From assembly GCA_029776255.1 (NCBI GenBank), contig JAKOTN010000159.1:124001-188000 (forward strand): DNA of 64,000 nucleotides. Reading direction: 5' to 3'. Shown piece by piece: positions 1 to 64,000 of this stretch (positions are counted from its first letter, which is position 1; each line of letters begins with the position of its first letter). The notes beneath the pieces were generated by a model that was given only the letters and a program-made list of their open reading frames with translations, searched no databases and had not been told where the DNA came from. The DNA is from Pseudomonadota bacterium (GTDB lineage: Bacteria; Pseudomonadota; Gammaproteobacteria; Burkholderiales; Rhodocyclaceae). The position numbers and the translations under genes were made by a program.

Positions 1-165
1 CAGCGCGCGCACCAGTGCCGTTTTCCCCGCGCCCAGATCCCCGTCGAGCCAGACAACCGTTCCGGCCCGCAGCACGGGCGCCAGACGCTCGCCGAATCGG
101 TCGGTCGCCGACGCGTCCGGCAGATGCACGGTCAGCGTCGACTGGTTATCATCCGGAGCATGCAC
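1..165 (-). CDS. tsaE: TsaE, tRNA threonylcarbamoyladenosine biosynthesis ATPase (3' end outside the window)
   Basis: The 55 codons in the window carry the Walker A motif GDLGAGKTALVRAL of the TsaE family, the P-loop ATPase that works with TsaB and TsaD to make t6A at position 37 of ANN-decoding tRNAs. The family is about 150-160 residues, so roughly one third is visible; the gene runs off the left edge. The only fitting start is a GTG at 165-163, preceding the sequence HAPDDNQSTLT. It overlaps the likely first codons of the divergent queG by about 6 bases, so the two genes must share a very compact promoter region or be transcribed from inside each other. Identification rests on the P-loop and the tsaE-queG adjacency common in betaproteobacteria. 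Confidence 0.82.
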   Translation of the reverse strand, partial: MHAPDDNQSTLTVHLPDASATDRFGERLAPVLRAGTVVWLDGDLGAGKTALVRAL

Positions 166-1272
166 GAAGGGAACTCTCGAAAAGACACCGCAACGGTGCC
201 GGAAAACCACGCCGCTTACGTCGAAACGGTGCGAAGGATCAAGGACTGGGGGCTGGAACTGGGCTTCGCCTCGGTCGGCGTCGCCAGGGCCGATGTCGAC
301 GCGGCCGCCCCGCGATTGTCGCGATGGCTGGCGCAGGGACGGCACGGCGAGATGGATTATATGGCCAAACACGCCGCCCTGCGCGCGGCCCCGGAGAAGC
401 TGTGGCCCGGCGTCAGGTCGGTGATTTCCGCGCGCCTGCCGTATTGGCCGGTGGCCGCCGATGCCGAACAGGTGCTCGCCGATCGCCGGTTGGCGTATGT
501 GTCGCGCTACGCGCTCGGTCGGGATTATCACCGGACCGTGCGGCAGCGGCTCCAGAAACTCGCCGAGCGTTTGCGACACCACGTCGCCGCATGGTGTCTC
601 GCCGAGCCGTTCGCCTGGCGGGTATTCTCCGATTCGGCGCCGGTGCTGGAAACGGAATTCGCCACGCAGGCAGGTATCGCCTGGCGCGGCAAGCACACCT
701 TGTCCCTGACCCGACAAGGCTCCTGGCATTTTCTCGGCGAAATTTACTGCAACCTGCCATTGCCCGCCGACATCCCGGGCGACGAACACTGCGGCGATTG
801 CCGACGCTGTCTCGATGTCTGTCCAACACGGGCCATTGTCGCGCCGTATCAGCTCGACGCCCGCTTGTGCATTTCCTATTTGACCATCGAGTTGCCGGGC
901 GCGATCCCGGAAGCGTTGCGCCCCCTGATCGGCAACCGGATCCATGGCTGCGACGACTGCCAGCTTTGTTGCCCGTGGAACCGTTTTGCCAGCATCGGCG
1001 ACCCGGATTTCGCCGTTCGTCACGGTCTCGACGCCACGCCGCTGACCGCCCTTTTCGCCTGGCGCCAGGACGAATTCGAAAGCCGTCTGGCGGGCAGCCC
1101 GATCCGTCGTATCGGTCATGCGCGCTGGCTGCGCAATATCGCCGTCGCGCTCGGCAACGCCGACCGTTCGCCGGCGGTGGTGACGGCCTTGCAGGCTCGT
1201 CGAGACGACCCGTCGCCCCTGGTTCGGGAGCATGTCGCCTGGGCCATCGCGCGGCAGCACGCGCGAATCTGA
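160..1272 (+). CDS. queG: Epoxyqueuosine reductase QueG
   Basis: QueG catalyses the last step of queuosine synthesis, reduction of epoxyqueuosine to queuosine in GUN-anticodon tRNAs, using a cobalamin cofactor and two [4Fe-4S] clusters. The protein is 370 residues from the ATG at 160. It shows the N-terminal family sequence WGLELGFASVGVA, the VFSDSAPVLE segment with the candidate catalytic Asp158, a ferredoxin-type cluster motif CGDCRRCLDVCP near residue 211, and a second one CDDCQLCCPW near 274. A HEAT-like C-terminal tail follows, as in the family. The start is uncertain: an ATG at 124 and a GTG at 196 are in frame; the GTG would give an N-terminus nearest in length to the E. coli protein. 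It is divergent from tsaE. Confidence 0.93.
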   Translation: MHEGNSRKDTATVPENHAAYVETVRRIKDWGLELGFASVGVARADVDAAAPRLSRWLAQGRHGEMDYMAKHAALRAAPEKLWPGVRSVISARLPYWPVAADAEQVLADRRLAYVSRYALGRDYHRTVRQRLQKLAERLRHHVAAWCLAEPFAWRVFSDSAPVLETEFATQAGIAWRGKHTLSLTRQGSWHFLGEIYCNLPLPADIPGDEHCGDCRRCLDVCPTRAIVAPYQLDARLCISYLTIELPGAIPEALRPLIGNRIHGCDDCQLCCPWNRFASIGDPDFAVRHGLDATPLTALFAWRQDEFESRLAGSPIRRIGHARWLRNIAVALGNADRSPAVVTALQARRDDPSPLVREHVAWAIARQHARI

Positions 1273-1450
1273 CGCGTGTCGCCGCCGGGCCGTAAAAGAC
1301 CGGAAAAACAGGGAAGGACGCTGAATTATTGTTACTATTCAGCGCTGGCCGCGTTTTTTGGCGCGCGACGACGGCCCGTTGGTCGACCCGCGTCGCGCCG
1401 CCCGCCATCCTGGCGACGACCGTTCCACCGATTTGCGGCGAGGCCCGAAA

Positions 1451-2296
1451 ATGACTGTCAATCCCCTCCTTCACGCGCTGACATTGGCGCTCCTGGCCGG
1501 TGCCGCCCGCGCGTTGCCGGCCGCCGAACCGCCGCCGCTGTTGCTGGCCACGGTCGAGCACGGGCAGGCCGATGTCGCGCTGTACCTCGTCAGCGAAAAA
1601 CTCGACGGGGTGCGTGCCTTCTGGGATGGCCGGGCGCTGCGCACTCGCGCCGGCCACCCGATTCAGGCGCCATCGTGGTTTGTCGAACGCTTGCCGGCGC
1701 AGCCGCTCGACGGCGAGTTATGGCTTGGACGCGGGCGTTTCGAGGAACTGGTCGGCATCGTGCGCCGGCAGACGGCGGACGACGCCCAGTGGCGAAAGGT
1801 ACGCTACATGGTCTTTGAACTGCCGGGCGGCGACGGCACCTTCCGCGAGCGAGCGCAGCGGTTGCGCGAGTTGACCGGCCGGCTGGCGCTGCCCTGGTTG
1901 CAGGCGGTCGAGCAATTCACCTTCACCAATCGGCCGTCCCTGGAGGAAAAACTCGCGCAGGTGCTGCGCGCCGGCGGCGAGGGCTTGATGCTGCACCGCG
2001 CCGACGCCGGGTATGTCGGTGGCCGGAGCGACGTCCTGCTGAAAATGAAACCCTGGCGGGACGCCGAGGCAACGGTGATCGGCCACCAGCCGGGACGTGG
2101 GAAGTACGAGGGCCAGATGGGCGCGTTGCGCGTGCGCACGGCCGATGGCGTCGAATTCATGCTCGGCAGCGGTTTCAGCGACGCCGACCGTCGCCAGCCG
2201 CCGCCGGTCGGCAGTGTGATCACGTTCCGCTATCGCGAATCGACCGCACGCGGATTGCCGCGCTTCGCCAGTTATTACCGGCCCCGCGATCTCTAG
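1451..2296 (+). CDS. ligE: Secreted minimal ATP-dependent DNA ligase (LigE type)
   Basis: The 281-residue protein starts with a hydrophobic signal-like stretch ([19 protein letters not shown]), followed by an ATP-dependent ligase core. Motif I is KLDGVRAFW with the adenylated lysine at residue 50; the DGELW and EGLMLHRAD segments match motifs III and IV, and LLKMKPW matches motif V. An OB-fold C-terminal part follows. This is the domain make-up of the two-domain LigE ligases of proteobacteria, which are proposed to seal DNA in the periplasm, for example during natural transformation. A longer open frame reaches back to 1358, but the ATG at 1451 places the signal sequence at the N-terminus. 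Neighbours (queG, rpsO) are unrelated, so it is probably monocistronic. Confidence 0.88.
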
Positions 2297-2374
2297 ACGC
2301 CTTCTCGTCCGAGATCGCCCACGTGGACGATTGGCCGCGCGATCGCTTGCGAGGCGCTTCTCCGGCGTATTCGC

Positions 2375-2403
2375 TTGCCGCCCGGGTGGTCAGCGGTTAG
2401 AAT
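2375..2403 (+). promoter_or_regulatory. Predicted sigma-70 promoter of rpsO
   Basis: TTGCCG (2375-2380) and TAGAAT (2398-2403) are separated by exactly 17 bases and match the -35 and -10 consensus at 4/6 and 5/6 positions. They lie about 100 bases before rpsO. The leader contains a small hairpin (TCGCTT at 2411-2416 with AAGCGA at 2421-2426), which may matter for feedback by S15, known in E. coli, but that is inference. Confidence 0.6.
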
Positions 2404-2501
2404 CCCGCCCTCGCTTCGCCAAGCGAATCACGATTTTTTTCCTGTCTGGCGTTGGCTCTATCAAACTGGGGCGGCGCCGTTTTTATGAAAGAGAGTTTGA
2501 C

Positions 2502-2771
2502 ATGGCGATCAATGTCGCGCAAAAAGCGCAGATCATGACCGATTATCAGCGCGCCGCCGGCGATACCGGCTCCTCCGAAGTGCAGGTGGCCCTGCTGACC
2601 GCCCGCATCAACGACCTTACCGGTCACTTCCGCGAACACAAGAAAGACAATCACTCTCGCCGCGGCCTGCTGCGCATGGTCAGCCGCCGCCGCAAGCTGC
2701 TGGACTATCTGAAGCGCACCAACGTCGATTCTTATCGCACCCTGATTCAGCGTCTCGGCCTGCGTAAATAA
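2502..2771 (+). CDS. rpsO: 30S ribosomal protein S15
   Basis: The 89-residue protein is full length for S15 and shows the conserved stretches [25 protein letters not shown] and [10 protein letters not shown], which contact the three-way junction of 16S rRNA helices 20-22 in the small-subunit platform. The ATG at 2502 follows a purine-rich AAAGAGAG stretch. An in-frame extension upstream lacks family similarity. As in many proteobacteria, rpsO is directly followed by pnp on the same strand. Confidence 0.98.
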
Positions 2772-2824
2772 GCCCGCGCGCCGATCCGCTTCGCGGTCGG
2801 ATGCGGTCGAACCGAAAAGCCGTC

Positions 2825-2854
2825 AGCGGCCAGCCCCTTCCGGGCTGTGCCGCT
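2825..2854 (+). promoter_or_regulatory. Stem-loop between rpsO and pnp
   Basis: AGCGG-CCAGCCC pairs with GGGCTG-TG-CCGCT across a short CTTCC loop and is followed only by GTTTTC. The T run is weak, so this is either a partial terminator for rpsO or an RNA-processing site. In E. coli the rpsO-pnp spacer holds an RNase III site that controls pnp; an equivalent role here is inference from position. Confidence 0.4.
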
Positions 2855-2951
2855 GTTTTCGCTGTTGCGGCTTTCATGCAACTGGCGCGTTTTCCGAATG
2901 CCCTGCCGGCGTCGTGGGCAGGCGCGCGCCTGACTATTGAGAAAGGGAACA

Positions 2952-5066
2952 ATGTTTAATATCGTCAAGAAAACCTTCGCCTACGGTGCCCATCAGGTCA
3001 CTTTGGAAACCGGTGAAATCGCCAGACAAGCCGGTGGCGCCGTGATGGTCGCGGTGGACGACACGGTGGTGCTGGTTTCGGTGGTCGGCAACAAAACGGC
3101 AAAACCCGGCCAGGACTTCTTTCCGCTGACCGTCGATTACATCGAAAAAACATACGCCGCCGGCCGAATTCCCGGCGGCTTTTTCAAGCGCGAAGGCCGT
3201 CCGTCGGAGAAGGAAACGCTGACCTCGCGGCTGATCGACCGTCCTCTGCGCCCCTTGTTTCCCGAAGGTTTCTACCACGAAGTCCAGATCGTGGCGATGG
3301 TGATGTCGCTCAACCCGGAAATCGATCCCGATATTCCGGCGATGATCGGCGCCTCGGCGGCTTTGGCGATTTCCGGCATCCCCTTCGACGGCCCGATCGG
3401 CGCCGCCCGCGTCGGCTACGTCGATGGTCAATATGTTCTCAATCCCACCGCCACGCAGCTTGCCGCCAGCGACCTCGATCTCGTCGTCGCCGGCACGGCC
3501 GCGGCGGTGCTGATGGTCGAATCGGAAGCCAAGCAGCTTTCCGAAGACGTGATGCTCGGCGCCGTGGTCTTCGGGCATCAGCAGATGCAGGCGGTCATCG
3601 ACGCCATCAACGAACTCGTCGAGCAAGCGGGCAAGCCCGAGTGGGACTGGGCGCCGGCCGCCAAGAACGAAGCCGTGCACGGCAAACTCAACCAGATGGT
3701 CGAAGGCGAACTGGCCGAGGCGTATCGGATTACCAGCATGCAGCAACGCACCCAGCGCGTGAAGGACATCACCGCCCACGCCGTCGAGGTGCTGACCGCC
3801 GGCGACGACGCACCCGACGCCAACACCATCCGCAACATGGTGTCGGACGCCGAGGCGCGCATCGTGCGCGGGCGCATTCTCGCCGGCGAACCGCGCATCG
3901 ACGGGCGCGACACACGCACCGTCCGGCCGATCGTCATCCGTTCCGGCGTCCTGCCGCGCGCGCATGGCTCCTCGCTATTCACCCGTGGCGAAACCCAGGC
4001 CATCGTCGTGGCCACGCTGGGCACCGGTCGCGACGAGCAGATCATCGACTCGCTGGCCGGCGAATATCGCGAACGCTTCATGCTGCACTACAACTTCCCG
4101 CCCTACGCCACCGGCGAATGCGGCCGCGTGGGAACGCCGAAGCGCCGCGAAATCGGACACGGCCGTCTGGCCAAGCGCGCCCTGGTCGGCGTGCTGCCGT
4201 CGCCGGAAGATTTCTCGTACACCATGCGCGTTGTCTCGGAGATCACCGAATCGAACGGTTCGAGTTCGATGGCCAGCGTCTGCGGGGCTTCGCTGGCGCT
4301 GATGGACGCCGGTGTGCCGCTCAAGGCCCACGTGGCGGGTATTGCCATGGGTCTGATCAAGGAAGGCAACCGTTTCGCGGTGCTGACCGACATTCTCGGC
4401 GACGAGGATCACCTCGGCGACATGGACTTCAAGGTCGCCGGTACGGCCACTGGCGTCACCGCCTTGCAAATGGACATCAAGATTCAGGGCATCACCAAGG
4501 AAATCATGCAGGTCGCCCTGGCGCAAGCCGGCGAGGCACGTCTGCACATCCTGGAACAGATGCGGAATTCGATGGCCGGGCACCGCGAGGAAGTGTCGAC
4601 CTACGCCCCGCGTCTGTACACCATGAAGATCAATCCCGAGAAAATCCGCGATGTGATCGGCAAGGGCGGCGCGGTGATTCGCGCCATCACCGAGGAAACC
4701 GGCACCACGATCGACATCAAGGACGACGGAACGATCACCATCGCGTCGGTCAGCGGTGACGCCGCCGATGCCGCCAAGGCGCGCATCGACGCCATTACCG
4801 CCGATGTGGAAGTCGGCAAGATCTACGACGGCACGGTGCTCAAGTTGCTCGACTTCGGCGCCATCGTCAGCATCCTGCCGGGTCGCGACGGTCTGCTGCA
4901 CATTTCGCAAATCGCCAACGAGCGCGTCAACGCCGTTGCCGATTACCTCAAGGAAGGCCAGAAAGTACGCGTCAAGGTGCTGGAAGCCGATGAAAAAGGC
5001 CGCGTCCGCCTGTCGATGAAAGCCATCAGCGCGGAGGAAGGTGGCGCGCAACCCGCACCGGCGTAG
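2952..5066 (+). CDS. pnp: Polyribonucleotide nucleotidyltransferase (PNPase)
   Basis: PNPase is the phosphorolytic 3'-5' exoribonuclease of mRNA turnover and the degradosome. The 704-residue protein has the usual order: first RNase PH-like domain, all-alpha linker, second RNase PH domain ([15 protein letters not shown] and the catalytic segment [15 protein letters not shown]), a KH domain ([16 protein letters not shown]) and an S1 domain ([13 protein letters not shown]). Length matches the family. The ATG at 2952 follows AAAGGGA. It is cotranscribed with, or separately regulated downstream of, rpsO and ends before a strong terminator. Confidence 0.98.
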
Positions 5067-5184
5067 TAGTCACCCGCGGTAGCCAACGAAGCGGACTGGC
5101 GGACTGGCAAAAAGCACCCGCCTCCGTCTCGACCCCTGCATTGCCGAAACAATCCGATTCGATGGCGGGAGCGCCAACCAGGAA

Positions 5185-5209
5185 GGGAGCCAGCAGGCTC
5201 CCTTTTTTT
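5185..5209 (+). terminator. Rho-independent terminator after pnp
   Basis: A perfect 7-bp stem (GGGAGCC at 5185-5191 with GGCTCCC at 5196-5202) with an AGCA loop is followed by seven T residues (5203-5209). It closes the rpsO-pnp unit and separates it from the convergent formate dehydrogenase operon. Confidence 0.9.
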
Positions 5210-5303
5210 GCCCCCCGTTTCACATGACGGCACATCCCGGACGAGGAGTGGACATGAAGGAATCGACGGCCTTCCGCTCGGCCCGCTGCCGCCGCTCGTT
5301 CAA

Positions 5304-5567
5304 TCACTGTCGTCCCGTGCGTTCGTCAGGCGTCGGGACCACCGCGACCCGGAAATCGTCCAGAAGCGGCAAGGCGTGACGAACGATGGGCATCAACTCG
5401 GCGTCGCCATGTAGAACGAGATGTCGGGCCAGGGCAGCGCGCATGCGCGGTTCCCAATGGCGCGAAATGTGTGTGGCGACATCGTTTACCGCCTGCTCGC
5501 GGTCGGGCATGGCGTCGAAGAAGGCGCCGATCTGGTTGGCCATCTTGATCAGTTTGGCGGTATTCAC
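5304..5567 (-). CDS. fdsD: NAD-dependent formate dehydrogenase, delta subunit
   Basis: This 87-residue protein resembles the small FdsD subunit: MANQIGAFF near the start and SRHWEPRMRAAL in the middle are typical. It is the last gene of the fds operon, 97 bases after fdhD on the same strand. FdsD has no cofactor; in Cupriavidus and Rhodobacter it is needed for assembly or stability of the soluble molybdenum FdsABG enzyme. No gene lies between its stop and the pnp terminator. Confidence 0.9.
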   Translation of the reverse strand: MNTAKLIKMANQIGAFFDAMPDREQAVNDVATHISRHWEPRMRAALARHLVLHGDAELMPIVRHALPLLDDFRVAVVPTPDERTGRQ

Positions 5568-5664
5568 GTAGTTTCATCCCCTATCACCGCTATCGCCCGT
5601 GCCACGCCTCTCACGCGCGCGGACGACGGGTGGAGAAATCATCTTGGCCGTGGCGACACCCGCG

Positions 5665-6513
5665 TTATCGTCCTACGAGGCAGCCGCTTGACGATGGCGA
5701 GGCGCCGTTCACGAGTTCCCGCAGCCGCTCCGGGTGGCTGTAAATCGCGCAGTCGGCATCGCGCAGGAAACCGACCAGCGTCAGGTTGAGACTTTCCGCC
5801 AGACGCACCGCGGCGGCGGTCGGCGCCGAGACGGCGGCGAGAATGCCATATCCCAATGCCGCCGCTTTTTGCACCATCTCGAAACTGGCGCGGCTGGTGA
5901 CGACGAGGGCGCCGTCCGCGACCGCCACGCCGGCTTTGGCGAGAGCGCCCAGCGTCTTGTCCAGGGCGTTGTGGCGACCCACGTCTTCACGCAGATGGCC
6001 GACGAGGCCGTCGCGGGCGACATGGGCGGCGGCGTGCGTCGCGCCCGTCACCCGTTGCAGCGACTGTTGCTCCGACACCCGGCGCATGCCCTCGAACAAG
6101 GCGGTGAGGGGAAACGGGACCCGGTCGACCGTTGGCGACGGCAGCGGCGGTAAATCGCGCGTCACCTGCGCCAGGCTTTCCACGCCGCACAAGCCGCATC
6201 CGGTGCGCCCGGCCATGCCGCGCCGCCGCGCCTTGAAGCGGGCGAACGCCTCGCCGGCAATATCGATGCGTAGCGCGATCCCGCGCGTCGACTCCACGGC
6301 CTCGATGGCGAACACCTCGCCGCGCCGCGCCACGATGCCTTCGCTCAGGCTGAAACCGAGCGCGAAATCCTCGAGGTCGGCGGGCGTCGCGAGCATCACG
6401 GCGTGAGCGACGCCATTGTATTCGAGGGCGACCGGCGTCTCTTCGGCCACCGCTTCGAGCCGTGGCGCCTCGCCCGGTCGCCGCACCGCGAGGAGTTGCA
6501 GCGGCGGTTTCAT
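5665..6513 (-). CDS. fdhD: Formate dehydrogenase sulfurtransferase FdhD (FdsC)
   Basis: FdhD/FdsC binds the bis-MGD cofactor and transfers sulfur needed for formate dehydrogenase activity. The 282-residue protein has LEDFALGFSLSEGI near residue 50 and the conserved cysteine loop GRTGCGLCGVESL, whose two cysteines correspond to the sulfur-carrying loop. The ATG at 6513 overlaps the fdsA stop codon by four bases (ATGA), so translation is probably coupled. Its position between fdsA and fdsD is the usual fdsGBACD order. Confidence 0.95.
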   Translation of the reverse strand: MKPPLQLLAVRRPGEAPRLEAVAEETPVALEYNGVAHAVMLATPADLEDFALGFSLSEGIVARRGEVFAIEAVESTRGIALRIDIAGEAFARFKARRRGMAGRTGCGLCGVESLAQVTRDLPPLPSPTVDRVPFPLTALFEGMRRVSEQQSLQRVTGATHAAAHVARDGLVGHLREDVGRHNALDKTLGALAKAGVAVADGALVVTSRASFEMVQKAAALGYGILAAVSAPTAAAVRLAESLNLTLVGFLRDADCAIYSHPERLRELVNGASPSSSGCLVGR

Positions 6514-9335
6514 GAGGCGTCGGGCGCTGCGACCCGCCGCGTGGCGCCCCCCCGCGCATCGCGCGCCCGTTCCGGCGGCTGGGCGATGCGCGCCACCTGC
6601 ACCGCGGTGACCTTGTACTCGGGGCAGTTGGTCGCCCAGTCCGAGTTGTCGGTGGTCAGCAGGTTGGCGCCGGACTCGGGAAAGTGGAAGGTGGTATAGA
6701 CCACACCCGGCTGAACGCGCTCGGTAACGGCGACGCGCAACGCCGTGTCGCCCGCCCGCGACTGGATGCCGACCCAGTCGCCGGCGGCGATGCCGCGCTC
6801 GGCGGCGTCGTGGGGGTGGATTTCCAGCACGTCCTCGCCGTGGAAGCGCACGTTCTCGGTACGCCGTGTCTGCACGCCGACGTTGTATTGCGACAGCACG
6901 CGGCCGGTGGTCAACAGCAGCGGAAACCGGCGCGTCACCTTCTCGTCGGTCGGCACGTACTGCGTGATCAGGAAGCGGCCCTTGCCGTGCGCGAAGCGTG
7001 TCGCATGCATGGTCGGCGTGCCTTCCGGCGCCTCGTCGTCGCAGGGCCATTGCAGGCTTCCGAGACGTTCGAGCTTGTCGTAGCTGACGCCGGCGAAGGT
7101 TGGCGTCAGGGCCGCGATTTCGTCCATGATCCGCGCCGGATGATCGTAATGCATCGGGTAGCCGAGCGCGTTGGACAGCGCCATGGTCGTCTCCCAGTCG
7201 GCCTTGCCGGCCAGCGGCGGCATCACCCGGCGCACGCGCGAAATGCGTCGCTCGGCGTTGGTGAAAGTGCCGTCCTTTTCGAGGAAGGAGGCGCCGGGCA
7301 GGAAGACGTGGGCGTATTTCGCCGTTTCGTTGAGGAAGAGATCCTGCACCACCACACACTCCATCGCCGCCAGCGCGGCCCGCACATGCCGCGTGTCGGG
7401 ATCGGACTGCGCCGGGTCTTCCCCTTGGCAATAGAGGCCGAGGAAAGTCGCGTCGAGCGCGGCGTCGAACATGTTCGGAATACGCAGCCCCGGCTCGGCG
7501 GACAGGGGCTTTCCCCAGGCACGCTCGAACGATTCGCGCGTCGGCGCATCGGAAACGTGGCGGTAACCAGGAAAGATGTCGGGAAAACTGCCCATGTCGC
7601 AGGAGCCTTGGACATTGTTCTGACCGCGCAGCGGATTGACGCCGACACCCTCGCGACCGATGTTGCCGGTGGCCATGGCCAGGTTGGCGATGGCGATCAC
7701 CGCCGTCGACCCTTGCGCATGCTCGGTCACGCCGAGACCGTAATAGATCGCGGCGTTGCCGCCGGTGGCGTAGAGCCGCGCCACGGCGCGCAGGTCGGCG
7801 GCGGCGACGCCGCTCTCGGCCGCCAGCGCCTCCGGCGAATTGCTCGGACGGCTGACGAATTCGCGCCACTCGGCAAACGATCGCGCTTCGCAGCGCGCGG
7901 CGATGAAAGCCTCGTCGAGCAGACCTTCGGTGGCGATGACATGCGCCAGGGCCGTCAGCACGGCGACGTTGGTGCCGGGGCGCAGCTTCAGATGATAGGC
8001 GGCCCTGGCGTGCGGCGCATTGACGATGTCGGTCTCGCGCGGATCGATCACCACCAGCTTCGCGCCGGCGCGCACGCGGCGCTTGAGGCGGGAAGCCACC
8101 ACCGGGTGCCCCGCGCCGGGATCGGCGCCGATGACGACGATGACATCGCTTTTATCCATCGACTTGAAAGTCTGCGTTCCCGCCGACGTGCCGAGCGTCT
8201 TGCCCAGGCCATAACCGGTGGGCGAATGGCAGACACGGGCGCAAGTGTCGACGTTGTTGTTGCCGAAAGCCGCCCGCACCAGCTTCTGCACCAGATAGTC
8301 CTCCTCGTTGGTGCAGCGGCTTGAAACCAGCGCGCCGATGGCATTCTTTCCATGGGTGTTTTGAATGCGGCGGAACTCGGCGGCGGTGTGAGCCAGCGCC
8401 TCCTCCCAGGAAACTTCGCGCCAGGCGTCCCGGATGGTGGCGCGGATCATCGGTTTGGTGACCCGATCCGGGTGCGTCGCGTAACCCCAGGCAAAGCGCC
8501 CCTTGACGCAAGCATGGCCCTCGTTGGCGCGTCCTTCTCTCCACGGCACCATGCGCACGACCCGCGTGCCTTTCATTTCGGCGCGGAAGCCGCAGCCGAC
8601 ACCGCAATAGGCGCAGGTGGTGACAATGCCGCGCTCGGCCTGCCCTTGCGCGACGACCGTCTTCTCCATCAGCGTCGCCGTCGGGCAGGCGTTGACGCAG
8701 GCCCCGCAGGAGACGCAGTCGGAGGCCATGAACGACTCCCCCTGCCCCGCCGTGACGCGTGAATCGAAGCCGCGGCCGGCGATGGCGATGGCGAAGCTGC
8801 CCTGCTGTTCCTCGCAGGCACGCACGCAGCGGTTGCAGACGATGCACTTGGCCGGGTCGTAGCTGAAGTACGGGTTGGAGGCGTCCGGCGTCGCCGTCAG
8901 GTGGTTGGCGCCGGCGAATCCGTAGCGCACCTCGCGCAGACCGACCACGCCGGCCATGGTCTGCAACTCGCATTGGCCGTTGGCGGCACAGGTCAGGCAA
9001 TCGAGTGGATGATCGGAAATGTAAAGTTCCATCACGTTGCGGCGCAGTTCGGCGAGCTTCGGCGTCTGCGTGCGCACGCGCATCCCCTCTTCCGCCGGCG
9101 TGGTGCAGGACGCCGGGTAGCCGCGCCGGCCCTCGATCTCAACCAGACACAGGCGGCAGGAACCGAAGGGCTTGAGCGTCTCCGTGGCGCAGAGCCTGGG
9201 AATCGTCACACCGGCGTCGACGGCGGCACGCATGAGCGAGGTGCCGGCCGGCACGGTGACGGTGAGTCCGTCAATGCTCAGCGTCACGGCGGTATCGGAG
9301 ACAACCGCCGGCGTGCCGTGATCGAGACCGTTCAT
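6510..9335 (-). CDS. fdsA: NAD-dependent formate dehydrogenase, alpha (catalytic) subunit
   Basis: The 941-residue catalytic subunit oxidises formate to CO2 at a molybdenum bis-MGD centre. Visible N- to C-terminal: a [2Fe-2S] ferredoxin domain (CRLCLVEIEG), the His/Cys cluster HPLDCLTCAANGQC, two [4Fe-4S] motifs (CIVCNRCVRAC and CVSCGACVNAC), the CAYCGVGC cluster of the molybdopterin domain, and the active-site CARVCHSPTGYGLG, so the metal ligand is cysteine, not selenocysteine. A MoCo-dinucleotide-binding C-terminal domain follows. The length is close to characterised FdsA proteins (about 960). The ATG at 9335 gives a sensible N-terminus and overlaps the fdsB stop by four bases; upstream in-frame sequence is not conserved. 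Confidence 0.96.
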   Translation of the reverse strand: MNGLDHGTPAVVSDTAVTLSIDGLTVTVPAGTSLMRAAVDAGVTIPRLCATETLKPFGSCRLCLVEIEGRRGYPASCTTPAEEGMRVRTQTPKLAELRRNVMELYISDHPLDCLTCAANGQCELQTMAGVVGLREVRYGFAGANHLTATPDASNPYFSYDPAKCIVCNRCVRACEEQQGSFAIAIAGRGFDSRVTAGQGESFMASDCVSCGACVNACPTATLMEKTVVAQGQAERGIVTTCAYCGVGCGFRAEMKGTRVVRMVPWREGRANEGHACVKGRFAWGYATHPDRVTKPMIRATIRDAWREVSWEEALAHTAAEFRRIQNTHGKNAIGALVSSRCTNEEDYLVQKLVRAAFGNNNVDTCARVCHSPTGYGLGKTLGTSAGTQTFKSMDKSDVIVVIGADPGAGHPVVASRLKRRVRAGAKLVVIDPRETDIVNAPHARAAYHLKLRPGTNVAVLTALAHVIATEGLLDEAFIAARCEARSFAEWREFVSRPSNSPEALAAESGVAAADLRAVARLYATGGNAAIYYGLGVTEHAQGSTAVIAIANLAMATGNIGREGVGVNPLRGQNNVQGSCDMGSFPDIFPGYRHVSDAPTRESFERAWGKPLSAEPGLRIPNMFDAALDATFLGLYCQGEDPAQSDPDTRHVRAALAAMECVVVQDLFLNETAKYAHVFLPGASFLEKDGTFTNAERRISRVRRVMPPLAGKADWETTMALSNALGYPMHYDHPARIMDEIAALTPTFAGVSYDKLERLGSLQWPCDDEAPEGTPTMHATRFAHGKGRFLITQYVPTDEKVTRRFPLLLTTGRVLSQYNVGVQTRRTENVRFHGEDVLEIHPHDAAERGIAAGDWVGIQSRAGDTALRVAVTERVQPGVVYTTFHFPESGANLLTTDNSDWATNCPEYKVTAVQVARIAQPPERARDARGGATRRVAAPDAS

Positions 9336-10825
9336 CGAAAGTCCTCCGGGAAATGGTCCAGCGCGGAGAGTACCGGCAGGGGCGTCATGCTGCCCATGGC
9401 GCACTGCGAACCGTGGATCATGGTGTCGCAGAGACTGCGCAGAAGTTCTGACTGTCCGGGCTTTCCGCCGCGGAGCCGGTCGATCACCTCGACGCCGCGC
9501 GTGGCGCCGATGCGGCAAGGGGTGCATTTGCCGCAGGATTCGCGGGCGCAGAAAGCCATCGCGTGGCGGGCCTGTTTCGCCATGTCCACCGTGTCGTCGA
9601 AAGCGACGATGCCGCCATGACCGAGCGTGGCGCCGATCGCGGCAAGGGTTTCGTAGTCGAGCACGGTGTCGAAGCGCGATGCCGGCAGGTAGGCCCCCAG
9701 AGGGCCGCCGACCTGCACGGCGCGCAAGGGCCGGCCCGAGCGCGAGCCGCCGCCGAAGTCATACAGCAGTTCGCGCAACGTCCGTCCGAACGGCACTTCG
9801 ACCAATCCGCCGTGCTTGAGGTTGCCGGCGAGCTGGAAAGGCAGCGTGCCGCGCGAGCGGTCGACGCCGAGTTCGCGGTAAGACGCCGCGCCGCGCGCCA
9901 GAATGTCGGGCACGCTGGCCAGGGTGACGACGTTGTTGACCACCGTCGGCTGCCCGAACAGCCCCGCGACGGCGGGCAACGGCGGCTTGGCGCGGACGAT
10001 GCCGCGCCTGCCTTCGAGGCTTTCGAGCAGGGCGGTTTCCTCGCCGCAGACATAAGCGCCCGCCGCCTTGCGCACCTCGATACGGAAACCGTCCAGCCAG
10101 TCGGTCGCGGCGGCCAGCGCGGCGTCGAGCGCCGCCAGGGCATGCGGATACTCGGAACGCACGTAGATATAAGCGCCGCTGGCGCCGACGGCGAGACCGG
10201 CAATCGCGATGCCTTCGATCAGGCCAAAGGGATCGGCTTCCATCGACAGCCGGTCGGCGAAGGTGCCGGAATCGCCTTCGTCGGCGTTGCAGACGATGTA
10301 TTTCCGCGCCGCCGGCGCGTCGAGCACGGTCCGCCATTTCAGGCCGGTGGGAAAAGCGGCGCCGCCACGGCCGCGCAAGCCCGATTCGATCACCACGCGG
10401 ACGATGTCGGCCGGCGCCATCGCCCGGGCCCGGGTCAGGCCCTCGCCGCCGCCGTTGGCCAGGTAATCGGACAGCGAGCGCGGATCGACGACGCCGATGC
10501 GCCGCATCGTCACGCGCCGTTGGCGCGCGAGATAGGGAATGGCCTCGCTCGGTCCCTGCCGCGAGCGATGAGCGCCGCCGGCGAGGAAACCGGCGTCGAA
10601 CAGACCCGGGACATCGGCGACCGTCACCGGACCATAGGCGATGCGCCCCGCCGCCGTCGCCACTTCGAGCAGCGGCTCCAGCCAAAACAGGCCGCGCGAA
10701 CCGTTGCGCACCAACGTCGGATCGGCGCCGCGCCGCCGGGCTTCGGCCAGCACCGCCGCCGCCACCGCGTCGGCGTCCAGCGCCAGCGCGGTCGAATCGC
10801 GGGGAACGAAAACGGTGACGCTCAT
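9332..10825 (-). CDS. fdsB: NAD-dependent formate dehydrogenase, beta subunit (NuoF-like)
   Basis: FdsB carries FMN, an NAD site and a [4Fe-4S] cluster and passes formate electrons to NAD+. The 497-residue protein has an N-terminal thioredoxin-like part and the NuoF signature set: GLRGRGGAAFPTGLKW and NADEGDSGTFADR for nucleotide/FMN binding, YVCGEETALLESLEG, and the cluster motif ESCGKCTPCRIG with a distal cysteine in GSQCAMG. The start is the ATG at 10825, overlapping the fdsG stop by four bases; a longer open frame upstream is a read-through into fdsG in another frame. Confidence 0.96.
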   Translation of the reverse strand: MSVTVFVPRDSTALALDADAVAAAVLAEARRRGADPTLVRNGSRGLFWLEPLLEVATAAGRIAYGPVTVADVPGLFDAGFLAGGAHRSRQGPSEAIPYLARQRRVTMRRIGVVDPRSLSDYLANGGGEGLTRARAMAPADIVRVVIESGLRGRGGAAFPTGLKWRTVLDAPAARKYIVCNADEGDSGTFADRLSMEADPFGLIEGIAIAGLAVGASGAYIYVRSEYPHALAALDAALAAATDWLDGFRIEVRKAAGAYVCGEETALLESLEGRRGIVRAKPPLPAVAGLFGQPTVVNNVVTLASVPDILARGAASYRELGVDRSRGTLPFQLAGNLKHGGLVEVPFGRTLRELLYDFGGGSRSGRPLRAVQVGGPLGAYLPASRFDTVLDYETLAAIGATLGHGGIVAFDDTVDMAKQARHAMAFCARESCGKCTPCRIGATRGVEVIDRLRGGKPGQSELLRSLCDTMIHGSQCAMGSMTPLPVLSALDHFPEDFR

Positions 10826-11283
10826 TTCCGCGGCTCCAGGGCGTCGATCAGGGCATCGAATCGATCTGGGCCGACCGCCGCGTGCACCGCTGTCTCGTCG
10901 ATCAGCAGCGCCGGCCCGACGGCGCACTGGCCGAGGCAATAAACGGCTTCGAGCGTCACCAGACCGTCGGGCGTCGTCTCGTCGAAGCCGCAGCCGAGCC
11001 TTTTTTCCGCGTGCGCGGCCAGGGCATCGGCGCCGACGGACTGGCAGGCTTCGGCGCGGCAGATCCGCACCACATGGCGCCCCGGCGGCGTTTGCCGGAA
11101 ATGGCGATAGTAGGTCAGCACGCCGTGCACCTCGGCGCGCGCGAGGTTCAGCGCCTTGGCGATCAAGGGCACCGCTTCCGCCGGCACGTACCCCAGGGCG
11201 TCCTGGATTTCGTGCAGGACGGGCAGCAAGGCGCCGTCGCGGTCGCCATGGCGGGAAAGAATCGTTTGCAGGGTCGCGTTCAT
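10822..11283 (-). CDS. fdsG: NAD-dependent formate dehydrogenase, gamma subunit (NuoE-like)
   Basis: First gene of the fds operon. The 153-residue protein is a NuoE-type thioredoxin-fold [2Fe-2S] subunit: HEIQDALGYVP near residue 25, GVLTYYRHF near 55, and cysteines in CRAEACQSVG and VYCLGQCAVGP that ligate the cluster. It joins FdsB in the diaphorase half of the enzyme. The 176-base spacer upstream, toward the decayed autotransporter, must hold the operon promoter; I could not pick out a convincing -35/-10 pair, and no regulator gene lies next to it. Confidence 0.95.
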   Translation of the reverse strand: MNATLQTILSRHGDRDGALLPVLHEIQDALGYVPAEAVPLIAKALNLARAEVHGVLTYYRHFRQTPPGRHVVRICRAEACQSVGADALAAHAEKRLGCGFDETTPDGLVTLEAVYCLGQCAVGPALLIDETAVHAAVGPDRFDALIDALEPRK

Positions 11284-11459
11284 ATCAATCGTCTTGAGGT
11301 TGCCTGAAATCGCCGGAAATATCCATCTTCGCGCCTGAATTTTCCGGATGCCCGCGGTGCCGGATAGGTCGTTTTTCCGGCGATCCGGGTTGATGATAAA
11401 AAGTTTTTTAGACTAGATCCCTTGCCGTTTCTCCATACGAGGATGTCGCGACGCCAGAC

Positions 11460-12108
11460 GTGAATCGCCACCACGCAGCATGGTGCACTCCGAGCTTGAA
11501 CCACACAACCCTCGGCCTCGCTGTGGTAGCCGCTCTGTCTGCCGTGCCGCCACGCGCGGAAGATGGCATCTTGGATATTGGCACGCTTAATGGCGGCATG
11601 TGGTCGGTAGCCTACGGTGTTTCAGCGGACGGTACGGTCGTCGTCGGGAATACCCACGAAGTCACGAGTAACACCAGCAAAGCCTTCCGCTGGACCCAGA
11701 CAAGTGGGATGGTCGGCCTCGGTACACTCAATGGCGGAAACTCGCTCCCGCATCGACGGCTACACCGAAACCGGCGGCGGTTTCCCGGTGCGCTGGGATG
11801 CACGCACTGAAAATACCACCCTCGGACGCCTTGGCGCAGACGCCACCCATGCCATAAACAACAACTGGACCTTGCTCGGCCGGCTCGAAGGAGTCCATCG
11901 CGTCAACCGTCAGGGGCAAGCGCATCGGGGCAGGTGCCGGATCTTTATGCCTTCGATTTCGAAGGACTGCGTTACTAGCGCGACTGGCTGCGCGCCGGAC
12001 TCGGTGCGGAAGATCGGGCCGGGCGTCGCCAGTCCCATGCTCAATACCAGCAGCGAAAACAACGGTCCCGCGCACTGGGGTCATGCCAGTTACCGCATCG
12101 GGTTCTGA
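11460..12108 (+). pseudogene. Decayed HAF-repeat autotransporter
   Basis: The first frame (GTG at 11460) has a signal-like start and a HAF-type repeat unit, DIGTLNGGMWSVAYGVSADG, with the beginning of a second (GLGTLNGG). At about 11740 the coding signal jumps one frame to sequence typical of an autotransporter beta-barrel (GYTETGGGFPVRWDA, WTLLGRLEGVHRVN). It shifts again near 11920 to a frame reading LYAFDFEGLRY then a TAG stop at 11976-11978 and RDWLRAGLG, and returns near 12030 to SPMLNTSSENNG, ending WGHASYRIGF with the terminal Phe of outer-membrane barrels. Most of the passenger and part of the barrel are missing. The gene cannot encode a working protein unless there are several sequencing errors. 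Confidence 0.8.
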
Positions 12109-12461
12109 TCGCTGAACGACGGCCGGTCGGTCGACCGAGGGGAGAAACTTGCGCGAGGTTCGGCAAGCGTTTCGTCACGACGTCTCCAACCGATTGAGAA
12201 GCCGCTGATATAACGAAAACACATCGACCGGCCGTCGCCGAAATGGCACCAAGCCCTTGCCACCATTGAGGAATTATCGAGAAATAATTCCGGGCGGATG
12301 TCAATTGGCACGCGGACGTTTACCGCCGGCAGTGCTAAAGTCCTCGCCGAACACACCGTGAATTGAACTGTCGATGTCGAGAAACCGGTTTGAGAACCGG
12401 CCGGCGAGTCAGACATTCAAACGATTTTTCCACCCGGGTTTTACGTCAGCGAGGGTCGAAA
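12109..12461. other. Intergenic, no gene seen
   Basis: The 353 bases between the decayed autotransporter and the next small gene contain no open frame with coding character. I saw no RNA gene, repeat or terminator here. The region is somewhat lower in GC than the flanking genes in its central part and may be residue of the autotransporter locus. Confidence 0.5.
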
Positions 12462-12866
12462 ATGATCAGGATTCCATCAGACGCCCTGCCACCGCCCACA
12501 ATCGTCGGGCCAGCGAAAACGTCGGACACCCCACCTCCGGTCGGACCGGTTGGCAATGTCACCGAAGTGGTCAACGATCTGGCCGGTTCACCGCCACGGC
12601 AATCGCCCCCTGGCTCGCCGTCGAAAGGCGCCCGCGCCCCCGATGTTCCATCGAACGACAGCCGGTTCGCCAACCCTTACGCCACGCACCATCGCCAGCA
12701 CGACGCGTCGGCGACGCCCGAGACGCCGGGCATCGCGCCGGCAGTCGCGGTGGAGCGCAGGAAAACCGACCGCCGCGCCGAGAATCGCCCGGTGCTGCTG
12801 GACACGCGCACGCAAAGGGGGCGCCGCATGGCATCGGACGATGCCGGCATCAACATCAAGGTTTGA
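12462..12866 (+). CDS. Hypothetical disordered protein with RRKTDRR tail motif
   Basis: A 134-residue protein, rich in Pro, Ala, Ser and Asp and probably unfolded for most of its length. The last third has a basic motif VERRKTDRRAENRPVLLD followed by TRTQRGRR, which looks like the conserved part. I do not recognise a characterised family; similar short proteins with such a tail seem to occur in related betaproteobacteria, but this is recollection. The start at ATG 12462 is preceded by GAGGGTCG, a fair ribosome site, whereas the longer frame upstream has none. It converges on purM, ten bases away. Confidence 0.6.
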   Translation: MIRIPSDALPPPTIVGPAKTSDTPPPVGPVGNVTEVVNDLAGSPPRQSPPGSPSKGARAPDVPSNDSRFANPYATHHRQHDASATPETPGIAPAVAVERRKTDRRAENRPVLLDTRTQRGRRMASDDAGINIKV

Positions 12867-12875
12867 GAAATCCCG

Positions 12876-13913
12876 TCAGCAGACGACGGTTTGCGCCTGA
12901 TCGTCGCGCCGCGTCTTGACGCTGCCGATCACCACCGCCGGCTCGCCGGCATCGCGGAGAATCTTCTCGGCGCGCTGCACATCCTCGCGCGCCACGACGA
13001 CGACCATCCCGATGCCGCAATTGAAAACGCGGTGCATTTCGTTGTCGCTGACCGCGCCCTCGCGCTGCAACCAGTCGAACAGCACCGGACGCCGCCATGC
13101 ACTCCTGGCGATTTCCGCGGTCAGGTTTTGCGGCAGAATGCGCGGGATATTGCCGGTCAGTCCGCCGCCGGTGATGTGTGCCATGCCCTTGACGGGCAGT
13201 TCGCGCATCAGGGTCAGCAGCGGTTTGACGTAGATCCGAGTCGGCGCCATCGCCGCGTCGGCCAGCGTCAGATCGCCATCGAGTTTCATCGACAGATCGG
13301 CGTTCGCCCGGTTGACGATCTTGCGCAGCAGCGAGTAGCCATTGGAGTGGGCGCCGGAGGACGGCAAGCCGAGGAGCACATCGCCCGGCTGTATGGTCGC
13401 TCCATCGACGATGGCGGTCTTTTCGACCACGCCGACCGCGAATCCGGCCAGATCGTACTCGCCGGGGGGATACATCCCCGGCATTTCGGCGGTTTCGCCG
13501 CCGATCAGGGCGCAGCCAGCGAGTTCGCAGCCCTTGGCGATGCCTTCGACCACCGCCGTGGCGGTCTCGATGTTCAGTTTGCCACACGCGAAATAGTCGA
13601 GGAAAAACAGCGGCTCGGCACCCTGCACGAGAATGTCGTTGACACTCATCGCCACCAGATCGATGCCAATGCTTCCGTGCCGGCGCAGATCGAACGCCAG
13701 TTTGAGCTTGGTGCCGACGCCGTCGGTGCCGGTCACCAAAACCGGCTCCCGGTAACGCCGGGGAACCTCGAACAATGCGCCAAAGCCGCCGATGCCACGC
13801 AAGACGCCTTCACGCAGGGTTTTTCGGGCCAACGGCTTGATTCGTTCCACCAGCTCGTCGCCGGCATCGATGTCTACACCGGCGTCGCGATACGAAAGAG
13901 ATTCCTTGTTCAT
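12876..13913 (-). CDS. purM: Phosphoribosylformylglycinamidine cyclo-ligase
   Basis: PurM (AIR synthase) makes 5-aminoimidazole ribotide from FGAM with ATP in purine synthesis. The 345-residue product equals the E. coli length. It begins [19 protein letters not shown] and shows the family motifs [46 protein letters not shown] and [16 protein letters not shown]. The ATG at 13913 was chosen because the family N-terminus starts there. It is divergent from hda. purN, the third-step enzyme, is found about 37 kb away in this window. Confidence 0.97.
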
Positions 13914-14071
13914 GTTGTCGTGCACCTCAGGCAAGGCCGGTGAATTCGGCGCGGTGGTAGAATAGACCGCCCCGATCGCCAAAAGCCGCCGATTCTATCC
14001 GAAAAAGCCCTCATTGCGCGCTGATCGCGCCATGGACGCCAGACCAGACCGAAGCCACCAGACCACTCTTG

Positions 14072-14767
14072 ATGCGCCAGTTGATTCTCGACCTACAGCC
14101 GGAAACGCCGCCCAGCTTCGACAATTTCGTCGGCGACGGCAACAGTGAAACGCTGACCGGACTGGCGGCATGGCTGGCACCCGATAATCGTGAGCCGCTG
14201 TTCTTCCTTTGGGGAGAAAGCGGCGCCGGGAAGTCGCATTTGCTGCGGGCCAGCCCGGCGGCCTATTGTGACGCGGGTCAGGACCCCGTTCTGTCGACGC
14301 TGGCACCGGAGGCCGATTTTTGCGCCGTCGACCACCTCGAGTCGCTCGCCCCCGCGGGTCAGATCGCGTTGTTCAACACCATCAACCGTCTGCGCGCCGA
14401 CGGCGGACGTCTGCTCGCCGCCGCCAACGACCCGCCACTGCGGCTTGCGCTTCGCGAAGATCTGCGCACCCGTCTGGGCAGCGGCCTGGTTTACCGCCTA
14501 CGGGCGCTCGACGACGCCGAACAGATCGCCGCGATCCAGGAGCAGGCCCTCGCACGCGGCCTGCGATTGACCGAGGACGCGCTGCGCTACCTGTCCCTGC
14601 GCGTGCCGCGCGACATGCGCAGCCTGTCCGCCTTGCTGGCGGCCATCGACCGTTACTCCCTCGAACAGAAGCGCCCCGTCACCGTGCCCTTGCTGCGCGA
14701 AGTGCTGCGGGCCGCGTCGACCAACCGATTTGCCGGAATACCAGACCATGGAACTCGCCCTCTTTGA
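14072..14767 (+). CDS. hda: DnaA regulatory inactivator Hda
   Basis: Hda is a DnaA-like AAA+ protein that, with the DNA-loaded beta clamp, triggers hydrolysis of DnaA-bound ATP and prevents re-initiation. The 231-residue protein has a clamp-binding-like QLILDL at residues 3-8, a Walker A GESGAGKS, and the sensor/arginine-finger region near LRTRLGSGLVYRL. The ATG at 14072 (just after a TTG) gives the typical N-terminus. It overlaps the next gene by about 20 bases. The AI-2E-type permease often found between purM and hda in betaproteobacteria is absent. Confidence 0.9.
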   Translation: MRQLILDLQPETPPSFDNFVGDGNSETLTGLAAWLAPDNREPLFFLWGESGAGKSHLLRASPAAYCDAGQDPVLSTLAPEADFCAVDHLESLAPAGQIALFNTINRLRADGGRLLAAANDPPLRLALREDLRTRLGSGLVYRLRALDDAEQIAAIQEQALARGLRLTEDALRYLSLRVPRDMRSLSALLAAIDRYSLEQKRPVTVPLLREVLRAASTNRFAGIPDHGTRPL

Positions 14768-15413
14768 CCTCGACAACACCCTGATCGCCGGCGACAGCGA
14801 TTTTGAATGGGCGCAATTCCTGATCGGCAAGGGAATTCTCGACCGTTCGATTTATGAATCCCGCAACCTGGAATTTTATGAACAGTACCGGGCCGGCACG
14901 CTGGATATCGACGCCTTTCTCGATTTTCAGTTGCGGCCGCTGGCGGCGCATCCGCGCCACCTCCTTGACACCTGGCATCGGGAATTCATGGCCCGGCATC
15001 TCCTGCCGCTGGTCAACGCCAAGGCGCGCCGGCTGGTGCGCCAGCATCTCGACAGCGGCGCCTTGTGTGCCATCGTCACCGCCACCAACAGTTTCGTCAC
15101 CGCACCGATTGCCCGCGAGTTCGGAATCGCGCACCTGATCGCCACCATTCCGGCACAGGAAAACGGTCAATTCACCGGCGTGCCGCGCGGGACGCCGTCG
15201 TTCCGCGAAGGCAAGATCGTCCGCGTCGACGCCTGGCTGGAAGCGATTGGCTTGTGGTGGGGCAGCTTCGAGCGCAGTTGGTTTTATAGCGATTCGCTAA
15301 ACGATCTCCCGCTGTTGTCCAAGGTCAGCCACCCGGTCGCCGTCGACCCCGACCCTTCGTTGCGCGCGCACGCCGAAACCGCCGGCTGGTCGATCACCAG
15401 CCTTCTTCCGTGA
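14748..15413 (+). CDS. HAD-family phosphatase (subfamily IB)
   Basis: A 221-residue haloacid dehalogenase-type hydrolase. Motif I is FDLDNTLIAGDSD (nucleophile Asp8 from ATG 14748), motif II is VTATNSF, and motif III-IV is YSDSLNDLPLL with the metal-binding aspartates. The class IB fold, shared with SerB and related phosphatases, suggests a small phosphomonoester such as phosphoserine or histidinol phosphate, but the substrate cannot be read from the sequence. It overlaps hda by 20 bases and is 91 bases from pcnB; hda-HAD-pcnB-folK is a recurring betaproteobacterial order. Confidence 0.85.
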   Translation: MELALFDLDNTLIAGDSDFEWAQFLIGKGILDRSIYESRNLEFYEQYRAGTLDIDAFLDFQLRPLAAHPRHLLDTWHREFMARHLLPLVNAKARRLVRQHLDSGALCAIVTATNSFVTAPIAREFGIAHLIATIPAQENGQFTGVPRGTPSFREGKIVRVDAWLEAIGLWWGSFERSWFYSDSLNDLPLLSKVSHPVAVDPDPSLRAHAETAGWSITSLLP

Positions 15414-15504
15414 TCGCCATCACCCGCTGTCCCGATACCGCGCGCCCTATCGGGCATCGCACCGACCTTCTGGTGCAGTCGTCACAGGAATCGAGTCTCA
15501 AGCA

Positions 15505-16860
15505 ATGATCCGCAAGTTCATTTCCCGCGTTCTCGGGCGCAAGACGCCCCCCAGTCATGGCAAACCGGTGACCATCGCGGTCGCTCAGCACGGATTACAA
15601 CGCGACGACATCAGCCGGGGCTGTCGCCGTACCGTCGAAACGTTGCAAGAACACGGCTATCAGGCGTTCGTCGTTGGCGGCGCGGTGCGCGACCTGCTCG
15701 CCGGTATCCGCCCCAAGGATTTTGACGTCGCCACCAACGCCACTCCCGAACAGGTCCGCCAATGTTTCCGGCGCTCGCGGATCATCGGCCGCCGGTTCCA
15801 GATCGTGCACGTAGCAATGGGCGCCGAAACCATCGAAGTGACCACTTTCCGCGGTCATCATCGCGAGCACGATGGCAACAAGGCCCACACCGACGCCCAA
15901 GGCCGCGTTCTGCGCGACAACGTTTTCGGCAGTCAGGCGGAAGATGCCGCGCGGCGCGATTTCACGGTCAACGCGCTGTATTACGACCCGACATCGGAAA
16001 TCATCGTCGACTACCATCACGGCGTCGCCGATTTGCGGCAGAAAACCTTGCGCATGATCGGCGACGCGCGCATGCGCTATCGCGAGGACCCGGTACGGAT
16101 GCTGCGCGCCGTTCGACTGGCCGCCAAACTGGGGCTGGCGATCGATCCGGAGGCACGGAAACCGATCCGCGAAATGGCGGAACTGATCGACAACGTGCCG
16201 CCCTCGCGGCTGTTCGACGAAATGCTCAAACTGTTGACCTCCGGACACGCGGTGCGATGCGTGACCCAATTGCGCGAAGAAGGACTGCATCATGGACTGT
16301 TGCCGCTACTCGACGTGATCCTCGAACAGCCGCTCGGCGAACGCTTCGTGATGCTAGCGTTGGAAGCGACCGACATGCGAGTGCGTGAAGATAAACCCAT
16401 TTCGCCGGGATTCCTGTTCGCCACCCTTCTCTGGCACGAACTACTGGCCAAATGGGAACTGCTCAAGGGCCGCGGCGATCCGGCGATCCCGGCGCTATTC
16501 GTGGCCATGGACGACGTACTGGATGTGCAGGCCGAAAAACTGGCGATCACCCGTCGCATCGGCGGCGACATCAAGGACATCTGGGCAATGCAACCGCGTT
16601 TCGAGCAACGCTCCGGCAAGCGCCCCTACGGTGTGCTGCAACAACCGCGTTTCCGGGCCGCCTACGATTTCCTGTTGCTACGCGCCGAATCCGGCGAGGT
16701 TGATCGGGATGTCGCGGGGTGGTGGACCGACTTTCTCCACGCCAACGACGAGCAACGCGCGGCCATGCTGTTGCCGCAAGCGCCAGGCGAGACAAAAAAG
16801 AGACGTCGTCGTCGGCGCGCTCCGACCAATGACGGACCACACGCCGCCACAGGCCACTAG
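15505..16860 (+). CDS. pcnB: Poly(A) polymerase I
   Basis: PcnB adds poly(A) tails to RNA 3' ends and promotes decay. The 451-residue protein has the class II nucleotidyltransferase core GGAVRDLLAGIRPKDFDVAT with the DxD metal site, followed by RRDFTVNALYYD and the RNA/neck segment YREDPVRMLRAVRLAAKLG. A basic tail (KKRRRRRR) near the C-terminus is typical of PcnB rather than of tRNA CCA-adding enzymes. The start at 15505 leaves about 30 residues before the conserved part. The following folK frame starts inside or just after its end. Confidence 0.95.
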   Translation: MIRKFISRVLGRKTPPSHGKPVTIAVAQHGLQRDDISRGCRRTVETLQEHGYQAFVVGGAVRDLLAGIRPKDFDVATNATPEQVRQCFRRSRIIGRRFQIVHVAMGAETIEVTTFRGHHREHDGNKAHTDAQGRVLRDNVFGSQAEDAARRDFTVNALYYDPTSEIIVDYHHGVADLRQKTLRMIGDARMRYREDPVRMLRAVRLAAKLGLAIDPEARKPIREMAELIDNVPPSRLFDEMLKLLTSGHAVRCVTQLREEGLHHGLLPLLDVILEQPLGERFVMLALEATDMRVREDKPISPGFLFATLLWHELLAKWELLKGRGDPAIPALFVAMDDVLDVQAEKLAITRRIGGDIKDIWAMQPRFEQRSGKRPYGVLQQPRFRAAYDFLLLRAESGEVDRDVAGWWTDFLHANDEQRAAMLLPQAPGETKKRRRRRRAPTNDGPHAATGH

Positions 16861-16912
16861 CGTGTCGTCCGTGTTCGCCGATAGCGCCAGGAAAGTATCG
16901 AAAACGTGGTCC

Positions 16913-17425
16913 ATGCCCCAGGAAATGCCCGCGCCGGACGACGCGCATCTGGCTTTTATCGCTCTCGGCGCCAATCTGACCCACCCCGTCGAACACGTGC
17001 GCGCGGCCGGCGAGGCATTGGCCAGCCTGCGGGAATCGCGGCGGCTGCGGATTTCCTCGCTGTATCGCACCGCGCCGATCGGCATTCGTGACCAACCGGA
17101 CTTCATCAACGCCGTCGCCATGCTGCAAACCCGGCTTACGGCGCCGCAATTACTCGATGCCTTGTTCGCGGTCGAACACGCTTTCGGTCGTCGTCGGGAT
17201 TTCCATCATGCGCCGCGGACACTGGATCTCGATCTGCTGCTTTACGACGATTTGATCGTTGACAGCCCTCGACTGCTCCTGCCACACCCGCGCATGCATC
17301 TGCGCGCTTTCGTGCTCGTTCCGTTGCTCGAAATCGCGCCGGACTGCCGCATTCCCGGCCGCGGCCGCGCGGCGGCATGGCTACCGGCCGTCAGTCGGCA
17401 CCGCGTCGAAAGGCTCGACGACTGA
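16913..17425 (+). CDS. folK: 2-amino-4-hydroxy-6-hydroxymethyldihydropteridine pyrophosphokinase
   Basis: FolK transfers pyrophosphate from ATP to 6-hydroxymethyl-dihydropterin in folate synthesis. The 170-residue product has FIALGANL at the start of the fold, SSLYRTAPIG, QPDFINAVAML, and the catalytic/Mg segment APRTLDLDLLLYDD, then LPHPRMHLRAFVLVPL. The start at ATG 16913 gives about 12 residues before the fold. Another in-frame ATG at 16829 would overlap pcnB by 32 bases. Neither has a good ribosome site, so the start is open. It lies in the pcnB-folK-kinase-panBCD block. Confidence 0.94.
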   Translation: MPQEMPAPDDAHLAFIALGANLTHPVEHVRAAGEALASLRESRRLRISSLYRTAPIGIRDQPDFINAVAMLQTRLTAPQLLDALFAVEHAFGRRRDFHHAPRTLDLDLLLYDDLIVDSPRLLLPHPRMHLRAFVLVPLLEIAPDCRIPGRGRAAAWLPAVSRHRVERLDD

Positions 17426-17434
17426 ATCGCCCGG

Positions 17435-17614
17435 CTAACGCCACCCCCCATGGTGTCGATAATAGCCACCGAAAAACACGCTCGGCGCGACCACCACGCC
17501 CGGCACGCCGATATACGCCCGAGGCGGGCTGACATAAGGCGCCGGCTCGGCGGGTATGACGACGCAACCAGCCAGCGTCGCGGCGGCAAGCAAGGCAAGA
17601 GAAAGAGTTTTCAT
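17435..17614 (-). CDS. Small lipoprotein, unknown function
   Basis: A 59-residue protein with a lipoprotein signal (LSLALLAAATLAGC, lipidated Cys at residue 17) and a short mature part rich in Pro, Gly, Val and Tyr that ends YYRHHGGWR. Such short proline/glycine-rich lipoproteins are common in betaproteobacteria and have no assigned function. The ATG at 17614 is preceded by AAGGAG at the right spacing, which decides the start. It converges on folK with a ten-base gap and lies opposite to its neighbours, so it is its own unit. Confidence 0.75.
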   Translation of the reverse strand: MKTLSLALLAAATLAGCVVIPAEPAPYVSPPRAYIGVPGVVVAPSVFFGGYYRHHGGWR

Positions 17615-17787
17615 TCGCTGCTCCTTTGGACCATGCCGTGTTAACGCCGCAACCGCCGATCGGTTCGTGAATGTTTGTAACGAAATGTACCTCAAGAGGC
17701 TTCCGAGTTTTTTGGGGGGCGGTTTTTCGATCGGCAATCGGCACTCCCATCCAGTGCGCCACCATCACCGCAAAAAATGAAAATCTG

Positions 17788-17816
17788 TTGATTTATTTAT
17801 AATTGTTACTCATACT
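17788..17816 (+). promoter_or_regulatory. Possible promoter for the chemoreceptor gene
   Basis: TTGATT (17788-17793) and CATACT (17811-17816) are 17 bases apart inside a conspicuously AT-rich stretch about 70 bases before the chemoreceptor ATG. The -10 match is modest, so this is a candidate only. Confidence 0.3.
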
Positions 17817-17885
17817 ACCTCGACTATTCCTCTGTGCCGACGGTCATTTCAACTGGCTTCAATCCATCAATCGGGTAAAAAAACG

Positions 17886-19022
17886 ATGTTTTTTGCTTCC
17901 AGAAAGAAAAAAACCGCTCTCCTTGAACAACGCATCGGCGATCTGGAAACCGAAAACGCCAATTTGCGTAGCGAATTGACCGCCGCACAGGCGCAACACC
18001 ACGACAAGCAACTCGGCAAGAAATCGTCGGACCACTACAGCGACGATTTGCAGCGTCTTTTCGCCTCGTTCCGCTCCTACCGGCGGTCGCTATCCGAATC
18101 GCAGCAAACCTTGTCCATGCTGGCGCAACAACTGCGCGGCGAACTGAAGGAAAGCCTGGGTACCGCGAAACTGGCGATCGACAGTCGTGATACGGTTATC
18201 GCCATTGCCGACGAATTGAACCAGCTCGCCGTCGATTCCCGCGGCGCGCTCGAAAAAGTCGTCGGTTTGCAGGAAGGTGCCCAGAAGATCGGCGGCATCG
18301 TTCATTTGATCAAGGAAATCGCCGATCAAACCAATCTCTTGGCACTTAACGCGGCGATTGAAGCGGCGCGCGCTGGCGAAGCCGGACGCGGTTTCGCCGT
18401 CGTCGCCGACGAAGTCCGCAAACTCGCCGACCGGACGACGCACGCCACCAGCGATATTTCGCAACTGGTCGCCATGATTCAAAGCGAAACCGTAACGGCG
18501 CAACACAGTATCGGCAATCTCTCCGCGCAATCGGAAACCTTCAGCGGCCAAGGGCAACGCGCGTCGGCAAGTATCGACAGCATTACCACGCTGGCGCAAC
18601 ACATGGAACGAACCGTCGGCGTGGCCACCTTGCGCAGTTTTGTCGAGGTGGTCAAGATCGACCACCTGTTGTTCAAATTCGACGTCTACCAAGTTTTCAT
18701 GCGCAACATCGACAAGCGCGGCAACGAGTTTGCCGTTCATCGCGACTGCCGCTTGGGCAAGTGGTATTACGAAGGTGAAGGCGACAAGTATTTTTCAAAT
18801 CTCGATGGCTACCGGGCAATGGAAAAACCGCACCAAGACGTTCATCACCATGGACGCACCGCCGTCGATCTTTTCCATGCCGGGGAAATCAGCACCGGAG
18901 TTCAGGCCATCGAGCAAATGGAGGTTGCCAGCATGAGTGTGCTGCAATGCCTTGAAAGAATGGCCAAGGATGGCGAATCCAGACCTGAGAGCTTTATCGT
19001 CAGCCTGTCGCGCGCCGAATAA
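17886..19022 (+). CDS. Soluble methyl-accepting chemotaxis protein with CZB zinc-binding domain
   Basis: A 378-residue chemoreceptor without any membrane segment. It starts with a short coiled coil ([20 protein letters not shown]), continues with a signalling hairpin whose tip is the MCP consensus [20 protein letters not shown], and ends with a chemoreceptor zinc-binding (CZB) domain: H in [18 protein letters not shown], and H in KPHQDVH. CZB receptors sense zinc-linked oxidants such as hypochlorous acid in other bacteria; that ligand is inference here. Compared with classic MCPs the methylation helices are short. The gene sits between folK and the deoxynucleoside kinase, interrupting an otherwise common block, and no che genes are nearby. 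Confidence 0.92.
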
Positions 19023-19058
19023 GGAAAGCTGAGGAGCGCGGCGGACGTTGCTGCTTCG

Positions 19059-19094
19059 AAGGGGTCGCCGCGCAGATGCGACGCGGCCCCTTCC
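19059..19094 (+). terminator. Likely terminator after the chemoreceptor gene
   Basis: GAAGGG plus GCCGCG pair with CGCGGC plus CCCTTC around a nine-base loop, giving a 12-bp stem with one three-base bulge, 37 bases after the chemoreceptor stop. Only a short CTTT follows, so termination strength is uncertain. Confidence 0.45.
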
Positions 19095-19430
19095 TTTGAG
19101 CCTTCGTCTCCAACCGCCGCGCACGGCCGCGAATCCCGCCTCGTCGCCTTTGGAACGGTTACGCACTCGCTTCGGAGATAAGGAGAGCGTCTGCCTGTCT
19201 TTTTGCATCTCGCAACCGCTCTGTGTATCCTAGGCGCGCCGCGCTTGGTCGACTGTCGTTCAATGCCTTCCTAGCGCTTCGCCACGGCCTAAAGGAGCAG
19301 TTGATGTTTTTCCGGAGTGAGACGACAATCCGCAGCCGCAAGCCCTCTCACCTCGTGCGCAACCGCGGCGAGGCCGCCACCGACCGTCTGTTTTCGGGAT
19401 TCTGATCCGGCATTGATCGCCGCCCTTTCC
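19095..19430. other. Intergenic, no gene seen
   Basis: Between the chemoreceptor hairpin and the deoxynucleoside kinase start there is no open frame with coding character and no recognisable RNA gene. The kinase frame is open for 38 codons upstream of its chosen ATG, but that part is Arg/Ser/Ala-rich and does not look like protein. Confidence 0.5.
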
Positions 19431-20084
19431 ATGTCCACGCGCAATACCCTGACCTCCACCCACCACGTCGTGGTCGAAGGCCCCATCGGCGTCGGCAAGA
19501 CCAGCCTCGCCCGCCGTCTCGGTGCGTACATGGACGCGCAACTGGTCCTCGAGCAACCCGAACTGAACCCGTTCCTGAGCCGGCTCTATCGAGATCAGGA
19601 ACGCTTCGCGTTGCCGGCGCAATTGTCCTTTTTGTTGCAGCGGATAGACAAGGTTCGCGCCATGGCGGAGGCGGAACATCCGGAGCGGCGGATCGTCGCC
19701 GATTTTCTCATCGAGAAAGATCCGTTGTTTGCCTTGCTCAACCTCGACGAAGAACAATATGCGCTGTATCGTCGCCTTTACGACGAACTGGCGCCGCGAA
19801 CACCCTCGCCCGATCTGGTGGTTTATTTGCAGGCGAGTCCGGAAACGCTGATCGCCCGCGTCCGCAAACGCGGCTTCGACATGGAGCGGCGGATCGGCGA
19901 TGCTTACCTTACCGCTCTTGCCCACGGTTATATGAAATTCTTTCATGATTACGACGCGGCGCCGGTCATGATCGTCAATTCAGAGAACATCAACTTCGTC
20001 GATAACGATGCCGACTTCCAGTTGCTCGTCAAACGCATCGAGGCGATGCGCGGGCACCGCGAGTATTTCAACCGGGGAGAATAA
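19431..20084 (+). CDS. Deoxynucleoside kinase family protein
   Basis: A 217-residue P-loop kinase of the deoxyadenosine/deoxyguanosine kinase family. It begins just before [19 protein letters not shown] (Walker A), has a DRY-like region replaced by [11 protein letters not shown], and the lid [16 protein letters not shown] with the family's arginines, then [12 protein letters not shown]. In betaproteobacteria a gene of this type lies between folK and panB; its natural substrate is not established, and nucleoside salvage is the family assumption. The ATG at 19431 is preferred to an upstream TTG. It is followed after four bases by panB and probably cotranscribed. Confidence 0.86.
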
Positions 20085-20088
20085 GACC

Positions 20089-21847
<1,759 letters not shown>

Positions 21848-21882
21848 GCGCTTCCCTCCTCAACTCTAAACGGGTGAAATCC

Positions 21883-22266
21883 ATGCAGAGAACAATGTTG
21901 AAGTCCAAGCTGCACCGCGTTTGCGCCACGCATGCTGAGCTTCACTATGAAGGGTCATGCGCGATCGACGAAGATCTTCTCGAAGCGGCCAACATCCGTG
22001 AGTATGAGCAGATCGACATCTGGAACATCAATAACGGCGAACGCTTCACGACCTATGCTCTCCGTGCCGAACGCGGCTCCGGAGTCATCTCGGTCAATGG
22101 CTCCGCGGCACGTCGCGCCGCACCCGGCGACCTGCTGATCATCGCCAGCTTCGCGTCTTACACCGAAGTCGAGCTGGCGAAATACGCGCCTCATCTGATC
22201 TACGTCGATACCCAGAACCGCGTGGTGCGCGTGGCCGGACAAATTCCTACCCAGGCCGCCGCCTGA
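21883..22266 (+). CDS. panD: Aspartate 1-decarboxylase
   Basis: PanD makes beta-alanine from aspartate using a pyruvoyl group formed by self-cleavage. The 127-residue protein shows the cleavage site in HYEGSCAID (Gly24-Ser25), the N-terminal [16 protein letters not shown], and [16 protein letters not shown], all typical of the bacterial pyruvoyl enzyme. The ATG at 21883 fits the family start; a GTG three codons upstream is in frame. It completes the pantothenate pathway with panB and panC and is followed by a strong terminator. Confidence 0.97.
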
Positions 22267-22288
22267 CGGCGCGTGGCCCGGTCCATGC

Positions 22289-22319
22289 GAAAAAGCCGCG
22301 ACTTTGTCGCGGCTTTTTC
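22289..22319. terminator. Bidirectional terminator between panD and the NYN gene
   Basis: GAAAAAGCCGCGAC pairs perfectly with GTCGCGGCTTTTTC around a TTT loop. The stem is flanked by A and T runs on both strands, so it can end transcription of panD from the left and of the convergent NYN-domain gene from the right. Confidence 0.9.
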
Positions 22320-22343
22320 GTGCCGGTTCACGTTTCCCGCGAT

Positions 22344-23672
22344 TCAGTCGGTATCGGCGACGGCTTTTGGCTTGCGCGGACGCCGACCGCGAGTGGCGGT
22401 TTTTTTTGCCGGCTTGTCATCCGCAAGCGCGTCCGTGCCCGTTTCACTCCGGTCTTCCGGCGGGTTTTCCGTCTTTGTCGCACTGGCGGTCTCCGCCGTT
22501 GAATCGTCGACGCTCCTCGGGCCGGCAGTCGCCAGGGCAAACTGAAGTTCCTCGTCGGCCCTGGCGGCATCGATCACCGCCTTCATCACCAGATCAGCGG
22601 CAACATCCCCTTCTGTCGTCGGCGCATCCAGGACGATGACCATCGGTTGCGTTGAGGTCGCCTCCGCCCCCCCGACTTTCTCTTCGCCGAGCAGCTTGAG
22701 TCCTTTTTCCACGGCCTTGCGCCGACCGCGTCCCTTGCCGCGCGTCGCGTTCACCGGTTCGTCCGGGACGATCGCCACCGGCATCGGCGGATCGGTTTCC
22801 GGCGGCTGCTCGACTTCCGGCGCGCGGGTCACGGGCTCGGGACGTGCCACCGTGCCGCTACAACGCATGACGAAAGTCCCCGATTTTTCGTCGCGGCCGG
22901 TTTCGAGCAAACCGCGCGCCTGCGCCTCGTCGAGCAGGTTGCCGAAAGCCCGGAAACCGTAGTACGACTCGGCGAAATCGGGTTTGCGACGCTTGATGGC
23001 TTCCTTGAGCATCGACGCCCAGATTTTGCCGCTGTCGCCGCGCTCGGCGACCAGCGCATCGAAGGTGGCGACGGCGAGTTCGATGGCCTTGCTGCGGCGC
23101 GCTTCCAGTTCTTCCCGCCGTTGCGCGTCTTCCTCGGGTGTACGCCGCACCACGGGCTGCGCCTCCTTGGAGTCGCGACGCGCCGAGCGCTGCACTTCGC
23201 GGACCAGATCGTCGTAAAAAATGAACTCGTCGCAATTGGCGATCAGCAAATCGGAAGTGGACTGCTTGACGCCGACGCCGATCACGTATTTGGCGTTCTC
23301 GCGCAGCTTCGACACCAGCGGCGAGAAATCGGAGTCGCCACTGATGATCACGAAGGTATCGACGTGCGATTTGGTGTAACAGAGGTCGAGCGCGTCGACC
23401 ACCAGGCGGATGTCGGCCGAGTTTTTTCCCGATTGCCGAACGTGCGGAATTTCGATCAGCTCGAAGCTGGCTTCATGCATGGTGGACTTGAACCCCTTGT
23501 AGCGTTCCCAGTCGCAGTACGCCTTTTTGACCACGATACTGCCTTTCAGCAGCAGCCTTTCGAGCACCGGCTTGATATCGAACCGGTCGTACTTCGCATC
23601 GCGCACGCCCAGGGCGACGTTCTCGAAGTCACAATACAACGCCATGATGGCGGTTTCAGGCGCGACGGCCAT
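22344..23672 (-). CDS. NYN (LabA/DUF88) domain protein with OST-HTH domain
   Basis: A 442-residue protein. Residues about 8-160 form a PIN-like NYN domain with acidic residues in LYCDFENVALG, NSADIRLVVDAL and ISGDSDFSPLV, the arrangement of metal-dependent RNases. Residues about 205-280 (KAIELAVATFDALVAE to DEKSGTFVMR) look like an OST-HTH/LOTUS winged helix, an RNA-binding module found with NYN domains. The last 160 residues are disordered, Pro/Glu/Ala-rich, ending in basic AT-hook-like RGRRPRKPK. RNA processing or decay is the inference; the target is unknown. The ATG at 23672 opens the NYN fold within ten residues. It converges on panD. Confidence 0.85.
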   Translation of the reverse strand: MAVAPETAIMALYCDFENVALGVRDAKYDRFDIKPVLERLLLKGSIVVKKAYCDWERYKGFKSTMHEASFELIEIPHVRQSGKNSADIRLVVDALDLCYTKSHVDTFVIISGDSDFSPLVSKLRENAKYVIGVGVKQSTSDLLIANCDEFIFYDDLVREVQRSARRDSKEAQPVVRRTPEEDAQRREELEARRSKAIELAVATFDALVAERGDSGKIWASMLKEAIKRRKPDFAESYYGFRAFGNLLDEAQARGLLETGRDEKSGTFVMRCSGTVARPEPVTRAPEVEQPPETDPPMPVAIVPDEPVNATRGKGRGRRKAVEKGLKLLGEEKVGGAEATSTQPMVIVLDAPTTEGDVAADLVMKAVIDAARADEELQFALATAGPRSVDDSTAETASATKTENPPEDRSETGTDALADDKPAKKTATRGRRPRKPKAVADTD

Positions 23673-24081
23673 AATGTTTTGTCTCCATTGATTTTGTCGA
23701 TTCGCCACGCCCAAGCATGGCGACACGCTCGCCATGCGGCGGGCCGAAAAGCCGGCAGCGTCGATCCTTGAGCCAACGGCTTTCGGCACCCCGGCCGGCA
23801 ACGGCGCGGCAGGTTCTGGAACTCGGCCAGCGAACGGCAACCCGCGGTCCTGGCGACCGGATCGTTCTGACCATTTACTGTCGTGATGGTGAACGATGGT
23901 AAACAAATACCCGCAGGAAGCAAGGAAAAGTCGGATGGGCATGGCGGCGGGGCGCCTGACGTCGTACCATTCGCACCCTTGAACATCGCAAGCTCCAGGC
24001 CGGTCGCAAGGCGCGGATTTCACGCGCTCGACCGTCGCCTTCGAGCCTCAACCCTCGTCACACACCAAAAAAGGGCAACTT
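23673..24081. other. Divergent intergenic region, no gene seen
   Basis: These 409 bases separate the NYN gene from the patatin lipoprotein gene, which are transcribed away from each other, so both promoters should lie here. I saw no convincing -35/-10 pair, RNA gene or coding frame. Confidence 0.5.
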
Positions 24082-24945
24082 ATGCGTTTTCCGTCGTCCG
24101 TCGTCTTTCTGAGCATCCTGCTGATCGCCGGCTGCGTGACCGCGCCACCGGCACCGGCGCCCGCCAAGCCGGTGAAAATGTGTCTGGCTCTCGGCGGCGG
24201 GGCGGCGCGCGGCTTCGCGCATGTCGGGGTGATCAAGGCGCTGGAAAGTCAAGGCATCGTTCCAGACGCCGTCGCCGGCAGCAGTGCCGGCGCCGTCGTC
24301 GGCGCGCTTTACGCCGCCGGCAACAGCGGCTTCGAATTGCAGAAGCTGGCCCACCGCCTCGATGAGAGCAAGATCAGCGATTGGTCGCTACCCGACCGGG
24401 GAGTGCTGAAGGGCGAAACCTTGCAACAGTTCGTCAACGAGGCGGTCGGGCAGCGGACGATCGAAAAATTGAAGAAACCGTTCGGCGCCGTCGCCACCAA
24501 TCTCACCAGCGGCGAAAGCATCGTTTTCCGCACTGGCAACACCGGCATGGCGGTACGCGCGTCGGCAACGGTACCCGGCGTCTTCCAGCCGGTACGAATC
24601 AGCGGCCAGGAATACGTCGACGGTGGCCTGAGCAGCCTTATCCCGGTGCGCGCCGCGCGTCAGATGGGCTGCGACGTGGTCGTCGCCGTGGATATTTCGG
24701 CACGTCCGGCCAATCAGCCGGTGCGCAGCACTTTCGACATTCTGATGCAGACCTTCACCATCATGGGCCAGAGCCTGGCCTACTACGAGTTGAAGGAAGC
24801 CGATGTGGTGATCCGCCCGGCCGTCGGCGCGGTCGGCTCCACGGAGTTCCAGGCGCGACATGATTCGATACTCGAAGGCGAAAAAGCGGCGTTGGCGGCG
24901 GTACCGCAGATTCGCGACGCCCTGCGCAAGGCCGGCCGGCGTTAG
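24082..24945 (+). CDS. Patatin-like phospholipase lipoprotein
   Basis: A 287-residue patatin-family serine hydrolase (RssA/YchK-like) with a lipoprotein signal ending LLIAGC, Cys18 being the predicted lipidation site. The oxyanion loop LALGGGAARGFAHVGV is followed by the nucleophile elbow AGSSAG (Ser68) and the dyad aspartate in YVDGGLSS (Asp180). The family hydrolyses acyl esters, usually phospholipids; the substrate here is unknown. Membrane anchoring suggests action on envelope lipids. It ends 23 bases before benE on the same strand and may share its transcript. Confidence 0.9.
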   Translation: MRFPSSVVFLSILLIAGCVTAPPAPAPAKPVKMCLALGGGAARGFAHVGVIKALESQGIVPDAVAGSSAGAVVGALYAAGNSGFELQKLAHRLDESKISDWSLPDRGVLKGETLQQFVNEAVGQRTIEKLKKPFGAVATNLTSGESIVFRTGNTGMAVRASATVPGVFQPVRISGQEYVDGGLSSLIPVRAARQMGCDVVVAVDISARPANQPVRSTFDILMQTFTIMGQSLAYYELKEADVVIRPAVGAVGSTEFQARHDSILEGEKAALAAVPQIRDALRKAGRR

Positions 24946-24968
24946 CCGGCAAACCGCCCACCCGGAAA

Positions 24969-26171
24969 ATGAAAATGCGCTTGCTCGACGATTTCTCGGC
25001 GTCGGCGCTGATTGCCGGCTTCGTCACCGTGCTGGTCGGCTTCACCAGTTCGGCGGTGATTGTCTTTCAGGCGGCGCGGAGTTTTCAGGCCTCGCCCGCC
25101 GAGATCGCCTCGTGGATGTGCGCGCTCGGCGTCGGCATGGGCCTGACCAGTATCGTTCTCTCCTTGCGTTTTCGCGTGCCGGTGCTGACCGCCTGGTCCA
25201 CGCCCGGCGCGGCGATGCTGATCACCAGCGCCGCCGGCGTCAGCATGGCCGAGGCCACCGGCGCGTTTCTCGTTTCGGCGGCGCTGATCACCCTGTCCGG
25301 CTTCAGCGGCATTTTCGAAAAGATGATTGGCCGAATTCCGATCCCGATCGCCTCCGGCATGCTCGCCGGCGTGCTGTTGCGTTTCGGGCTGGAGGCATTC
25401 GCCGCCATGCACAGCCAGTTCGAGCTGGTTTTTTCGATGTTCTGCGCCTATTTGCTCGGCCGTCGCCTGCTACCGCGTTACGCGATCATTGTCTCCTTGC
25501 TGGTCGGTGTGTTTCTCGCCGCCTGGCATGGGCTGTTGCGGCTCGATGAGGTGCATCTCGCGCTGGCGACGCCGGTGTTTACCCTGCCGACCTTGTCCTG
25601 GCCAGCGTTGATCGGCGTCGCGCTGCCGCTTTACGTGGTCACCATGGCCTCGCAGAACGTGCCCGGCGTGACGGTGATTCGCGCTGCCGGCTTTCAGGTG
25701 CCGGTTTCGCCGTTGATCGGCTGGACGGGTGTCGCGAATCTGCTGTTGGCCCCGTTTGGCGGCTACGCGCTGAATCTGGCAGCGATCACCGCGGCGATCT
25801 GCATGGGCCGCGAAGCGCACGAAGACCCGGCCCGACGCTATGTCGCCGCCGTGGCCGCCGGTGGAATCTATTTGCTGATCGGGATTTTCGGCGCCACGGT
25901 CGGCGCGCTGTTCCTGGCTTTTCCGAAAGAGTTGGTGCTGGCGATCGCCGGTTTCGCGCTACTCGGCACCATCGGCGCCGGTCTGGCCGCCGCCGTCGGT
26001 CAGGAGGCGGAGCGTGAGCCAGCGCTGTTGACCTTTCTGGTCACCGCCTCGGGCGTCAGCCTGGCCGGCATCGGTTCCGCTTTCTGGGGACTGCTCGCCG
26101 GGCTGGCGGCGCTGCTGGTCCTACGCGCCACGCCGGCGGCCTGGCGCCGGCTGTTCCGGCGTCCCGGCTAG
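24969..26171 (+). CDS. benE: BenE-family benzoate/H+ symporter-like permease
   Basis: A 400-residue integral membrane protein, about 11-12 hydrophobic segments, matching the BenE family in length and in motifs such as VGFTSSAVIVFQAA in the first helix, TAWSTPGAAML, and ASQNVPGVTVIRAAG. BenE of Acinetobacter imports benzoate with protons. There are no benzoate catabolic genes nearby, so the substrate is unconfirmed. Its stop overlaps the 3' end of the convergent uup gene by four bases. Confidence 0.88.
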   Translation: MKMRLLDDFSASALIAGFVTVLVGFTSSAVIVFQAARSFQASPAEIASWMCALGVGMGLTSIVLSLRFRVPVLTAWSTPGAAMLITSAAGVSMAEATGAFLVSAALITLSGFSGIFEKMIGRIPIPIASGMLAGVLLRFGLEAFAAMHSQFELVFSMFCAYLLGRRLLPRYAIIVSLLVGVFLAAWHGLLRLDEVHLALATPVFTLPTLSWPALIGVALPLYVVTMASQNVPGVTVIRAAGFQVPVSPLIGWTGVANLLLAPFGGYALNLAAITAAICMGREAHEDPARRYVAAVAAGGIYLLIGIFGATVGALFLAFPKELVLAIAGFALLGTIGAGLAAAVGQEAEREPALLTFLVTASGVSLAGIGSAFWGLLAGLAALLVLRATPAAWRRLFRRPG

Positions 26172-28081
26172 GCGCCCAATTCCTCCAGCGTCTCCCAGCG
26201 TTCGAGCAGAAGGAGCAGTTCGTCGTCGATGGCGCTTAGGCGCGTGGACAAGCGTTGCGCGTCCTGCGGCTGCGTTTGATAGAGCGTCGGGTCGGCCAGA
26301 CGTTCGCCCAGGATTTTTTGCTCGTCTTCCAGCGCGGCGATCCGTTGCGGCAATTCTTCGAGTTCCCGCGCCTCTTTCCACGACAATTTGCCGGCGGTCG
26401 ACTTGGCGCCGCGGGTGGCTTCGGCGGCACGCGGCACGCGTTTGCCGGCACTCGTCGCCGGCAAGTCGTCCTTGCGCCGCGCCGCTTGATAGTCGGCCCA
26501 GTCCTGGTAACCGCCGGCGTATTCGCGCCAGCGGCCGTCACCTTCGGCGGCGATGGTCTGCGTGACCACGTTGTCGATGAACGCACGGTCGTGACTGACC
26601 AGAAACAGCGTGCCGCGATAGTCCTGCAACAATTCTTCAAGCAATTCAAGCGTTTCGATGTCGAGATCGTTGGTCGGCTCGTCGAGGACCAGCACATTCG
26701 CCGGCCGCGCGAACAACCGTGCCAGCAACAAGCGGTTACGCTCGCCGCCGGACAGGGAGCTGACCAGCGAGCGCGCGCGCTGCGGCGCAAAAAGGAAGTC
26801 GCCGAGATAGCTGATCGCGTGCTTGCGCTGATTACCGATTTCGACGAAGTCCGAGCCTGGCGAAATGACGTCGATCAGCGTGGCATTGTCGTCGAGCGCA
26901 CTGCGGAACTGATCGAAATAGGCTACCTCGACCTTGGTTCCCAAATGCACCTTGCCGCCGTCGGGAAGCAATTCGCCGAGAATCAGGCGCAGCAGCGTGG
27001 TCTTGCCGGCGCCGTTCGGGCCGATGATGCCGATCTTGTCGCCGCGCTGCACTCGGCAGGAAAAATCGCGCACGACACGCTTGTCGCCGAAACTTTTGCC
27101 GACGTTTTCGAGCGCCGCCACCAGCTTGCCGCTGCGAACGCCGGCATCGAGCGCCATCTCCACCTTGCCCTGCCGTTCGCGCCGCGCCGCCCGTTCGCGC
27201 CGCAGTTGTTCCAGGCGCAAGACCCGGCCCTCGTTACGCGTCCGCCGGGCCTTGATGCCCTGCCGAATCCACACTTCTTCCTGGGCCAGGAATTTGTCGA
27301 ACTTGGCGTTGTTCTGCGCCTCGTCGTGCAGCATGGCCTCCTTGCGCGACTGGTAGTCCTTGAAATTGCCTGGACAGGACATCAAGCTGCCGCGGTCGAG
27401 TTCGACGATGCGCGTGGCGACGCGCTCCAGAAAACGGCGGTCGTGCGTGATGAACACCAGCGCCACGCTGGAGGAAACGAGCATCTCCTCCAGCCATTCG
27501 ATGGCCGCGATATCCAGGTGGTTGGTCGGCTCGTCGAGCAGCAACAGTTCCGGCGAAACCGCCAGTGCCTGCGCCAGCGCCAGCCGTTTTTTCTGCCCGC
27601 CGGACAGCGTGCCGACCAAGGCATCCGCATCGAGCGAGAAGCGCTGGATGACCCGCTCGGCCTGCGCCTCGAACGACCAGGCGTGCCGGGCCTCGAGCTC
27701 GCCCTGCAAGGCCTGCATCCGTTCCAGCAGCCGCTCGTGGTCGGCACCCGTCTCGCCTAGCGCATGCGATACCGCGTGATACTCGGCCAGCAAGGTCGAC
27801 AACTCGCCCATTCCGGCCACCACCGCCGCGAAAACAGTCAGATCGGGGTCGAAAGGCGGTTCCTGCGACACGTAGCCGACACGCAAGCCCGGTTGCCGCC
27901 AGACTTTGCCATCGTCCAGCCCGCCGTGCCCGGCCAGCGCGCTCAACAAGGACGATTTACCGGTGCCGTTTCGCCCGATCAGCGCGACCCGTTCACCGGG
28001 ATCGAGTTGAAAATCGGCCTGATCGAGAAGCGGCACGTGGCCGAAGGCAAGCGAAGCGTCGGAAAGAATCAGGTAAGGCAT
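26168..28081 (-). CDS. uup: ABC-F family ATPase Uup
   Basis: A 637-residue ABC-F protein with two soluble ATPase domains: Walker A GRNGTGKSSL and signature LSGGQKKRLALAQAL in the first, GPNGAGKTTLLR and LSGGERNRLLLARLF in the second, each with a LLLDEPTNHLD- or VLDEPTNDLD-type Walker B. A linker rich in Arg/Glu joins them, and a C-terminal coiled coil of about 80 residues marks Uup rather than EttA. ABC-F proteins act on the ribosome; Uup also influences transposon excision and DNA-junction stability in E. coli. The ATG at 28081 directly precedes the first domain. Confidence 0.92.
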   Translation of the reverse strand: MPYLILSDASLAFGHVPLLDQADFQLDPGERVALIGRNGTGKSSLLSALAGHGGLDDGKVWRQPGLRVGYVSQEPPFDPDLTVFAAVVAGMGELSTLLAEYHAVSHALGETGADHERLLERMQALQGELEARHAWSFEAQAERVIQRFSLDADALVGTLSGGQKKRLALAQALAVSPELLLLDEPTNHLDIAAIEWLEEMLVSSSVALVFITHDRRFLERVATRIVELDRGSLMSCPGNFKDYQSRKEAMLHDEAQNNAKFDKFLAQEEVWIRQGIKARRTRNEGRVLRLEQLRRERAARRERQGKVEMALDAGVRSGKLVAALENVGKSFGDKRVVRDFSCRVQRGDKIGIIGPNGAGKTTLLRLILGELLPDGGKVHLGTKVEVAYFDQFRSALDDNATLIDVISPGSDFVEIGNQRKHAISYLGDFLFAPQRARSLVSSLSGGERNRLLLARLFARPANVLVLDEPTNDLDIETLELLEELLQDYRGTLFLVSHDRAFIDNVVTQTIAAEGDGRWREYAGGYQDWADYQAARRKDDLPATSAGKRVPRAAEATRGAKSTAGKLSWKEARELEELPQRIAALEDEQKILGERLADPTLYQTQPQDAQRLSTRLSAIDDELLLLLERWETLEELGA

Positions 28082-28210
28082 GAGCGCGGAAGACTGTCCT
28101 CAAGAAAAAGCGGCGAACGGCGGGCATCGATTCTACCGCGCCGATGGTCACGACGGACGGTAAGGCGGTAAAGGCCGCGGCGGATACGATACAATGTGCG
28201 CCGCGCCGGC

Positions 28211-28285
28211 GTCCTGGTAGTTCAATGGATAGAACAGGGTCCTCCTAAGACTCAAATGTGAGTTCGATTCTCGCCCGGGACACCA
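28211..28285 (+). tRNA. tRNA-Arg (anticodon CCT)
   Basis: A 75-base tRNA with encoded CCA. The acceptor arm GTCCTGG pairs with CCGGGAC (one G-T pair), the D arm contains TAGTTCAATGGATAGA, the anticodon arm GGGTC-CTCCTAA-GACTC gives anticodon CCT for AGG codons, and the T arm contains GTTCGATTC. A TACAAT -10-like box lies about 16 bases upstream. No integrase or attachment-site duplication was seen next to it. Confidence 0.95.
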
Positions 28286-28308
28286 CGCCGAACGGTGCGC
28301 CGGCAGCC

Positions 28309-29712
28309 TCATGTCCGGCGGTCGCCACCCTGCTGCTCGCCGAGCACCGATTGCTCGAGCGCGCCGAATGCCTCCAGCACGTAATTGCCCAAACGGTCGA
28401 GATTCGGCAGTTCATCGGTGGCGATCAGGCCAAAAAACAGCCGGCCCGCATAGCTGAACAAGGTGATGTTCAGCAGATTCCCCGGTGGCAAGGTGCTGAT
28501 TGGATGCAGTTCTTCCATCCGCGCGCCCTGTAGGTACAACACGTTTTCCGGACCCGGCACGTTGGAAACCAGGGTATTGCCGGTTGGCGGCAAACGGTCG
28601 CTGAGCTTGCACATTTCCGCGAGCTGTCCGATCAGGCCGGTGACGATCGTATAGGTTTCGATCGCGTCGGGAGCAACGCTGTCGATCATCGAACGCACGT
28701 TGCGCAGCGAGAAGCCGATGTTGCGCAAGCGCACGTAGGGATCGTCGGTCGGCGTCGACAGTTCGACCTGGATGATGCCGATCTTGTTGCCGCTGCTGGT
28801 GTCCCCTTCCTTGCGCAGATTGACCGGCATCTGAATGGTGATCGGGCGTGTCAGACGGACGCCCTGGTCGCGCAGGTAGCTGTGCAGCGCACCATCCAGA
28901 CAGGTCAGCGCGACATGGTTCAGCGTCGACCGTGTCTTGCGGCGGATCAGGTTGACGCGTTCCATCCCGATGCAAGCGGTCGTAAACTGTCGGCCGGCCG
29001 TGACTTGGCCGGTCAACGGCGTATTGCCGTCGGCGACAAAGGGCAACGAAATGGCGTTCTTGGTCAGCTTGATGCTTTCCAACAGCAACATCGCCGCCAG
29101 ACGCCCGACTCCCAGTACACGCTTGCCGACACCGGAGAGATTGCTCAGCACGGATCGCGCCATTTCTTCCTGACGCGCTTTATCGCGTTTGCCCGACCGG
29201 CGCGGGATGGCCCACAGCGGCCGCAAGCGATGATCGTCGGGGGTGGCGGCGAGCGATTCGATGGCCCAGCGCATCATCGTGACGCCATCGGCACAGGCAT
29301 GGTGCATCTTGACATATATGGCGAACCGCGATTCGCTCAAGCCGTCGATGATATGCACCTCCCAAAGCGGCCGCGAACGGTCCAGCATCGGTTCATGCAG
29401 GGCGGAAACAAAGGCATAAAGTTGGGGACGCTGGTTGTGACCTCGTCGCAGACGGTGGAAAAAGACGTGATCGTTGAGGTCAACGGCGTCGCTTTCCCGC
29501 CAGGTTGGCATGGCGGTCAGCGAAAATTGCAGGATCCGGTTGAACGGCGCGTGCACCTCGGTGACGCCGAGAAAATCGCGGTGCAGATCGGCGGCAAATC
29601 CGGCCTTGGCGCCGGGCGGTCGCTTGTAGATCATCAAACCGCCGACATGTTTCGGACTGTCTTGCGATTCCGCAACGATGAAACCAACATCCAGCAGGGA
29701 CAACGTCTCCAT
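28309..29712 (-). CDS. Wax ester synthase/diacylglycerol O-acyltransferase (WS/DGAT)
   Basis: A 467-residue acyltransferase that makes wax esters or triacylglycerol from acyl-CoA. The N-terminus METLSLLDVGFI fits the family, the active-site motif HHACADG (HHxxxDG, second His at residue 138) lies near VKMHHA, and the C-terminal half has SNVPGPENVLYLQG and LFSYAGRLFFGL. The ATG at 29712 has GGAG eight bases upstream and the usual family start; an in-frame ATG at 29754 lacks a ribosome site. It follows a LysR regulator on the same strand and together with the PHA genes at the right end suggests carbon storage as neutral lipid and polyester. Confidence 0.92.
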   Translation of the reverse strand: METLSLLDVGFIVAESQDSPKHVGGLMIYKRPPGAKAGFAADLHRDFLGVTEVHAPFNRILQFSLTAMPTWRESDAVDLNDHVFFHRLRRGHNQRPQLYAFVSALHEPMLDRSRPLWEVHIIDGLSESRFAIYVKMHHACADGVTMMRWAIESLAATPDDHRLRPLWAIPRRSGKRDKARQEEMARSVLSNLSGVGKRVLGVGRLAAMLLLESIKLTKNAISLPFVADGNTPLTGQVTAGRQFTTACIGMERVNLIRRKTRSTLNHVALTCLDGALHSYLRDQGVRLTRPITIQMPVNLRKEGDTSSGNKIGIIQVELSTPTDDPYVRLRNIGFSLRNVRSMIDSVAPDAIETYTIVTGLIGQLAEMCKLSDRLPPTGNTLVSNVPGPENVLYLQGARMEELHPISTLPPGNLLNITLFSYAGRLFFGLIATDELPNLDRLGNYVLEAFGALEQSVLGEQQGGDRRT

Positions 29713-29787
29713 CGGGCGATCTCCAAGTGGTTTTCTCGCGGACTTGTTGGTCATTTTTTGAAATCTATTATATTAACAAGTTAAATA

Positions 29788-30744
29788 TTATTCTTCGTGC
29801 ACTTTCACCGATTCGACGAGCAGCCAGTCGCGAAAGACACTGACGATTGGACGGTCGGCGACGGCTTCCGGAACCACCAGGTAATACGCTTGCGCGCGGT
29901 GAATCACAATGTCGAAAGGCATGATCAGGCGACCGGCGGCAACCTCGGCCTCGACTAGCGGTTTCGAGGCCAGGGCGACACCGACGCCGTCGATTGCCGC
30001 CGAGAGTACCAGACCTGGATCGCTAAAATGCGTGCCGGCATCGGGAGAAATGCCGGTGACGCCTGCCAGTTGCAACCACTCGGCCCACAGCGGCCGATCC
30101 AGCAATTCGATCTTCGATTCGTCGTGCAGCAAATTATGGCGCCGCAAATCGTTCGGCGTGGTCAAGGGACGCATCCCGTACAACAAACGCGGGCTGCAAA
30201 CCGCGGTGTAAGTCGGCACGAACAGGCGGTCGACCCGGCAGCCATCGTAGCGACCATTGCCGAAACGAATGAAAACCTCGCTTTCGTCATCGCGCACGTC
30301 TACGCCTTCCAGGCCCGAAACACCCGATGGCGCGTGCGTGTCGATGGCGTCCATGGATGTTCCCATGTGCAGTTCAATTTCAGGATGCGCCGCGGTGAAC
30401 GCCGGTAAATGACGGATCAGCCAGCGGCTGGCGAACGCCGGCGGCGAAGTCACCAGCAAGCGCCCACTCGCTTCGTGTCGGCGGGTGCTCTCGATGGCGG
30501 CGGCGAAACATTCCAGACCTTCCCGGACCTTCGGCAGCATCGCCTGCCCTTCGTGAGTCAGTTGCAAGGCGCGCGTCAAGCGATGAAAAAGCGGGAATCC
30601 CAAATAATCTTCCAGGCCGCGAATCTGATGACTGATGGCGGTTGGCGTAACCGACAATTCGTGACCGGCATCCTTGAAGCTAAGGTGGCGAGCGGCCGCT
30701 TCAAAGGCGCGTAGGGCATTCAACGGCGGCAGACGGTAGGTCAT
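29788..30744 (-). CDS. LysR-family transcriptional regulator (GcvA-like)
   Basis: A 318-residue LysR regulator. The N-terminal winged helix-turn-helix contains LNALRAFEAAARHLSFKDA and VTPTAISHQIRGLEDYLG, the form seen in the GcvA/AmpR subgroup; a linker helix and a periplasmic-binding-like effector domain follow. It lies directly upstream of the WS/DGAT gene on the same strand (75 bases, AT-rich spacer with a TTAAC-AA-GTTAA palindrome at 29773-29784), and divergent to a 59-codon gene, with an inverted repeat between them. Regulation of either neighbour is inference from position; the effector is unknown. Confidence 0.93.
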   Translation of the reverse strand: MTYRLPPLNALRAFEAAARHLSFKDAGHELSVTPTAISHQIRGLEDYLGFPLFHRLTRALQLTHEGQAMLPKVREGLECFAAAIESTRRHEASGRLLVTSPPAFASRWLIRHLPAFTAAHPEIELHMGTSMDAIDTHAPSGVSGLEGVDVRDDESEVFIRFGNGRYDGCRVDRLFVPTYTAVCSPRLLYGMRPLTTPNDLRRHNLLHDESKIELLDRPLWAEWLQLAGVTGISPDAGTHFSDPGLVLSAAIDGVGVALASKPLVEAEVAAGRLIMPFDIVIHRAQAYYLVVPEAVADRPIVSVFRDWLLVESVKVHEE

Positions 30745-30781
30745 ATAGCTGAGATTTTCTCATGTATCGGATGATTATTGA

Positions 30782-30803
30782 TCGTTTGTGGCACGACAAA
30801 CGA
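30782..30803. promoter_or_regulatory. Perfect inverted repeat, candidate LysR operator
   Basis: TCGTTTGT at 30782-30789 and ACAAACGA at 30796-30803 are exact inverse complements separated by six bases. The site is 38 bases before the LysR start and overlaps the -35 region of the divergent small gene, the usual placement of a LysR-type autoregulatory site. Confidence 0.6.
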
Positions 30804-30814
30804 CAACCTAAAGT
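30786..30814 (+). promoter_or_regulatory. Candidate promoter of the 59-codon gene
   Basis: TTGTGG (30786-30791) and TAAAGT (30809-30814) are 17 bases apart, each matching consensus at four of six positions. The -35 lies inside the inverted repeat, consistent with control by the bound regulator. Confidence 0.45.
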
Positions 30815-30856
30815 GAGTCCATACTCAATAAAGAGAGCAACTCAAGGAAGAGCAAC

Positions 30857-31036
30857 ATGAAAACCGATCTCACTCGCGAACAAATCATGCTTATCGTCGA
30901 TCACGCCCGTCATCAACGCAGCGTCGCCAGCGGCGAAGTTAGCGCCGTCTTTCTTCGTAAGTCCGCGCTATGGCTCGGGCACGGTATCGACAAGTTCCTT
31001 CATCTGTTGTTGATGTCACCCACCGCGCATCGCTGA
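30857..31036 (+). CDS. Small protein of unknown function (59 residues)
   Basis: An open frame of 59 codons starting MKTDLTREQIMLIVDHAR and ending in a hydrophobic helix-like LWLGHGIDKFLHLLLM before SPTAHR. It has its own signals: a candidate promoter at 30786-30814, an AAGGAAGAG ribosome site six bases before the ATG, and a terminator 45 bases after the stop. I do not recognise the family. Its divergent position to a LysR gene with a palindrome between suggests regulation by that protein. The C-terminal amphipathic segment could associate with membrane. Confidence 0.7.
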   Translation: MKTDLTREQIMLIVDHARHQRSVASGEVSAVFLRKSALWLGHGIDKFLHLLLMSPTAHR

Positions 31037-31080
31037 TAACAACGGGACGCCGCACGGCGACGGCGCGGCATCGCCAGGAG

Positions 31081-31115
31081 GCGCGGCAAGGCGGACCCTT
31101 CGCCGCGCTTTTTTT
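31081..31115 (+). terminator. Rho-independent terminator after the 59-codon gene
   Basis: GCGCGGC (31081-31087) pairs with GCCGCGC (31102-31108), with AAGG/CCTT extending the stem through a small bulge, and seven T residues follow (31109-31115). It makes the short gene a self-contained transcription unit. Confidence 0.85.
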
Positions 31116-31266
31116 AATTTGTTTCCGCCCATCGAACGCGCCGCGACTTTTGGGCGCGAAATCGACGACAATTCCATTTTCGTTGAAAGTCTTCTTCTGA
31201 CCAGCGCCCTGCCCCGTTCGGCACGTGCCGACCTCCGCCATTGCCGTCCTTGACAGAGGCTGAACC

Positions 31267-31692
31267 ATGCCCCGCATTCACATCGATTTGCCCGAAAAAT
31301 TTTCTTTCTCAACGGAAATCGTACTTTATATCGGTCATATGAACTATGGCGGCCATCTTGACAACGCCCTGTTGCTGGCAGTGGTGTCGGAAGCGCGGCT
31401 GCGTTTTTTCAAGTCGCTGGGCTACACCGAACTGGACGTCGACGGCGTCGGCATCGTCGTCGCCGACGCGGCGGTGCAATACCGTTCCGAAGCCTTCCAC
31501 GGCGAGATAATGACGGTCGAAATGGCCGCCGGCGATTTCGGCGGCAAGGGTTGCGATCTGCCATGGCGAATGACCGACAAAGCAACGCGGCGTGAAGTCG
31601 CCCGCGGCAAGACCGGCATCGTCTTCTTCAATTACGGCGAGCGCAAGACCGCCGCCGTTCCCGAGAATTTCCGTCGTCGCGCCGGCGGCTGA
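31267..31692 (+). CDS. Hotdog-fold thioesterase family protein
   Basis: A 141-residue protein with the 4-hydroxybenzoyl-CoA thioesterase-type hotdog fold: VLYIGHMNYGGHLDNALLL replaces the family sequence D-x-x-G-H-V-N-N-x-x-Y, and VVADAAVQYRSEAFHGE matches the second half-sheet. The usual catalytic Asp is not obvious because the position before the GH pair is Tyr-Ile, so activity is uncertain. An acyl-CoA substrate is the family assumption. It converges on the CBS-nucleotidyltransferase gene with an 11-base gap. Confidence 0.8.
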   Translation: MPRIHIDLPEKFSFSTEIVLYIGHMNYGGHLDNALLLAVVSEARLRFFKSLGYTELDVDGVGIVVADAAVQYRSEAFHGEIMTVEMAAGDFGGKGCDLPWRMTDKATRREVARGKTGIVFFNYGERKTAAVPENFRRRAGG

Positions 31693-31703
31693 GCAACGGT
31701 GCG

Positions 31704-33164
31704 TTAGACGGGTGCATACGCCCGCGCCAGTCCTCTCTGCAAGCCTTGGATTTGCTTGAATGTTTCTTTAAGAATCAGCCGGTCGAGTTCGTGCAGGTCG
31801 TCGGGATCGACCCGGTTGCTCAATCCGCCCGGGCGACCGCTCATTTGTTGTTCGAGGCGAATGCGCTGGATGTGATGGAAGGCGTCGATCGTTGCCGCCA
31901 TCTGTTCCGGCGTATTGCCCATCCGTTCGCCAACCGCACGCAAGCGTTCGACGGTATTGGTATCGGAAATTCCTTGCGCTAAAGCGTGAATGCGCGCGGC
32001 GTCGACCAAGGGGCGCGAGCCATGTTTTTTTAGATCGATGGTATGCGGGAAATCCTTGCTGTATTCGTAGCGAAAACCGTTGCGCCAATTGAGCGGCGAC
32101 TCCCAGTTCAGCGTGTTTTCGACCATCGCGCGCAGGAACAGCGGATAGGATGGCGCCCTGGCGAGCAGCCAGTCGCGGAGTTCGGTGGCCAGCGCCTCGT
32201 GCCCGTAGAGCGCGCGGAAATCGAAGAAAATGCACGAATTGAGCAAAGCCTCCGGTTGCGGCGAAGTCAGCCAGGCGTCGAATGCCGTCCGCCATTCGTC
32301 GGCCGAAAGGCACCACTGCCGGTTGCCGGCCATGATATTTCCCTTGCACAAGGGGAAACCGCAGTCATCGAGTGCCTCGTTCACCGCCCGGGCGAATGGA
32401 AGAAAATCCTCGCGCAGGCTATCCGCGTGCGCCTTGGAATCGGCGGCGAATAACAAGCCGTTATCTTGATCGGTGGCCAGGGTTTGTTCGAGTCGGCCCT
32501 CCGAACCGAACACCAGCCAGCACCACGGCACATATGGCAATTCGAATTGTCCGGCGACCAACTCGATGACTTGCAGGGTCAACAGATCGTTGAGCGCGGA
32601 CAGACGGTGGCACAACGTTTCGGCGCTCAGGCGCTCGGCAACCAACCGGATCACGAAGCGTCGGATATCGCCGGCCAGTGCCACCAGCGTTGGCAGATCG
32701 CGCGCGGCGAGAATGGCGGTCACCAACTCGGCGCTTTGCACGCCGGGCAAGGTATACAAGTCGCTCTGCGATACCACGTTGAAAAAACGGCCGTCGGCTT
32801 CAGTGAGCACCAAATGGCGGACGCCGCGCCGGACCATCACCACGCTGGCTTGATGGACGGTGCTGTCCGCCGGAATGGTGATCAGGCCGCCGGTCATCAC
32901 CGTCACGATCGACGCCTGCAGGTCGCAGGCTTCGATGGCGATCCGGCGCACCACGTCCTTCAGGGTGACGATCCCCAACGGCATCCGGCCGCTGTCGTCG
33001 AGCACCACCACGGCATCGGCGCGCGTCTCGTCGAGCAGCAACAGCGTGTCGCGCACGCTGGCGCCAGGCGCGACGCTCAAGGCCTGCCGGCGAACCAGAT
33101 GCCGCAGTGCGGCGTACGGCGAAAACGAAGAAATCCGCCGCGACTCAGTATTTGAGTCGGGCAT
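31704..33164 (-). CDS. CBS-domain DUF294 nucleotidyltransferase-like protein
   Basis: A 486-residue soluble protein, last gene of the signalling operon. Residues about 25-140 are two CBS domains (adenine-nucleotide sensors), and from about 165 a DUF294 region with the nucleotidyltransferase signature FGSEGRLEQTLATDQDNGL (Gly210; metal-type Asp222 and Asp224). The C-terminal DUF294 part, related to the regulatory nucleotidyltransferase region of GlnD-like proteins, runs to about 440. It may modify a protein or a nucleotide in response to adenylate level, but no target is known. The start overlaps the exonuclease-fusion gene by 20 bases, so the two are translated together. Confidence 0.87.
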   Translation of the reverse strand: MPDSNTESRRISSFSPYAALRHLVRRQALSVAPGASVRDTLLLLDETRADAVVVLDDSGRMPLGIVTLKDVVRRIAIEACDLQASIVTVMTGGLITIPADSTVHQASVVMVRRGVRHLVLTEADGRFFNVVSQSDLYTLPGVQSAELVTAILAARDLPTLVALAGDIRRFVIRLVAERLSAETLCHRLSALNDLLTLQVIELVAGQFELPYVPWCWLVFGSEGRLEQTLATDQDNGLLFAADSKAHADSLREDFLPFARAVNEALDDCGFPLCKGNIMAGNRQWCLSADEWRTAFDAWLTSPQPEALLNSCIFFDFRALYGHEALATELRDWLLARAPSYPLFLRAMVENTLNWESPLNWRNGFRYEYSKDFPHTIDLKKHGSRPLVDAARIHALAQGISDTNTVERLRAVGERMGNTPEQMAATIDAFHHIQRIRLEQQMSGRPGGLSNRVDPDDLHELDRLILKETFKQIQGLQRGLARAYAPV

Positions 33165-35340
33165 GGTAGGTCCGCTGGCTGGCTTCGCGCGCCTGCCGCA
33201 GCGTGGTGATTCCTTTTTCCGCCAGCAGGGGAAGCATTTTCAGGAACACCTCGCCGGTGACCATCGCATCGCCCAAGGCGGTGTGCCGTCCGAATACCGA
33301 AACGCCCAGTCGTTCCGCAATGGCTTCCAGCCGATGGCTGCTCTGGTTCGGATGCAGTACCGCCGACAGCAACAGGGTATCGAGCACCGGCTGTTCGAAA
33401 CGGATACCGGTCTGTTTTTCCTTCAGTTGCAGGAAACGCATGTCGAAGGCGGCGTTATGGCCAACCAGCACGGTATCGGCGCAAAACGCGTGGAAAGCGG
33501 GCAGCACGCTGTCGATGGCCGGCTGCCCGACCAGCAATTCGGGAGTAATGCCGTGAATCCCGATCGATTCGCGCGACAATTCCCGGCGCGGGTCGATCAA
33601 TTGATCGAAGCACTCGTGTTTCAACAAGCGACGATTGACGATCCGGGTGGCACCGATCTGGATGATTTCGTCGCCTTCGGACGGTTGCAGGCCGGTGGTT
33701 TCGGTGTCGAAGATGGTGTACGACAGTTCGGCGAGCGGTCGGTCATCCAGTTCATGGCCGCTGCTCGACCAAAGGAACAGATCGAAATCGTAGAACTCCG
33801 GCCGGTCGCCTTCATCGGCGGCGACAATGGCCCGCGGCAGATCCGTCGGCGCCTCGCAGGCCGGCAGGATGGTCCGGAAAAAGGCGCGATGCGATACCCG
33901 TTCCCGCTGGAACCAGATGTCGCCATTGCAGCGCTCCATCACCTCGATGACGCTCAGCGGCGACGATTCGCTGCCGATGATCATCGGCTCCTGTAGCCAG
34001 CTCATCGCCGTTTCGTTGTTCATGAACGTGCCGAGCCAGGACAGATCGAACTGTGCCAACTGGCCGGCGCGAATCAAGGATAAACGCACCTCGCGCACTT
34101 CGTATTCGTCCTGAAGACGCAATGCCAGGTAACGCAGGGCCTGTAGCAGTCCAAAACTGTCGACGCGCAGCCACAAGTCGTCGTCGACGGTCTCGGTTTT
34201 TACCGCCAGCGGCCGCGACTCGTTCGCGCGCCGCTCGCCGATGCGCCGCGCCGCCACCTCGACCAGTTCGGCGCCGAGAATTTCCTCGAGCAGCCAGCGT
34301 TCGCGCAGATCGTTGGAAAATGCCGCCGCCGCGTTCTCGAACCGCGCGGACAGGGTTTTCGCTTCGTCGCGAATGGCGTCCAGGAAGCGGTCACGCTGTT
34401 GCGGCGGCATGTCGGAAAAATCGGACAACATTTCGGCCGCCGCGCGGATGCTGCCCAAGGGTCCGCGCCCGCCTTCGATCAGCGACTGGATCAGCGCGTC
34501 GCGGCGAGCATGCCGTTCATTACTGCCGGTGACATCGTCCAGAACGAGCACGAAACCGGTCACCGAGAGAGCGCCGACCTGTGCGCTGTGCGCGGCGTCG
34601 CCGCCGAGAACCGGCGACATGTGGGCGCGCAACAGCCGTCCGGCGCGCGTGGCGGTGACGAACTGCGCCGAGCCGATCAGTTTCTTGCTCTCCGCGCCCG
34701 TCTGCTCGCGACTGGCCTGCTGCAAACGCTCAAGCGCGTGCTCGATCAGGGCGCGGTCGAAAACGGTGTAAATCGAACGGCCAAGCCCCAGCAGATCGGC
34801 ATTGCTACCGTCCGCGCCGGCCGAGAGTTCCTGTTTGGCGCGCTGGTTGTACAGCAGCACGCGGCCATCGAGGTTGCAGACCACCACGCTCTGGCTCAGG
34901 TCGGCCATCAACGCCGCCAAGCGCCCACGCTCCTCCTCAAGCGACGCACGCGCGTCGCGCACCCGTTCGGCGACATCGCTCTGCAAGGCTTCGCGCACCG
35001 CCAGCAACTGGTTGGCGGCCTGGCCAAGCGCTTGCAGCTCGCGGGAATCATACGCGGCAAGACGCAGACCGCTGTGCGCCACGGCGGCGGTCAGTTCTTC
35101 GGCCATCCGCAGCGGCGCGGCCACGTACAGGGCGTGCAGTCGGACAACGCCCCAGCCGGCTACCGCGCACGCCGCCATCGCCAGAACCAGCAGGGAGACG
35201 ATCCGTTCTTCCGGCGTTCGGGCGGCACCGTGCGCCTCGGCTTCGCTGGCCAGCATCAAGGCCGCCGTCGCGCCGACCACCAGCAGCACGAACAGGCCGG
35301 CAAAGACCAAGGCGACGATCAGCTTGCGCGTCGGTTTCAT
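33145..35340 (-). CDS. Membrane PAS/pseudo-histidine-kinase fused to a DEDDh 3'-5' exonuclease
   Basis: A 731-residue fusion. Two membrane helices at the N-terminus (about 8-30 and 48-68) are followed by a HAMP/coiled-coil stretch, a PAS-like domain (about 145-270), a region aligned with HisKA and ATPase domains (about 280-500), and a C-terminal DnaQ-type exonuclease with all DEDDh residues: FDTETTG (Asp545, Glu547), GHNAAFD (Asp633), HTALGDA (His686, Asp691). The kinase-like part reads EGGRGPLGSI where the phospho-accepting His should be, and lacks the GTGLGL box, so it is probably not a kinase. It starts directly at the stop codon of the receiver gene. Function unknown; signal-dependent nuclease action on nucleic acid or nucleotides is inference. 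Confidence 0.85.
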   Translation of the reverse strand: MKPTRKLIVALVFAGLFVLLVVGATAALMLASEAEAHGAARTPEERIVSLLVLAMAACAVAGWGVVRLHALYVAAPLRMAEELTAAVAHSGLRLAAYDSRELQALGQAANQLLAVREALQSDVAERVRDARASLEEERGRLAALMADLSQSVVVCNLDGRVLLYNQRAKQELSAGADGSNADLLGLGRSIYTVFDRALIEHALERLQQASREQTGAESKKLIGSAQFVTATRAGRLLRAHMSPVLGGDAAHSAQVGALSVTGFVLVLDDVTGSNERHARRDALIQSLIEGGRGPLGSIRAAAEMLSDFSDMPPQQRDRFLDAIRDEAKTLSARFENAAAAFSNDLRERWLLEEILGAELVEVAARRIGERRANESRPLAVKTETVDDDLWLRVDSFGLLQALRYLALRLQDEYEVREVRLSLIRAGQLAQFDLSWLGTFMNNETAMSWLQEPMIIGSESSPLSVIEVMERCNGDIWFQRERVSHRAFFRTILPACEAPTDLPRAIVAADEGDRPEFYDFDLFLWSSSGHELDDRPLAELSYTIFDTETTGLQPSEGDEIIQIGATRIVNRRLLKHECFDQLIDPRRELSRESIGIHGITPELLVGQPAIDSVLPAFHAFCADTVLVGHNAAFDMRFLQLKEKQTGIRFEQPVLDTLLLSAVLHPNQSSHRLEAIAERLGVSVFGRHTALGDAMVTGEVFLKMLPLLAEKGITTLRQAREASQRTYHARLKY

Positions 35341-35709
35341 CTACATTCCGAGAAGCTTGCGCACCTCGGCGAGCAACTCCTTGGTCGAAAAGGGTTTGGT
35401 CATGTAGCCGTCGGCGCCCAGGCCCAACCCTTTGCTGACTTCGGTATCGCGCCCCTTGGCGGTTAACATCAGGATGCGCGTGTCGCTCAGATCGGGGTCG
35501 GCGCGCACCGCCTGACAAACGTCGAAACCGTTCATCTTCGGCATCATCACGTCGAGCAGCACCAGATCCGGCTTTTCGCCGCGCACCTTGGCCAACGCCT
35601 CTTCGCCATCGCCGGCCACCTGTACGTCGAAGCCTTCTCGACGCAGCAGGAATTCGATCGAGATGACGATGTTTTGCTCGTCGTCGGCAATCAGTATTTT
35701 TTTGCTCAT
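35341..35709 (-). CDS. Single-domain response regulator
   Basis: A 122-residue CheY-like receiver without output domain. It has the acidic pair in ILIADDEQ, the phosphorylated Asp53 in LLDVMMPKMNGFD, the Thr in MLTAKG and the Lys in YMTKPFS. It lies between the transporter-kinase and the exonuclease fusion in one operon and is the natural phosphorylation target of that kinase. With no DNA-binding domain, it must act by protein contact, perhaps on the pseudo-kinase fusion next door. Start at ATG 35709 matches the receiver fold; six extra codons are possible. Confidence 0.93.
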   Translation of the reverse strand: MSKKILIADDEQNIVISIEFLLRREGFDVQVAGDGEEALAKVRGEKPDLVLLDVMMPKMNGFDVCQAVRADPDLSDTRILMLTAKGRDTEVSKGLGLGADGYMTKPFSTKELLAEVRKLLGM

Positions 35710-35755
35710 CAGTACTCCGATCATCAAAAAACACGCGGGGCGGGCAGGCCGCTGG

Positions 35756-38515
35756 TCAAGCCGGCCCCGCCTCTAGCGGCTGCCGCGCGGACGTCAAGGG
35801 CAAGGTGAAGCGAAACGTCGCCCCCTCCCCGACCGCGCTCTCCACCCACAAACGGCCGCCGAAGTGTTCGACAATCCGGCGGCTGATCGGCAGACCAAGG
35901 CCGGTACCCGATGGCTTGGCCGTCATCGTGTCGCCGACCTGGCGGAATTTTTCGAAAATGAGTTGTTGATCTTCGGGGCGGATGCCGGGTCCGTTGTCGG
36001 CGACGCTGACTTCCAGCGCCTCGCCCAGCACCCTTAGCCGCACCCGCACTTCACCGCTGCCCGGGGTCAGGAATTTGACCGCGTTGGACAACAGATTCAG
36101 CATCACTTGAATCAGCCGGTCGCGATCGGCCAGTATCAGCGGCGAGTTCTCGGGCAGATCGACGATGACCTGCGCTTCTTTCTCGCGGAAAAGCTGGCTG
36201 GTGGCGGCAACGGACCGGTCGATCACTTCCGTCAGATCGAGCTCACAGCCGTTCCAGTCGGCCCGGCCGGACTCGATCTTGGCCAGATCCAGCGTCTGGT
36301 TGATCAGCCGCGTCAGGCGCTCGGTCTCGCTGACCACCAGACCGAGAAAACGCTGCCGGTCGGCCAGATGCATCTTCGGATCGTCGTGCAGCAATTCCGA
36401 AAAAGCGCGGATCGACGTCAGCGGCGTGCGCAGCTCGTGCGTCACCGAGGACATGATGTCATCCTTGACGCGATCGAGTTCCTTGAGCCGCTCGTTGGCT
36501 TCCTGCAATTCCGTCGTCGCCGCCTGCAACTGACGCGATTTGCGCTCCAGTTCGCGGCTGTAGGAGCGCAACTGCGAGGCTTCGTCGAGGATGTTCATCA
36601 CTTCTTCGATGCTCAAGGGTTCTTCCTTGGCCACCGAGGCGACCATCACCCGCGCCGAGGCGCTGCCGATGGCGCCGGCGAGCAGGGACTCGGCAAACTG
36701 CACCAGACGGGCGTCCGCCTCCATTTCGTCGGCGCTGCCGGCACCGTGCCGCTTGGCGAAGGCGGCGAACGCCGTTTGTGCCCGGCCCGGCCCGAGAAAG
36801 CGCCCGACCAGATCCCGCAGATCGCCCACCCGCGCGCGGCCACGCCACAACGCCGCGCCGCGTTGGCCGGTGTCCTTCAGGGCATCGACGAAAACCGTCG
36901 CCTGCGTCGCCTCGGCGACCATCGGTGGCCGCAGCAGCGAAACGCCGACATAAGCCCCGATATTGGCGAAAAAACTCCAGAACAAACAATGCGATATTTC
37001 GTCAACACCAGTCAGTCCGAACAATTGTTGCGGCCGCAGGAGATCGATTCCGAACAGCCCTTGGGTAAGGAAATCGGCGGGCAGCCAGCCGGACTTGGCG
37101 AACGACGGCAGCAACAGGGTGTAAGCCCAGACCAGGAAGCCCGCCGACAAGCCGGCCATCGCCCCGCCACGGGTACCGCCGCGCCAGTACATGCCGCCGA
37201 TCAGCGCCGGCGCGAACTGCGCCACCGCCGAAAAACTGATCAGGCCGATGGCCACCAGCGCATAGGCCTCGCCGGCGAGACGGAAGTACAGGTAGCCGAG
37301 CAACAGAATGAGCGCAATGGCGCCGCGCCGAATCGTCAGCAACAAGCGCGACAGATCGCGTGAGTCGTCCAGCAGGGTTTTGTGGGAACGCAGCAGCAGC
37401 GGCATGACCAGGTCGTTGCAGACCATGGTCGACAAGGCAATGGTTTCGACGATGACCATGCCGGTGCCGGCCGACAGCCCGCCGATGAACACCAGCAGCA
37501 CCAACCCTTCATGCCGGAGCGCCATCGGCAGCGTGAGCACGAAGGTATCGGCATCGACGCCCTGCCCCGCGAAATGCAGCAGGCCGCCAAGCGCGATCGG
37601 CAGCACGAACAGATTGATCAGCAACAGATATAAGGGAAAAAGCCACGCCGCGCGCCGGAGATGTTCTTCATTGACGTTTTCGACGACGGCGATCTGAAAC
37701 TGCCGCGGCAGAAAAAGCAGCGCCATCGCCGAGAGGAACAACAGCGAAAACCAACTGGTATAGCCTTGACCGGAAGGCACCGCGCCGAGAAGTTGCCGGA
37801 GCGACGGATCGTCGAGCGCGCGCTGAAAAATGTCGCCGAAACCGTTGTACATGCCATAAGTGACGAAAACGCCGACGGCGGTGAAGGAAACCAGCTTGAC
37901 GCAGGATTCCAGGGCGATCGCCGCGACCATGCCTTCGTGCCGCTCGGTGGCGTCGAGATGCCGCGTTCCGAAAACGATGGTGAACGCGGCGAGGATCAGG
38001 GCCACGTAAAAACTGATGTCGGCCGCGACGGAGGTTGTCGCGCTGCGTCCCGGCATCACGATATCCGGATAGCCGAGCAGCAGGCTGATCGAACTGGACA
38101 CCGCCTTGAGTTGCAGGGCGATGTACGGAATGACGCCGACCACGGCGATGATCGTCACCAGCCCGCCCAGACGGTGGCTTTTGCCGTAGCGCGAGGAAAT
38201 GAAGTCGGCGATCGACGTGATGCGGTTGGCCTTGACGATACGAATCATCTTCAGCAACAGAAACCAGCCGAGCGCCATCACCAGCGTCGGTCCGAGATAC
38301 ACCGGCAAGAAACCGATGCCCGACACCGCCGCCCGCCCGACGCTGCCATAGAAGGTCCAGGTGGTGCAGTAGACGGCCATCGACAAGGCATAGGTGCTGG
38401 GATTGGCGATAAGCGACCGCCCCCGGTCGGCGCGCTGGTCGCCCCACCAGGCCACCGCGAACAGCAGGCCGAGATAGACCAGCGAAACGGCAATGATCAC
38501 CGACAGATCGAGCAT
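35756..38515 (-). CDS. SLC5 (sodium:solute symporter)-histidine kinase
   Basis: A 919-residue sensor. Residues 1 to about 500 are a 12-13 helix sodium:solute symporter domain (STYALSMAVYCTTWTFYGSVG, ADFISSRYGKSHRLGG), followed by an intracellular linker with coiled coil and a full kinase core: H-box SSVTHELRTPLTS with His693, N box NLLSNAVKFL, G1 VADNGPGI and G2 GTGLGLPISRRI. CbrA and CrbS proteins of gammaproteobacteria share this architecture and respond to histidine or acetate; the ligand here is unknown. No receiver is fused; the next gene encodes one. The small membrane protein gene lies nine bases upstream. Confidence 0.93.
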   Translation of the reverse strand: MLDLSVIIAVSLVYLGLLFAVAWWGDQRADRGRSLIANPSTYALSMAVYCTTWTFYGSVGRAAVSGIGFLPVYLGPTLVMALGWFLLLKMIRIVKANRITSIADFISSRYGKSHRLGGLVTIIAVVGVIPYIALQLKAVSSSISLLLGYPDIVMPGRSATTSVAADISFYVALILAAFTIVFGTRHLDATERHEGMVAAIALESCVKLVSFTAVGVFVTYGMYNGFGDIFQRALDDPSLRQLLGAVPSGQGYTSWFSLLFLSAMALLFLPRQFQIAVVENVNEEHLRRAAWLFPLYLLLINLFVLPIALGGLLHFAGQGVDADTFVLTLPMALRHEGLVLLVFIGGLSAGTGMVIVETIALSTMVCNDLVMPLLLRSHKTLLDDSRDLSRLLLTIRRGAIALILLLGYLYFRLAGEAYALVAIGLISFSAVAQFAPALIGGMYWRGGTRGGAMAGLSAGFLVWAYTLLLPSFAKSGWLPADFLTQGLFGIDLLRPQQLFGLTGVDEISHCLFWSFFANIGAYVGVSLLRPPMVAEATQATVFVDALKDTGQRGAALWRGRARVGDLRDLVGRFLGPGRAQTAFAAFAKRHGAGSADEMEADARLVQFAESLLAGAIGSASARVMVASVAKEEPLSIEEVMNILDEASQLRSYSRELERKSRQLQAATTELQEANERLKELDRVKDDIMSSVTHELRTPLTSIRAFSELLHDDPKMHLADRQRFLGLVVSETERLTRLINQTLDLAKIESGRADWNGCELDLTEVIDRSVAATSQLFREKEAQVIVDLPENSPLILADRDRLIQVMLNLLSNAVKFLTPGSGEVRVRLRVLGEALEVSVADNGPGIRPEDQQLIFEKFRQVGDTMTAKPSGTGLGLPISRRIVEHFGGRLWVESAVGEGATFRFTLPLTSARQPLEAGPA

Positions 38516-38524
38516 GGCCGTCGC

Positions 38525-38725
38525 CTATCGGACGTGCCGCTCGATCGCCCAGGCGATCAAGGCGATGACCATCGCCCAGGCGAAGAAAACATAACCGTAA
38601 ATGAGAGGAATGCCGGCGATGGCCGCGTGCCGGTCGAACAGCGACAAGAGCGGATAGTTGAACAACACGCAGCCCACCAGGAATGCCGCCGCCAATCGAT
38701 CGCCCGCGAGTATCCTACGATGCAT
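38525..38725 (-). CDS. Small two-helix membrane protein
   Basis: A 66-residue protein with two hydrophobic segments (AAAFLVGCVLFNYPLLSLF and IPLIYGYVFFAWAMVIALIAWAIE), ending in a basic tail. It resembles the short companion subunits encoded before solute:sodium symporters (DUF3311/DUF485-like) and is likely the partner of the transporter-kinase nine bases downstream. The ATG at 38725 follows AAGGAGGAG at good spacing. It is the first gene of the operon. Confidence 0.78.
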   Translation of the reverse strand: MHRRILAGDRLAAAFLVGCVLFNYPLLSLFDRHAAIAGIPLIYGYVFFAWAMVIALIAWAIERHVR

Positions 38726-39206
38726 TTTCTCCTCCTTTTGTCGACAGTCGCCGGCGCCTCGCCGCGCTTTGCAGGCGGTGGTGGTGCCGTGCCGCTTCTC
38801 CTCTGGATGCACACCCGAAGACTTGCCCGGCACTTCGACAACATGCCCGGGACACCCGGCCGAGGCGATCGCTTTCCCGGAAGGCGAACGATGAAAGGCC
38901 GTTCGTCGGACGAAGGATTCGCGGTTTCGGCGCGGTTGTTTCGTGTTTTGTTATGTTCTCGCCCCGCATTGTCGGCAATCGGATGCTGCGACGCAATACC
39001 TTCCACCCGAATCGGTGCATCGACGGTTCGTCCGACAGCCGCTTCGTGCGTCCTAACGACGCATTTTCGGCGGTTGATACATGAGCGATGCGTCGGCGCT
39101 CCGGCGGGCTAGCAACCGAACGTCCAATGCTCGATTTTCGATTGACCTTGGCGCCCGCGCGCGGTAATACTTTGTTAAGCCTTGCCATTTCCATCTGAAA
39201 GCTGCC
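38726..39206. other. Divergent intergenic region, no gene seen
   Basis: 481 bases between the minus-strand signalling operon and the plus-strand envelope module. Both promoters should be here. Long open frames cross it on both strands but have Arg/Ser-rich shadow composition. I saw no clear promoter pair, RNA gene or repeat. Confidence 0.5.
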
Positions 39207-40325
39207 ATGTCCAAAACGGCCAAGATCCTCGTCACCCTGCTACTGCTGGTCGTTTTCGCCGGCTCGCTCGCCCTGGCCTGGCGCGAACAGCGGGCGACAG
39301 CGGAGAGCCGGCCGCCGGGAGCCGCCAGCACGCCCCTTGAAGGCGTGATAGCGGTCGACGTCGAACCTTTTTTTCAGGATGAGCGGGTGCGGAAAATCCT
39401 GGCCGCCCATCGTCTGCCGGTACAAGTGCTACGCATGGGCAGCCGCGACATGCCCGGCAAGGTGGCCACCGGCACGCCGCCGGATTTCCTCTTCGCCAGC
39501 GGCGTCGTGGCGGCCAACGAGATCGTCGAGACGGCACGCAAGGCCAACATCGCGGTCACGCAGGTCGCGCCGTTCCATACCCCGCTGGTCGTCGCTTCCT
39601 GGGAGCCGATTGCCGGCATCCTAGTCGCCAATGGCTTGGCCGCGCCCATGCAGCCGCGCGTGTACAGCCTGAACATGGCCGGACTGACCGAGACGATGCT
39701 GGCCAAGAAACGCTGGCGCGACCTTCGGCAAGCGAACGCCTACGAGGTGTCTCGCGCGGTCCTGGTTTCCACCACCGATGTGCGGCGCAGCAACTCGGCG
39801 GCGATGTACCTGGCGTTGACCGGCTACGCGCTGACCGGCGAAATCATCGACAACCGCGCCACCGCGCGCGCTACCGCCGCCCGGCTGGCGGAGCTGTTCA
39901 AGCGTCAGGGCTTTCAGGAAAACTACGTGAATGGCAATTTCGACGACTACGTGGCCATCGGCATCGGCAAGGCGCCACTGGCTTTCATCTATGAAAATCA
40001 GTTGGTTAGTCATGCAATGACGAAAAAAGGCATCAGCGCCGACATGGCGTTGCTCTACCCGAAACCGACCATCGTCAACAAGGTGGTCTTCGTCGCCACC
40101 AACGAACGCGCCAAGGCGCTTGGCGAATTGCTGGCCTCCAACGCGGAATTGCAGGGCATCGCGATCGATCACGGCTTTCGTACCGCCGATACCGACCGTT
40201 TCGTCAATGCCGTCAAACCGACCGGCCTGGCCGTTCAACCGCGGATCGTGGACGTGGTGGACCCACCATCGGCCGGGGTGATGGCCGAAATGATCGATGT
40301 GGTTAGCAAGGAGATGACTCAATGA
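39207..40325 (+). CDS. Membrane-anchored periplasmic binding-protein-like protein
   Basis: A 372-residue protein with an N-terminal membrane anchor or signal (ILVTLLLLVVFAGSLALAW) and a long extracytoplasmic domain that reads like a solute-binding protein: VDVEPFFQDERV near the start, PPDFLFASG, and a second lobe around LLYPKPTIVNKVVFV. There is no associated ABC permease or ATPase gene. Its stop overlaps the start of the next gene (ATGA), whose product has a second, different binding-protein domain and a VWA domain. It is probably part of an envelope complex, not a transporter; ligand unknown. Confidence 0.7.
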   Translation: MSKTAKILVTLLLLVVFAGSLALAWREQRATAESRPPGAASTPLEGVIAVDVEPFFQDERVRKILAAHRLPVQVLRMGSRDMPGKVATGTPPDFLFASGVVAANEIVETARKANIAVTQVAPFHTPLVVASWEPIAGILVANGLAAPMQPRVYSLNMAGLTETMLAKKRWRDLRQANAYEVSRAVLVSTTDVRRSNSAAMYLALTGYALTGEIIDNRATARATAARLAELFKRQGFQENYVNGNFDDYVAIGIGKAPLAFIYENQLVSHAMTKKGISADMALLYPKPTIVNKVVFVATNERAKALGELLASNAELQGIAIDHGFRTADTDRFVNAVKPTGLAVQPRIVDVVDPPSAGVMAEMIDVVSKEMTQ

Positions 40326-41986
40326 GTGCCCACCGTTGGCTCGCGGCGGCGGCCGCCATTTGGCTGTTGGCGACCGGTTGCGGCCGTCAGGACACTTCCA
40401 CCGGCCGTTCGGCGGGTTCCGACGACGCCGGCGCACCCGTGTTCCGGGTGCTGGCGACCAGCGATCTGCGCGATGCATTGCCCTTGCAGGAGATGGTCGA
40501 GAAAGCCACCGGTGTGAAATTGCGCTTCACGTTCGGCGGCACCATGGAAAGCACCGAGGCGGTGCTCGCCGGAAAGGCCGACGCCGACGCGGCGTGGTTC
40601 GCCAACGCCAGATACCTGCTATCGGACGCCCAAGGCCAGAGTCGCGTCAAATTGCAGGAAAAGATCGCCCTCTCGCCGATCGCCGTCGGCGTCAGCGAAT
40701 CGGCGGCCAATCAACTCCACTGGACCGACCCGGCCATCGCCGACCGGCTAACCTGGAAAGACATCGCCGCCGCCGCCAAGGCCGGCAAGCTGACCTATGC
40801 GCTGTCCAATCCCGCCACGTCCAACCAGGGGTTCATGGCGTTGATGGGCGTCGTCGCCGCCACCAGCCAGAAAGCCGAGGCGCTGACCGCCGCCGATGTC
40901 GACCGCCGGGCCATTGCCGACTTCATCAAGGGCTACAAACTGCCCGGCGACAATTCGAGCGATCTGTCGGAGCAGTTCATTGCCCAGCAGGGCACGCGGG
41001 TGAACGCCTTCATCAACTACGAGAGTTGGTTGCTGTCGCTCAACGCCTCCGGCCGGCTGCGCGAGAAACTGACGCTGATTTACCCGCGCGAGGGAGTCAG
41101 CACCGCCGACTACCCGCTGTTGTTGTTGAACGACGCCCGACGCGCCGATTATCTGAAAGTGGTCGATTACCTCAAAAGCGAACCCGCGCAACTGTGGCTT
41201 GCCCGGCAAACCTTGCGGCGCCCGATCAAGCCCGAACTCGCCGCTCGCGTCAGCGAACTGCCGTCGCACACCGGCCTGCGCGTCGAACTGCCCTTCTCCA
41301 CCGACCGGGCGCTGGCCGATGGCCTGATCGACGCCTATCTCAACGAATTCCGCACCCCGATCGCCAGCACCTTCGTGCTCGACACCAGCGGCAGCATGGC
41401 CGGCGCCACGCGTCGTGGACAGTTGGTACAGGCCATCCACTACATCGCCGGCGCCGACAATTCGCTCACCGGTCGCATCGCCAAACTCACCAGCCGGGAA
41501 AAACTGTGGTTGCTGCCGTTCGCCGACCAGCCCCGGCAGCGCACCGCGTTCACCGTTCCCGCCGGCTCGCCGCCGGCGCGGGGCGTGCAGTCGGTAGCCG
41601 ACAGCAAGGCCAAACAACAAGTGTTGGCCGAAGTGCGTGACTACGCGGACGGTTTGCGGATGACCGGCGGCACGGCGCTGTACGACGCCGTTTATCTGGC
41701 ACTGGTGGAAATGCTCGAAGAACAGAAAAAGAATCCCGACTACCGTTACTCGGTGGTGGCTTTCACCGACGGTGAAAACAATCAGGGCCGCGGCCTCGCC
41801 CGTTTCAAGGCCGATTACGCGGCGCTACCCGAGGACGTGCGCGGCATCCCGGTGTTCATGGTGCTCTATGGCGAAGCCCGGGAGGCCGATTTGAAGGCGT
41901 TGGTGGCCACGACCGGCGGCAAGGTGTTCGACGCCCGCAACACGCCGCTGTACCGCGTGTTCCGTGACATCCGGAGTTACCAGTGA
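40322..41986 (+). CDS. Lipoprotein with binding-protein and VWA domains
   Basis: A 554-residue exported protein. A lipoprotein-like signal ends LLATGC. Residues about 35-310 form an extracellular solute-binding domain (FRVLATSDLRDALPL, FGGTMESTEAVLAGKADADAAW), and residues about 345-550 a von Willebrand factor A domain with the MIDAS sequence FVLDTSGSMAG (Asp354), Thr in MTGGTALYD and VVAFTDGENNQGRG. Proteins with this pair of domains occur beside XpaC- and TelA-like proteins in other bacteria, but no mechanism is established. It overlaps both neighbours by four bases, so the three genes are translationally linked. Confidence 0.82.
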   Translation: MSAHRWLAAAAAIWLLATGCGRQDTSTGRSAGSDDAGAPVFRVLATSDLRDALPLQEMVEKATGVKLRFTFGGTMESTEAVLAGKADADAAWFANARYLLSDAQGQSRVKLQEKIALSPIAVGVSESAANQLHWTDPAIADRLTWKDIAAAAKAGKLTYALSNPATSNQGFMALMGVVAATSQKAEALTAADVDRRAIADFIKGYKLPGDNSSDLSEQFIAQQGTRVNAFINYESWLLSLNASGRLREKLTLIYPREGVSTADYPLLLLNDARRADYLKVVDYLKSEPAQLWLARQTLRRPIKPELAARVSELPSHTGLRVELPFSTDRALADGLIDAYLNEFRTPIASTFVLDTSGSMAGATRRGQLVQAIHYIAGADNSLTGRIAKLTSREKLWLLPFADQPRQRTAFTVPAGSPPARGVQSVADSKAKQQVLAEVRDYADGLRMTGGTALYDAVYLALVEMLEEQKKNPDYRYSVVAFTDGENNQGRGLARFKADYAALPEDVRGIPVFMVLYGEAREADLKALVATTGGKVFDARNTPLYRVFRDIRSYQ

Positions 41987-42705
41987 CCGTTCTTTGGCGC
42001 CTGCTCAACGCGCCGGCCAACTGGTGCGGCCTGCTGCTGGCCAGCGCGGTGCTGCTGCTCCAGGCGAACGGTCTGCTCGGCCTGCCCGGCTTCGCGATCG
42101 CCCTGCTCGGCTACGCCGCCGGTTTCGTCGGCGGCGGCTTGTGGCTGGGTTTTCCGGCCTGGCGCGATCCGGTGGGGTCAGCGTGCCTCGATGACCAGAC
42201 AGACGACAAGAACGATGCCCGTCAAGCGATGGAAAACGCGCTCGCCGCCGTGCGGCAAGGAATCGCCAGCCACCCCGAGCAGCGTTTTCCCGCCGCCCTG
42301 CGCAACCGCGTGTTGACCTTGTGCCGGTCGCTGGATGAACTGCTGCGCCAGTGGGAATCGTCGCGCGGCACCCTGTCGCTCCAGGACGGCTTCGACGCCC
42401 GCCATATCGCCACCCGCTACCTGCCCGACGCGCTGAACGCCTATCTGTCGATTCCGGCGCCCTACGCCGCCGAGCGGCGGCTGGACAACGGCAAGACCGC
42501 CCAGGAGACCTTCAAGGACACGCTGGCGGAGCTAGAAGACAAGGTGCGGGAACTCGCCGACGATCTGGCGGCGCAGGATGCGCAAGCCTTTTTGCAACAC
42601 TCGCGCTTTCTTCGCCGCAAATTCGCCGAAAATCCGTTGACCGAAATGCCGGCCCTGGACTTGCCGCCGCCGGAGAACCTCTTGCCGCCGCGTCGGGAAG
42701 GCTGA
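41983..42705 (+). CDS. XpaC-like membrane protein
   Basis: A 240-residue protein with two closely spaced membrane segments at the N-terminus (residues about 10-60) and a cytoplasmic helical domain. The stretch RYLPDALNAYLSIPAPYA, the following TFKDTLAELEDKVRELADDL, and HSRFLRRKF resemble XpaC (5-bromo-4-chloroindolyl phosphate hydrolysis protein) family members; this assignment is by eye. The start is a GTG at 41983 overlapping the stop of the VWA gene. The coupling suggests one complex spanning the membrane, with binding and VWA domains outside and this helical domain inside. Confidence 0.65.
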   Translation: MTVLWRLLNAPANWCGLLLASAVLLLQANGLLGLPGFAIALLGYAAGFVGGGLWLGFPAWRDPVGSACLDDQTDDKNDARQAMENALAAVRQGIASHPEQRFPAALRNRVLTLCRSLDELLRQWESSRGTLSLQDGFDARHIATRYLPDALNAYLSIPAPYAAERRLDNGKTAQETFKDTLAELEDKVRELADDLAAQDAQAFLQHSRFLRRKFAENPLTEMPALDLPPPENLLPPRREG

Positions 42706-42785
42706 ACGGAAGAACGCGAGGGCGCGGCGGTGACCACGCTCGGTGTAAACTCCCCTCCGCCGTCCACCTCGCTCCGCGCTACCCG

Positions 42786-43484
42786 ATGAACCCCGCCATC
42801 CTGTTGATCGAAGACGATCGCCCCATCGCCGAAAACGTCGTTCTCGCCCTGGCGCGGGACAATCTCGATTGCCGGCATGTCACGCTGGCCGCCGAAGGAC
42901 TGGCGTTGTTGCGCGACGGCGGTTTCGACCTGCTGATTCTCGACGTCGGCCTGCCCGACGCCAACGGCTTCGATGTCTGCCGCGCCTTGCGCGGTTTTTC
43001 CGACCTGCCGGTGATCTTCCTGACCGCTCGCTCCGACGAGATCGACCGCGTCGTCGGCCTGGAAATCGGCGCCGACGATTACGTTCCGAAACCGTTCAGC
43101 CCGCGCGAGCTGGCGGCGCGAGTGAAGAGCATCCTGCGCCGGGCGCGCGGCAACGGCCACGGCGCCATCGGCGTGGCGCCGTCCTCCGGCCCGGCTTTCC
43201 TGCGGGTCGATGAGGAACGCGCCTGCATCGCCTGCCGTGGCCAGACGCTGGAACTCAGCCGCAGCGAATACCTGATGCTCAAGCTGCTGGCCGCGCGACC
43301 GGAAAAAGTCTTCAGCCGCGCCGAACTGATGGATGCCGCCGGGTTGGCCGAAGCCAGCCTGGAGCGCTCGGTCGACACCCATATCAAGAGCCTGCGCGCC
43401 AAGCTGGCGGCATGCGCGCCGGATGTCGACGCCATCCGCACCCATCGCGGGCTGGGCTACAGCCTGGTCCGGGCGAAGGCGTGA
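42786..43484 (+). CDS. creB: Response regulator CreB
   Basis: An OmpR-type response regulator of 232 residues. The receiver has acidic residues in LLIEDDRP, Asp53 in LILDVGLPDANGFDVC and Lys in YVPKPFSP; the C-terminal winged helix contains LSRSEYLMLKLLAARPEKVFSR and RSVDTHIKSLRAKL. Assignment to CreB follows from the creC and creD genes directly downstream. In E. coli CreBC responds to growth conditions and controls creD and envelope functions. The gene begins 80 bases after the XpaC-like gene and may share its transcript. Confidence 0.88.
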   Translation: MNPAILLIEDDRPIAENVVLALARDNLDCRHVTLAAEGLALLRDGGFDLLILDVGLPDANGFDVCRALRGFSDLPVIFLTARSDEIDRVVGLEIGADDYVPKPFSPRELAARVKSILRRARGNGHGAIGVAPSSGPAFLRVDEERACIACRGQTLELSRSEYLMLKLLAARPEKVFSRAELMDAAGLAEASLERSVDTHIKSLRAKLAACAPDVDAIRTHRGLGYSLVRAKA

Positions 43485-44908
43485 ATTTCTTCGTCCGCTT
43501 CTTCGTCGGTTACGTGCTGGTCGCCGCCGTCGCCGTGTTGCTGGCGATGAAACTGTTTACCGATCAATTCGTTCCGGGCGTTCGCCAGTCGGTCGAGGAA
43601 ACCTTGCTGCAAACCGCCAACCTGCTGGCCGAAATGGCGCGGCCGATGCGCGGTCACACGGGCGTCGACAGCATCGAAGCGGTGTTCCAGGCTTACGAAA
43701 AAAGACGCTTCGAAGCGCGCATCTACGGCGTGTTGAAGAACGACCCCGATCTGCGCGTCTACGTCACCGATCACACCGGCCGGGTGGTTTTCGACAGCCG
43801 GGGCCGCGACACCGGTCAGGACTATTCCGCCTGGCAGGATGTCGCCCGCACCCTCAAGGGCCAATACGGCGCCCGCACCACTCGCGAGAACGATTACGAC
43901 CGTAACAGTAGCGTGATGTACGTCGCCGCGCCCATCGTCCAGGACGGACGGATTGCCGGCGTGCTGTCCGTGGGCAAGCCTGCCCGCTCGTTCCAGAGTT
44001 TCATCGACCTCGCGCGCGACAAAGCCTGGCAATCCGCCTTGTGGCTGTTCGCCCTGGCGCTGTTGCTGGCGCTCGGCTTTTCGTTCTGGATGACGCGCGA
44101 TCTGCGCCGGCTGGTGCTTTACGCCACCGAAGTGAGCAGCGGCAAGCGCGACCGCATTCCCATCGAAGGACGTAGCGAACTGCGGCGTCTGGCGCAGGCG
44201 CTGGAACATCTGCGCGCCGAACTCGATGGCAAGGCGCATGTCGAGAAGGTGTCGCAGCTGTTGGCGCACGAACTGAAAAGTCCCATCGCCGCCATCGGCG
44301 GCGCCATCGAGCTGTTGCAGGACGAAACCGATCCCGCCCGCCGCGATCGCCTGCAAAGCAACATCGCCGGCGAAACCGCGCGCCTGCAACGGATCGTCGA
44401 AGGCGTGCTCAATCTGGCGCGGGCCGAGAATCGCGGTCGCCTCGACGAGGTGGACGATTTACCGCTCGACGATCTGCTGCGCGACGTGCTGGCGACGCGC
44501 GAGGCGCGTTTGACGGCCAAATCGCTGCGCGTCGATGCAGACCTGCAACGCGTGCGTGTCCGCGGCAGCCGTTTCCTGCTTCGGCAGGCGCTGACCAATC
44601 TCGTGGATAACGCCATCGACTTCAGCCCCGATGGCGGCGCGCTGCATCTCCGTCTGACGGAAACGGAAAACGGCGTCCGCCTGGAACTGAGCGATCAAGG
44701 GCCGGGAATTCCCGATTACGCCCTGCCGCGCCTGTTCGAGCGTTTTTATTCGCTGCCCCGCCCGGACACCGGCGAACGCAGCAGCGGACTGGGACTCAAT
44801 CTGGTCCGCGAGGTGGCCCGTCTCCACCGGGGCACCATCGAATTGCACAACCAGGCGTCGGGCGGCACCCTGGCGCGCCTGACGCTGCCAGCGAAAATCC
44901 TCACCTAA
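43481..44908 (+). CDS. creC: Sensor histidine kinase CreC
   Basis: A 475-residue sensor kinase (E. coli CreC 474). Two membrane helices (about 7-27 and 183-203) flank a periplasmic domain, then a HAMP-like region and the kinase core: H-box LLAHELKSPIAAIGG with His263, N box LTNLVDNAIDF, G1 LSDQGPGIPD and G2 SSGLGLNLVREV. The GTG at 43481 overlaps the creB stop (GTGA) and gives the CreC N-terminus FFVRFFVGYVLVAA. Confidence 0.9.
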   Translation: MNFFVRFFVGYVLVAAVAVLLAMKLFTDQFVPGVRQSVEETLLQTANLLAEMARPMRGHTGVDSIEAVFQAYEKRRFEARIYGVLKNDPDLRVYVTDHTGRVVFDSRGRDTGQDYSAWQDVARTLKGQYGARTTRENDYDRNSSVMYVAAPIVQDGRIAGVLSVGKPARSFQSFIDLARDKAWQSALWLFALALLLALGFSFWMTRDLRRLVLYATEVSSGKRDRIPIEGRSELRRLAQALEHLRAELDGKAHVEKVSQLLAHELKSPIAAIGGAIELLQDETDPARRDRLQSNIAGETARLQRIVEGVLNLARAENRGRLDEVDDLPLDDLLRDVLATREARLTAKSLRVDADLQRVRVRGSRFLLRQALTNLVDNAIDFSPDGGALHLRLTETENGVRLELSDQGPGIPDYALPRLFERFYSLPRPDTGERSSGLGLNLVREVARLHRGTIELHNQASGGTLARLTLPAKILT

Positions 44909-44980
44909 TCTCCGCGCAAACCTCACGGAGCGCCCACGGTCACGCGGCACACTCCCGGCACCTCATAACCGGAGTACGCC

Positions 44981-46303
44981 ATGAACAAAGCCCTCGCCTA
45001 CAAACTTCTCACCCTGATCCTGCTGGCCCTCGTTCTAGCTTTCGCGGTGATGAAAGTGGAGTGGAAGGTTCAGGAACGCGCCGCGATGCGCGACGGCGCG
45101 GTACGCGACATCGCCGATCAATCCGCCCATGCGCAGCAACTGGTCGGGCCGCTGCTGCTGATCTCGTGCAGCGAGCGGCGCGAGGTGGTCGACACCGACG
45201 ACAAGGGGAAAACCCGTCGCCGCCAAATGAGGCAGGATTGCTCGCGCCTGATTCGACCGGCACAGATCAACGGTCAGGGTTCCCTCAACGTCACCGAACT
45301 GCATCGCGGCATCTACAAGGCACGGGTTTACCTGGCCACGCTGGGTGTCCACGCCGTGTTGCCGGCCTTTCAGCCGAAACCCGGCCAGACCCTGGAAGGA
45401 GTCAACCTGCTGTTTGGCGTGAGCGATCCGCGCGGCTTGAAAAGCATCGCTCTCGGCACCGCCAGTGGCCAGACCCTGGACGCCCGGCCCGGTGTTCCCG
45501 GCGAGGTGTTCGAGCACGGTTTCCACGTGCCGCTCAATCCGGCGCTACTGGAAAAAGGCCTGACACTGGACGCCAAGCTCGAACTCGCCGGCAGCGGTCG
45601 TCTGGACTGGGTGCCGCTGGCCGAGGACAACGACTTCAGCCTGCGCTCGGCCTGGCCGCACCCCAGCTTCGACGGCCAGTTCCTGCCGGAAACGCGCACC
45701 GTGGCCGCGGACGGCTTTTCCGCCCGTTGGCGGGTCAACGATTTCGCCACCGGCGGCGATCGCCTGCTGAACGGCAAAACCGGCGGCTGGCGGGAGAGCG
45801 CGTTCGGCGTATCGCTGATCGATCCGGTGGACGCCTACACCCAGACCGACCGGGCGGTACGCTACGGTTTTCTGTTCGTGCTGCTGACCCTGGGCGGCTT
45901 CTTTCTCTTCGAATTGCTCAAGCAACGCCCGGTGCATCCGCTGCAATACTCGCTGATCGGTTTCGCGGTGGTGCTGTTCTTCCTGCTGCTGCTGGCGCTT
46001 TCCGAACATACCGGTTTCCCCCTGGCCTATCTGATCGCCGCCGTCGCCTGCGTGGCGATGATCACCGGCTACAGCCGCACGCTGCTGGGAAGCTGGAAAG
46101 GCGCGGCCAGTCTGGCGGGCGGCTACGGTCTGTTGTATCTGGGCCTGTACAAACTGCTGGCTTCCGAGGATTACGCCTTGTTGATGGGCGCCTGGCTGAT
46201 CTTCGGCGTCCTGGCGCTGACGATGTATCTCACCCGCCGCCTGGACTGGCGCAAGGCTGGGCTGCCGATCGCCACCGCCTCCACCACCGCCGCCAACGAC
46301 TGA
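44981..46303 (+). CDS. creD: Cell envelope integrity protein CreD
   Basis: A 440-residue inner-membrane protein matching CreD in length and layout: one N-terminal helix, a large periplasmic domain (residues about 40-300; LYKARVYLATL-like IYKARVYLATLGV and GVSDPRGLKSI), and five or six C-terminal helices (VRYGFLFVLLTLGGFFLFEL onward). CreD is the main CreBC target in E. coli and is linked to tolerance of colicin E2 and of beta-lactams. It starts 73 bases after creC. Two TCAC blocks at 44901 and 44923 recall half of the TTCAC cre-tag, but their spacing differs from E. coli. Confidence 0.9.
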   Translation: MNKALAYKLLTLILLALVLAFAVMKVEWKVQERAAMRDGAVRDIADQSAHAQQLVGPLLLISCSERREVVDTDDKGKTRRRQMRQDCSRLIRPAQINGQGSLNVTELHRGIYKARVYLATLGVHAVLPAFQPKPGQTLEGVNLLFGVSDPRGLKSIALGTASGQTLDARPGVPGEVFEHGFHVPLNPALLEKGLTLDAKLELAGSGRLDWVPLAEDNDFSLRSAWPHPSFDGQFLPETRTVAADGFSARWRVNDFATGGDRLLNGKTGGWRESAFGVSLIDPVDAYTQTDRAVRYGFLFVLLTLGGFFLFELLKQRPVHPLQYSLIGFAVVLFFLLLLALSEHTGFPLAYLIAAVACVAMITGYSRTLLGSWKGAASLAGGYGLLYLGLYKLLASEDYALLMGAWLIFGVLALTMYLTRRLDWRKAGLPIATASTTAAND

Positions 46304-46311
46304 GGCACGCG

Positions 46312-46824
46312 ATGTTCATCGCGCACCTGCCCGCCGGTTATCTCTGCGCGCGCGGCCTGGCGAGCCGCGCCGGTGGGTCGATCACGCCGGCCATGGCCCT
46401 CGTCGGCATGGTCGGCGGCGTGTTCCCGGATATCGACCTGTTTTACCGCGCCTTCTTCGCCAGCCAGCGCATCCACCATCACCGTTACCCGACCCATCTG
46501 CCGCTGGTCTGGCTGGCCATCACCGTCGGCACTGCCCTGCTGCTGCGGGCGGGGCATCCGATCCGTCGCCACGCCGCGATTTTCCTGCTCGCGGTCTGGA
46601 GCCACCTGCTGCTCGACAGTGTCGCCGGCGATATCTGGTGGCGGTGGCCGTGGTTCGATCCGCCGTTTTCGCTGGTCAGGATACCGGCGGTCCATTCCCG
46701 CTGGTGGCTGAACTACCTGCTGCACTGGACCGCGGTCGTGGAGTTCGGTCTCGTCGGCGTCGCCGCCTATCTGGAATGGTCGCGGCCGGTGTTTTTTGGT
46801 CGCTGGCGGCGACCTGCCGCATGA
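46312..46824 (+). CDS. YdjM-like metal-dependent hydrolase family membrane protein (DUF457)
   Basis: A 170-residue membrane protein that starts FIAHLPAGYLCARGL and carries the LexA-regulated YdjM-type motifs: GGVFPDIDLFYRAFF with two aspartates, HHHRYPTHLPLVW and WSHLLLDSVAGDIWW. His and Asp at these positions are thought to bind metal; the substrate of the family is not known. About four hydrophobic helices. It begins eight bases after creD, so it is likely cotranscribed with creBCD. Confidence 0.82.
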   Translation: MFIAHLPAGYLCARGLASRAGGSITPAMALVGMVGGVFPDIDLFYRAFFASQRIHHHRYPTHLPLVWLAITVGTALLLRAGHPIRRHAAIFLLAVWSHLLLDSVAGDIWWRWPWFDPPFSLVRIPAVHSRWWLNYLLHWTAVVEFGLVGVAAYLEWSRPVFFGRWRRPAA

Positions 46825-46835
46825 GCCGGCGGCGC

Positions 46836-48143
46836 TCACGGCACGGCCGGTTTCGGCGTGTCACCGATCAGGCGCACTTCGCGCTGCGGGTAGGGGATTT
46901 CGATGCCGTGTTCCTGAAACGCCTGCCAGATCGCCAGATTGATCGCCGAACGAATGCCGCCGCTCCCTTCCTGCGGGTCGGCGATCCAGAACGCGAGATC
47001 GAAGTTGATGCCGCTGTCAGCGAACAGGGTCAACAACACCTGCGGCGGCGGCTCGGCCAGCACCCGCGGTTGCGCCTGCGCCGCCTCCTTCATCAAGCGC
47101 ATCACCAGTTGCAGATCGGCGTTGTAGGCCACTTGCAGCGAAATGACCAGCCGCACCCGGGTATCGGAAAACGACTCGTTGCGGATGATGTTCGAAACCA
47201 GATACTCGTTGGGAATGATCACTTCGGTACCGCCAAGCGTGCGCACCACGGTGTAGCGCGCGGTGATGTGCCGCACGACGCCGGACGTGGCGGGGTCGAT
47301 GGCGATCACGTTGCCGATGCGGATCGAGCGATCGAGCAGGATGATGAAACCGCTGACGTAATTGCTGGCGATTTTCTGCAAGCCGAAACCGAGACCGACC
47401 GCCAGAGCGCCGCTGAACACCGACAGCGCGGTGATGTCGATGCCGACCAGCGACAGACTGAGCAACAGCGCGATCACCGACAACACCGCCTTGACCAGCC
47501 GGCCGACGACCACGCGCAAGTTGGAATCGAGCGTCTCGTTGGCCGACAGGCGTTTGTCGACGACACCGGACAGCCACAATGCCACCAGGACGGTGCAGAT
47601 CACGGTGATCAGACCGTTAATCAGGGTCCACAGATCCAGTTTCTGCTTGCCGATGGAAAAAGTGACCTGTTCGAGCATCTCGACGATCGGCTCCGAGAGG
47701 CCGCTGATATACAGCGCCAGACACAGCCAGATGGTGGTGGCGATGAAACGCTCGGAGGACACCAGCCAACTGCTCGGCGAAAAGGCGTAGCGCAGAATGT
47801 AGATCGCCGCGCGCACCAAGGCCAACGAAGTCATCAACGGCACCGCGAGTTCGAGCAGGCTGACCGGTCCGACATGCCAGAACTTGAACAGCTTGCGGGC
47901 GATGAGCACGAACAGCAGCGCCACTAGTGGAAAAAGGATCCGACGCAGGCTCCCCGCGCCGAGCGTGCGCAGCATGCCGTGTTCGGCGGTGGTGTGCGCG
48001 ATGTCGTGACTGCGCCAGTAGCGTCCCAGCGCCCAGGCGAGCGCCAGACAAGCCGTCAGCGCCAGCACCTGCCAAAGAAAACCGGGATCGCTGAAATCGC
48101 TCCAGAGATCGAGCAGCAGCGAAAACATGACTTTTTCGTTCAT
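46836..48143 (-). CDS. MscS-family mechanosensitive channel
   Basis: A 435-residue MscS-type channel protein, longer than E. coli MscS (286) because of extra N-terminal helices. About five or six membrane segments precede the pore helix, SGALAVGLGFGLQKIASNYVSG (given in part: GALAVGLGFGLQKIA), with the Gly/Ala packing of MscS TM3, followed by the beta domain (LLDRSIRIGNVIAID, GTEVIIPNEYLVSN). It probably protects against hypo-osmotic shock. The ATG at 48143 overlaps the rsmB stop (ATGA). Confidence 0.9.
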   Translation of the reverse strand: MNEKVMFSLLLDLWSDFSDPGFLWQVLALTACLALAWALGRYWRSHDIAHTTAEHGMLRTLGAGSLRRILFPLVALLFVLIARKLFKFWHVGPVSLLELAVPLMTSLALVRAAIYILRYAFSPSSWLVSSERFIATTIWLCLALYISGLSEPIVEMLEQVTFSIGKQKLDLWTLINGLITVICTVLVALWLSGVVDKRLSANETLDSNLRVVVGRLVKAVLSVIALLLSLSLVGIDITALSVFSGALAVGLGFGLQKIASNYVSGFIILLDRSIRIGNVIAIDPATSGVVRHITARYTVVRTLGGTEVIIPNEYLVSNIIRNESFSDTRVRLVISLQVAYNADLQLVMRLMKEAAQAQPRVLAEPPPQVLLTLFADSGINFDLAFWIADPQEGSGGIRSAINLAIWQAFQEHGIEIPYPQREVRLIGDTPKPAVP

Positions 48144-49417
48144 GTGCGCTCCATCGCCGTCGCGAAAAAAGCGTCGGTGCCATGACGGTGCGGCAACAGA
48201 CGCAAGCGATCGCCGCAATCGATGGCGATCGCCTGCCGGGCAAGGATTTCCTGCGCCGAACAAACGGCAAATTCAGGATGCGCGGCGAGAAACGCGTCGA
48301 CGATCGCGTCGTTTTCCGCCGTCAGCAGACTACAGGTCGCATACACCAGTCGGCCGCCCGGCTTCAGCAAGGTCGCCGCCGCCGCCAGGATCGACGCCTG
48401 CTTGACCGCCAGTTCGGCCACGCTGGCCGGCGTCTGCCGCCATTTCAGATCCGGATTGCGCCGCAAGGTACCGAGGCCCGAGCACGGCGCATCGACCAGC
48501 ACGCGGTCGAGCTTGCCGGCCAGACGCCGAATCTTGATGTCGCGTTCGGACTCGATGCGCACCGGATGCACGTTCGACAAGCCGGAGCGGGCCAGGCGCG
48601 GCTTGAGTTTGGTCAAACGCTTTTCGTTGACGTCGAAGGCATACAGCCGCCCTTGCGAGCGCATCAGCGCGCCGAGCAGCAGGGTCTTGCCGCCGGCGCC
48701 GGCGCAGAAATCGGCAACCATCTCGCCGCGCCGGGGCTGCAACAGGAAACCCAGCAACTGGCTGCCCTCGTCCTGCACTTCGATGCTGCCCTCGACAAAT
48801 AGTGGGTGCCGGGCCAGCGCCGGCTTGCCGGCCAAACGGATGCCGAGCGGCGAGTAAGGGCACGCGCTGGCGACCAGACCGTCGGCCCGCAACCGTTCCA
48901 GCACCGCCGGCCGCGCGCTTTTCTCGGTATTGACGCGCAGATCCAACGGCGCCGGCTGATTGAGCACGTTCGCCAGCTGTTCGAGCTCGTCGGCGACGAA
49001 GGCGCCGGACAACGCGTCGTAAAGCCAGTCGGGCAGATCGAGACGCACCGCCACCGGCAGATCCGCCGGCTTGACGGCCTTGGCCGCCGCCAGCCATTTG
49101 CTCTCGCTTTCGCTGAGCACCGGTTCGAGCTGCCGCCGGTTCAAGCCCAGCACGCACGCCAGCAAGGCCAGCAGCAGCCGGCGCGACGTGACGTCGTCGC
49201 CGCAACGCGCCGTCAGCGAGCGCTTGCGCCGCAGCACGGCGAACACCGTTTCGGCGACGAAGCCGCGATCGGCGTGGCCGAGTTCGCGGTGCTGACGAAA
49301 ATAGCCGGAAACAACACTGTCCGCCGGGTGCGGCGAACGCAGCAATTCGGCGAGCAAGACTTCGGCATGGCGGAAAACCGCCGGCGTGAAACGGGCGAGA
49401 GAATTGGTCGCGGTCAT
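48140..49417 (-). CDS. rsmB: RsmB/NOP-family rRNA (cytosine-5) methyltransferase
   Basis: A 425-residue SAM-dependent methyltransferase, near the length of E. coli RsmB (429), which methylates C967 of 16S rRNA. The N-terminal part resembles the NusB-like RNA-binding domain; the catalytic part has SAM motif I VADFCAGAGGKTLLL, the cysteine motifs DAPCSGLGTLRRNPD and YATCSLLTAEN. The ATG at 49417 gives the N-terminal domain; upstream in-frame sequence lies over the DUF3108 gene. The order DUF3108-rsmB is usual in betaproteobacteria. Confidence 0.92.
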   Translation of the reverse strand: MTATNSLARFTPAVFRHAEVLLAELLRSPHPADSVVSGYFRQHRELGHADRGFVAETVFAVLRRKRSLTARCGDDVTSRRLLLALLACVLGLNRRQLEPVLSESESKWLAAAKAVKPADLPVAVRLDLPDWLYDALSGAFVADELEQLANVLNQPAPLDLRVNTEKSARPAVLERLRADGLVASACPYSPLGIRLAGKPALARHPLFVEGSIEVQDEGSQLLGFLLQPRRGEMVADFCAGAGGKTLLLGALMRSQGRLYAFDVNEKRLTKLKPRLARSGLSNVHPVRIESERDIKIRRLAGKLDRVLVDAPCSGLGTLRRNPDLKWRQTPASVAELAVKQASILAAAATLLKPGGRLVYATCSLLTAENDAIVDAFLAAHPEFAVCSAQEILARQAIAIDCGDRLRLLPHRHGTDAFFATAMERT

Positions 49418-49424
49418 GTCATTC

Positions 49425-50471
49425 CTAGTTGCCGAGGTCGATGGCCGTGGCCACCTGGACCAGAATATTGCCCTTGCGGTCGACGTGCTGCACTTTAATC
49501 GGCAGCATCGCCCGATCATACGCCAGCCACAACTCGGTGGTCGCCACGCCCGGCACACGCAGATGCAGGCAACGGAAAGTGCCGGCGGGCACCGAAACTT
49601 CCTGATCGCCGAGCACTTCGAGACGGAAATTGGCGTATTTCTTGCCGGTGGCGATCGGCATGCCGTCACCGCTTTGCAGATGGGCCAGCAGGCTCAACTG
49701 GTAGGGAAACGACAGCAAATCCTGTGCGCCGGCATCCAGGGACTGCGGCGGTCGGGCGCCCATTCGCACTTGCCGCCGCGACCAGTCGAATTCCGCTCCC
49801 TCGCCGCCGGTGCCGTCCTTGCGGCGGGTGACGAAATGTTCCGGCACCAAGCCGCTGTCGGTCATCCGTCCGCGACTCTCGACATCGATGCGCAAGGGGC
49901 GAAAAAAACCGACCATGCCACTGGTTTCGGTGACCGCCGTGATCCGGTAGGCGCCGTTGGCGATTTCCCAGTCGTGAATCGAGGTGCCGACTTGAAATCC
50001 CTGATCGCCGCTGTCGACGCGATAACCGATGCGGCCCCTGGCCGGCAGGCGGTCGGCAACGATTGCCGGTGCGCCGGCCGACGCGCCAGACGAAGCGGTC
50101 CCAGCATTTTCCGGCACGGAATCCGGCGCCGATGCCGACGCGGATTCCGGCGCCCCGCCAACCGTTTCGGCGGCTGACTCGACCGCTGGCGCCGGCACGG
50201 CTTGCGGCGACGGCGTCGCGCTGACGGTTGGCGACGGCGGGTGGGCTGGCGCCTTGCGCGATGTTTTCCGCGGCGTCTGGTGTTTCACCGGCGCGGCCTT
50301 GGCGACCGGCGGCGACGCGGCGGGTGCCGGCGGGCGCGGTTTCGGTATTTTCAGTTCGGCGACCAGCGGCGGCGGCTCGGCCGGTTCGGACAACTCGTAA
50401 TCGGCGCCAAAGAGGACCAGGCCGTGCACGCCGAGCGAGGCCAGGACAGCCAGCAGCAGCGCGACAGGCAT
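49425..50471 (-). CDS. DUF3108 domain protein with TonB-like linker
   Basis: A 348-residue protein: one N-terminal membrane helix (ALLLAVLASLGVHGLVLFGA), a Pro/Ala/Lys-rich linker of about 110 residues like that of TonB, and a C-terminal DUF3108 domain from about 145 (ARGRIGYRVDSGDQGFQVG, LPIKVQHVDRKGNILVQVA). DUF3108 domains are extracytoplasmic and have no assigned function. It lies between purN (12 bases) and rsmB (7 bases), most likely in one transcript. Confidence 0.87.
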   Translation of the reverse strand: MPVALLLAVLASLGVHGLVLFGADYELSEPAEPPPLVAELKIPKPRPPAPAASPPVAKAAPVKHQTPRKTSRKAPAHPPSPTVSATPSPQAVPAPAVESAAETVGGAPESASASAPDSVPENAGTASSGASAGAPAIVADRLPARGRIGYRVDSGDQGFQVGTSIHDWEIANGAYRITAVTETSGMVGFFRPLRIDVESRGRMTDSGLVPEHFVTRRKDGTGGEGAEFDWSRRQVRMGARPPQSLDAGAQDLLSFPYQLSLLAHLQSGDGMPIATGKKYANFRLEVLGDQEVSVPAGTFRCLHLRVPGVATTELWLAYDRAMLPIKVQHVDRKGNILVQVATAIDLGN

Positions 50472-50483
50472 CGGCTCGGCCGC

Positions 50484-51161
50484 CTAGGACGCGCCGACTC
50501 GCGCGGCATCGGTCTGGGGCGCGATCAACGCCGCGTCGCTGGCTTGCGCGGTGGCCAGCCGCACGCGTCCGTCCTCGACGCGCAAGCGACCTTCGGCGAA
50601 CCAGCGCACCGCCAGCGGATAAATACGATGTTCCTGCGCCAGCACGCGCGCGGCCAGAGTGATCTCGTCGTCGTCGTCGAGCACCGGCACGGCGGCCTGC
50701 GCCACCACCGGCCCGTGGTCGAGATCGGGCGTGACGAAATGCACCGTGCAGCCGTGGATGCGCACGCCTTCGGCCAGCGCCCGGCGGTGGGTGTGCAGGC
50801 CGGGAAACGACGGCAGCAGCGAGGGATGAATATTCAGCAGCCGGCCGTGGTAATGGCGGACGAAAGACTCGCCGAGAATGCGCATGAAACCGGCCAGCAG
50901 CACCAGATCGGGAGCGAAAGCGTCTATCGCCTCGCGTAGCGCGCGGTCGAACTCGTCGCGTCCGGCGAACTGCCGGTGGTCGACCACGGCGGTTGGCACG
51001 CCATGGGCGGCGGCGGTACGCAAACCGGCGGCATCGGGCCGGTTGGCGATCACCGCGACGATGCGCGCCGACGACAATTCGTTGGCGGCGGCGGCGGCCA
51101 GCAGCGACGCCATGTTGCTGCCGCGCCCCGAAATGAGGACCACCACGGACACGCGGGCCAT
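50484..51161 (-). CDS. purN: Phosphoribosylglycinamide formyltransferase
   Basis: PurN adds a formyl group from 10-formyl-tetrahydrofolate to GAR in purine synthesis. The 225-residue enzyme has the phosphate-binding ISGRGSNMASLL, the catalytic NIHPSLLPSFPG (Asn and His) and VTPDLDHGPVVAQ with the catalytic Asp. The ATG at 51161 overlaps the dedA stop by one base (TGATG). The C-terminal 15 residues are a nonconserved tail. Confidence 0.95.
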   Translation of the reverse strand: MARVSVVVLISGRGSNMASLLAAAAANELSSARIVAVIANRPDAAGLRTAAAHGVPTAVVDHRQFAGRDEFDRALREAIDAFAPDLVLLAGFMRILGESFVRHYHGRLLNIHPSLLPSFPGLHTHRRALAEGVRIHGCTVHFVTPDLDHGPVVAQAAVPVLDDDDEITLAARVLAQEHRIYPLAVRWFAEGRLRVEDGRVRLATAQASDAALIAPQTDAARVGAS

Positions 51162-51799
51162 CAGGCGGCCTTTCGCTGTTGCCACCAGCCGATCAGCACC
51201 GGCAGCAAGGAAACGGCGATGATCGCCAGAATCACCAGCGTCAGATTCTGCCGTATCCACGGCAAGTTGCCGAACCAGTAGCCGGCCAGGGTCAACGACA
51301 GCGCCCAGGCGCCGGCGCCGATCAGGTTGAAGAACGTGAATTTGGCGTAATTCATCGCTCCGACGCCGGCGACGAAGGGCGCGAAGGTGCGAAACAGCGG
51401 CAGGAAGCGAGAAATCACCAAGGTCTTGCCACCGTGCCGCTCATAAAACGCATGTGTTTTTTCCAGCGCCGCCTTGTTGAAAAAACGCGATTCTTCCCAC
51501 TGAAAAACCTTCGGCCCAAGAAAACGGCCGATCTGGTAATTGAGCATGTTGCCAAGCGTCGCCGCAGCGACCAGCACGGCGAGCAGGATGGCGATGTCCA
51601 TGCCGCCCAGCGCCGCCAGCGCGCCGGCGACGAACAGCAGCGAGTCGCCGGGCAGGAAAGGCGTGACCACGAAACCGGTCTCGCTGAAAATGATCGCGAA
51701 GAGAATGGCGTAGATCCACGCGCCATGGTTCTGCGCCAGCGCGGCAAGGTGAACGTCGAGGTGCAGAACGATGTCGATGAAGCTGCTGAGGTATTCCAT
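51161..51799 (-). CDS. DedA-family membrane protein
   Basis: A 212-residue DedA protein with family motifs ETGFVVTPFLPGDSLLFVAG, GRFLGPKVFQWEES and RFLPLFRTFAPFVAGVGAM, the last containing the conserved arginines of the proton-linked site. DedA proteins include lipid-carrier flippases such as UptA and are needed for envelope homeostasis. The ATG at 51799 matches the family start; the 63 bases before mutL then hold the divergent promoters. It is the first gene of the dedA-purN-DUF3108-rsmB-mscS run. Confidence 0.9.
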   Translation of the reverse strand: MEYLSSFIDIVLHLDVHLAALAQNHGAWIYAILFAIIFSETGFVVTPFLPGDSLLFVAGALAALGGMDIAILLAVLVAAATLGNMLNYQIGRFLGPKVFQWEESRFFNKAALEKTHAFYERHGGKTLVISRFLPLFRTFAPFVAGVGAMNYAKFTFFNLIGAGAWALSLTLAGYWFGNLPWIRQNLTLVILAIIAVSLLPVLIGWWQQRKAA

Positions 51800-51849
51800 G
51801 GCTGGCGGGGAAGAACGGCAAGCCGCGATTTTACCGGAAGCCGGACCGG

Positions 51850-51855
51850 TATAAT
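51850..51855 (+). promoter_or_regulatory. TATAAT -10 box six bases before mutL
   Basis: A perfect TATAAT ends six bases before the mutL ATG at 51862; a poor -35 (GATTTT) lies 17 bases upstream. The expected transcription start coincides with the A of the ATG, and there is no Shine-Dalgarno sequence, so mutL may be read from a leaderless mRNA. Confidence 0.5.
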
Positions 51856-51861
51856 CGCGGC

Positions 51862-53721
51862 ATGCCTGAAACAATCCACCTGCTGCCCGATCTGCTGATC
51901 AGTCAGATCGCGGCCGGCGAAGTCGTCGACCGACCGGCATCGGTGCTCAAGGAACTGCTCGAAAACGCGCTCGATGCCGGCGGTTCGACCCTTCAGATCC
52001 AGCTCGAGGAGGGCGGTGTCAAGCGGATCCGCCTCGGCGACGACGGCCGCGGCATCGCCCGCGACGAACTGGCGCTCGCCCTCACCCGCCACGCCACCTC
52101 CAAGATCGCCTCGCTGAGCGACCTGGAAAATGTCGCCACGCTCGGTTTTCGCGGCGAAGCGCTGGCCTCGATCGCCGCCGTCGCCCGCGTTGCCATCACC
52201 AGCCGCCAGAACGGCGCGCCTCACGCCTGGCGCCTGGTTGGCGAAGCCGACGCGAGACCGGAACCGGCGGCGTTGGCCGTCGGCACGGTCGTTGAGATGC
52301 GGGATTTGTACTACAACACCCCGGCGCGGCGAAAATTCCTCAAGTCCGAGCAAACCGAATTCGCCCACTGCGCGGAAACCGTCAAACGGATCGCCCTGGC
52401 GCATCCCGCGGTCGCCTTCACCTTGTCGCATAACAGCCGCGTCAACCTGCACCTGCCGCGAAGCGACGCTCACAGCCGCGCCGGCGCTGTTCTCGGCGAC
52501 GATTTTCTTGCCGAATCGCGCGCCCTCGACGTGCAGGCCGGGCCGCTGCGCGTCTTCGGCTATTGCGCCCTGCCCGCCTACTCCCGACCGCGCGGCGACG
52601 CCCAATACTGTTACGTCAACGGCCGTTTCGTGCGCGACAAGGTGCTCGCCCACGCCCTGCGCGAGGCCTACCGGGATCTGCTGCACGGCAGCCGCTACCC
52701 GGCGTACTGCCTGTTCGTCGACATCGATCCGGCGGCCGTGGACGTCAATGTCCATCCGCAAAAAACCGATGTCCGCTTTCGCGACGCGCGCTCGGTGCAT
52801 CAGTTCGTCTTTCACGCCGTGCAACGCCTGCTCGCCAACCCGCTGAGCGCAGAGGCGCCGGTCGGCCACTCGGCCCCGCCGCTTCTCGTCCCTTCCGCGA
52901 ATTCCGCCGCTTTCGAAAGGGACGGCGAGAACGATGACCGCGGCGCCGGTGGCGGCAACCCGCGCCCGACTCCCTTTTTCCCGCCCCACGGCGCTTTCCA
53001 GCCCGCCTTGCGCGTTGGCGAACGCGTTGGCGAACGCGTCGGCGGCGACAGCTATCTGGCCTTCGCGCGTGCCGCGTTGCCGGCAAACAGCGACAACACC
53101 GCCGCCGAAACGGCGTGGAGCGACGACGGCGATGCCGCGCCGCCGCTCGGTTACGCCCTCGCCCAACTGCACAGTATCTATATCCTGGCCCAGAACGCGC
53201 GCGGACTGGTGATCGTCGACATGCACGCCGCGCACGAACGCATCCTTTATGAAAAGCTCAAACAGGCGTTCGACGAACAGCGCATCGCCACCCAGGGTCT
53301 GCTGATTCCAGCGGTGTTCAGCGCCGACGACATCGATCTCGCCACCACCGAGGAACACGCAGACGCCCTGAGGCGGCTCGGCTTCGATCTGGCGCCGCTG
53401 GGGCCTCGGCAACTGGCGGTGCGCGGCGTGCCGGCGTTGCTGGAGGCGGCCGACCCCGCCGCGCTGGCGCGCGCGCTGCTCGCCGACTTGCGCGAGCATG
53501 GCGTCAGCCAGGCGCTCACCGCCCACCGCGACGCGCTGCTCGGCACTCTCGCCTGCCATGGCGCGGTGCGCGCCCGGCGCCTGCTGTCGATACCCGAAAT
53601 GAACGCCCTGCTGCGGCAGATGGAAGCAACCGAGCGTTCGGGCCATTGCAACCACGGTCGCCCGACTTGGGCGCAAATGAGCCTGGCCGAACTCGACCAG
53701 CACTTCCTGCGCGGTCGATGA
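51862..53721 (+). CDS. mutL: DNA mismatch repair protein MutL
   Basis: A 619-residue MutL. The N-terminal GHKL ATPase has [38 protein letters not shown] and [16 protein letters not shown]; the linker (about 335-430) is Pro/Gly-rich with a 12-base tandem repeat; the C-terminal dimerisation domain contains [12 protein letters not shown], the metal-binding motif of endonuclease-active MutL proteins, and CHGAVRA and GRPTW. This motif fits organisms without MutH. The start at 51862 opens the ATPase fold ([12 protein letters not shown]). The stop overlaps miaA (ATGA). Confidence 0.96.
53011..53043 (+). repeat. 12-base tandem repeat in the mutL linker
   Basis: CGCGTTGGCGAA occurs at 53011-53022 and 53023-53034, with a third imperfect copy CGCGTCGGC. 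The unit is four codons, so copy-number change would lengthen or shorten the linker (repeating R-V-G-E) without a frameshift. Confidence 0.8.
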
Positions 53722-54671
53722 ACGGTTCATCGTCACCCACGCCACCCCTGCCGCCGGCGATCCTGCTGATGGGTCCCACCGCCAGCGGCAAGACGGCGCT
53801 GGCGCTGCGACTGGCCCGCCGCTTTCCCGTCGACTTGATCAGCGTGGACTCGGCGCAAGTCTTCCGCGACATGAACATCGGCACCGCCAAGCCCGACGCC
53901 GCGACGCTGGCCGACTTCCCGCACCGCCTGCTCGACCTGCTCAGCCCGGAAGACGCCTACTCGGCGGCGCGCTTCTGCCGCGACGCTCTGGAGGCCATGG
54001 CCGAGATCACCGCGCGCGGCCGCGTGCCGCTGCTGGTCGGCGGCACCATGCTGTATTTCAAGGCGCTGATCGACGGGCTGGTCGACCTGCCGCAAGCCGA
54101 CGCCGCCACCCGCGCGGCCATCGACCGCGACGCCGCCGAACGCGGCTGGCCGGCGCTGCACGCCGAACTGGCCCGGCACGACCCGCTCACCGCCGCCCGC
54201 CTGCACACCACCGACTCGCAGCGCATCCAGCGCGCACTCGAAGTCTTCCGCCTCGGCGGGCGACCGCTCTCCGAACTCCTGGCCGGCGGCGGCAGTCCGC
54301 CGCCCTACCGCTTCGTCGCCATCGGCCTGCTGCCCTCCGAGCGCGGCATTCTCCACCAACGCATCGCCGAACGTTTCGAGGCCATGCTCGCCGCCGGACT
54401 GGAAGACGAAGTCAGCGCGCTACGCGCGAAATACCGCCTGCACGCCGGCCTGCCGGCCATGCGCTGCGTCGGCTACCGGCAAGTCTGGGACGTGCAGCAC
54501 AATCTGGCGCCGCGCCACGAACTGCGCGAGCGCGGCATCCACGCCACCCGCCAACTCGCCAAACGGCAGATCACCTGGCTCAACAACACCCTGCGGCCGC
54601 GAACCGTCGATTGCCTGGCCCCCGATCTCGACACCCGCGTCCTCCGGCAGCTTGACCCTTTGTTCGCCTGA
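53718..54671 (+). CDS. miaA: tRNA dimethylallyltransferase
   Basis: MiaA adds a dimethylallyl group to A37 of UNN-decoding tRNAs, the first step to ms2i6A. The 317-residue protein has the P-loop [31 protein letters not shown] with the catalytic Asp (Tyr of the usual motif replaced by Phe), [14 protein letters not shown] and the C-terminal [10 protein letters not shown] and [12 protein letters not shown]. The ATG at 53718 overlaps the mutL stop by four bases, a common mutL-miaA arrangement. Confidence 0.96.
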
Positions 54672-54900
54672 ACGACCGCCGGCCGCGCCCCACACGGCTG
54701 AAAAACCGCTCCCGACACCGCCACGCCCTTCGCGCGGAGTGGCTTGTCGCCCGCTGCGATCTGTCGTCTAATTCAATATCGCTAGACGCGACATATTCTC
54801 TAGTCACTGCATCTCCGCGTTTTTCGGCAGACGCAGAAAAACACCGTGAGCGGGCGCAAGCCGACTTAATCAACCCATTATTTGTCGAGGAGTTATCATT

Positions 54901-55368
54901 ATGAAAATTGCTTCTTTTTCAGCCGTTGCCGCTGTACTTCTAATTTCAGGTTGTGCATCCGTGGAAATGTCTCCGAAGGCAGATTCCGATAAAGCAAAGG
55001 AGTTCAACCCGCCAAATCAAGGCACCGCCGGCGTCTACATTTATCGCGACAGCTTCATCGGAAAAGCACTCAAGAAAGACATATGGATTGATAAGAAATG
55101 TGTTGGCGAGAGTGCGCCAGATGTATTTTTCTATACTGAAGTTGAAGGCGGGAAGTTTCACAAGGTCGACACTGAGTCAGAGTTTTCTCCAAACACATTA
55201 GAATTGATGTTCGAAGCCGGGAAAAACTATTTCATTCGGCAGTTTATTAAAATTGGCGTAATTGTTGGTGGCGCGGGTCTCGAGCAAGTTACTGAAGAAC
55301 AAGGGAAAAAAGATGTCGTTAAACTGGAAATGGCGAAGCCTGGTAAATGTAGCGCATCGCCACAATAG
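54901..55368 (+). CDS. DUF2846 lipoprotein
   Basis: A 155-residue lipoprotein with signal peptide ending LLISGC (Cys18), followed by a domain with AGVYIYRDSFIGKALKKDIW and KNYFIRQF, typical of DUF2846 proteins, a family of unknown function. The ATG at 54901 follows GAGGAG at nine bases. Its base composition is clearly lower in GC than the mutL-miaA genes to the left, with Lys- and Asn-rich coding, which suggests horizontal gain. It is not close to any partner gene. Confidence 0.82.
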   Translation: MKIASFSAVAAVLLISGCASVEMSPKADSDKAKEFNPPNQGTAGVYIYRDSFIGKALKKDIWIDKKCVGESAPDVFFYTEVEGGKFHKVDTESEFSPNTLELMFEAGKNYFIRQFIKIGVIVGGAGLEQVTEEQGKKDVVKLEMAKPGKCSASPQ

Positions 55369-55544
55369 ATGCGATTCACGGGCACCTCGAATAACCCCAT
55401 ATCTACAGTAAATCCTAGCGCGCGGCGATGGCCGCGACTGGATTCGGTTCAATTTCTCCGACAACGCACCGACTTTTCTGGCGGCGTTGTCCCCTTTTTG
55501 CTTTGAACCGCCTCGGGCACCGGCGATTCGGCCCCTTTCAGGCG

Positions 55545-56009
55545 TCAGAAGGCCTTGATTCCAGCCGCTTCAAGTGTCGCAGACCGCCAAGGGGCGTCGA
55601 GGATCTGTCCGCCGCGTGCGATGACGCCCTTTTCGGGCAACTGCGCCGAGATGCTGTCGAATCGGGCTTTCGATCCCGCGCCACCGATCCGGCTTTCGAA
55701 GGTCCACACCGTGGTACGGTTCGGGATATTCGCCACGTTCGCGAGTCCACAGACGCGCTTGTCGCTCATGCGGTCGAGCAACGGGGATTCCATTTGCTCA
55801 TCGGACAGGTTGCACAGTCGCTTCAGAACCGGAATTCGCGCCATCGTCTCGGTCGGGCGCGGTACCACCCGACCAAGCTCGACCTCCAACCCCACAAAGT
55901 CGATTTGCGACTCGATCTCGACCAGCGGGTCGCCGAGGGAGTCGATCTTCTTGCGGTGGTGTTCGTCAGCAAATAGGCCGGCCTTGGCGGCGCTACGCGA
56001 TTTCATCAT
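55545..56009 (-). pseudogene. IS5-family transposase relic (N-terminal part)
   Basis: 154 codons read like the start of an IS5-type transposase: KAGLFADEHHRKKIDSLGDP, PTETMARIPVLKRLCNLSDE, TTVWTFESRIGGAG and ARGGQILDA, the last covering the first catalytic Asp. After that the sequence departs (PWRSATLEAAG) and stops, so the catalytic core is missing. Internal residues are also eroded compared with intact members. I could not define terminal inverted repeats. It marks an old insertion between the DUF2846 and DUF1444 genes. Confidence 0.75.
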
Positions 56010-56202
56010 TTCAAGATGCAGCGGAATTCAGGACGTTGTGATTTTGCCAATGGCAGGCGAACCGAGGTTTTTCGAGACTCCCTTTAATTCATCGAACCGC
56101 CGGATAGGTGACCCGTTCGTCCGGTGGTATGGGAGGGAGGGGCCGCGAGGCTTCTTTCTATCCCGATTAGAGTTCGCATGAATCGCCCTTTAGGACACTC
56201 CA

Positions 56203-57096
56203 ATGAAAAAAGTAGCCGCGATCTTCTGTATCTTCGTTTCATCGCTATCTTTTGCCTCTCAAATGTTGGAGAGCGATTTCACCCAGTACTTTACAAATCG
56301 CGCGTCTGAGGTGTTGAAAGATGTTCAATTTCGGGTTTTGCGCCCGCTCCAAGTGAATTCCAAGGATGTGAACGGGTACGAGCTAACAATCTTCCTAGAC
56401 AATGCGTATGCGCAGTACAGGTCTGTTCCAGACAACCTACGCTCCATAGTCGATAGCCACATTCAGTCAATTAGATCGCAGCGTGATCTACTAGGCGCAA
56501 AAACTGCGAAATCAATATTTGGCGTCGTCAAGCCCGCTGACTATCTCATCACCGTGAGACGACAACTGACCCAAGCGGGATTGGGCGACAAAGAACTGCC
56601 TCTTGTATTCGAACGAGTTAACGACGAACTGTACGTCTTCTATGTCTTCGACAGCGACAATGGCATACGTATGATCACTAAGAAGGACTTGGCAGAGATC
56701 AAGGTCGCTGAGACAACGATTCGCTCAATTGCAACCCAGAACCTCAGCACATACTTTGACAAGAAAGGGGTAACAATTCGCCCGTTGGACAAGATTGGGA
56801 ACGCGAAGGTGTACTTGGTGTCTCTCGACGAGAACTACGAAGCATCAATACTTCTTCTGAGTAAGTACTGGAACAAACAAACATTTGACGTTCGGGGACA
56901 GCTAGTGGCGTTCGTTCCAGCTCGAAACATGGTTCTCGTAACTGGCGCGGGGGATTCAGAAGGAATGCGCATTGCCGGGTATCTGGCAAGCAGTGCCTTC
57001 AAGGAAGCCGGATACGCGATTAGTCCCAAGGGATTCGTTAATGAAGCCGGTAGTTGGAAGGTATACAAGCCCTCTCAAGAAACACATTCCAACTAA
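56203..57096 (+). CDS. Secreted DUF1444 (YtpQ-like) protein
   Basis: A 297-residue protein with a signal peptide (KKVAAIFCIFVSSLSFA) and a DUF1444-like body: ELTIFLDNAYAQYRSVPDNL, ADYLITVRRQL, LPLVFERVNDELYVFYVFD. The family includes Bacillus YtpQ and has no established function; the export signal is unusual since many members are cytoplasmic. The gene is AT-richer than the chromosome around it and lies in the same low-GC patch as the DUF2846 gene and the transposase relic, so transfer is likely. Confidence 0.78.
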   Translation: MKKVAAIFCIFVSSLSFASQMLESDFTQYFTNRASEVLKDVQFRVLRPLQVNSKDVNGYELTIFLDNAYAQYRSVPDNLRSIVDSHIQSIRSQRDLLGAKTAKSIFGVVKPADYLITVRRQLTQAGLGDKELPLVFERVNDELYVFYVFDSDNGIRMITKKDLAEIKVAETTIRSIATQNLSTYFDKKGVTIRPLDKIGNAKVYLVSLDENYEASILLLSKYWNKQTFDVRGQLVAFVPARNMVLVTGAGDSEGMRIAGYLASSAFKEAGYAISPKGFVNEAGSWKVYKPSQETHSN

Positions 57097-57208
57097 TTGA
57101 AGCGAAACAGAGAAACCAAAAGGGTCGGAGACATGTGGAAAAGACGGTGGCGCGGAAACGGGAAATGTCTTTGACCCTTTGGCCGAGTGCGGGTGGAGCG
57201 TGTCCGCC

Positions 57209-57397
57209 TCACGAAAAGATGGAGTTTCCTTTTAACCGTGAGCGGCTTGGGCATTCAGCGGTCGCGGGGTTCGGCGCGAGGAAATTTTTATTTCCCCTTT
57301 TTCGGTGGGAAAGCACACCACGCTTGTCCAGCGAGCGCCATCGCCTGCGCCGATCTGGCGGCTCGTCGCCGACGACGAGCACCGACAATCCGCTCAT
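57209..57397 (-). pseudogene. Stub of a LytR-type response regulator
   Basis: The frame starting ATG 57397 overlaps the stop of the upstream kinase (ATGA), as expected for a two-component pair, and begins LSVLVVGDEPPDRRRR, the first strand and acidic pocket of a receiver, where one Asp has become Gly. After about 25 residues similarity ends and a stop follows at codon 63. The rest of the regulator is gone, replaced by the DUF1444-side sequence. Confidence 0.65.
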
Positions 57398-58488
57398 ACC
57401 GGCGTCCAGGGCAAATCGATTGCCGCGCGGTAGCGGCCGGGACTAATAGGGCCGGCGGAGAATCGCCCCTCCTCGCCAAAGCGGGTACGCAAGCGTTCCG
57501 CGACATTTTTGAGTCCGATTCCCATTCCTGGCGGTCGCGAGCCTCCAGTATCTGGGGACGGCATGTCGTTCTCCACCCATAGATGTAGCCGATTCCCATC
57601 GCGGTGCGCATGCAGGACGATCCTTACCTGTCCACGTAGCGCACCCACGCCATGTTTGATGGCGTTCTCGATCAACGGTTGCAAAATCAGGCTCGGCACC
57701 CGCGCGCCGCGTACATCCTCGGCCATATCGATGCTGAAATCCAGGCGGTCGGAGAAGCGTTCGCGCTCGATTGCCAGATACTCTTCCTGCAACGAAAGTT
57801 CATCCGCCAAGGGCACATCGTGCATCGGATCGAGCGACAACGTGGTACGTAAGAACGTGGACAGCGACAACACCATGTGCTTGGCGTGCATCGCCGAGCC
57901 TTCCTCGATCAGTCCGGTAATGGAGTTCAGGGTATTGAACAGGAAGTGCGGGTTTACCTGATAGCGTAGCGCGCGCATCTGCGCCGTCAGCGCTTCTTCG
58001 CGCACGGTCGCCAGGCGTCGCGCACGATCGCTGAGTTCGAAGCCGAAAACCAAGGTAATGAGCAGGCATGACCAAGCGAAGAACAGCGATGCGCCATGGG
58101 CCGTGTCGTAACCGAACTCTTTCCAGTCCAGGACAGAGGGTTGCGGCCAACGATAAACGCTATCGACCACATGGCCGAAGATCGCCCAGACCGGCGCCGC
58201 CAGAAGAGAGAGAACGAAAGACGCGCCAATCAGCAAAGGGAGCGAATTTTCGGATGAGTGCGCCGCAATCGACCGTTCATACACGCGGAACAGCAATGCC
58301 GAAATGCCCGTGGTCACTAGGGGGCACGACGCATAGAGCAACAGTTTTCCCGTGCCGGATTCAATTGGACCCGTGCCCGCCAGACCCCACAGCAGGCCCA
58401 AGAATATAAACACACCGCTCCAATAGATCAGGCTGAAGCGGGTGGTGGCCTGACGAATACCGCAAATGTCGGATGATTGCTTTGTCAC
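57394..58488 (-). CDS. LytS/YehU-type sensor histidine kinase
   Basis: A 364-residue kinase with four to five membrane helices in residues about 15-150, then the His_kinase (LytS-type) domain: RYQVNPHFLFNTLNSITGLI with the phosphorylated His, and the ATPase part PSLILQPLIENAIKHGVG and GMGIGLKNVAERL. Betaproteobacterial AlgZ/YehU-like kinases work with a LytTR regulator; here the downstream regulator is truncated, so this kinase seems orphaned. The start is a GTG at 58488 with GGGAGG four bases before it; a TTG six codons upstream is possible. Confidence 0.88.
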   Translation of the reverse strand: MTKQSSDICGIRQATTRFSLIYWSGVFIFLGLLWGLAGTGPIESGTGKLLLYASCPLVTTGISALLFRVYERSIAAHSSENSLPLLIGASFVLSLLAAPVWAIFGHVVDSVYRWPQPSVLDWKEFGYDTAHGASLFFAWSCLLITLVFGFELSDRARRLATVREEALTAQMRALRYQVNPHFLFNTLNSITGLIEEGSAMHAKHMVLSLSTFLRTTLSLDPMHDVPLADELSLQEEYLAIERERFSDRLDFSIDMAEDVRGARVPSLILQPLIENAIKHGVGALRGQVRIVLHAHRDGNRLHLWVENDMPSPDTGGSRPPGMGIGLKNVAERLRTRFGEEGRFSAGPISPGRYRAAIDLPWTPV

Positions 58489-58592
58489 CGAGCCTCCCGG
58501 ACGCAAATCGGCTTCATGCGTGGCGCCATCCCCATGGCGAAGTGGAAAATTGGAAAAGCGAAAAAACGCATACGGTCTGGGACGATGCGGAA

Positions 58593-59387
58593 TCAGCCGT
58601 GCAGGCGATCCAGACGCAAGCGTTGCCGGTCATCGAAAAGACGACGCGCCGCCAGCCCGACCGCGACGGCGGTGCCGAAACCGGTGCCGCCGGCGATCAG
58701 AAACATCACCAGAATCTGGTAATTCACCGCCTCGACCGGCGGCGTGCCGGCAAGAATCTGGCCGGTCATCATCCCCGGCAGGCTGACGATGCCGGCGGCC
58801 GACATGGCGTTGATGATCGGAATCAGCCCCACCCGGATCGCGTCGCGGCGACTGTCGGCGATTGCTTGTCGCCAATCCTGCCCCAGCGCCAGACGGGTTT
58901 CGATCGCCGCGCGCCGTGTCGTCACCTCCTGCGCCAGCCGGTCCATCCCCAGCGCGATGCCATTCATGGTGTTGCCGAGAACCATGCCAAGCAAGGGAAT
59001 GGCGTATTGCGGCGCGTACCACGGCGTGGCGTCGATCACCAGTAGCAAGGCCAGTAACGTGACGACGAACGAGGAGACGAACATCGACAGGGTGCCGACG
59101 CCGAAGCCCCAGGCGCCGCGCAGTCGCCGCTTTTGCCGGACCATTACCTCGCGCCCGGCCACCGCCAGCATCGTTGCCGCCATCAGCGCCACCCAAGGCA
59201 GGCTGGCGTTCGCGAACAACACCTTGAGCACCAGGCCGATCAACAATAACTGGATCGTGCTGCGTGCCGCCGAAACCAGCAGTTGCTTTTCCACGCCCAA
59301 TCGCATGCGCAGCGACAGGCCGGCCAACGCCAGTATCAGCAGCGCCGCCACGGCAAGATCCCAAGGCGTCAGCGCAACGACATTCAT
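58593..59387 (-). CDS. fetB: ABC exporter permease FetB (UPF0014)
   Basis: A 264-residue membrane protein with about seven helices, matching FetB: ARSTIQLLLIGLVLKVLF, PLLGMVLGNTMNGIALGMDR and IVSLPGMMTGQILAGTPP. FetAB of E. coli exports iron or mitigates its toxicity; the metal here is inferred. It overlaps fetA by four bases and the pair stands alone between the LytS kinase and a hypothetical gene. Confidence 0.9.
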   Translation of the reverse strand: MNVVALTPWDLAVAALLILALAGLSLRMRLGVEKQLLVSAARSTIQLLLIGLVLKVLFANASLPWVALMAATMLAVAGREVMVRQKRRLRGAWGFGVGTLSMFVSSFVVTLLALLLVIDATPWYAPQYAIPLLGMVLGNTMNGIALGMDRLAQEVTTRRAAIETRLALGQDWRQAIADSRRDAIRVGLIPIINAMSAAGIVSLPGMMTGQILAGTPPVEAVNYQILVMFLIAGGTGFGTAVAVGLAARRLFDDRQRLRLDRLHG

Positions 59388-59980
59388 CCCCGTATTTCCG
59401 TCAACTTTCCGTCGTCAAGAACAAAACGTCGCGTGGCGACGCGCGCCGCCTGTTGTTCGTCGTGACTGACCCATAACACGGCCGCTTGCCGGGTCCGGCG
59501 ATACTCCGCCAGCAACGCCTCAACGCGCCGGCTGCTCTCGTCGTCGAGATTGCCGGTCGGTTCGTCGAGCAACAGCACCGCCGGGCGTCGCATCAGCGCG
59601 CGGAGCAAGGCCAGACGCTGCCGTTCGCCGGTTGAACAGCGCGCGACCGACCAGCTCATCGCCGCCGCCGTCAAACCCAGCCGCTCCAACCAAGCGGCGT
59701 CGACACCGTCAATGAAATGGTCGCCGATGGTGTCGAACCACCACTGGCTTTCGGCCATCACCAACATCACCGCCGCTCGCCATTCGGGTGCCGGCATCGC
59801 CGAACAGGCGCGGCCGTCGAAGAAGATTTCGCCATCGTGCGGGTCAAGATCAGAAATCGCCCGCAACAACAGTGACTTGCCGCTTCCGGAAGCGCCAAGG
59901 ACACAGATGCACTCGCCGGCTGCGACGTTCAAGGACAGCGGCCCGACGTGTCGTGCGACGAGTTGCTCAAGACGGAACAT
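59384..59980 (-). CDS. fetA: ABC exporter ATPase FetA
   Basis: A 198-residue ABC ATPase with Walker A LGASGSGKSLLLRAI, a divergent signature CSTGERQRLALLRAL (Cys-Ser-Thr-Gly in place of Leu-Ser-Gly-Gly), Walker B VLLLDEPTGNLD and switch His in LWVSHDEQQ. The short length and altered signature are usual for FetA. It is translationally coupled to fetB by a four-base overlap. Confidence 0.9.
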   Translation of the reverse strand: MFRLEQLVARHVGPLSLNVAAGECICVLGASGSGKSLLLRAISDLDPHDGEIFFDGRACSAMPAPEWRAAVMLVMAESQWWFDTIGDHFIDGVDAAWLERLGLTAAAMSWSVARCSTGERQRLALLRALMRRPAVLLLDEPTGNLDDESSRRVEALLAEYRRTRQAAVLWVSHDEQQAARVATRRFVLDDGKLTEIRG

Positions 59981-60301
59981 GCGTGCCCTGGCCCTTTCCC
60001 TTGCCTGGCGACAAGCCGGCGACCGTTAATGCAAGAACGCCATCTTAACATTGGCGGACGAATGACCACCCGTGCGGCGTCGTGGTTCAAGCACAACGGC
60101 AAACTCGCGGAAAACGCCGGAAATCGAACGCAAATCGGCTTACACTGATTCAAGAAACCGTCGCCAACAGCCGTCTACCAACTTAGGAATACCCCGAACA
60201 GCATTTTCAATCCACGCTTTCCGACGTTTGCCTGCCACCGGTCGGTGCGCCACCGACACACGAACGACGACGCCCCGGGAAAATTCTCCACGGAGAAAAT
60301 C
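59981..60301. other. Divergent intergenic region, no gene seen
   Basis: 321 bases between fetA and the next plus-strand gene. No coding frame, RNA gene or terminator was recognised. The fetAB promoter must lie here, but no convincing pair of boxes was found. Confidence 0.45.
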
Positions 60302-60628
60302 ATGCGCCCAACGCCAACCTCTTTGATTCCATGCCGGGCTCAGACGCTCGAAATCCTGCAATTCATGGGCAAATGCCGACCGTTGATGATGTTGCCAGGC
60401 GACGACGACGGCTTTGGCACGCGCTGGGTGCTCGACGGTCAGCAAGTCCCGCCGGTAATCGCCGAATATCTGATGCATACCGGCGTGATCGCCGACACCG
60501 GCGTCACCGAAGTTGGCACCCGGGCACTGCGCTTGACCGAAATCGGCATGCGAGTACTTGAGAACGGTGTGCGCTGGTGGAACAGCCTCGACTTCGTGCA
60601 ACGCCTGATCGTCAGAATTCGCGGCTAA
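60302..60628 (+). CDS. Hypothetical protein, possible winged-helix fold
   Basis: A 108-residue soluble protein. QTLEILQFMGKCRPLMMLPG at the start and RALRLTEIGMRVLENGVRWW near the end give a helix-turn-helix plus wing impression, but no DNA-binding family can be named. Mixed charge and no signal peptide. The ATG at 60302 has GGAG seven bases upstream; a longer in-frame start lacks this. It is 96 bases before a small exported protein on the same strand. Confidence 0.6.
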   Translation: MRPTPTSLIPCRAQTLEILQFMGKCRPLMMLPGDDDGFGTRWVLDGQQVPPVIAEYLMHTGVIADTGVTEVGTRALRLTEIGMRVLENGVRWWNSLDFVQRLIVRIRG

Positions 60629-60724
60629 AATGCGCCCCCCGCGCCGGAAATTCCTGGCGGGCAGGAGGACTGTCGATCACCGGCCGTTCATCGCCGTTGC
60701 GCAACTATCGGAGAGTTCCGCGAA

Positions 60725-61126
60725 ATGACTGTAACAAAATTGTTTGTTTTGCTTTCCCTGGGCGCCAGTCAAGTCATGGCCGCACCCGCTGCACTCCCGC
60801 CGGAACTGCGCCAGCGATGGGAACGCTTCCAAAACGCATTGCGCGCCGATGATCCGGCGGCGATCGCCGCGCTGGCGAAATTCCCGATTCACTCCAATGA
60901 ATTCGGCGGAAACATCGCCAACCCTAAAACACTCAAGAACAGATACGCGACAATTTTCCCGGCGGCGACAAAAAAATGTCTGACATCCGCCACCTTACAG
61001 CCCCTGAAGGGGCTGATCGGTCACTACGAAGTGTATTGCGACGTGGGCAGCTACCCCATAAGGTTTCTCTTCAATCGCATCGGTTCGCACTACTACTTCA
61101 CTGGAATCGACAACATCAATGAGTAA
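60725..61126 (+). CDS. Small exported protein, unknown function
   Basis: A 133-residue protein with a cleavable signal (KLFVLLSLGASQVMAAPA). The mature part begins LPPELRQRWERFQNALRADD and has KFPIHSNEFGG and a C-terminal IRFLFNRIGSHYYFTGIDN, resembling small periplasmic proteins with an NTF2- or cystatin-like fold; this is an impression only. Two cysteines (KKCLTS, VYCDVG) could form a disulfide. No partner gene is evident. Confidence 0.65.
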   Translation: MTVTKLFVLLSLGASQVMAAPAALPPELRQRWERFQNALRADDPAAIAALAKFPIHSNEFGGNIANPKTLKNRYATIFPAATKKCLTSATLQPLKGLIGHYEVYCDVGSYPIRFLFNRIGSHYYFTGIDNINE

Positions 61127-61302
61127 GGCGCTAGTCAATCCATCGCCGCGCACAGCAGAGACTCAACGATTGAAGCGATAGACCGACCACGCAACGTCGC
61201 CGACCGGCTGCGTTGCGCAACATCCAGCCTTCTGCCGGCCGGCAGACGGCAATTGTCCCTCAGACGCGAAAAGAGACTGACGGAACAACAATGCCGAATG
61301 TC

Positions 61303-61797
61303 TTATTGCCCTCCGGCGACAAACGATATTTTTGTCGGATGGCCGGGAGTGCCGGGCTGAATACGTCGGCTCAGCCACGCCCCGTTGATTTCCGCGGCGA
61401 TCTGATACGTCCCTGGCGACAAGCGCAAGTACAACAAAGGACCTTCGCTGACACCTGAATAAATACCCCGTTCGCGGTCCGGAACCATCTGCGCGACTGA
61501 AAATGGAATGGTGGCAAGGTAACTGCCCGACCTGTCGCTGAACACGATGTGTACGTTGTAGTCCGATGCCATTTTACGCATCGCATCCCGTGCCTCGTCG
61601 CCGATACCGCCACTCATCCACTGGATCTGCTCGTCGGAACCACTACTACGGTTACGACTCGCGGGATCGGCCGCTTCATCGGCCAAAAGTGTGACCGCGG
61701 GTAGGGCGACAAACAGGACGATCAATCCACTTCGCAGTATCGGAAAGACGACGTGCCAACCGCCTCGCGCGACCAACGCCGACACATGGTTGTTCAT
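61303..61797 (-). CDS. Exported protein, unknown function
   Basis: A 164-residue protein with an N-terminal hydrophobic segment after a basic stretch (RSGLIVLFVALPAVTLLA), then ARDAMRKMASDYNVHIVFSD and a C-terminal beta-rich LYLRLSPGTYQIAAEING, which recalls carboxypeptidase-regulatory-like or transthyretin-like domains. The ATG at 61797 follows AAGGAA at proper spacing. It converges on the preceding exported protein gene. Function unknown. Confidence 0.65.
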   Translation of the reverse strand: MNNHVSALVARGGWHVVFPILRSGLIVLFVALPAVTLLADEAADPASRNRSSGSDEQIQWMSGGIGDEARDAMRKMASDYNVHIVFSDRSGSYLATIPFSVAQMVPDRERGIYSGVSEGPLLYLRLSPGTYQIAAEINGAWLSRRIQPGTPGHPTKISFVAGGQ

Positions 61798-61961
61798 GTT
61801 TTTTCCTTTCAGATCATTGTGCGTTTGTAGCAAACGCCCTTACCAAGGCCACGCCCTGGCGGCGTGTAGCCGCCCCGCCTGCGTCCTAGTGTGCAAAAAC
61901 GCGGCTGCACGCGAGTCGCCCCGTCACTGCCCGCGGTTTGCTAAACGCACACCGGCGAACA

Positions 61962-62186
61962 TCACTTCGATTTGTTGATTTCGTGACCGATGATGCCGCC
62001 GACGGCAGCGCCACCAACGGTTCCTCCGGCGCTACCACCCGTCAGAATCGCCCCTCCGACAGCGCCAACTCCTGCGCCAACGGCCGTGTTCTTGCCTTGC
62101 GTCGACATCCCGCCACACCCACTCAAAGCAAACGATAGGGCGATAATAAGGGGAGCAACCCACTCTTTTTTAACGGCTTTCATCAT
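61962..62186 (-). CDS. Glycine-zipper lipoprotein (OsmB-like)
   Basis: A 74-residue lipoprotein with signal ending FALSGC followed by a Gly/Ala-rich segment with repeated GxxxG (GAGVGAVGGAILTGGSAGG), ending EINKSK. Glycine-zipper domains of this sort associate with or span the outer membrane; OsmB of E. coli is induced by osmotic and stationary stress. Two adjacent ATG codons (62186 and 62183) follow GAGGAGG; the second has better spacing. Confidence 0.78.
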   Translation of the reverse strand: MMKAVKKEWVAPLIIALSFALSGCGGMSTQGKNTAVGAGVGAVGGAILTGGSAGGTVGGAAVGGIIGHEINKSK

Positions 62187-62664
62187 GCAGCCTCCTCTTG
62201 ATGATCGAGCGACGATGGTTTTTCGGCCGTGCAAAACGACATCGAAACGGCGTTACGCCATTGCGCCGAGATTGGACGCATGGACGACTTCCAATGCGAA
62301 GCGAATCGGATAGGATCGAATCGACCTAAGCTCATTCGATTGATTTTTCCGTTGTTTCACCGGTCAGCGTCCGATGCTTAGTAGACCGAATCGCAAGGTT
62401 TTTGTTCGTCAAACGAACGCGATAGTCACCGTGACAACATCGCGTCATCGGCGCTCGTCGGAAAACGCCGGAATTCAATGCGTGTAGAAAAAGGACAATT
62501 ACCGTCCCAAGTCATGCCATTAGGAGAAAACCCTAACAAATGGGAGCAAGGCGACAGGGGTCAAGCCCGGAGCCATCCGGCGGTACGCGTGCCAGCCGGC
62601 GACAGTTTTGTCCGCTCGAAAAAAAGGCAATACCGCCGCGAGTCCTGCGGCTACTAGAAACCCA
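62187..62664. other. Intergenic, no gene seen
   Basis: 478 bases between the glycine-zipper gene and phaR. An open frame of 74 codons at 62540-62764 mostly overlaps phaR and has no ribosome site. No RNA gene or repeat recognised; a weak CCGC/GCGG hairpin near 62635-62650 could end phaR transcription. Confidence 0.45.
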
Positions 62665-63243
62665 CTACTTTTCCACTTCTTTTTGCACCTGCTTCGTCGA
62701 ATCGGATGGAAAACCCGGTAGCGGAATCGCCGTGAACAACGAGCGGGCTTGGGTCTTGATCTGATCCTGCATCTGATGAAGCATGTTCCGACTTTGCTCC
62801 ATGTAAGTCGTCATCATCGTCTGCATCGCCGGGCCCTGGAAATTCATGAACTGGGACCACATATCGCTTTGCATCTGGCTGCTGCTTTCGCCGTATAACT
62901 GCTGCGATTGTTCTTGCAGTTTCTTTTGGAATTCGATGAACGACTTGATATTTGTTTCCAGATACTTACCGAGCATGCCTTGCATGGCGTGACCGTAAAA
63001 ACGGATCATTTGCGACAACAGATCGGTGGTGAACAGCGGCATGCCGCCCGCTTCTTCCTCAAGAATGATCTGCAACAGAATGGTGCGGGTGATGTCTTCG
63101 CCGCTTTTGGCGTCAAGAACATTGAAGGACTCGCGGTAGAGCACCAAATCCTTGACGTCGCTCAAGGTGATGTAAGCACTGGTCTTGGTGTCGTAAAGGC
63201 GACGATTTGGATATTTTTTGATCAGTCGCGGCTGCTCGGGCAT
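62665..63243 (-). CDS. phaR: Polyhydroxyalkanoate synthesis repressor PhaR
   Basis: PhaR represses phasin and other PHA genes until PHA granules titrate it away. The 192-residue protein has the DNA-binding N-terminal RLIKKYPNRRLYDTKTSAYI and the second domain TTDLLSQMIRFYGHAMQGM, then a Gln/Met-rich helix typical of granule-binding PhaR. The ATG at 63243 gives the family start; an upstream ATG at 63297 adds 18 unconserved residues. A perfect TATAAT (63320-63315 on this strand) lies between the phaB terminator and the gene, a likely own promoter. Confidence 0.95.
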   Translation of the reverse strand: MPEQPRLIKKYPNRRLYDTKTSAYITLSDVKDLVLYRESFNVLDAKSGEDITRTILLQIILEEEAGGMPLFTTDLLSQMIRFYGHAMQGMLGKYLETNIKSFIEFQKKLQEQSQQLYGESSSQMQSDMWSQFMNFQGPAMQTMMTTYMEQSRNMLHQMQDQIKTQARSLFTAIPLPGFPSDSTKQVQKEVEK

Positions 63244-63328
63244 GACGACCGTTCCTCCATTGACAGGTAACTCGGCGGGCAACTTGCGGCGCCCCATTGG
63301 TGCGGTGCAACACGATTATACTCTAGCT

Positions 63329-63359
63329 CAAAAAAAACAGGCCCCAATAGGGGCCTGTT
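63329..63359 (-). terminator. Rho-independent terminator after phaB
   Basis: On the minus strand ACAGGCCCC pairs with GGGGCCTGT around a four-base loop and is followed by eight T residues (63337-63330). It separates phaB from phaR, 18 bases after the phaB stop. Confidence 0.9.
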
Positions 63360-63376
63360 CGCGACAAAAGTCGAAC

Positions 63377-64000
63377 TTACTGATAATACAAGCCACCGCA
63401 AATGTTCAACGTCGAACCGGTCATGAAGCCCGCGATGTCGGAGGCGATGTAAACCACCGCGCCACCGATTTCTTCCGGCTTGGCCAGACGCTTCATCGGC
63501 ACGGTGTCTACGATGCTCTGAAGAATTTCCGGTTTGATCGCCATGACCATTTGCGTGGCCACATAGCCCGGGCAGATCGCATTCACGGTGACGTTCTTGG
63601 CGGCCAGTTCGGCGGCCAGCGCCTTGGTGAAACCAATGACCCCCGCCTTGGCGGCGGAGTAGTTGGTCTGACCGGCCTGACCGCGCAGACCATTGACGGA
63701 GGAGATATTGACAATGCGGCCCCAGCCACGCTCCGCCATCTTGGAGGAAACTTGCTTGGTCATGTTGAACAGGCTCGACAGGTTCGTCGAAATCACCGCG
63801 TTCCACTGCGCCAGTTCCATCCGTCCAAACATCTTGTCGCGCGTAATACCCGCGTTGTTGACCAGAATATCGATTTGACCGGCCTTGGCTTCGGCTTCGG
63901 CGACCATCGCCGCGCAGGAGTCGTAGTCGGAGATGTCGCCGGCAACGCAGATGAAATCGTTGAATCCGGCTTCCGCCATCGCTTTTTTCCACTCTTCCGG
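63377..64000 (-). CDS. phaB: Acetoacetyl-CoA reductase PhaB (5' end outside the window)
   Basis: A short-chain dehydrogenase, NADPH-dependent acetoacetyl-CoA reductase that supplies 3-hydroxybutyryl-CoA for PHA. The window holds about 207 codons; the frame is open to the edge (PEEWKKAMAEAGF), so the Rossmann N-terminus with TGxxxGIG lies outside. Visible are LVNNAGITRDKMF, the catalytic Ser in VNISSVNGLRG, the Tyr-Lys pair in TNYSAAKAGVIGF, NAICPGYVATQMV and the C-terminal STLNICGGLYYQ, typical of PhaB rather than FabG. Confidence 0.95.
   Translation of the reverse strand, partial: PEEWKKAMAEAGFNDFICVAGDISDYDSCAAMVAEAEAKAGQIDILVNNAGITRDKMFGRMELAQWNAVISTNLSSLFNMTKQVSSKMAERGWGRIVNISSVNGLRGQAGQTNYSAAKAGVIGFTKALAAELAAKNVTVNAICPGYVATQMVMAIKPEILQSIVDTVPMKRLAKPEEIGGAVVYIASDIAGFMTGSTLNICGGLYYQ

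Follow-up and report, generated by a model that had tools for sequence, protein, structure and literature searches.

A conserved module joining an SLC5-type histidine kinase and a lone receiver to a pseudokinase-exonuclease fusion and a CBS-DUF294 nucleotidyltransferase in Candidatus Accumulibacter

The five-gene operon of Candidatus Accumulibacter described here is a widespread conserved module, in which an SLC5-type histidine kinase and a lone receiver are encoded beside a membrane-bound fusion of a dead histidine kinase with an exonuclease. It is proposed, with a probability of roughly 0.58 for the mechanism as a whole, that the signal passes from the kinase through the receiver to a docking hairpin and on to an interchangeable effector. 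The input detected by the kinase and its small helix-hairpin partner would be a short carboxylate, with acetate the likeliest candidate, or the flux of that compound, and the kinase would phosphorylate the receiver. Once phosphorylated, the receiver would not bind DNA but would dock on the membrane fusion at its pseudo-kinase hairpin, much as the pseudokinase DivL reads DivK~P, and would in this way switch the DEDDh exonuclease attached to it. As a GlnE-like nucleotidyltransferase that senses adenylates, the CBS-DUF294 protein may also take part in this circuit. In this view the hairpin is a plug-in adaptor, and in other bacteria a kinase-receiver pair of this type would feed an ScfR transcription factor that bears the hairpin.

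Operon layout and conservation of the module

The window, meaning the whole stretch of 64,000 nt that was analysed, carries all five open reading frames on the minus strand, as the initial annotation had it, and the spacings of 9, 46, 0 and -20 given there were reproduced from the ORF coordinates. In order of reading they encode a CbrX-like two-helix membrane protein (66 aa, from ATG; 38525..38725), a non-hybrid SLC5-type histidine kinase (919 aa; 35756..38515), a single-domain receiver (122 aa from ATG; 35341..35709; a TTG start instead would add 6 residues), a membrane fusion with a C-terminal DEDDh exonuclease (731 aa; 33145..35340) and a protein composed of a CBS pair, a DUF294 nucleotidyltransferase and DUF294_C (486 aa, by Pfam; 31704..33164). 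Pfam cut-offs were passed in the operon by HisKA, HATPase, Response_reg, RNase_T, CBS, DUF294 and DUF294_C. The divergent intergenic region (38726..39206) is presumed from its position only to hold the operon promoter; a scan of 31200-39300 gave a single sigma-70-like site, on the plus strand, and none on the minus strand.

The neighbourhood was counted over 78 diverged loci encoding the fusion, with partners sought within 8 kb. The lone receiver directly adjoins the fusion in 66 of them, and the CBS-nucleotidyltransferase (58/78), the SLC5 kinase (54/78) and a homologue of the two-helix protein (53/78) are also common neighbours. An ActP-like permease (31/78) and acs (16/78) are found as well, both absent at the Accumulibacter operon. 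The linkage occurs in several gene orders, and a plasmid of Paracoccus denitrificans PD1222 carries the full set as five overlapping genes. Such retention, across deeply diverged genomes and despite changes of gene order, makes the linkage more than chance, and the claim that the five genes form one unit survived a scattering test in relatives, which revealed no independent scattering overall. Of 398 genomes sampled across the phylum, 34 (counting the Accumulibacter genome itself) gave a match to the N-terminal part of the fusion at E<=1e-8, 4 of them with scores below 60 bits. Where fusion and receiver occur with no local kinase, the kinase was found elsewhere in 15 of the 17 genomes searched for this. 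Lone fusion paralogues with neither receiver nor kinase nearby exist, one of them in the Accumulibacter genome itself, and they would suit a conserved neighbourhood held together by shared regulation only, with no direct signalling link. This is very improbable in view of the hairpin specificity and the effector swap presented below.

The sensor kinase, its probable partner and the lone receiver

The Pfam SSF model gave no match to the operon kinase even at E<=5, while residues 4-473 match a solved chain named 'histidine kinase' (10ed_A, E 1.9e-73), which is probably CbrA. This match, taken together with the alignment to other SLC5 kinases, upholds the SLC5-type identity first assigned to the protein. 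Its N-terminal part is about 35-49% identical to hybrid SLC5 kinases, most of which align with it to about residue 658, beyond the place where a STAC domain would be expected between the SLC5 part and the kinase. HisKA and HATPase are intact: the catalytic His (His693) is found in 69 of 69 homologues, and the N, G1 and G2 boxes are retained. A fused receiver domain is absent from the 919 residues by Pfam, and no other SLC5 kinase was found in the genome. In Azoarcus, an SLC5 sensor 59% identical to that of the operon is fused to GGDEF-EAL.

The two-helix protein had no credible match among PDB sequences; in size, position and two-helix look it resembles CbrX, its likely counterpart, for which binding to CbrA is reported from a cryo-EM structure (PMC13022988). 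In Pseudomonas too, a gene for a two-helix peptide, CbrX, is reported to lie directly upstream of the gene for the kinase, there the SLC5-STAC kinase CbrA (PMC6591292, PMC13022988). Unlike the operon kinase, CbrA has a PAS domain and is partnered by the sigma-54 activator CbrB. In the operon the only receiver (Response_reg E 1.5e-30) lacks an output domain by Pfam, as had been claimed; D9, D10, the phospho-acceptor D53 and K105 are present in 95 of 95 homologues, all of which have T or S at position 83. No LuxR-type DNA-binding regulator adjoins the kinase, the operon holding only this lone receiver, though a CrbR gene could also lie away from its kinase.

A close published counterpart is CrbS/CrbR of Vibrio and Pseudomonas, equivalent to MxtR/ErdR, in which an SLC5 kinase, the acetate field and an exonuclease plus CBS pair in the regulon are reported (PMC9927547, PMC8402216). 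In that system the kinase is hybrid and the regulator is a DNA-binding protein of LuxR type, in contrast to the non-hybrid kinase and lone receiver of the operon, whose exonuclease is moreover fused to a membrane PAS-pseudokinase. It might be supposed that the operon kinase also acts via an unlinked DNA-binding regulator and that the other operon genes are merely co-transcribed targets, the more so as Pseudomonas MxtR/ErdR is reported to control the exonuclease/CBS pair by transcription. This is quite unlikely for a kinase that has no fused receiver and is the sole SLC5 kinase found in its genome, with the lone receiver next to the fusion in most loci. In a weak test with a pattern built from five examples, the regions upstream of acs and of the operon showed no CrbR (ACTU) motif core; the same pattern gave 2 occurrences against 1.53 expected in L115, and 11 against 6.1 in the 64,000-nt window, a number reached in 5 of 100 shuffles.

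The pseudo-kinase hairpin and its proposed effectors

The fusion comprises two long N-terminal helices, presumably transmembrane, a coiled or HAMP-like part, a PAS-like part, a pseudo-histidine kinase and the DEDDh exonuclease (AlphaFold mean pLDDT 78.2). On the minus strand the PAS-like part (residues about 148-270, from secondary structure in the model) occupies 34531..34899, the putative docking hairpin or pseudo-DHp (residues 271-346) 34303..34530, the degenerate ATP-binding (CA) domain (residues 350-497, from helix/strand order in the model) 33850..34293 and the 3'-5' exonuclease domain (residues 540-731) 33148..33723. The PAS and kinase parts miss Pfam cut-offs (PAS_4 E 0.13, HisKA E 0.0017) but can be recognised in the AlphaFold model and through histidine-kinase hits in Foldseek. 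The architecture of a membrane PAS/kinase-like protein with a DEDDh domain, as initially annotated, is thus borne out, but its kinase part is no kinase. Residue 289, at the phospho-His position, is Glu here; across 158 homologues it is E or D in 150 and His in none, and the N and G1 boxes of the CA domain are replaced, with W435 in 118 of 119 homologues. The protein is a dead histidine kinase with its nuclease residues intact: D545, E547 and D633 are present in 158 of 158 homologues, H686 and D691 in 157. These D, E, D, H, D residues are carried on an RNase-H-like fold (VIA Z scores of 24.2 against a PolC chain and 21.1 against epsilon 1j53; RNase_T E 2.3e-34). Three homologues with 24-25% identity (L174, L176, L183) look nuclease-dead.

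DivL of Caulobacter likewise has a kinase fold with the catalytic His lost. DivL hands its signal on to another kinase, whereas the fusion carries a nuclease as its output. In the published system a single-domain receiver, DivK, is reported to be read by the pseudo-histidine kinase (PMC4211667), and receiver binding of this type is what is proposed for the fusion, with indirect support from the hairpin profile and the ScfR counts below.

A profile of the fusion hairpin gave 45.2 bits for the operon's own kinase and no more than 14.2 for any of 20 further kinases from this genome; 6 of the 20 are weak controls, since even the kinase-hairpin profile does not pick them up clearly. Five homologues scored 52.4-57.9, 97 fusion-associated kinases 34.7-55.5 and three non-hybrid ScfR-linked SLC5 kinases 30.6-42.3; four hybrid SLC5 kinases, including the MxtR-like L327, stayed below 0. 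The ATP-binding part of the fusion showed no comparable preference for the operon's kinase (13.7 vs 17.0). Receiver-hairpin covariation was not detected in an analysis whose receiver-kinase positive control failed as well, and the likeness could reflect descent from such a kinase and not a kept docking surface.

The same kind of hairpin is found on some regulators of the ScfR family, to which RamB, PrpR and PccR belong. In other members of the phylum the ScfRs with an extra DHp hairpin adjoin a kinase-receiver pair of the operon's kind: at a threshold of >=10 bits a hairpin was present in 9 of 10 linked ScfRs, in 8 of 8 further linked ones and in none of 36 with no such pair adjoining. The hairpin His is retained in all 19 linked ScfR rows. 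Among 43 full-length matches of non-hybrid SLC5 kinases, the fusion stands at the same locus in 19 and an ScfR in 15 (14 of these with a hairpin of >=10 bits); kinase and fusion lie apart in the same genome in 6, and 3 have neither effector, including G685 with a weak 46.7-bit match elsewhere. The best model is that the fusion exonuclease and ScfR are interchangeable effectors behind one hairpin. We would give even odds to the wider proposition that non-hybrid SLC5 kinases form a further signalling branch, in which a lone receiver conveys the state of a membrane transceptor to a DHp hairpin that very different effectors have gained in evolution. The His of the hairpin on ScfRs, which are acyl-CoA transcription factors, would serve a phosphorelay step and the acidic exonuclease hairpin docking with no phosphotransfer, and the chain with a GlnE-like nucleotidyltransferase would end in phosphodiester and nucleotidyl-transfer chemistry and not in transcription.

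The enzymes of the operon and the probable acetate field

The CBS-DUF294 protein has the motif GS..GR.E ... D.D and a C-terminal helical domain (AlphaFold mean pLDDT 86.8), and G220, S221, R224, E226, D232 and D234 are present in 73 of 73 homologues. It shares with GlnE the fold of nucleotidyltransferase plus helical domain (TMq 0.48-0.49), differing from it in sequence (12-15% identity) and in the CBS pair, which replaces the second half of GlnE. GlnE is a protein adenylyltransferase, and therefore a protein is a more likely target than nucleic acid. The initial view that the operon enzymes act on nucleic acid or nucleotides is changed accordingly for the nucleotidyltransferase.

The GlnE fold also invites a writer/eraser scheme, comparable to the opposing activities of GlnE and GlnD, in which the CBS-DUF294 protein nucleotidylates the SLC5 kinase, ActP, Acs or a PII-like protein, the DEDDh enzyme removes the nucleotide as a phosphodiesterase and the receiver sets the balance. 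Relatives of the CBS-DUF294 protein occur in 44 of 143 class genomes, and a second set of acs, cNMP-CBS-DUF294, exonuclease, ActP and DUF4212 is present in the Accumulibacter genome. Within 1.5-kb flanks of 30 returned nucleotidyltransferase loci (one per genome, own included) an ActP-like permease was found in 26 and a DEDDh exonuclease in 19, but the latter was absent from the other 11, and we know of no DEDDh enzyme that strips nucleotides from proteins. The P. putida exonuclease mutant is furthermore reported to grow poorly on pyruvate, unlike the CBS-protein mutant (PMC9927547), and the scheme is considered unlikely.

A different question is the substrate of the nuclease. It is possible, if tentative, that upon carboxylate sensing the fusion acts near the membrane as an RNase, with selected mRNAs, to be trimmed or degraded, or linear dinucleotides like pGpG as its substrates; this is compatible with the receiver-docking mechanism. 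The DEDDh site is intact on a PolC/epsilon fold, mRNA decay was speculated for PP_0353 by the authors of PMC9927547, and the GGDEF-EAL fusion of the Azoarcus sensor hints at dinucleotide chemistry near such sensors. Nevertheless, fold and motif cannot separate RNA from DNA or other phosphodiesters, and the fusion has no RNA-binding domain by Pfam.

Some of the relatives have acs and ActP as neighbours, which supports acetate as the likely field. In P. putida, PP_0354 and PP_0353 are reported to form an operon whose PP_0354 promoter is bound by ErdR, the regulator that works with the SLC5 kinase MxtR (PMC9927547, PMC8402216). Like the module it encodes an RNase_T exonuclease and a CBS protein, with PP_0354 acetate-induced; neither a receiver nor a kinase is described for it, and for PP_0353 only an RNase_T match is given. 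Deletion of the exonuclease or of the CBS protein is reported to have no acetate phenotype (PMC9927547). A pathway from solute sensing to nuclease and nucleotidyl transfer had been taken to be new as far as known. The exonuclease/CBS pair is already published as an MxtR/ErdR target (PMC9927547, PMC8402216), while the wiring, with a lone receiver and a dead kinase fused to a nuclease, looks new; the fusion is a likely end point, to which the receiver would pass the signal.

As the kinase is set with a lone receiver and a nuclease bearing a dead docking part, a carboxylate signal may go straight to an enzyme and not to a gene regulator. If true, this would give a role and a mode of control to the exonuclease and CBS-DUF294 genes in the acetate regulon, which are so far unexplained, would place beside DivL another receiver-reading pseudo-histidine kinase, one whose output is an enzyme, and would reveal a portable DHp adaptor through which a single type of sensor serves quite different effectors. 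The module may also bear on carbon uptake by Accumulibacter in phosphorus removal.

Layout of the operon and domains of the fusion

The five minus-strand genes proposed in the initial annotation, with spacings of 9, 46, 0 and -20 bases (31704-38725), were borne out by ORF reading of the window. In gene order they encode a 66-aa two-helix (CbrX-like) protein, a 919-aa SLC5-type histidine kinase, a 122-aa receiver, a 731-aa membrane fusion and a 486-aa CBS-DUF294 nucleotidyltransferase. A PDB sequence search for CbrX homology of the 66-aa protein gave only two chance-level rows. Downstream, a thioesterase-like gene (31267-31692) converges on the operon and thus closes the five-gene unit, while upstream a gap of 481 bp reaches to a divergent ORF. 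The divergent pair at 39207-41986 comprises a 372-aa protein without Pfam match and a 554-aa protein, judged by eye from the ORF to be substrate-binding-like with a VWA-like C-terminus. In the promoter scan of the operon region (31200-39300) no minus-strand promoter was found, and terminator-like sites numbered 13 against 8.4 (sd 3.0) in shuffles. Classification of the operon as a defence system was rejected; the PADLOC rows amount to generic matches to an exonuclease, a receiver and a kinase.

The exonuclease is the sole part of the fusion above the Pfam cut-off. The AlphaFold model (mean pLDDT 78.2, pTM 0.41) begins with two helices of membrane-spanning length and a coiled region, followed by a PAS-like sheet, a two-helix hairpin, an ATPase-like sandwich and the exonuclease domain. 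Histidine kinases and DnaQ-type nucleases head the Foldseek list; whole-chain superposition on kinases is poor (most of the top rows have an rmsd of 18-28) because the domains are mobile, and statements on fold are restricted to single domains. VIA gave Z 24.2 against a PolC chain and 21.1 against the epsilon exonuclease 1j53, its list being filled by the exonuclease domain, so the missing kinase rows there carry no meaning. The kinase part was aligned by HHalign with the core of the operon's own kinase at 99.4% probability. Among 158 fusion homologues the phospho-histidine position is occupied by E in 126, by D in 24 and by H in none, and the DEDDh residues are retained in 157-158; a separate residue count used 119 of 120 extracted fusions. 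Outside the 158, three distant homologues (L174, L176 and L183, fetched stretches of other loci; 24-25% identity) have lost the exonuclease residues as well, so that both enzyme parts look dead. Divergent fusions (29-32% identity) lie between receiver and kinase in L407 and L408. The window's own genome holds a paralogue about 50% identical (L114, G000:C41:1-12000, at 926-3091), with no receiver, kinase or nucleotidyltransferase seen within the fetched stretch; paralogues of this type are present in many genus mates, some of which carry a copy at 67%.

Likeness of the hairpin to the partner kinase

A profile of the fusion hairpin, the pseudo-DHp part, gave 45.2 bits for the operon kinase and 52.4-57.9 for five diverged homologues, against a maximum of 14.2 bits among 20 further kinases of the genome. 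These 20 were used out of 44 other kinase places; the kinase-hairpin profile itself recognises 14 of them with at least 12 bits, and the remaining six are weak controls. The ATP-binding part showed no preference in the same comparison (13.7 vs 17.0). The part docked by a receiver is therefore the part that stayed alike. On 97 fusion-associated kinases the profile gave 34.7-55.5 bits, four hybrid SLC5 kinases scored below zero, and the frame-broken L326 gave no score. Covariation between receiver and fusion (134 pairs, effective 62.5) was not enriched at the docking surface; since the receiver/kinase positive control (99 pairs, effective 40.5) failed as well, this comparison carries no information.

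Distribution and neighbourhood

Full-length fusions were found in all 28 searched genomes of the genus (own included), in 8 of the 9 further family genomes and in 1 of 24 from other families of the order, and the N-terminal part matched at E<=1e-8 in 34 of 398 phylum genomes and, counted from rows, in 20 of 369 of the class. For the neighbourhood set a fusion match above 240 bits and 350 residues was required, which retained 158 of 163 loci; the five left out include the degenerate group L174, L176 and L183. Across 78 loci below 80% identity the receiver directly adjoins the fusion in 66 (scored only above 100 bits, so that the weak receiver of L127 counts as missing). The kinase lies within 8 kb in 54, a count biased upward since 14 of the 163 loci (L232-L245) were chosen for holding it and three came from plasmid hits. 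Over the same distance the two-helix protein is present in 53 loci and a CBS nucleotidyltransferase in 58, while 31 have an ActP-like permease and 16 have acs.

Gene order varies: in Paracoccus denitrificans PD1222 (PDEN_RS25395-25415) it is CBS, two-helix protein, kinase, receiver, fusion, with overlapping genes, and in other lineages receiver, fusion, two-helix protein, kinase. A supercluster (L122) unites acs, two-helix protein, kinase, receiver, fusion, nucleotidyltransferases, exonuclease, ActP and DUF4212. That the set is conserved despite rearrangement argues for a functional unit, as had been proposed from the gene spacing. In the window's own genome the acetate-type part is located on another contig (L115, G000:C77:28000-42000, at 3293-10694), with acs, a cNMP-CBS-DUF294 gene, a stand-alone exonuclease, an ActP-type SSF permease and DUF4212. 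A search for the core of the CrbR motif was uninformative: it gave 2 sites in L115 against 1.53 expected and 11 in the window against 6.1 expected, a number reached in 5 of 100 shuffles, with no site ahead of acs or of the operon. Several loci (L118, L122, L232-L236, L239-L244) show a second nucleotidyltransferase match, short at its N-terminus (about 310-340 residues) and with no visible CBS pair, between the fusion and a full-length CBS-DUF294 gene; in most of them there is a cNMP part. On Azoarcus sp. KH32C plasmid pAZKH (L185, 8238-11180) an SLC5 sensor, 59% identical to that of the window and preceded by a 64-aa CbrX-like protein, is fused to GGDEF-EAL (980 aa), which gives sensors of this kind a further type of output.

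Exchange of the effector and relation to known systems

Loci in Neorhizobium and Paracoccus have an XRE-type ScfR regulator next to such a kinase and receiver, and no match to the fusion lies within 5 kb of them. The same hairpin sits between the DNA-binding and acyl-CoA parts of that regulator; E3U26_20570 of Paracoccus ferrooxidans is one example of this ScfR version. In a sample from 200 genomes plus 16 stretches fetched by choice, the hairpin reached at least 10 bits in 9 of 10 distinct ScfRs linked to a non-hybrid SLC5 kinase and lone receiver (the tenth, L361, 9.1 bits) and in none of 36 unlinked ones (highest 8.3 bits, L368); the Fisher value of 9e-9 ignores selection, short flanks and kinship. 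Linked L321-L323 and L329 were found via the kinase, L329 was removed as a duplicate and L322/L323 are close relatives; for most unlinked ScfRs only about 1.5 kb of flank was seen, and the receiver of L406 is some 4 kb away from its ScfR. Eight further linked ScfRs, found via the kinase, also have the hairpin. All 19 linked rows retain its histidine, three of these rows being near-identical Paracoccus sequences. ScfRs that keep the hairpin histidine and lie beside a non-hybrid SLC5 kinase and lone receiver are found in L321 (2687-4276), L329 (6015-7301), L360-L365, L369, L406, L409 and L411-L416. At the histidine column no residue could be read for the two divergent fusions L407 and L408 or for the L425 row. 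A search of 299 genomes gave 43 full-length matches to non-hybrid SLC5 kinases: the locus holds the fusion in 19 and an ScfR in 15, the fusion lies at another place of the genome in six, and three have neither effector (G514 and G460 assigned by coordinates only). The hairpin can be read as an adaptor for receiver docking that is carried by interchangeable effectors and that can be phosphorylated in the ScfR version but not in the fusion.

The CBS-DUF294 model (mean pLDDT 86.8) matches CBS domains and both GlnE halves, the latter over 381-406 alignment columns. Relatives occur in 44 of 143 class genomes, and 30 such loci are flanked by a DEDDh exonuclease in 19 and by an ActP-like permease in 26. 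As this pairing is wider than the operon, a write-and-erase role for nucleotidyltransferase and exonuclease is possible. For the fusion, a signal chain from receiver to nuclease is inferred.

SLC5 kinases and the CbrX hairpin are already known (PMC6591292, PMC13022988), and the exonuclease/CBS pair is known as a target of MxtR/ErdR (PMC9927547, PMC8402216). No description of a histidine-kinase/exonuclease fusion or of a hairpin-bearing ScfR was found among the matches listed in the open-access literature, which is a weak hint of novelty. A solute-sensing pathway that ends in nuclease and nucleotidyl transfer activity had been suggested as new; the exonuclease/CBS link to an SLC5 kinase was already known, and what did not appear in the literature searched is the kinase-receiver-pseudokinase-exonuclease unit together with the ScfR version of the hairpin.
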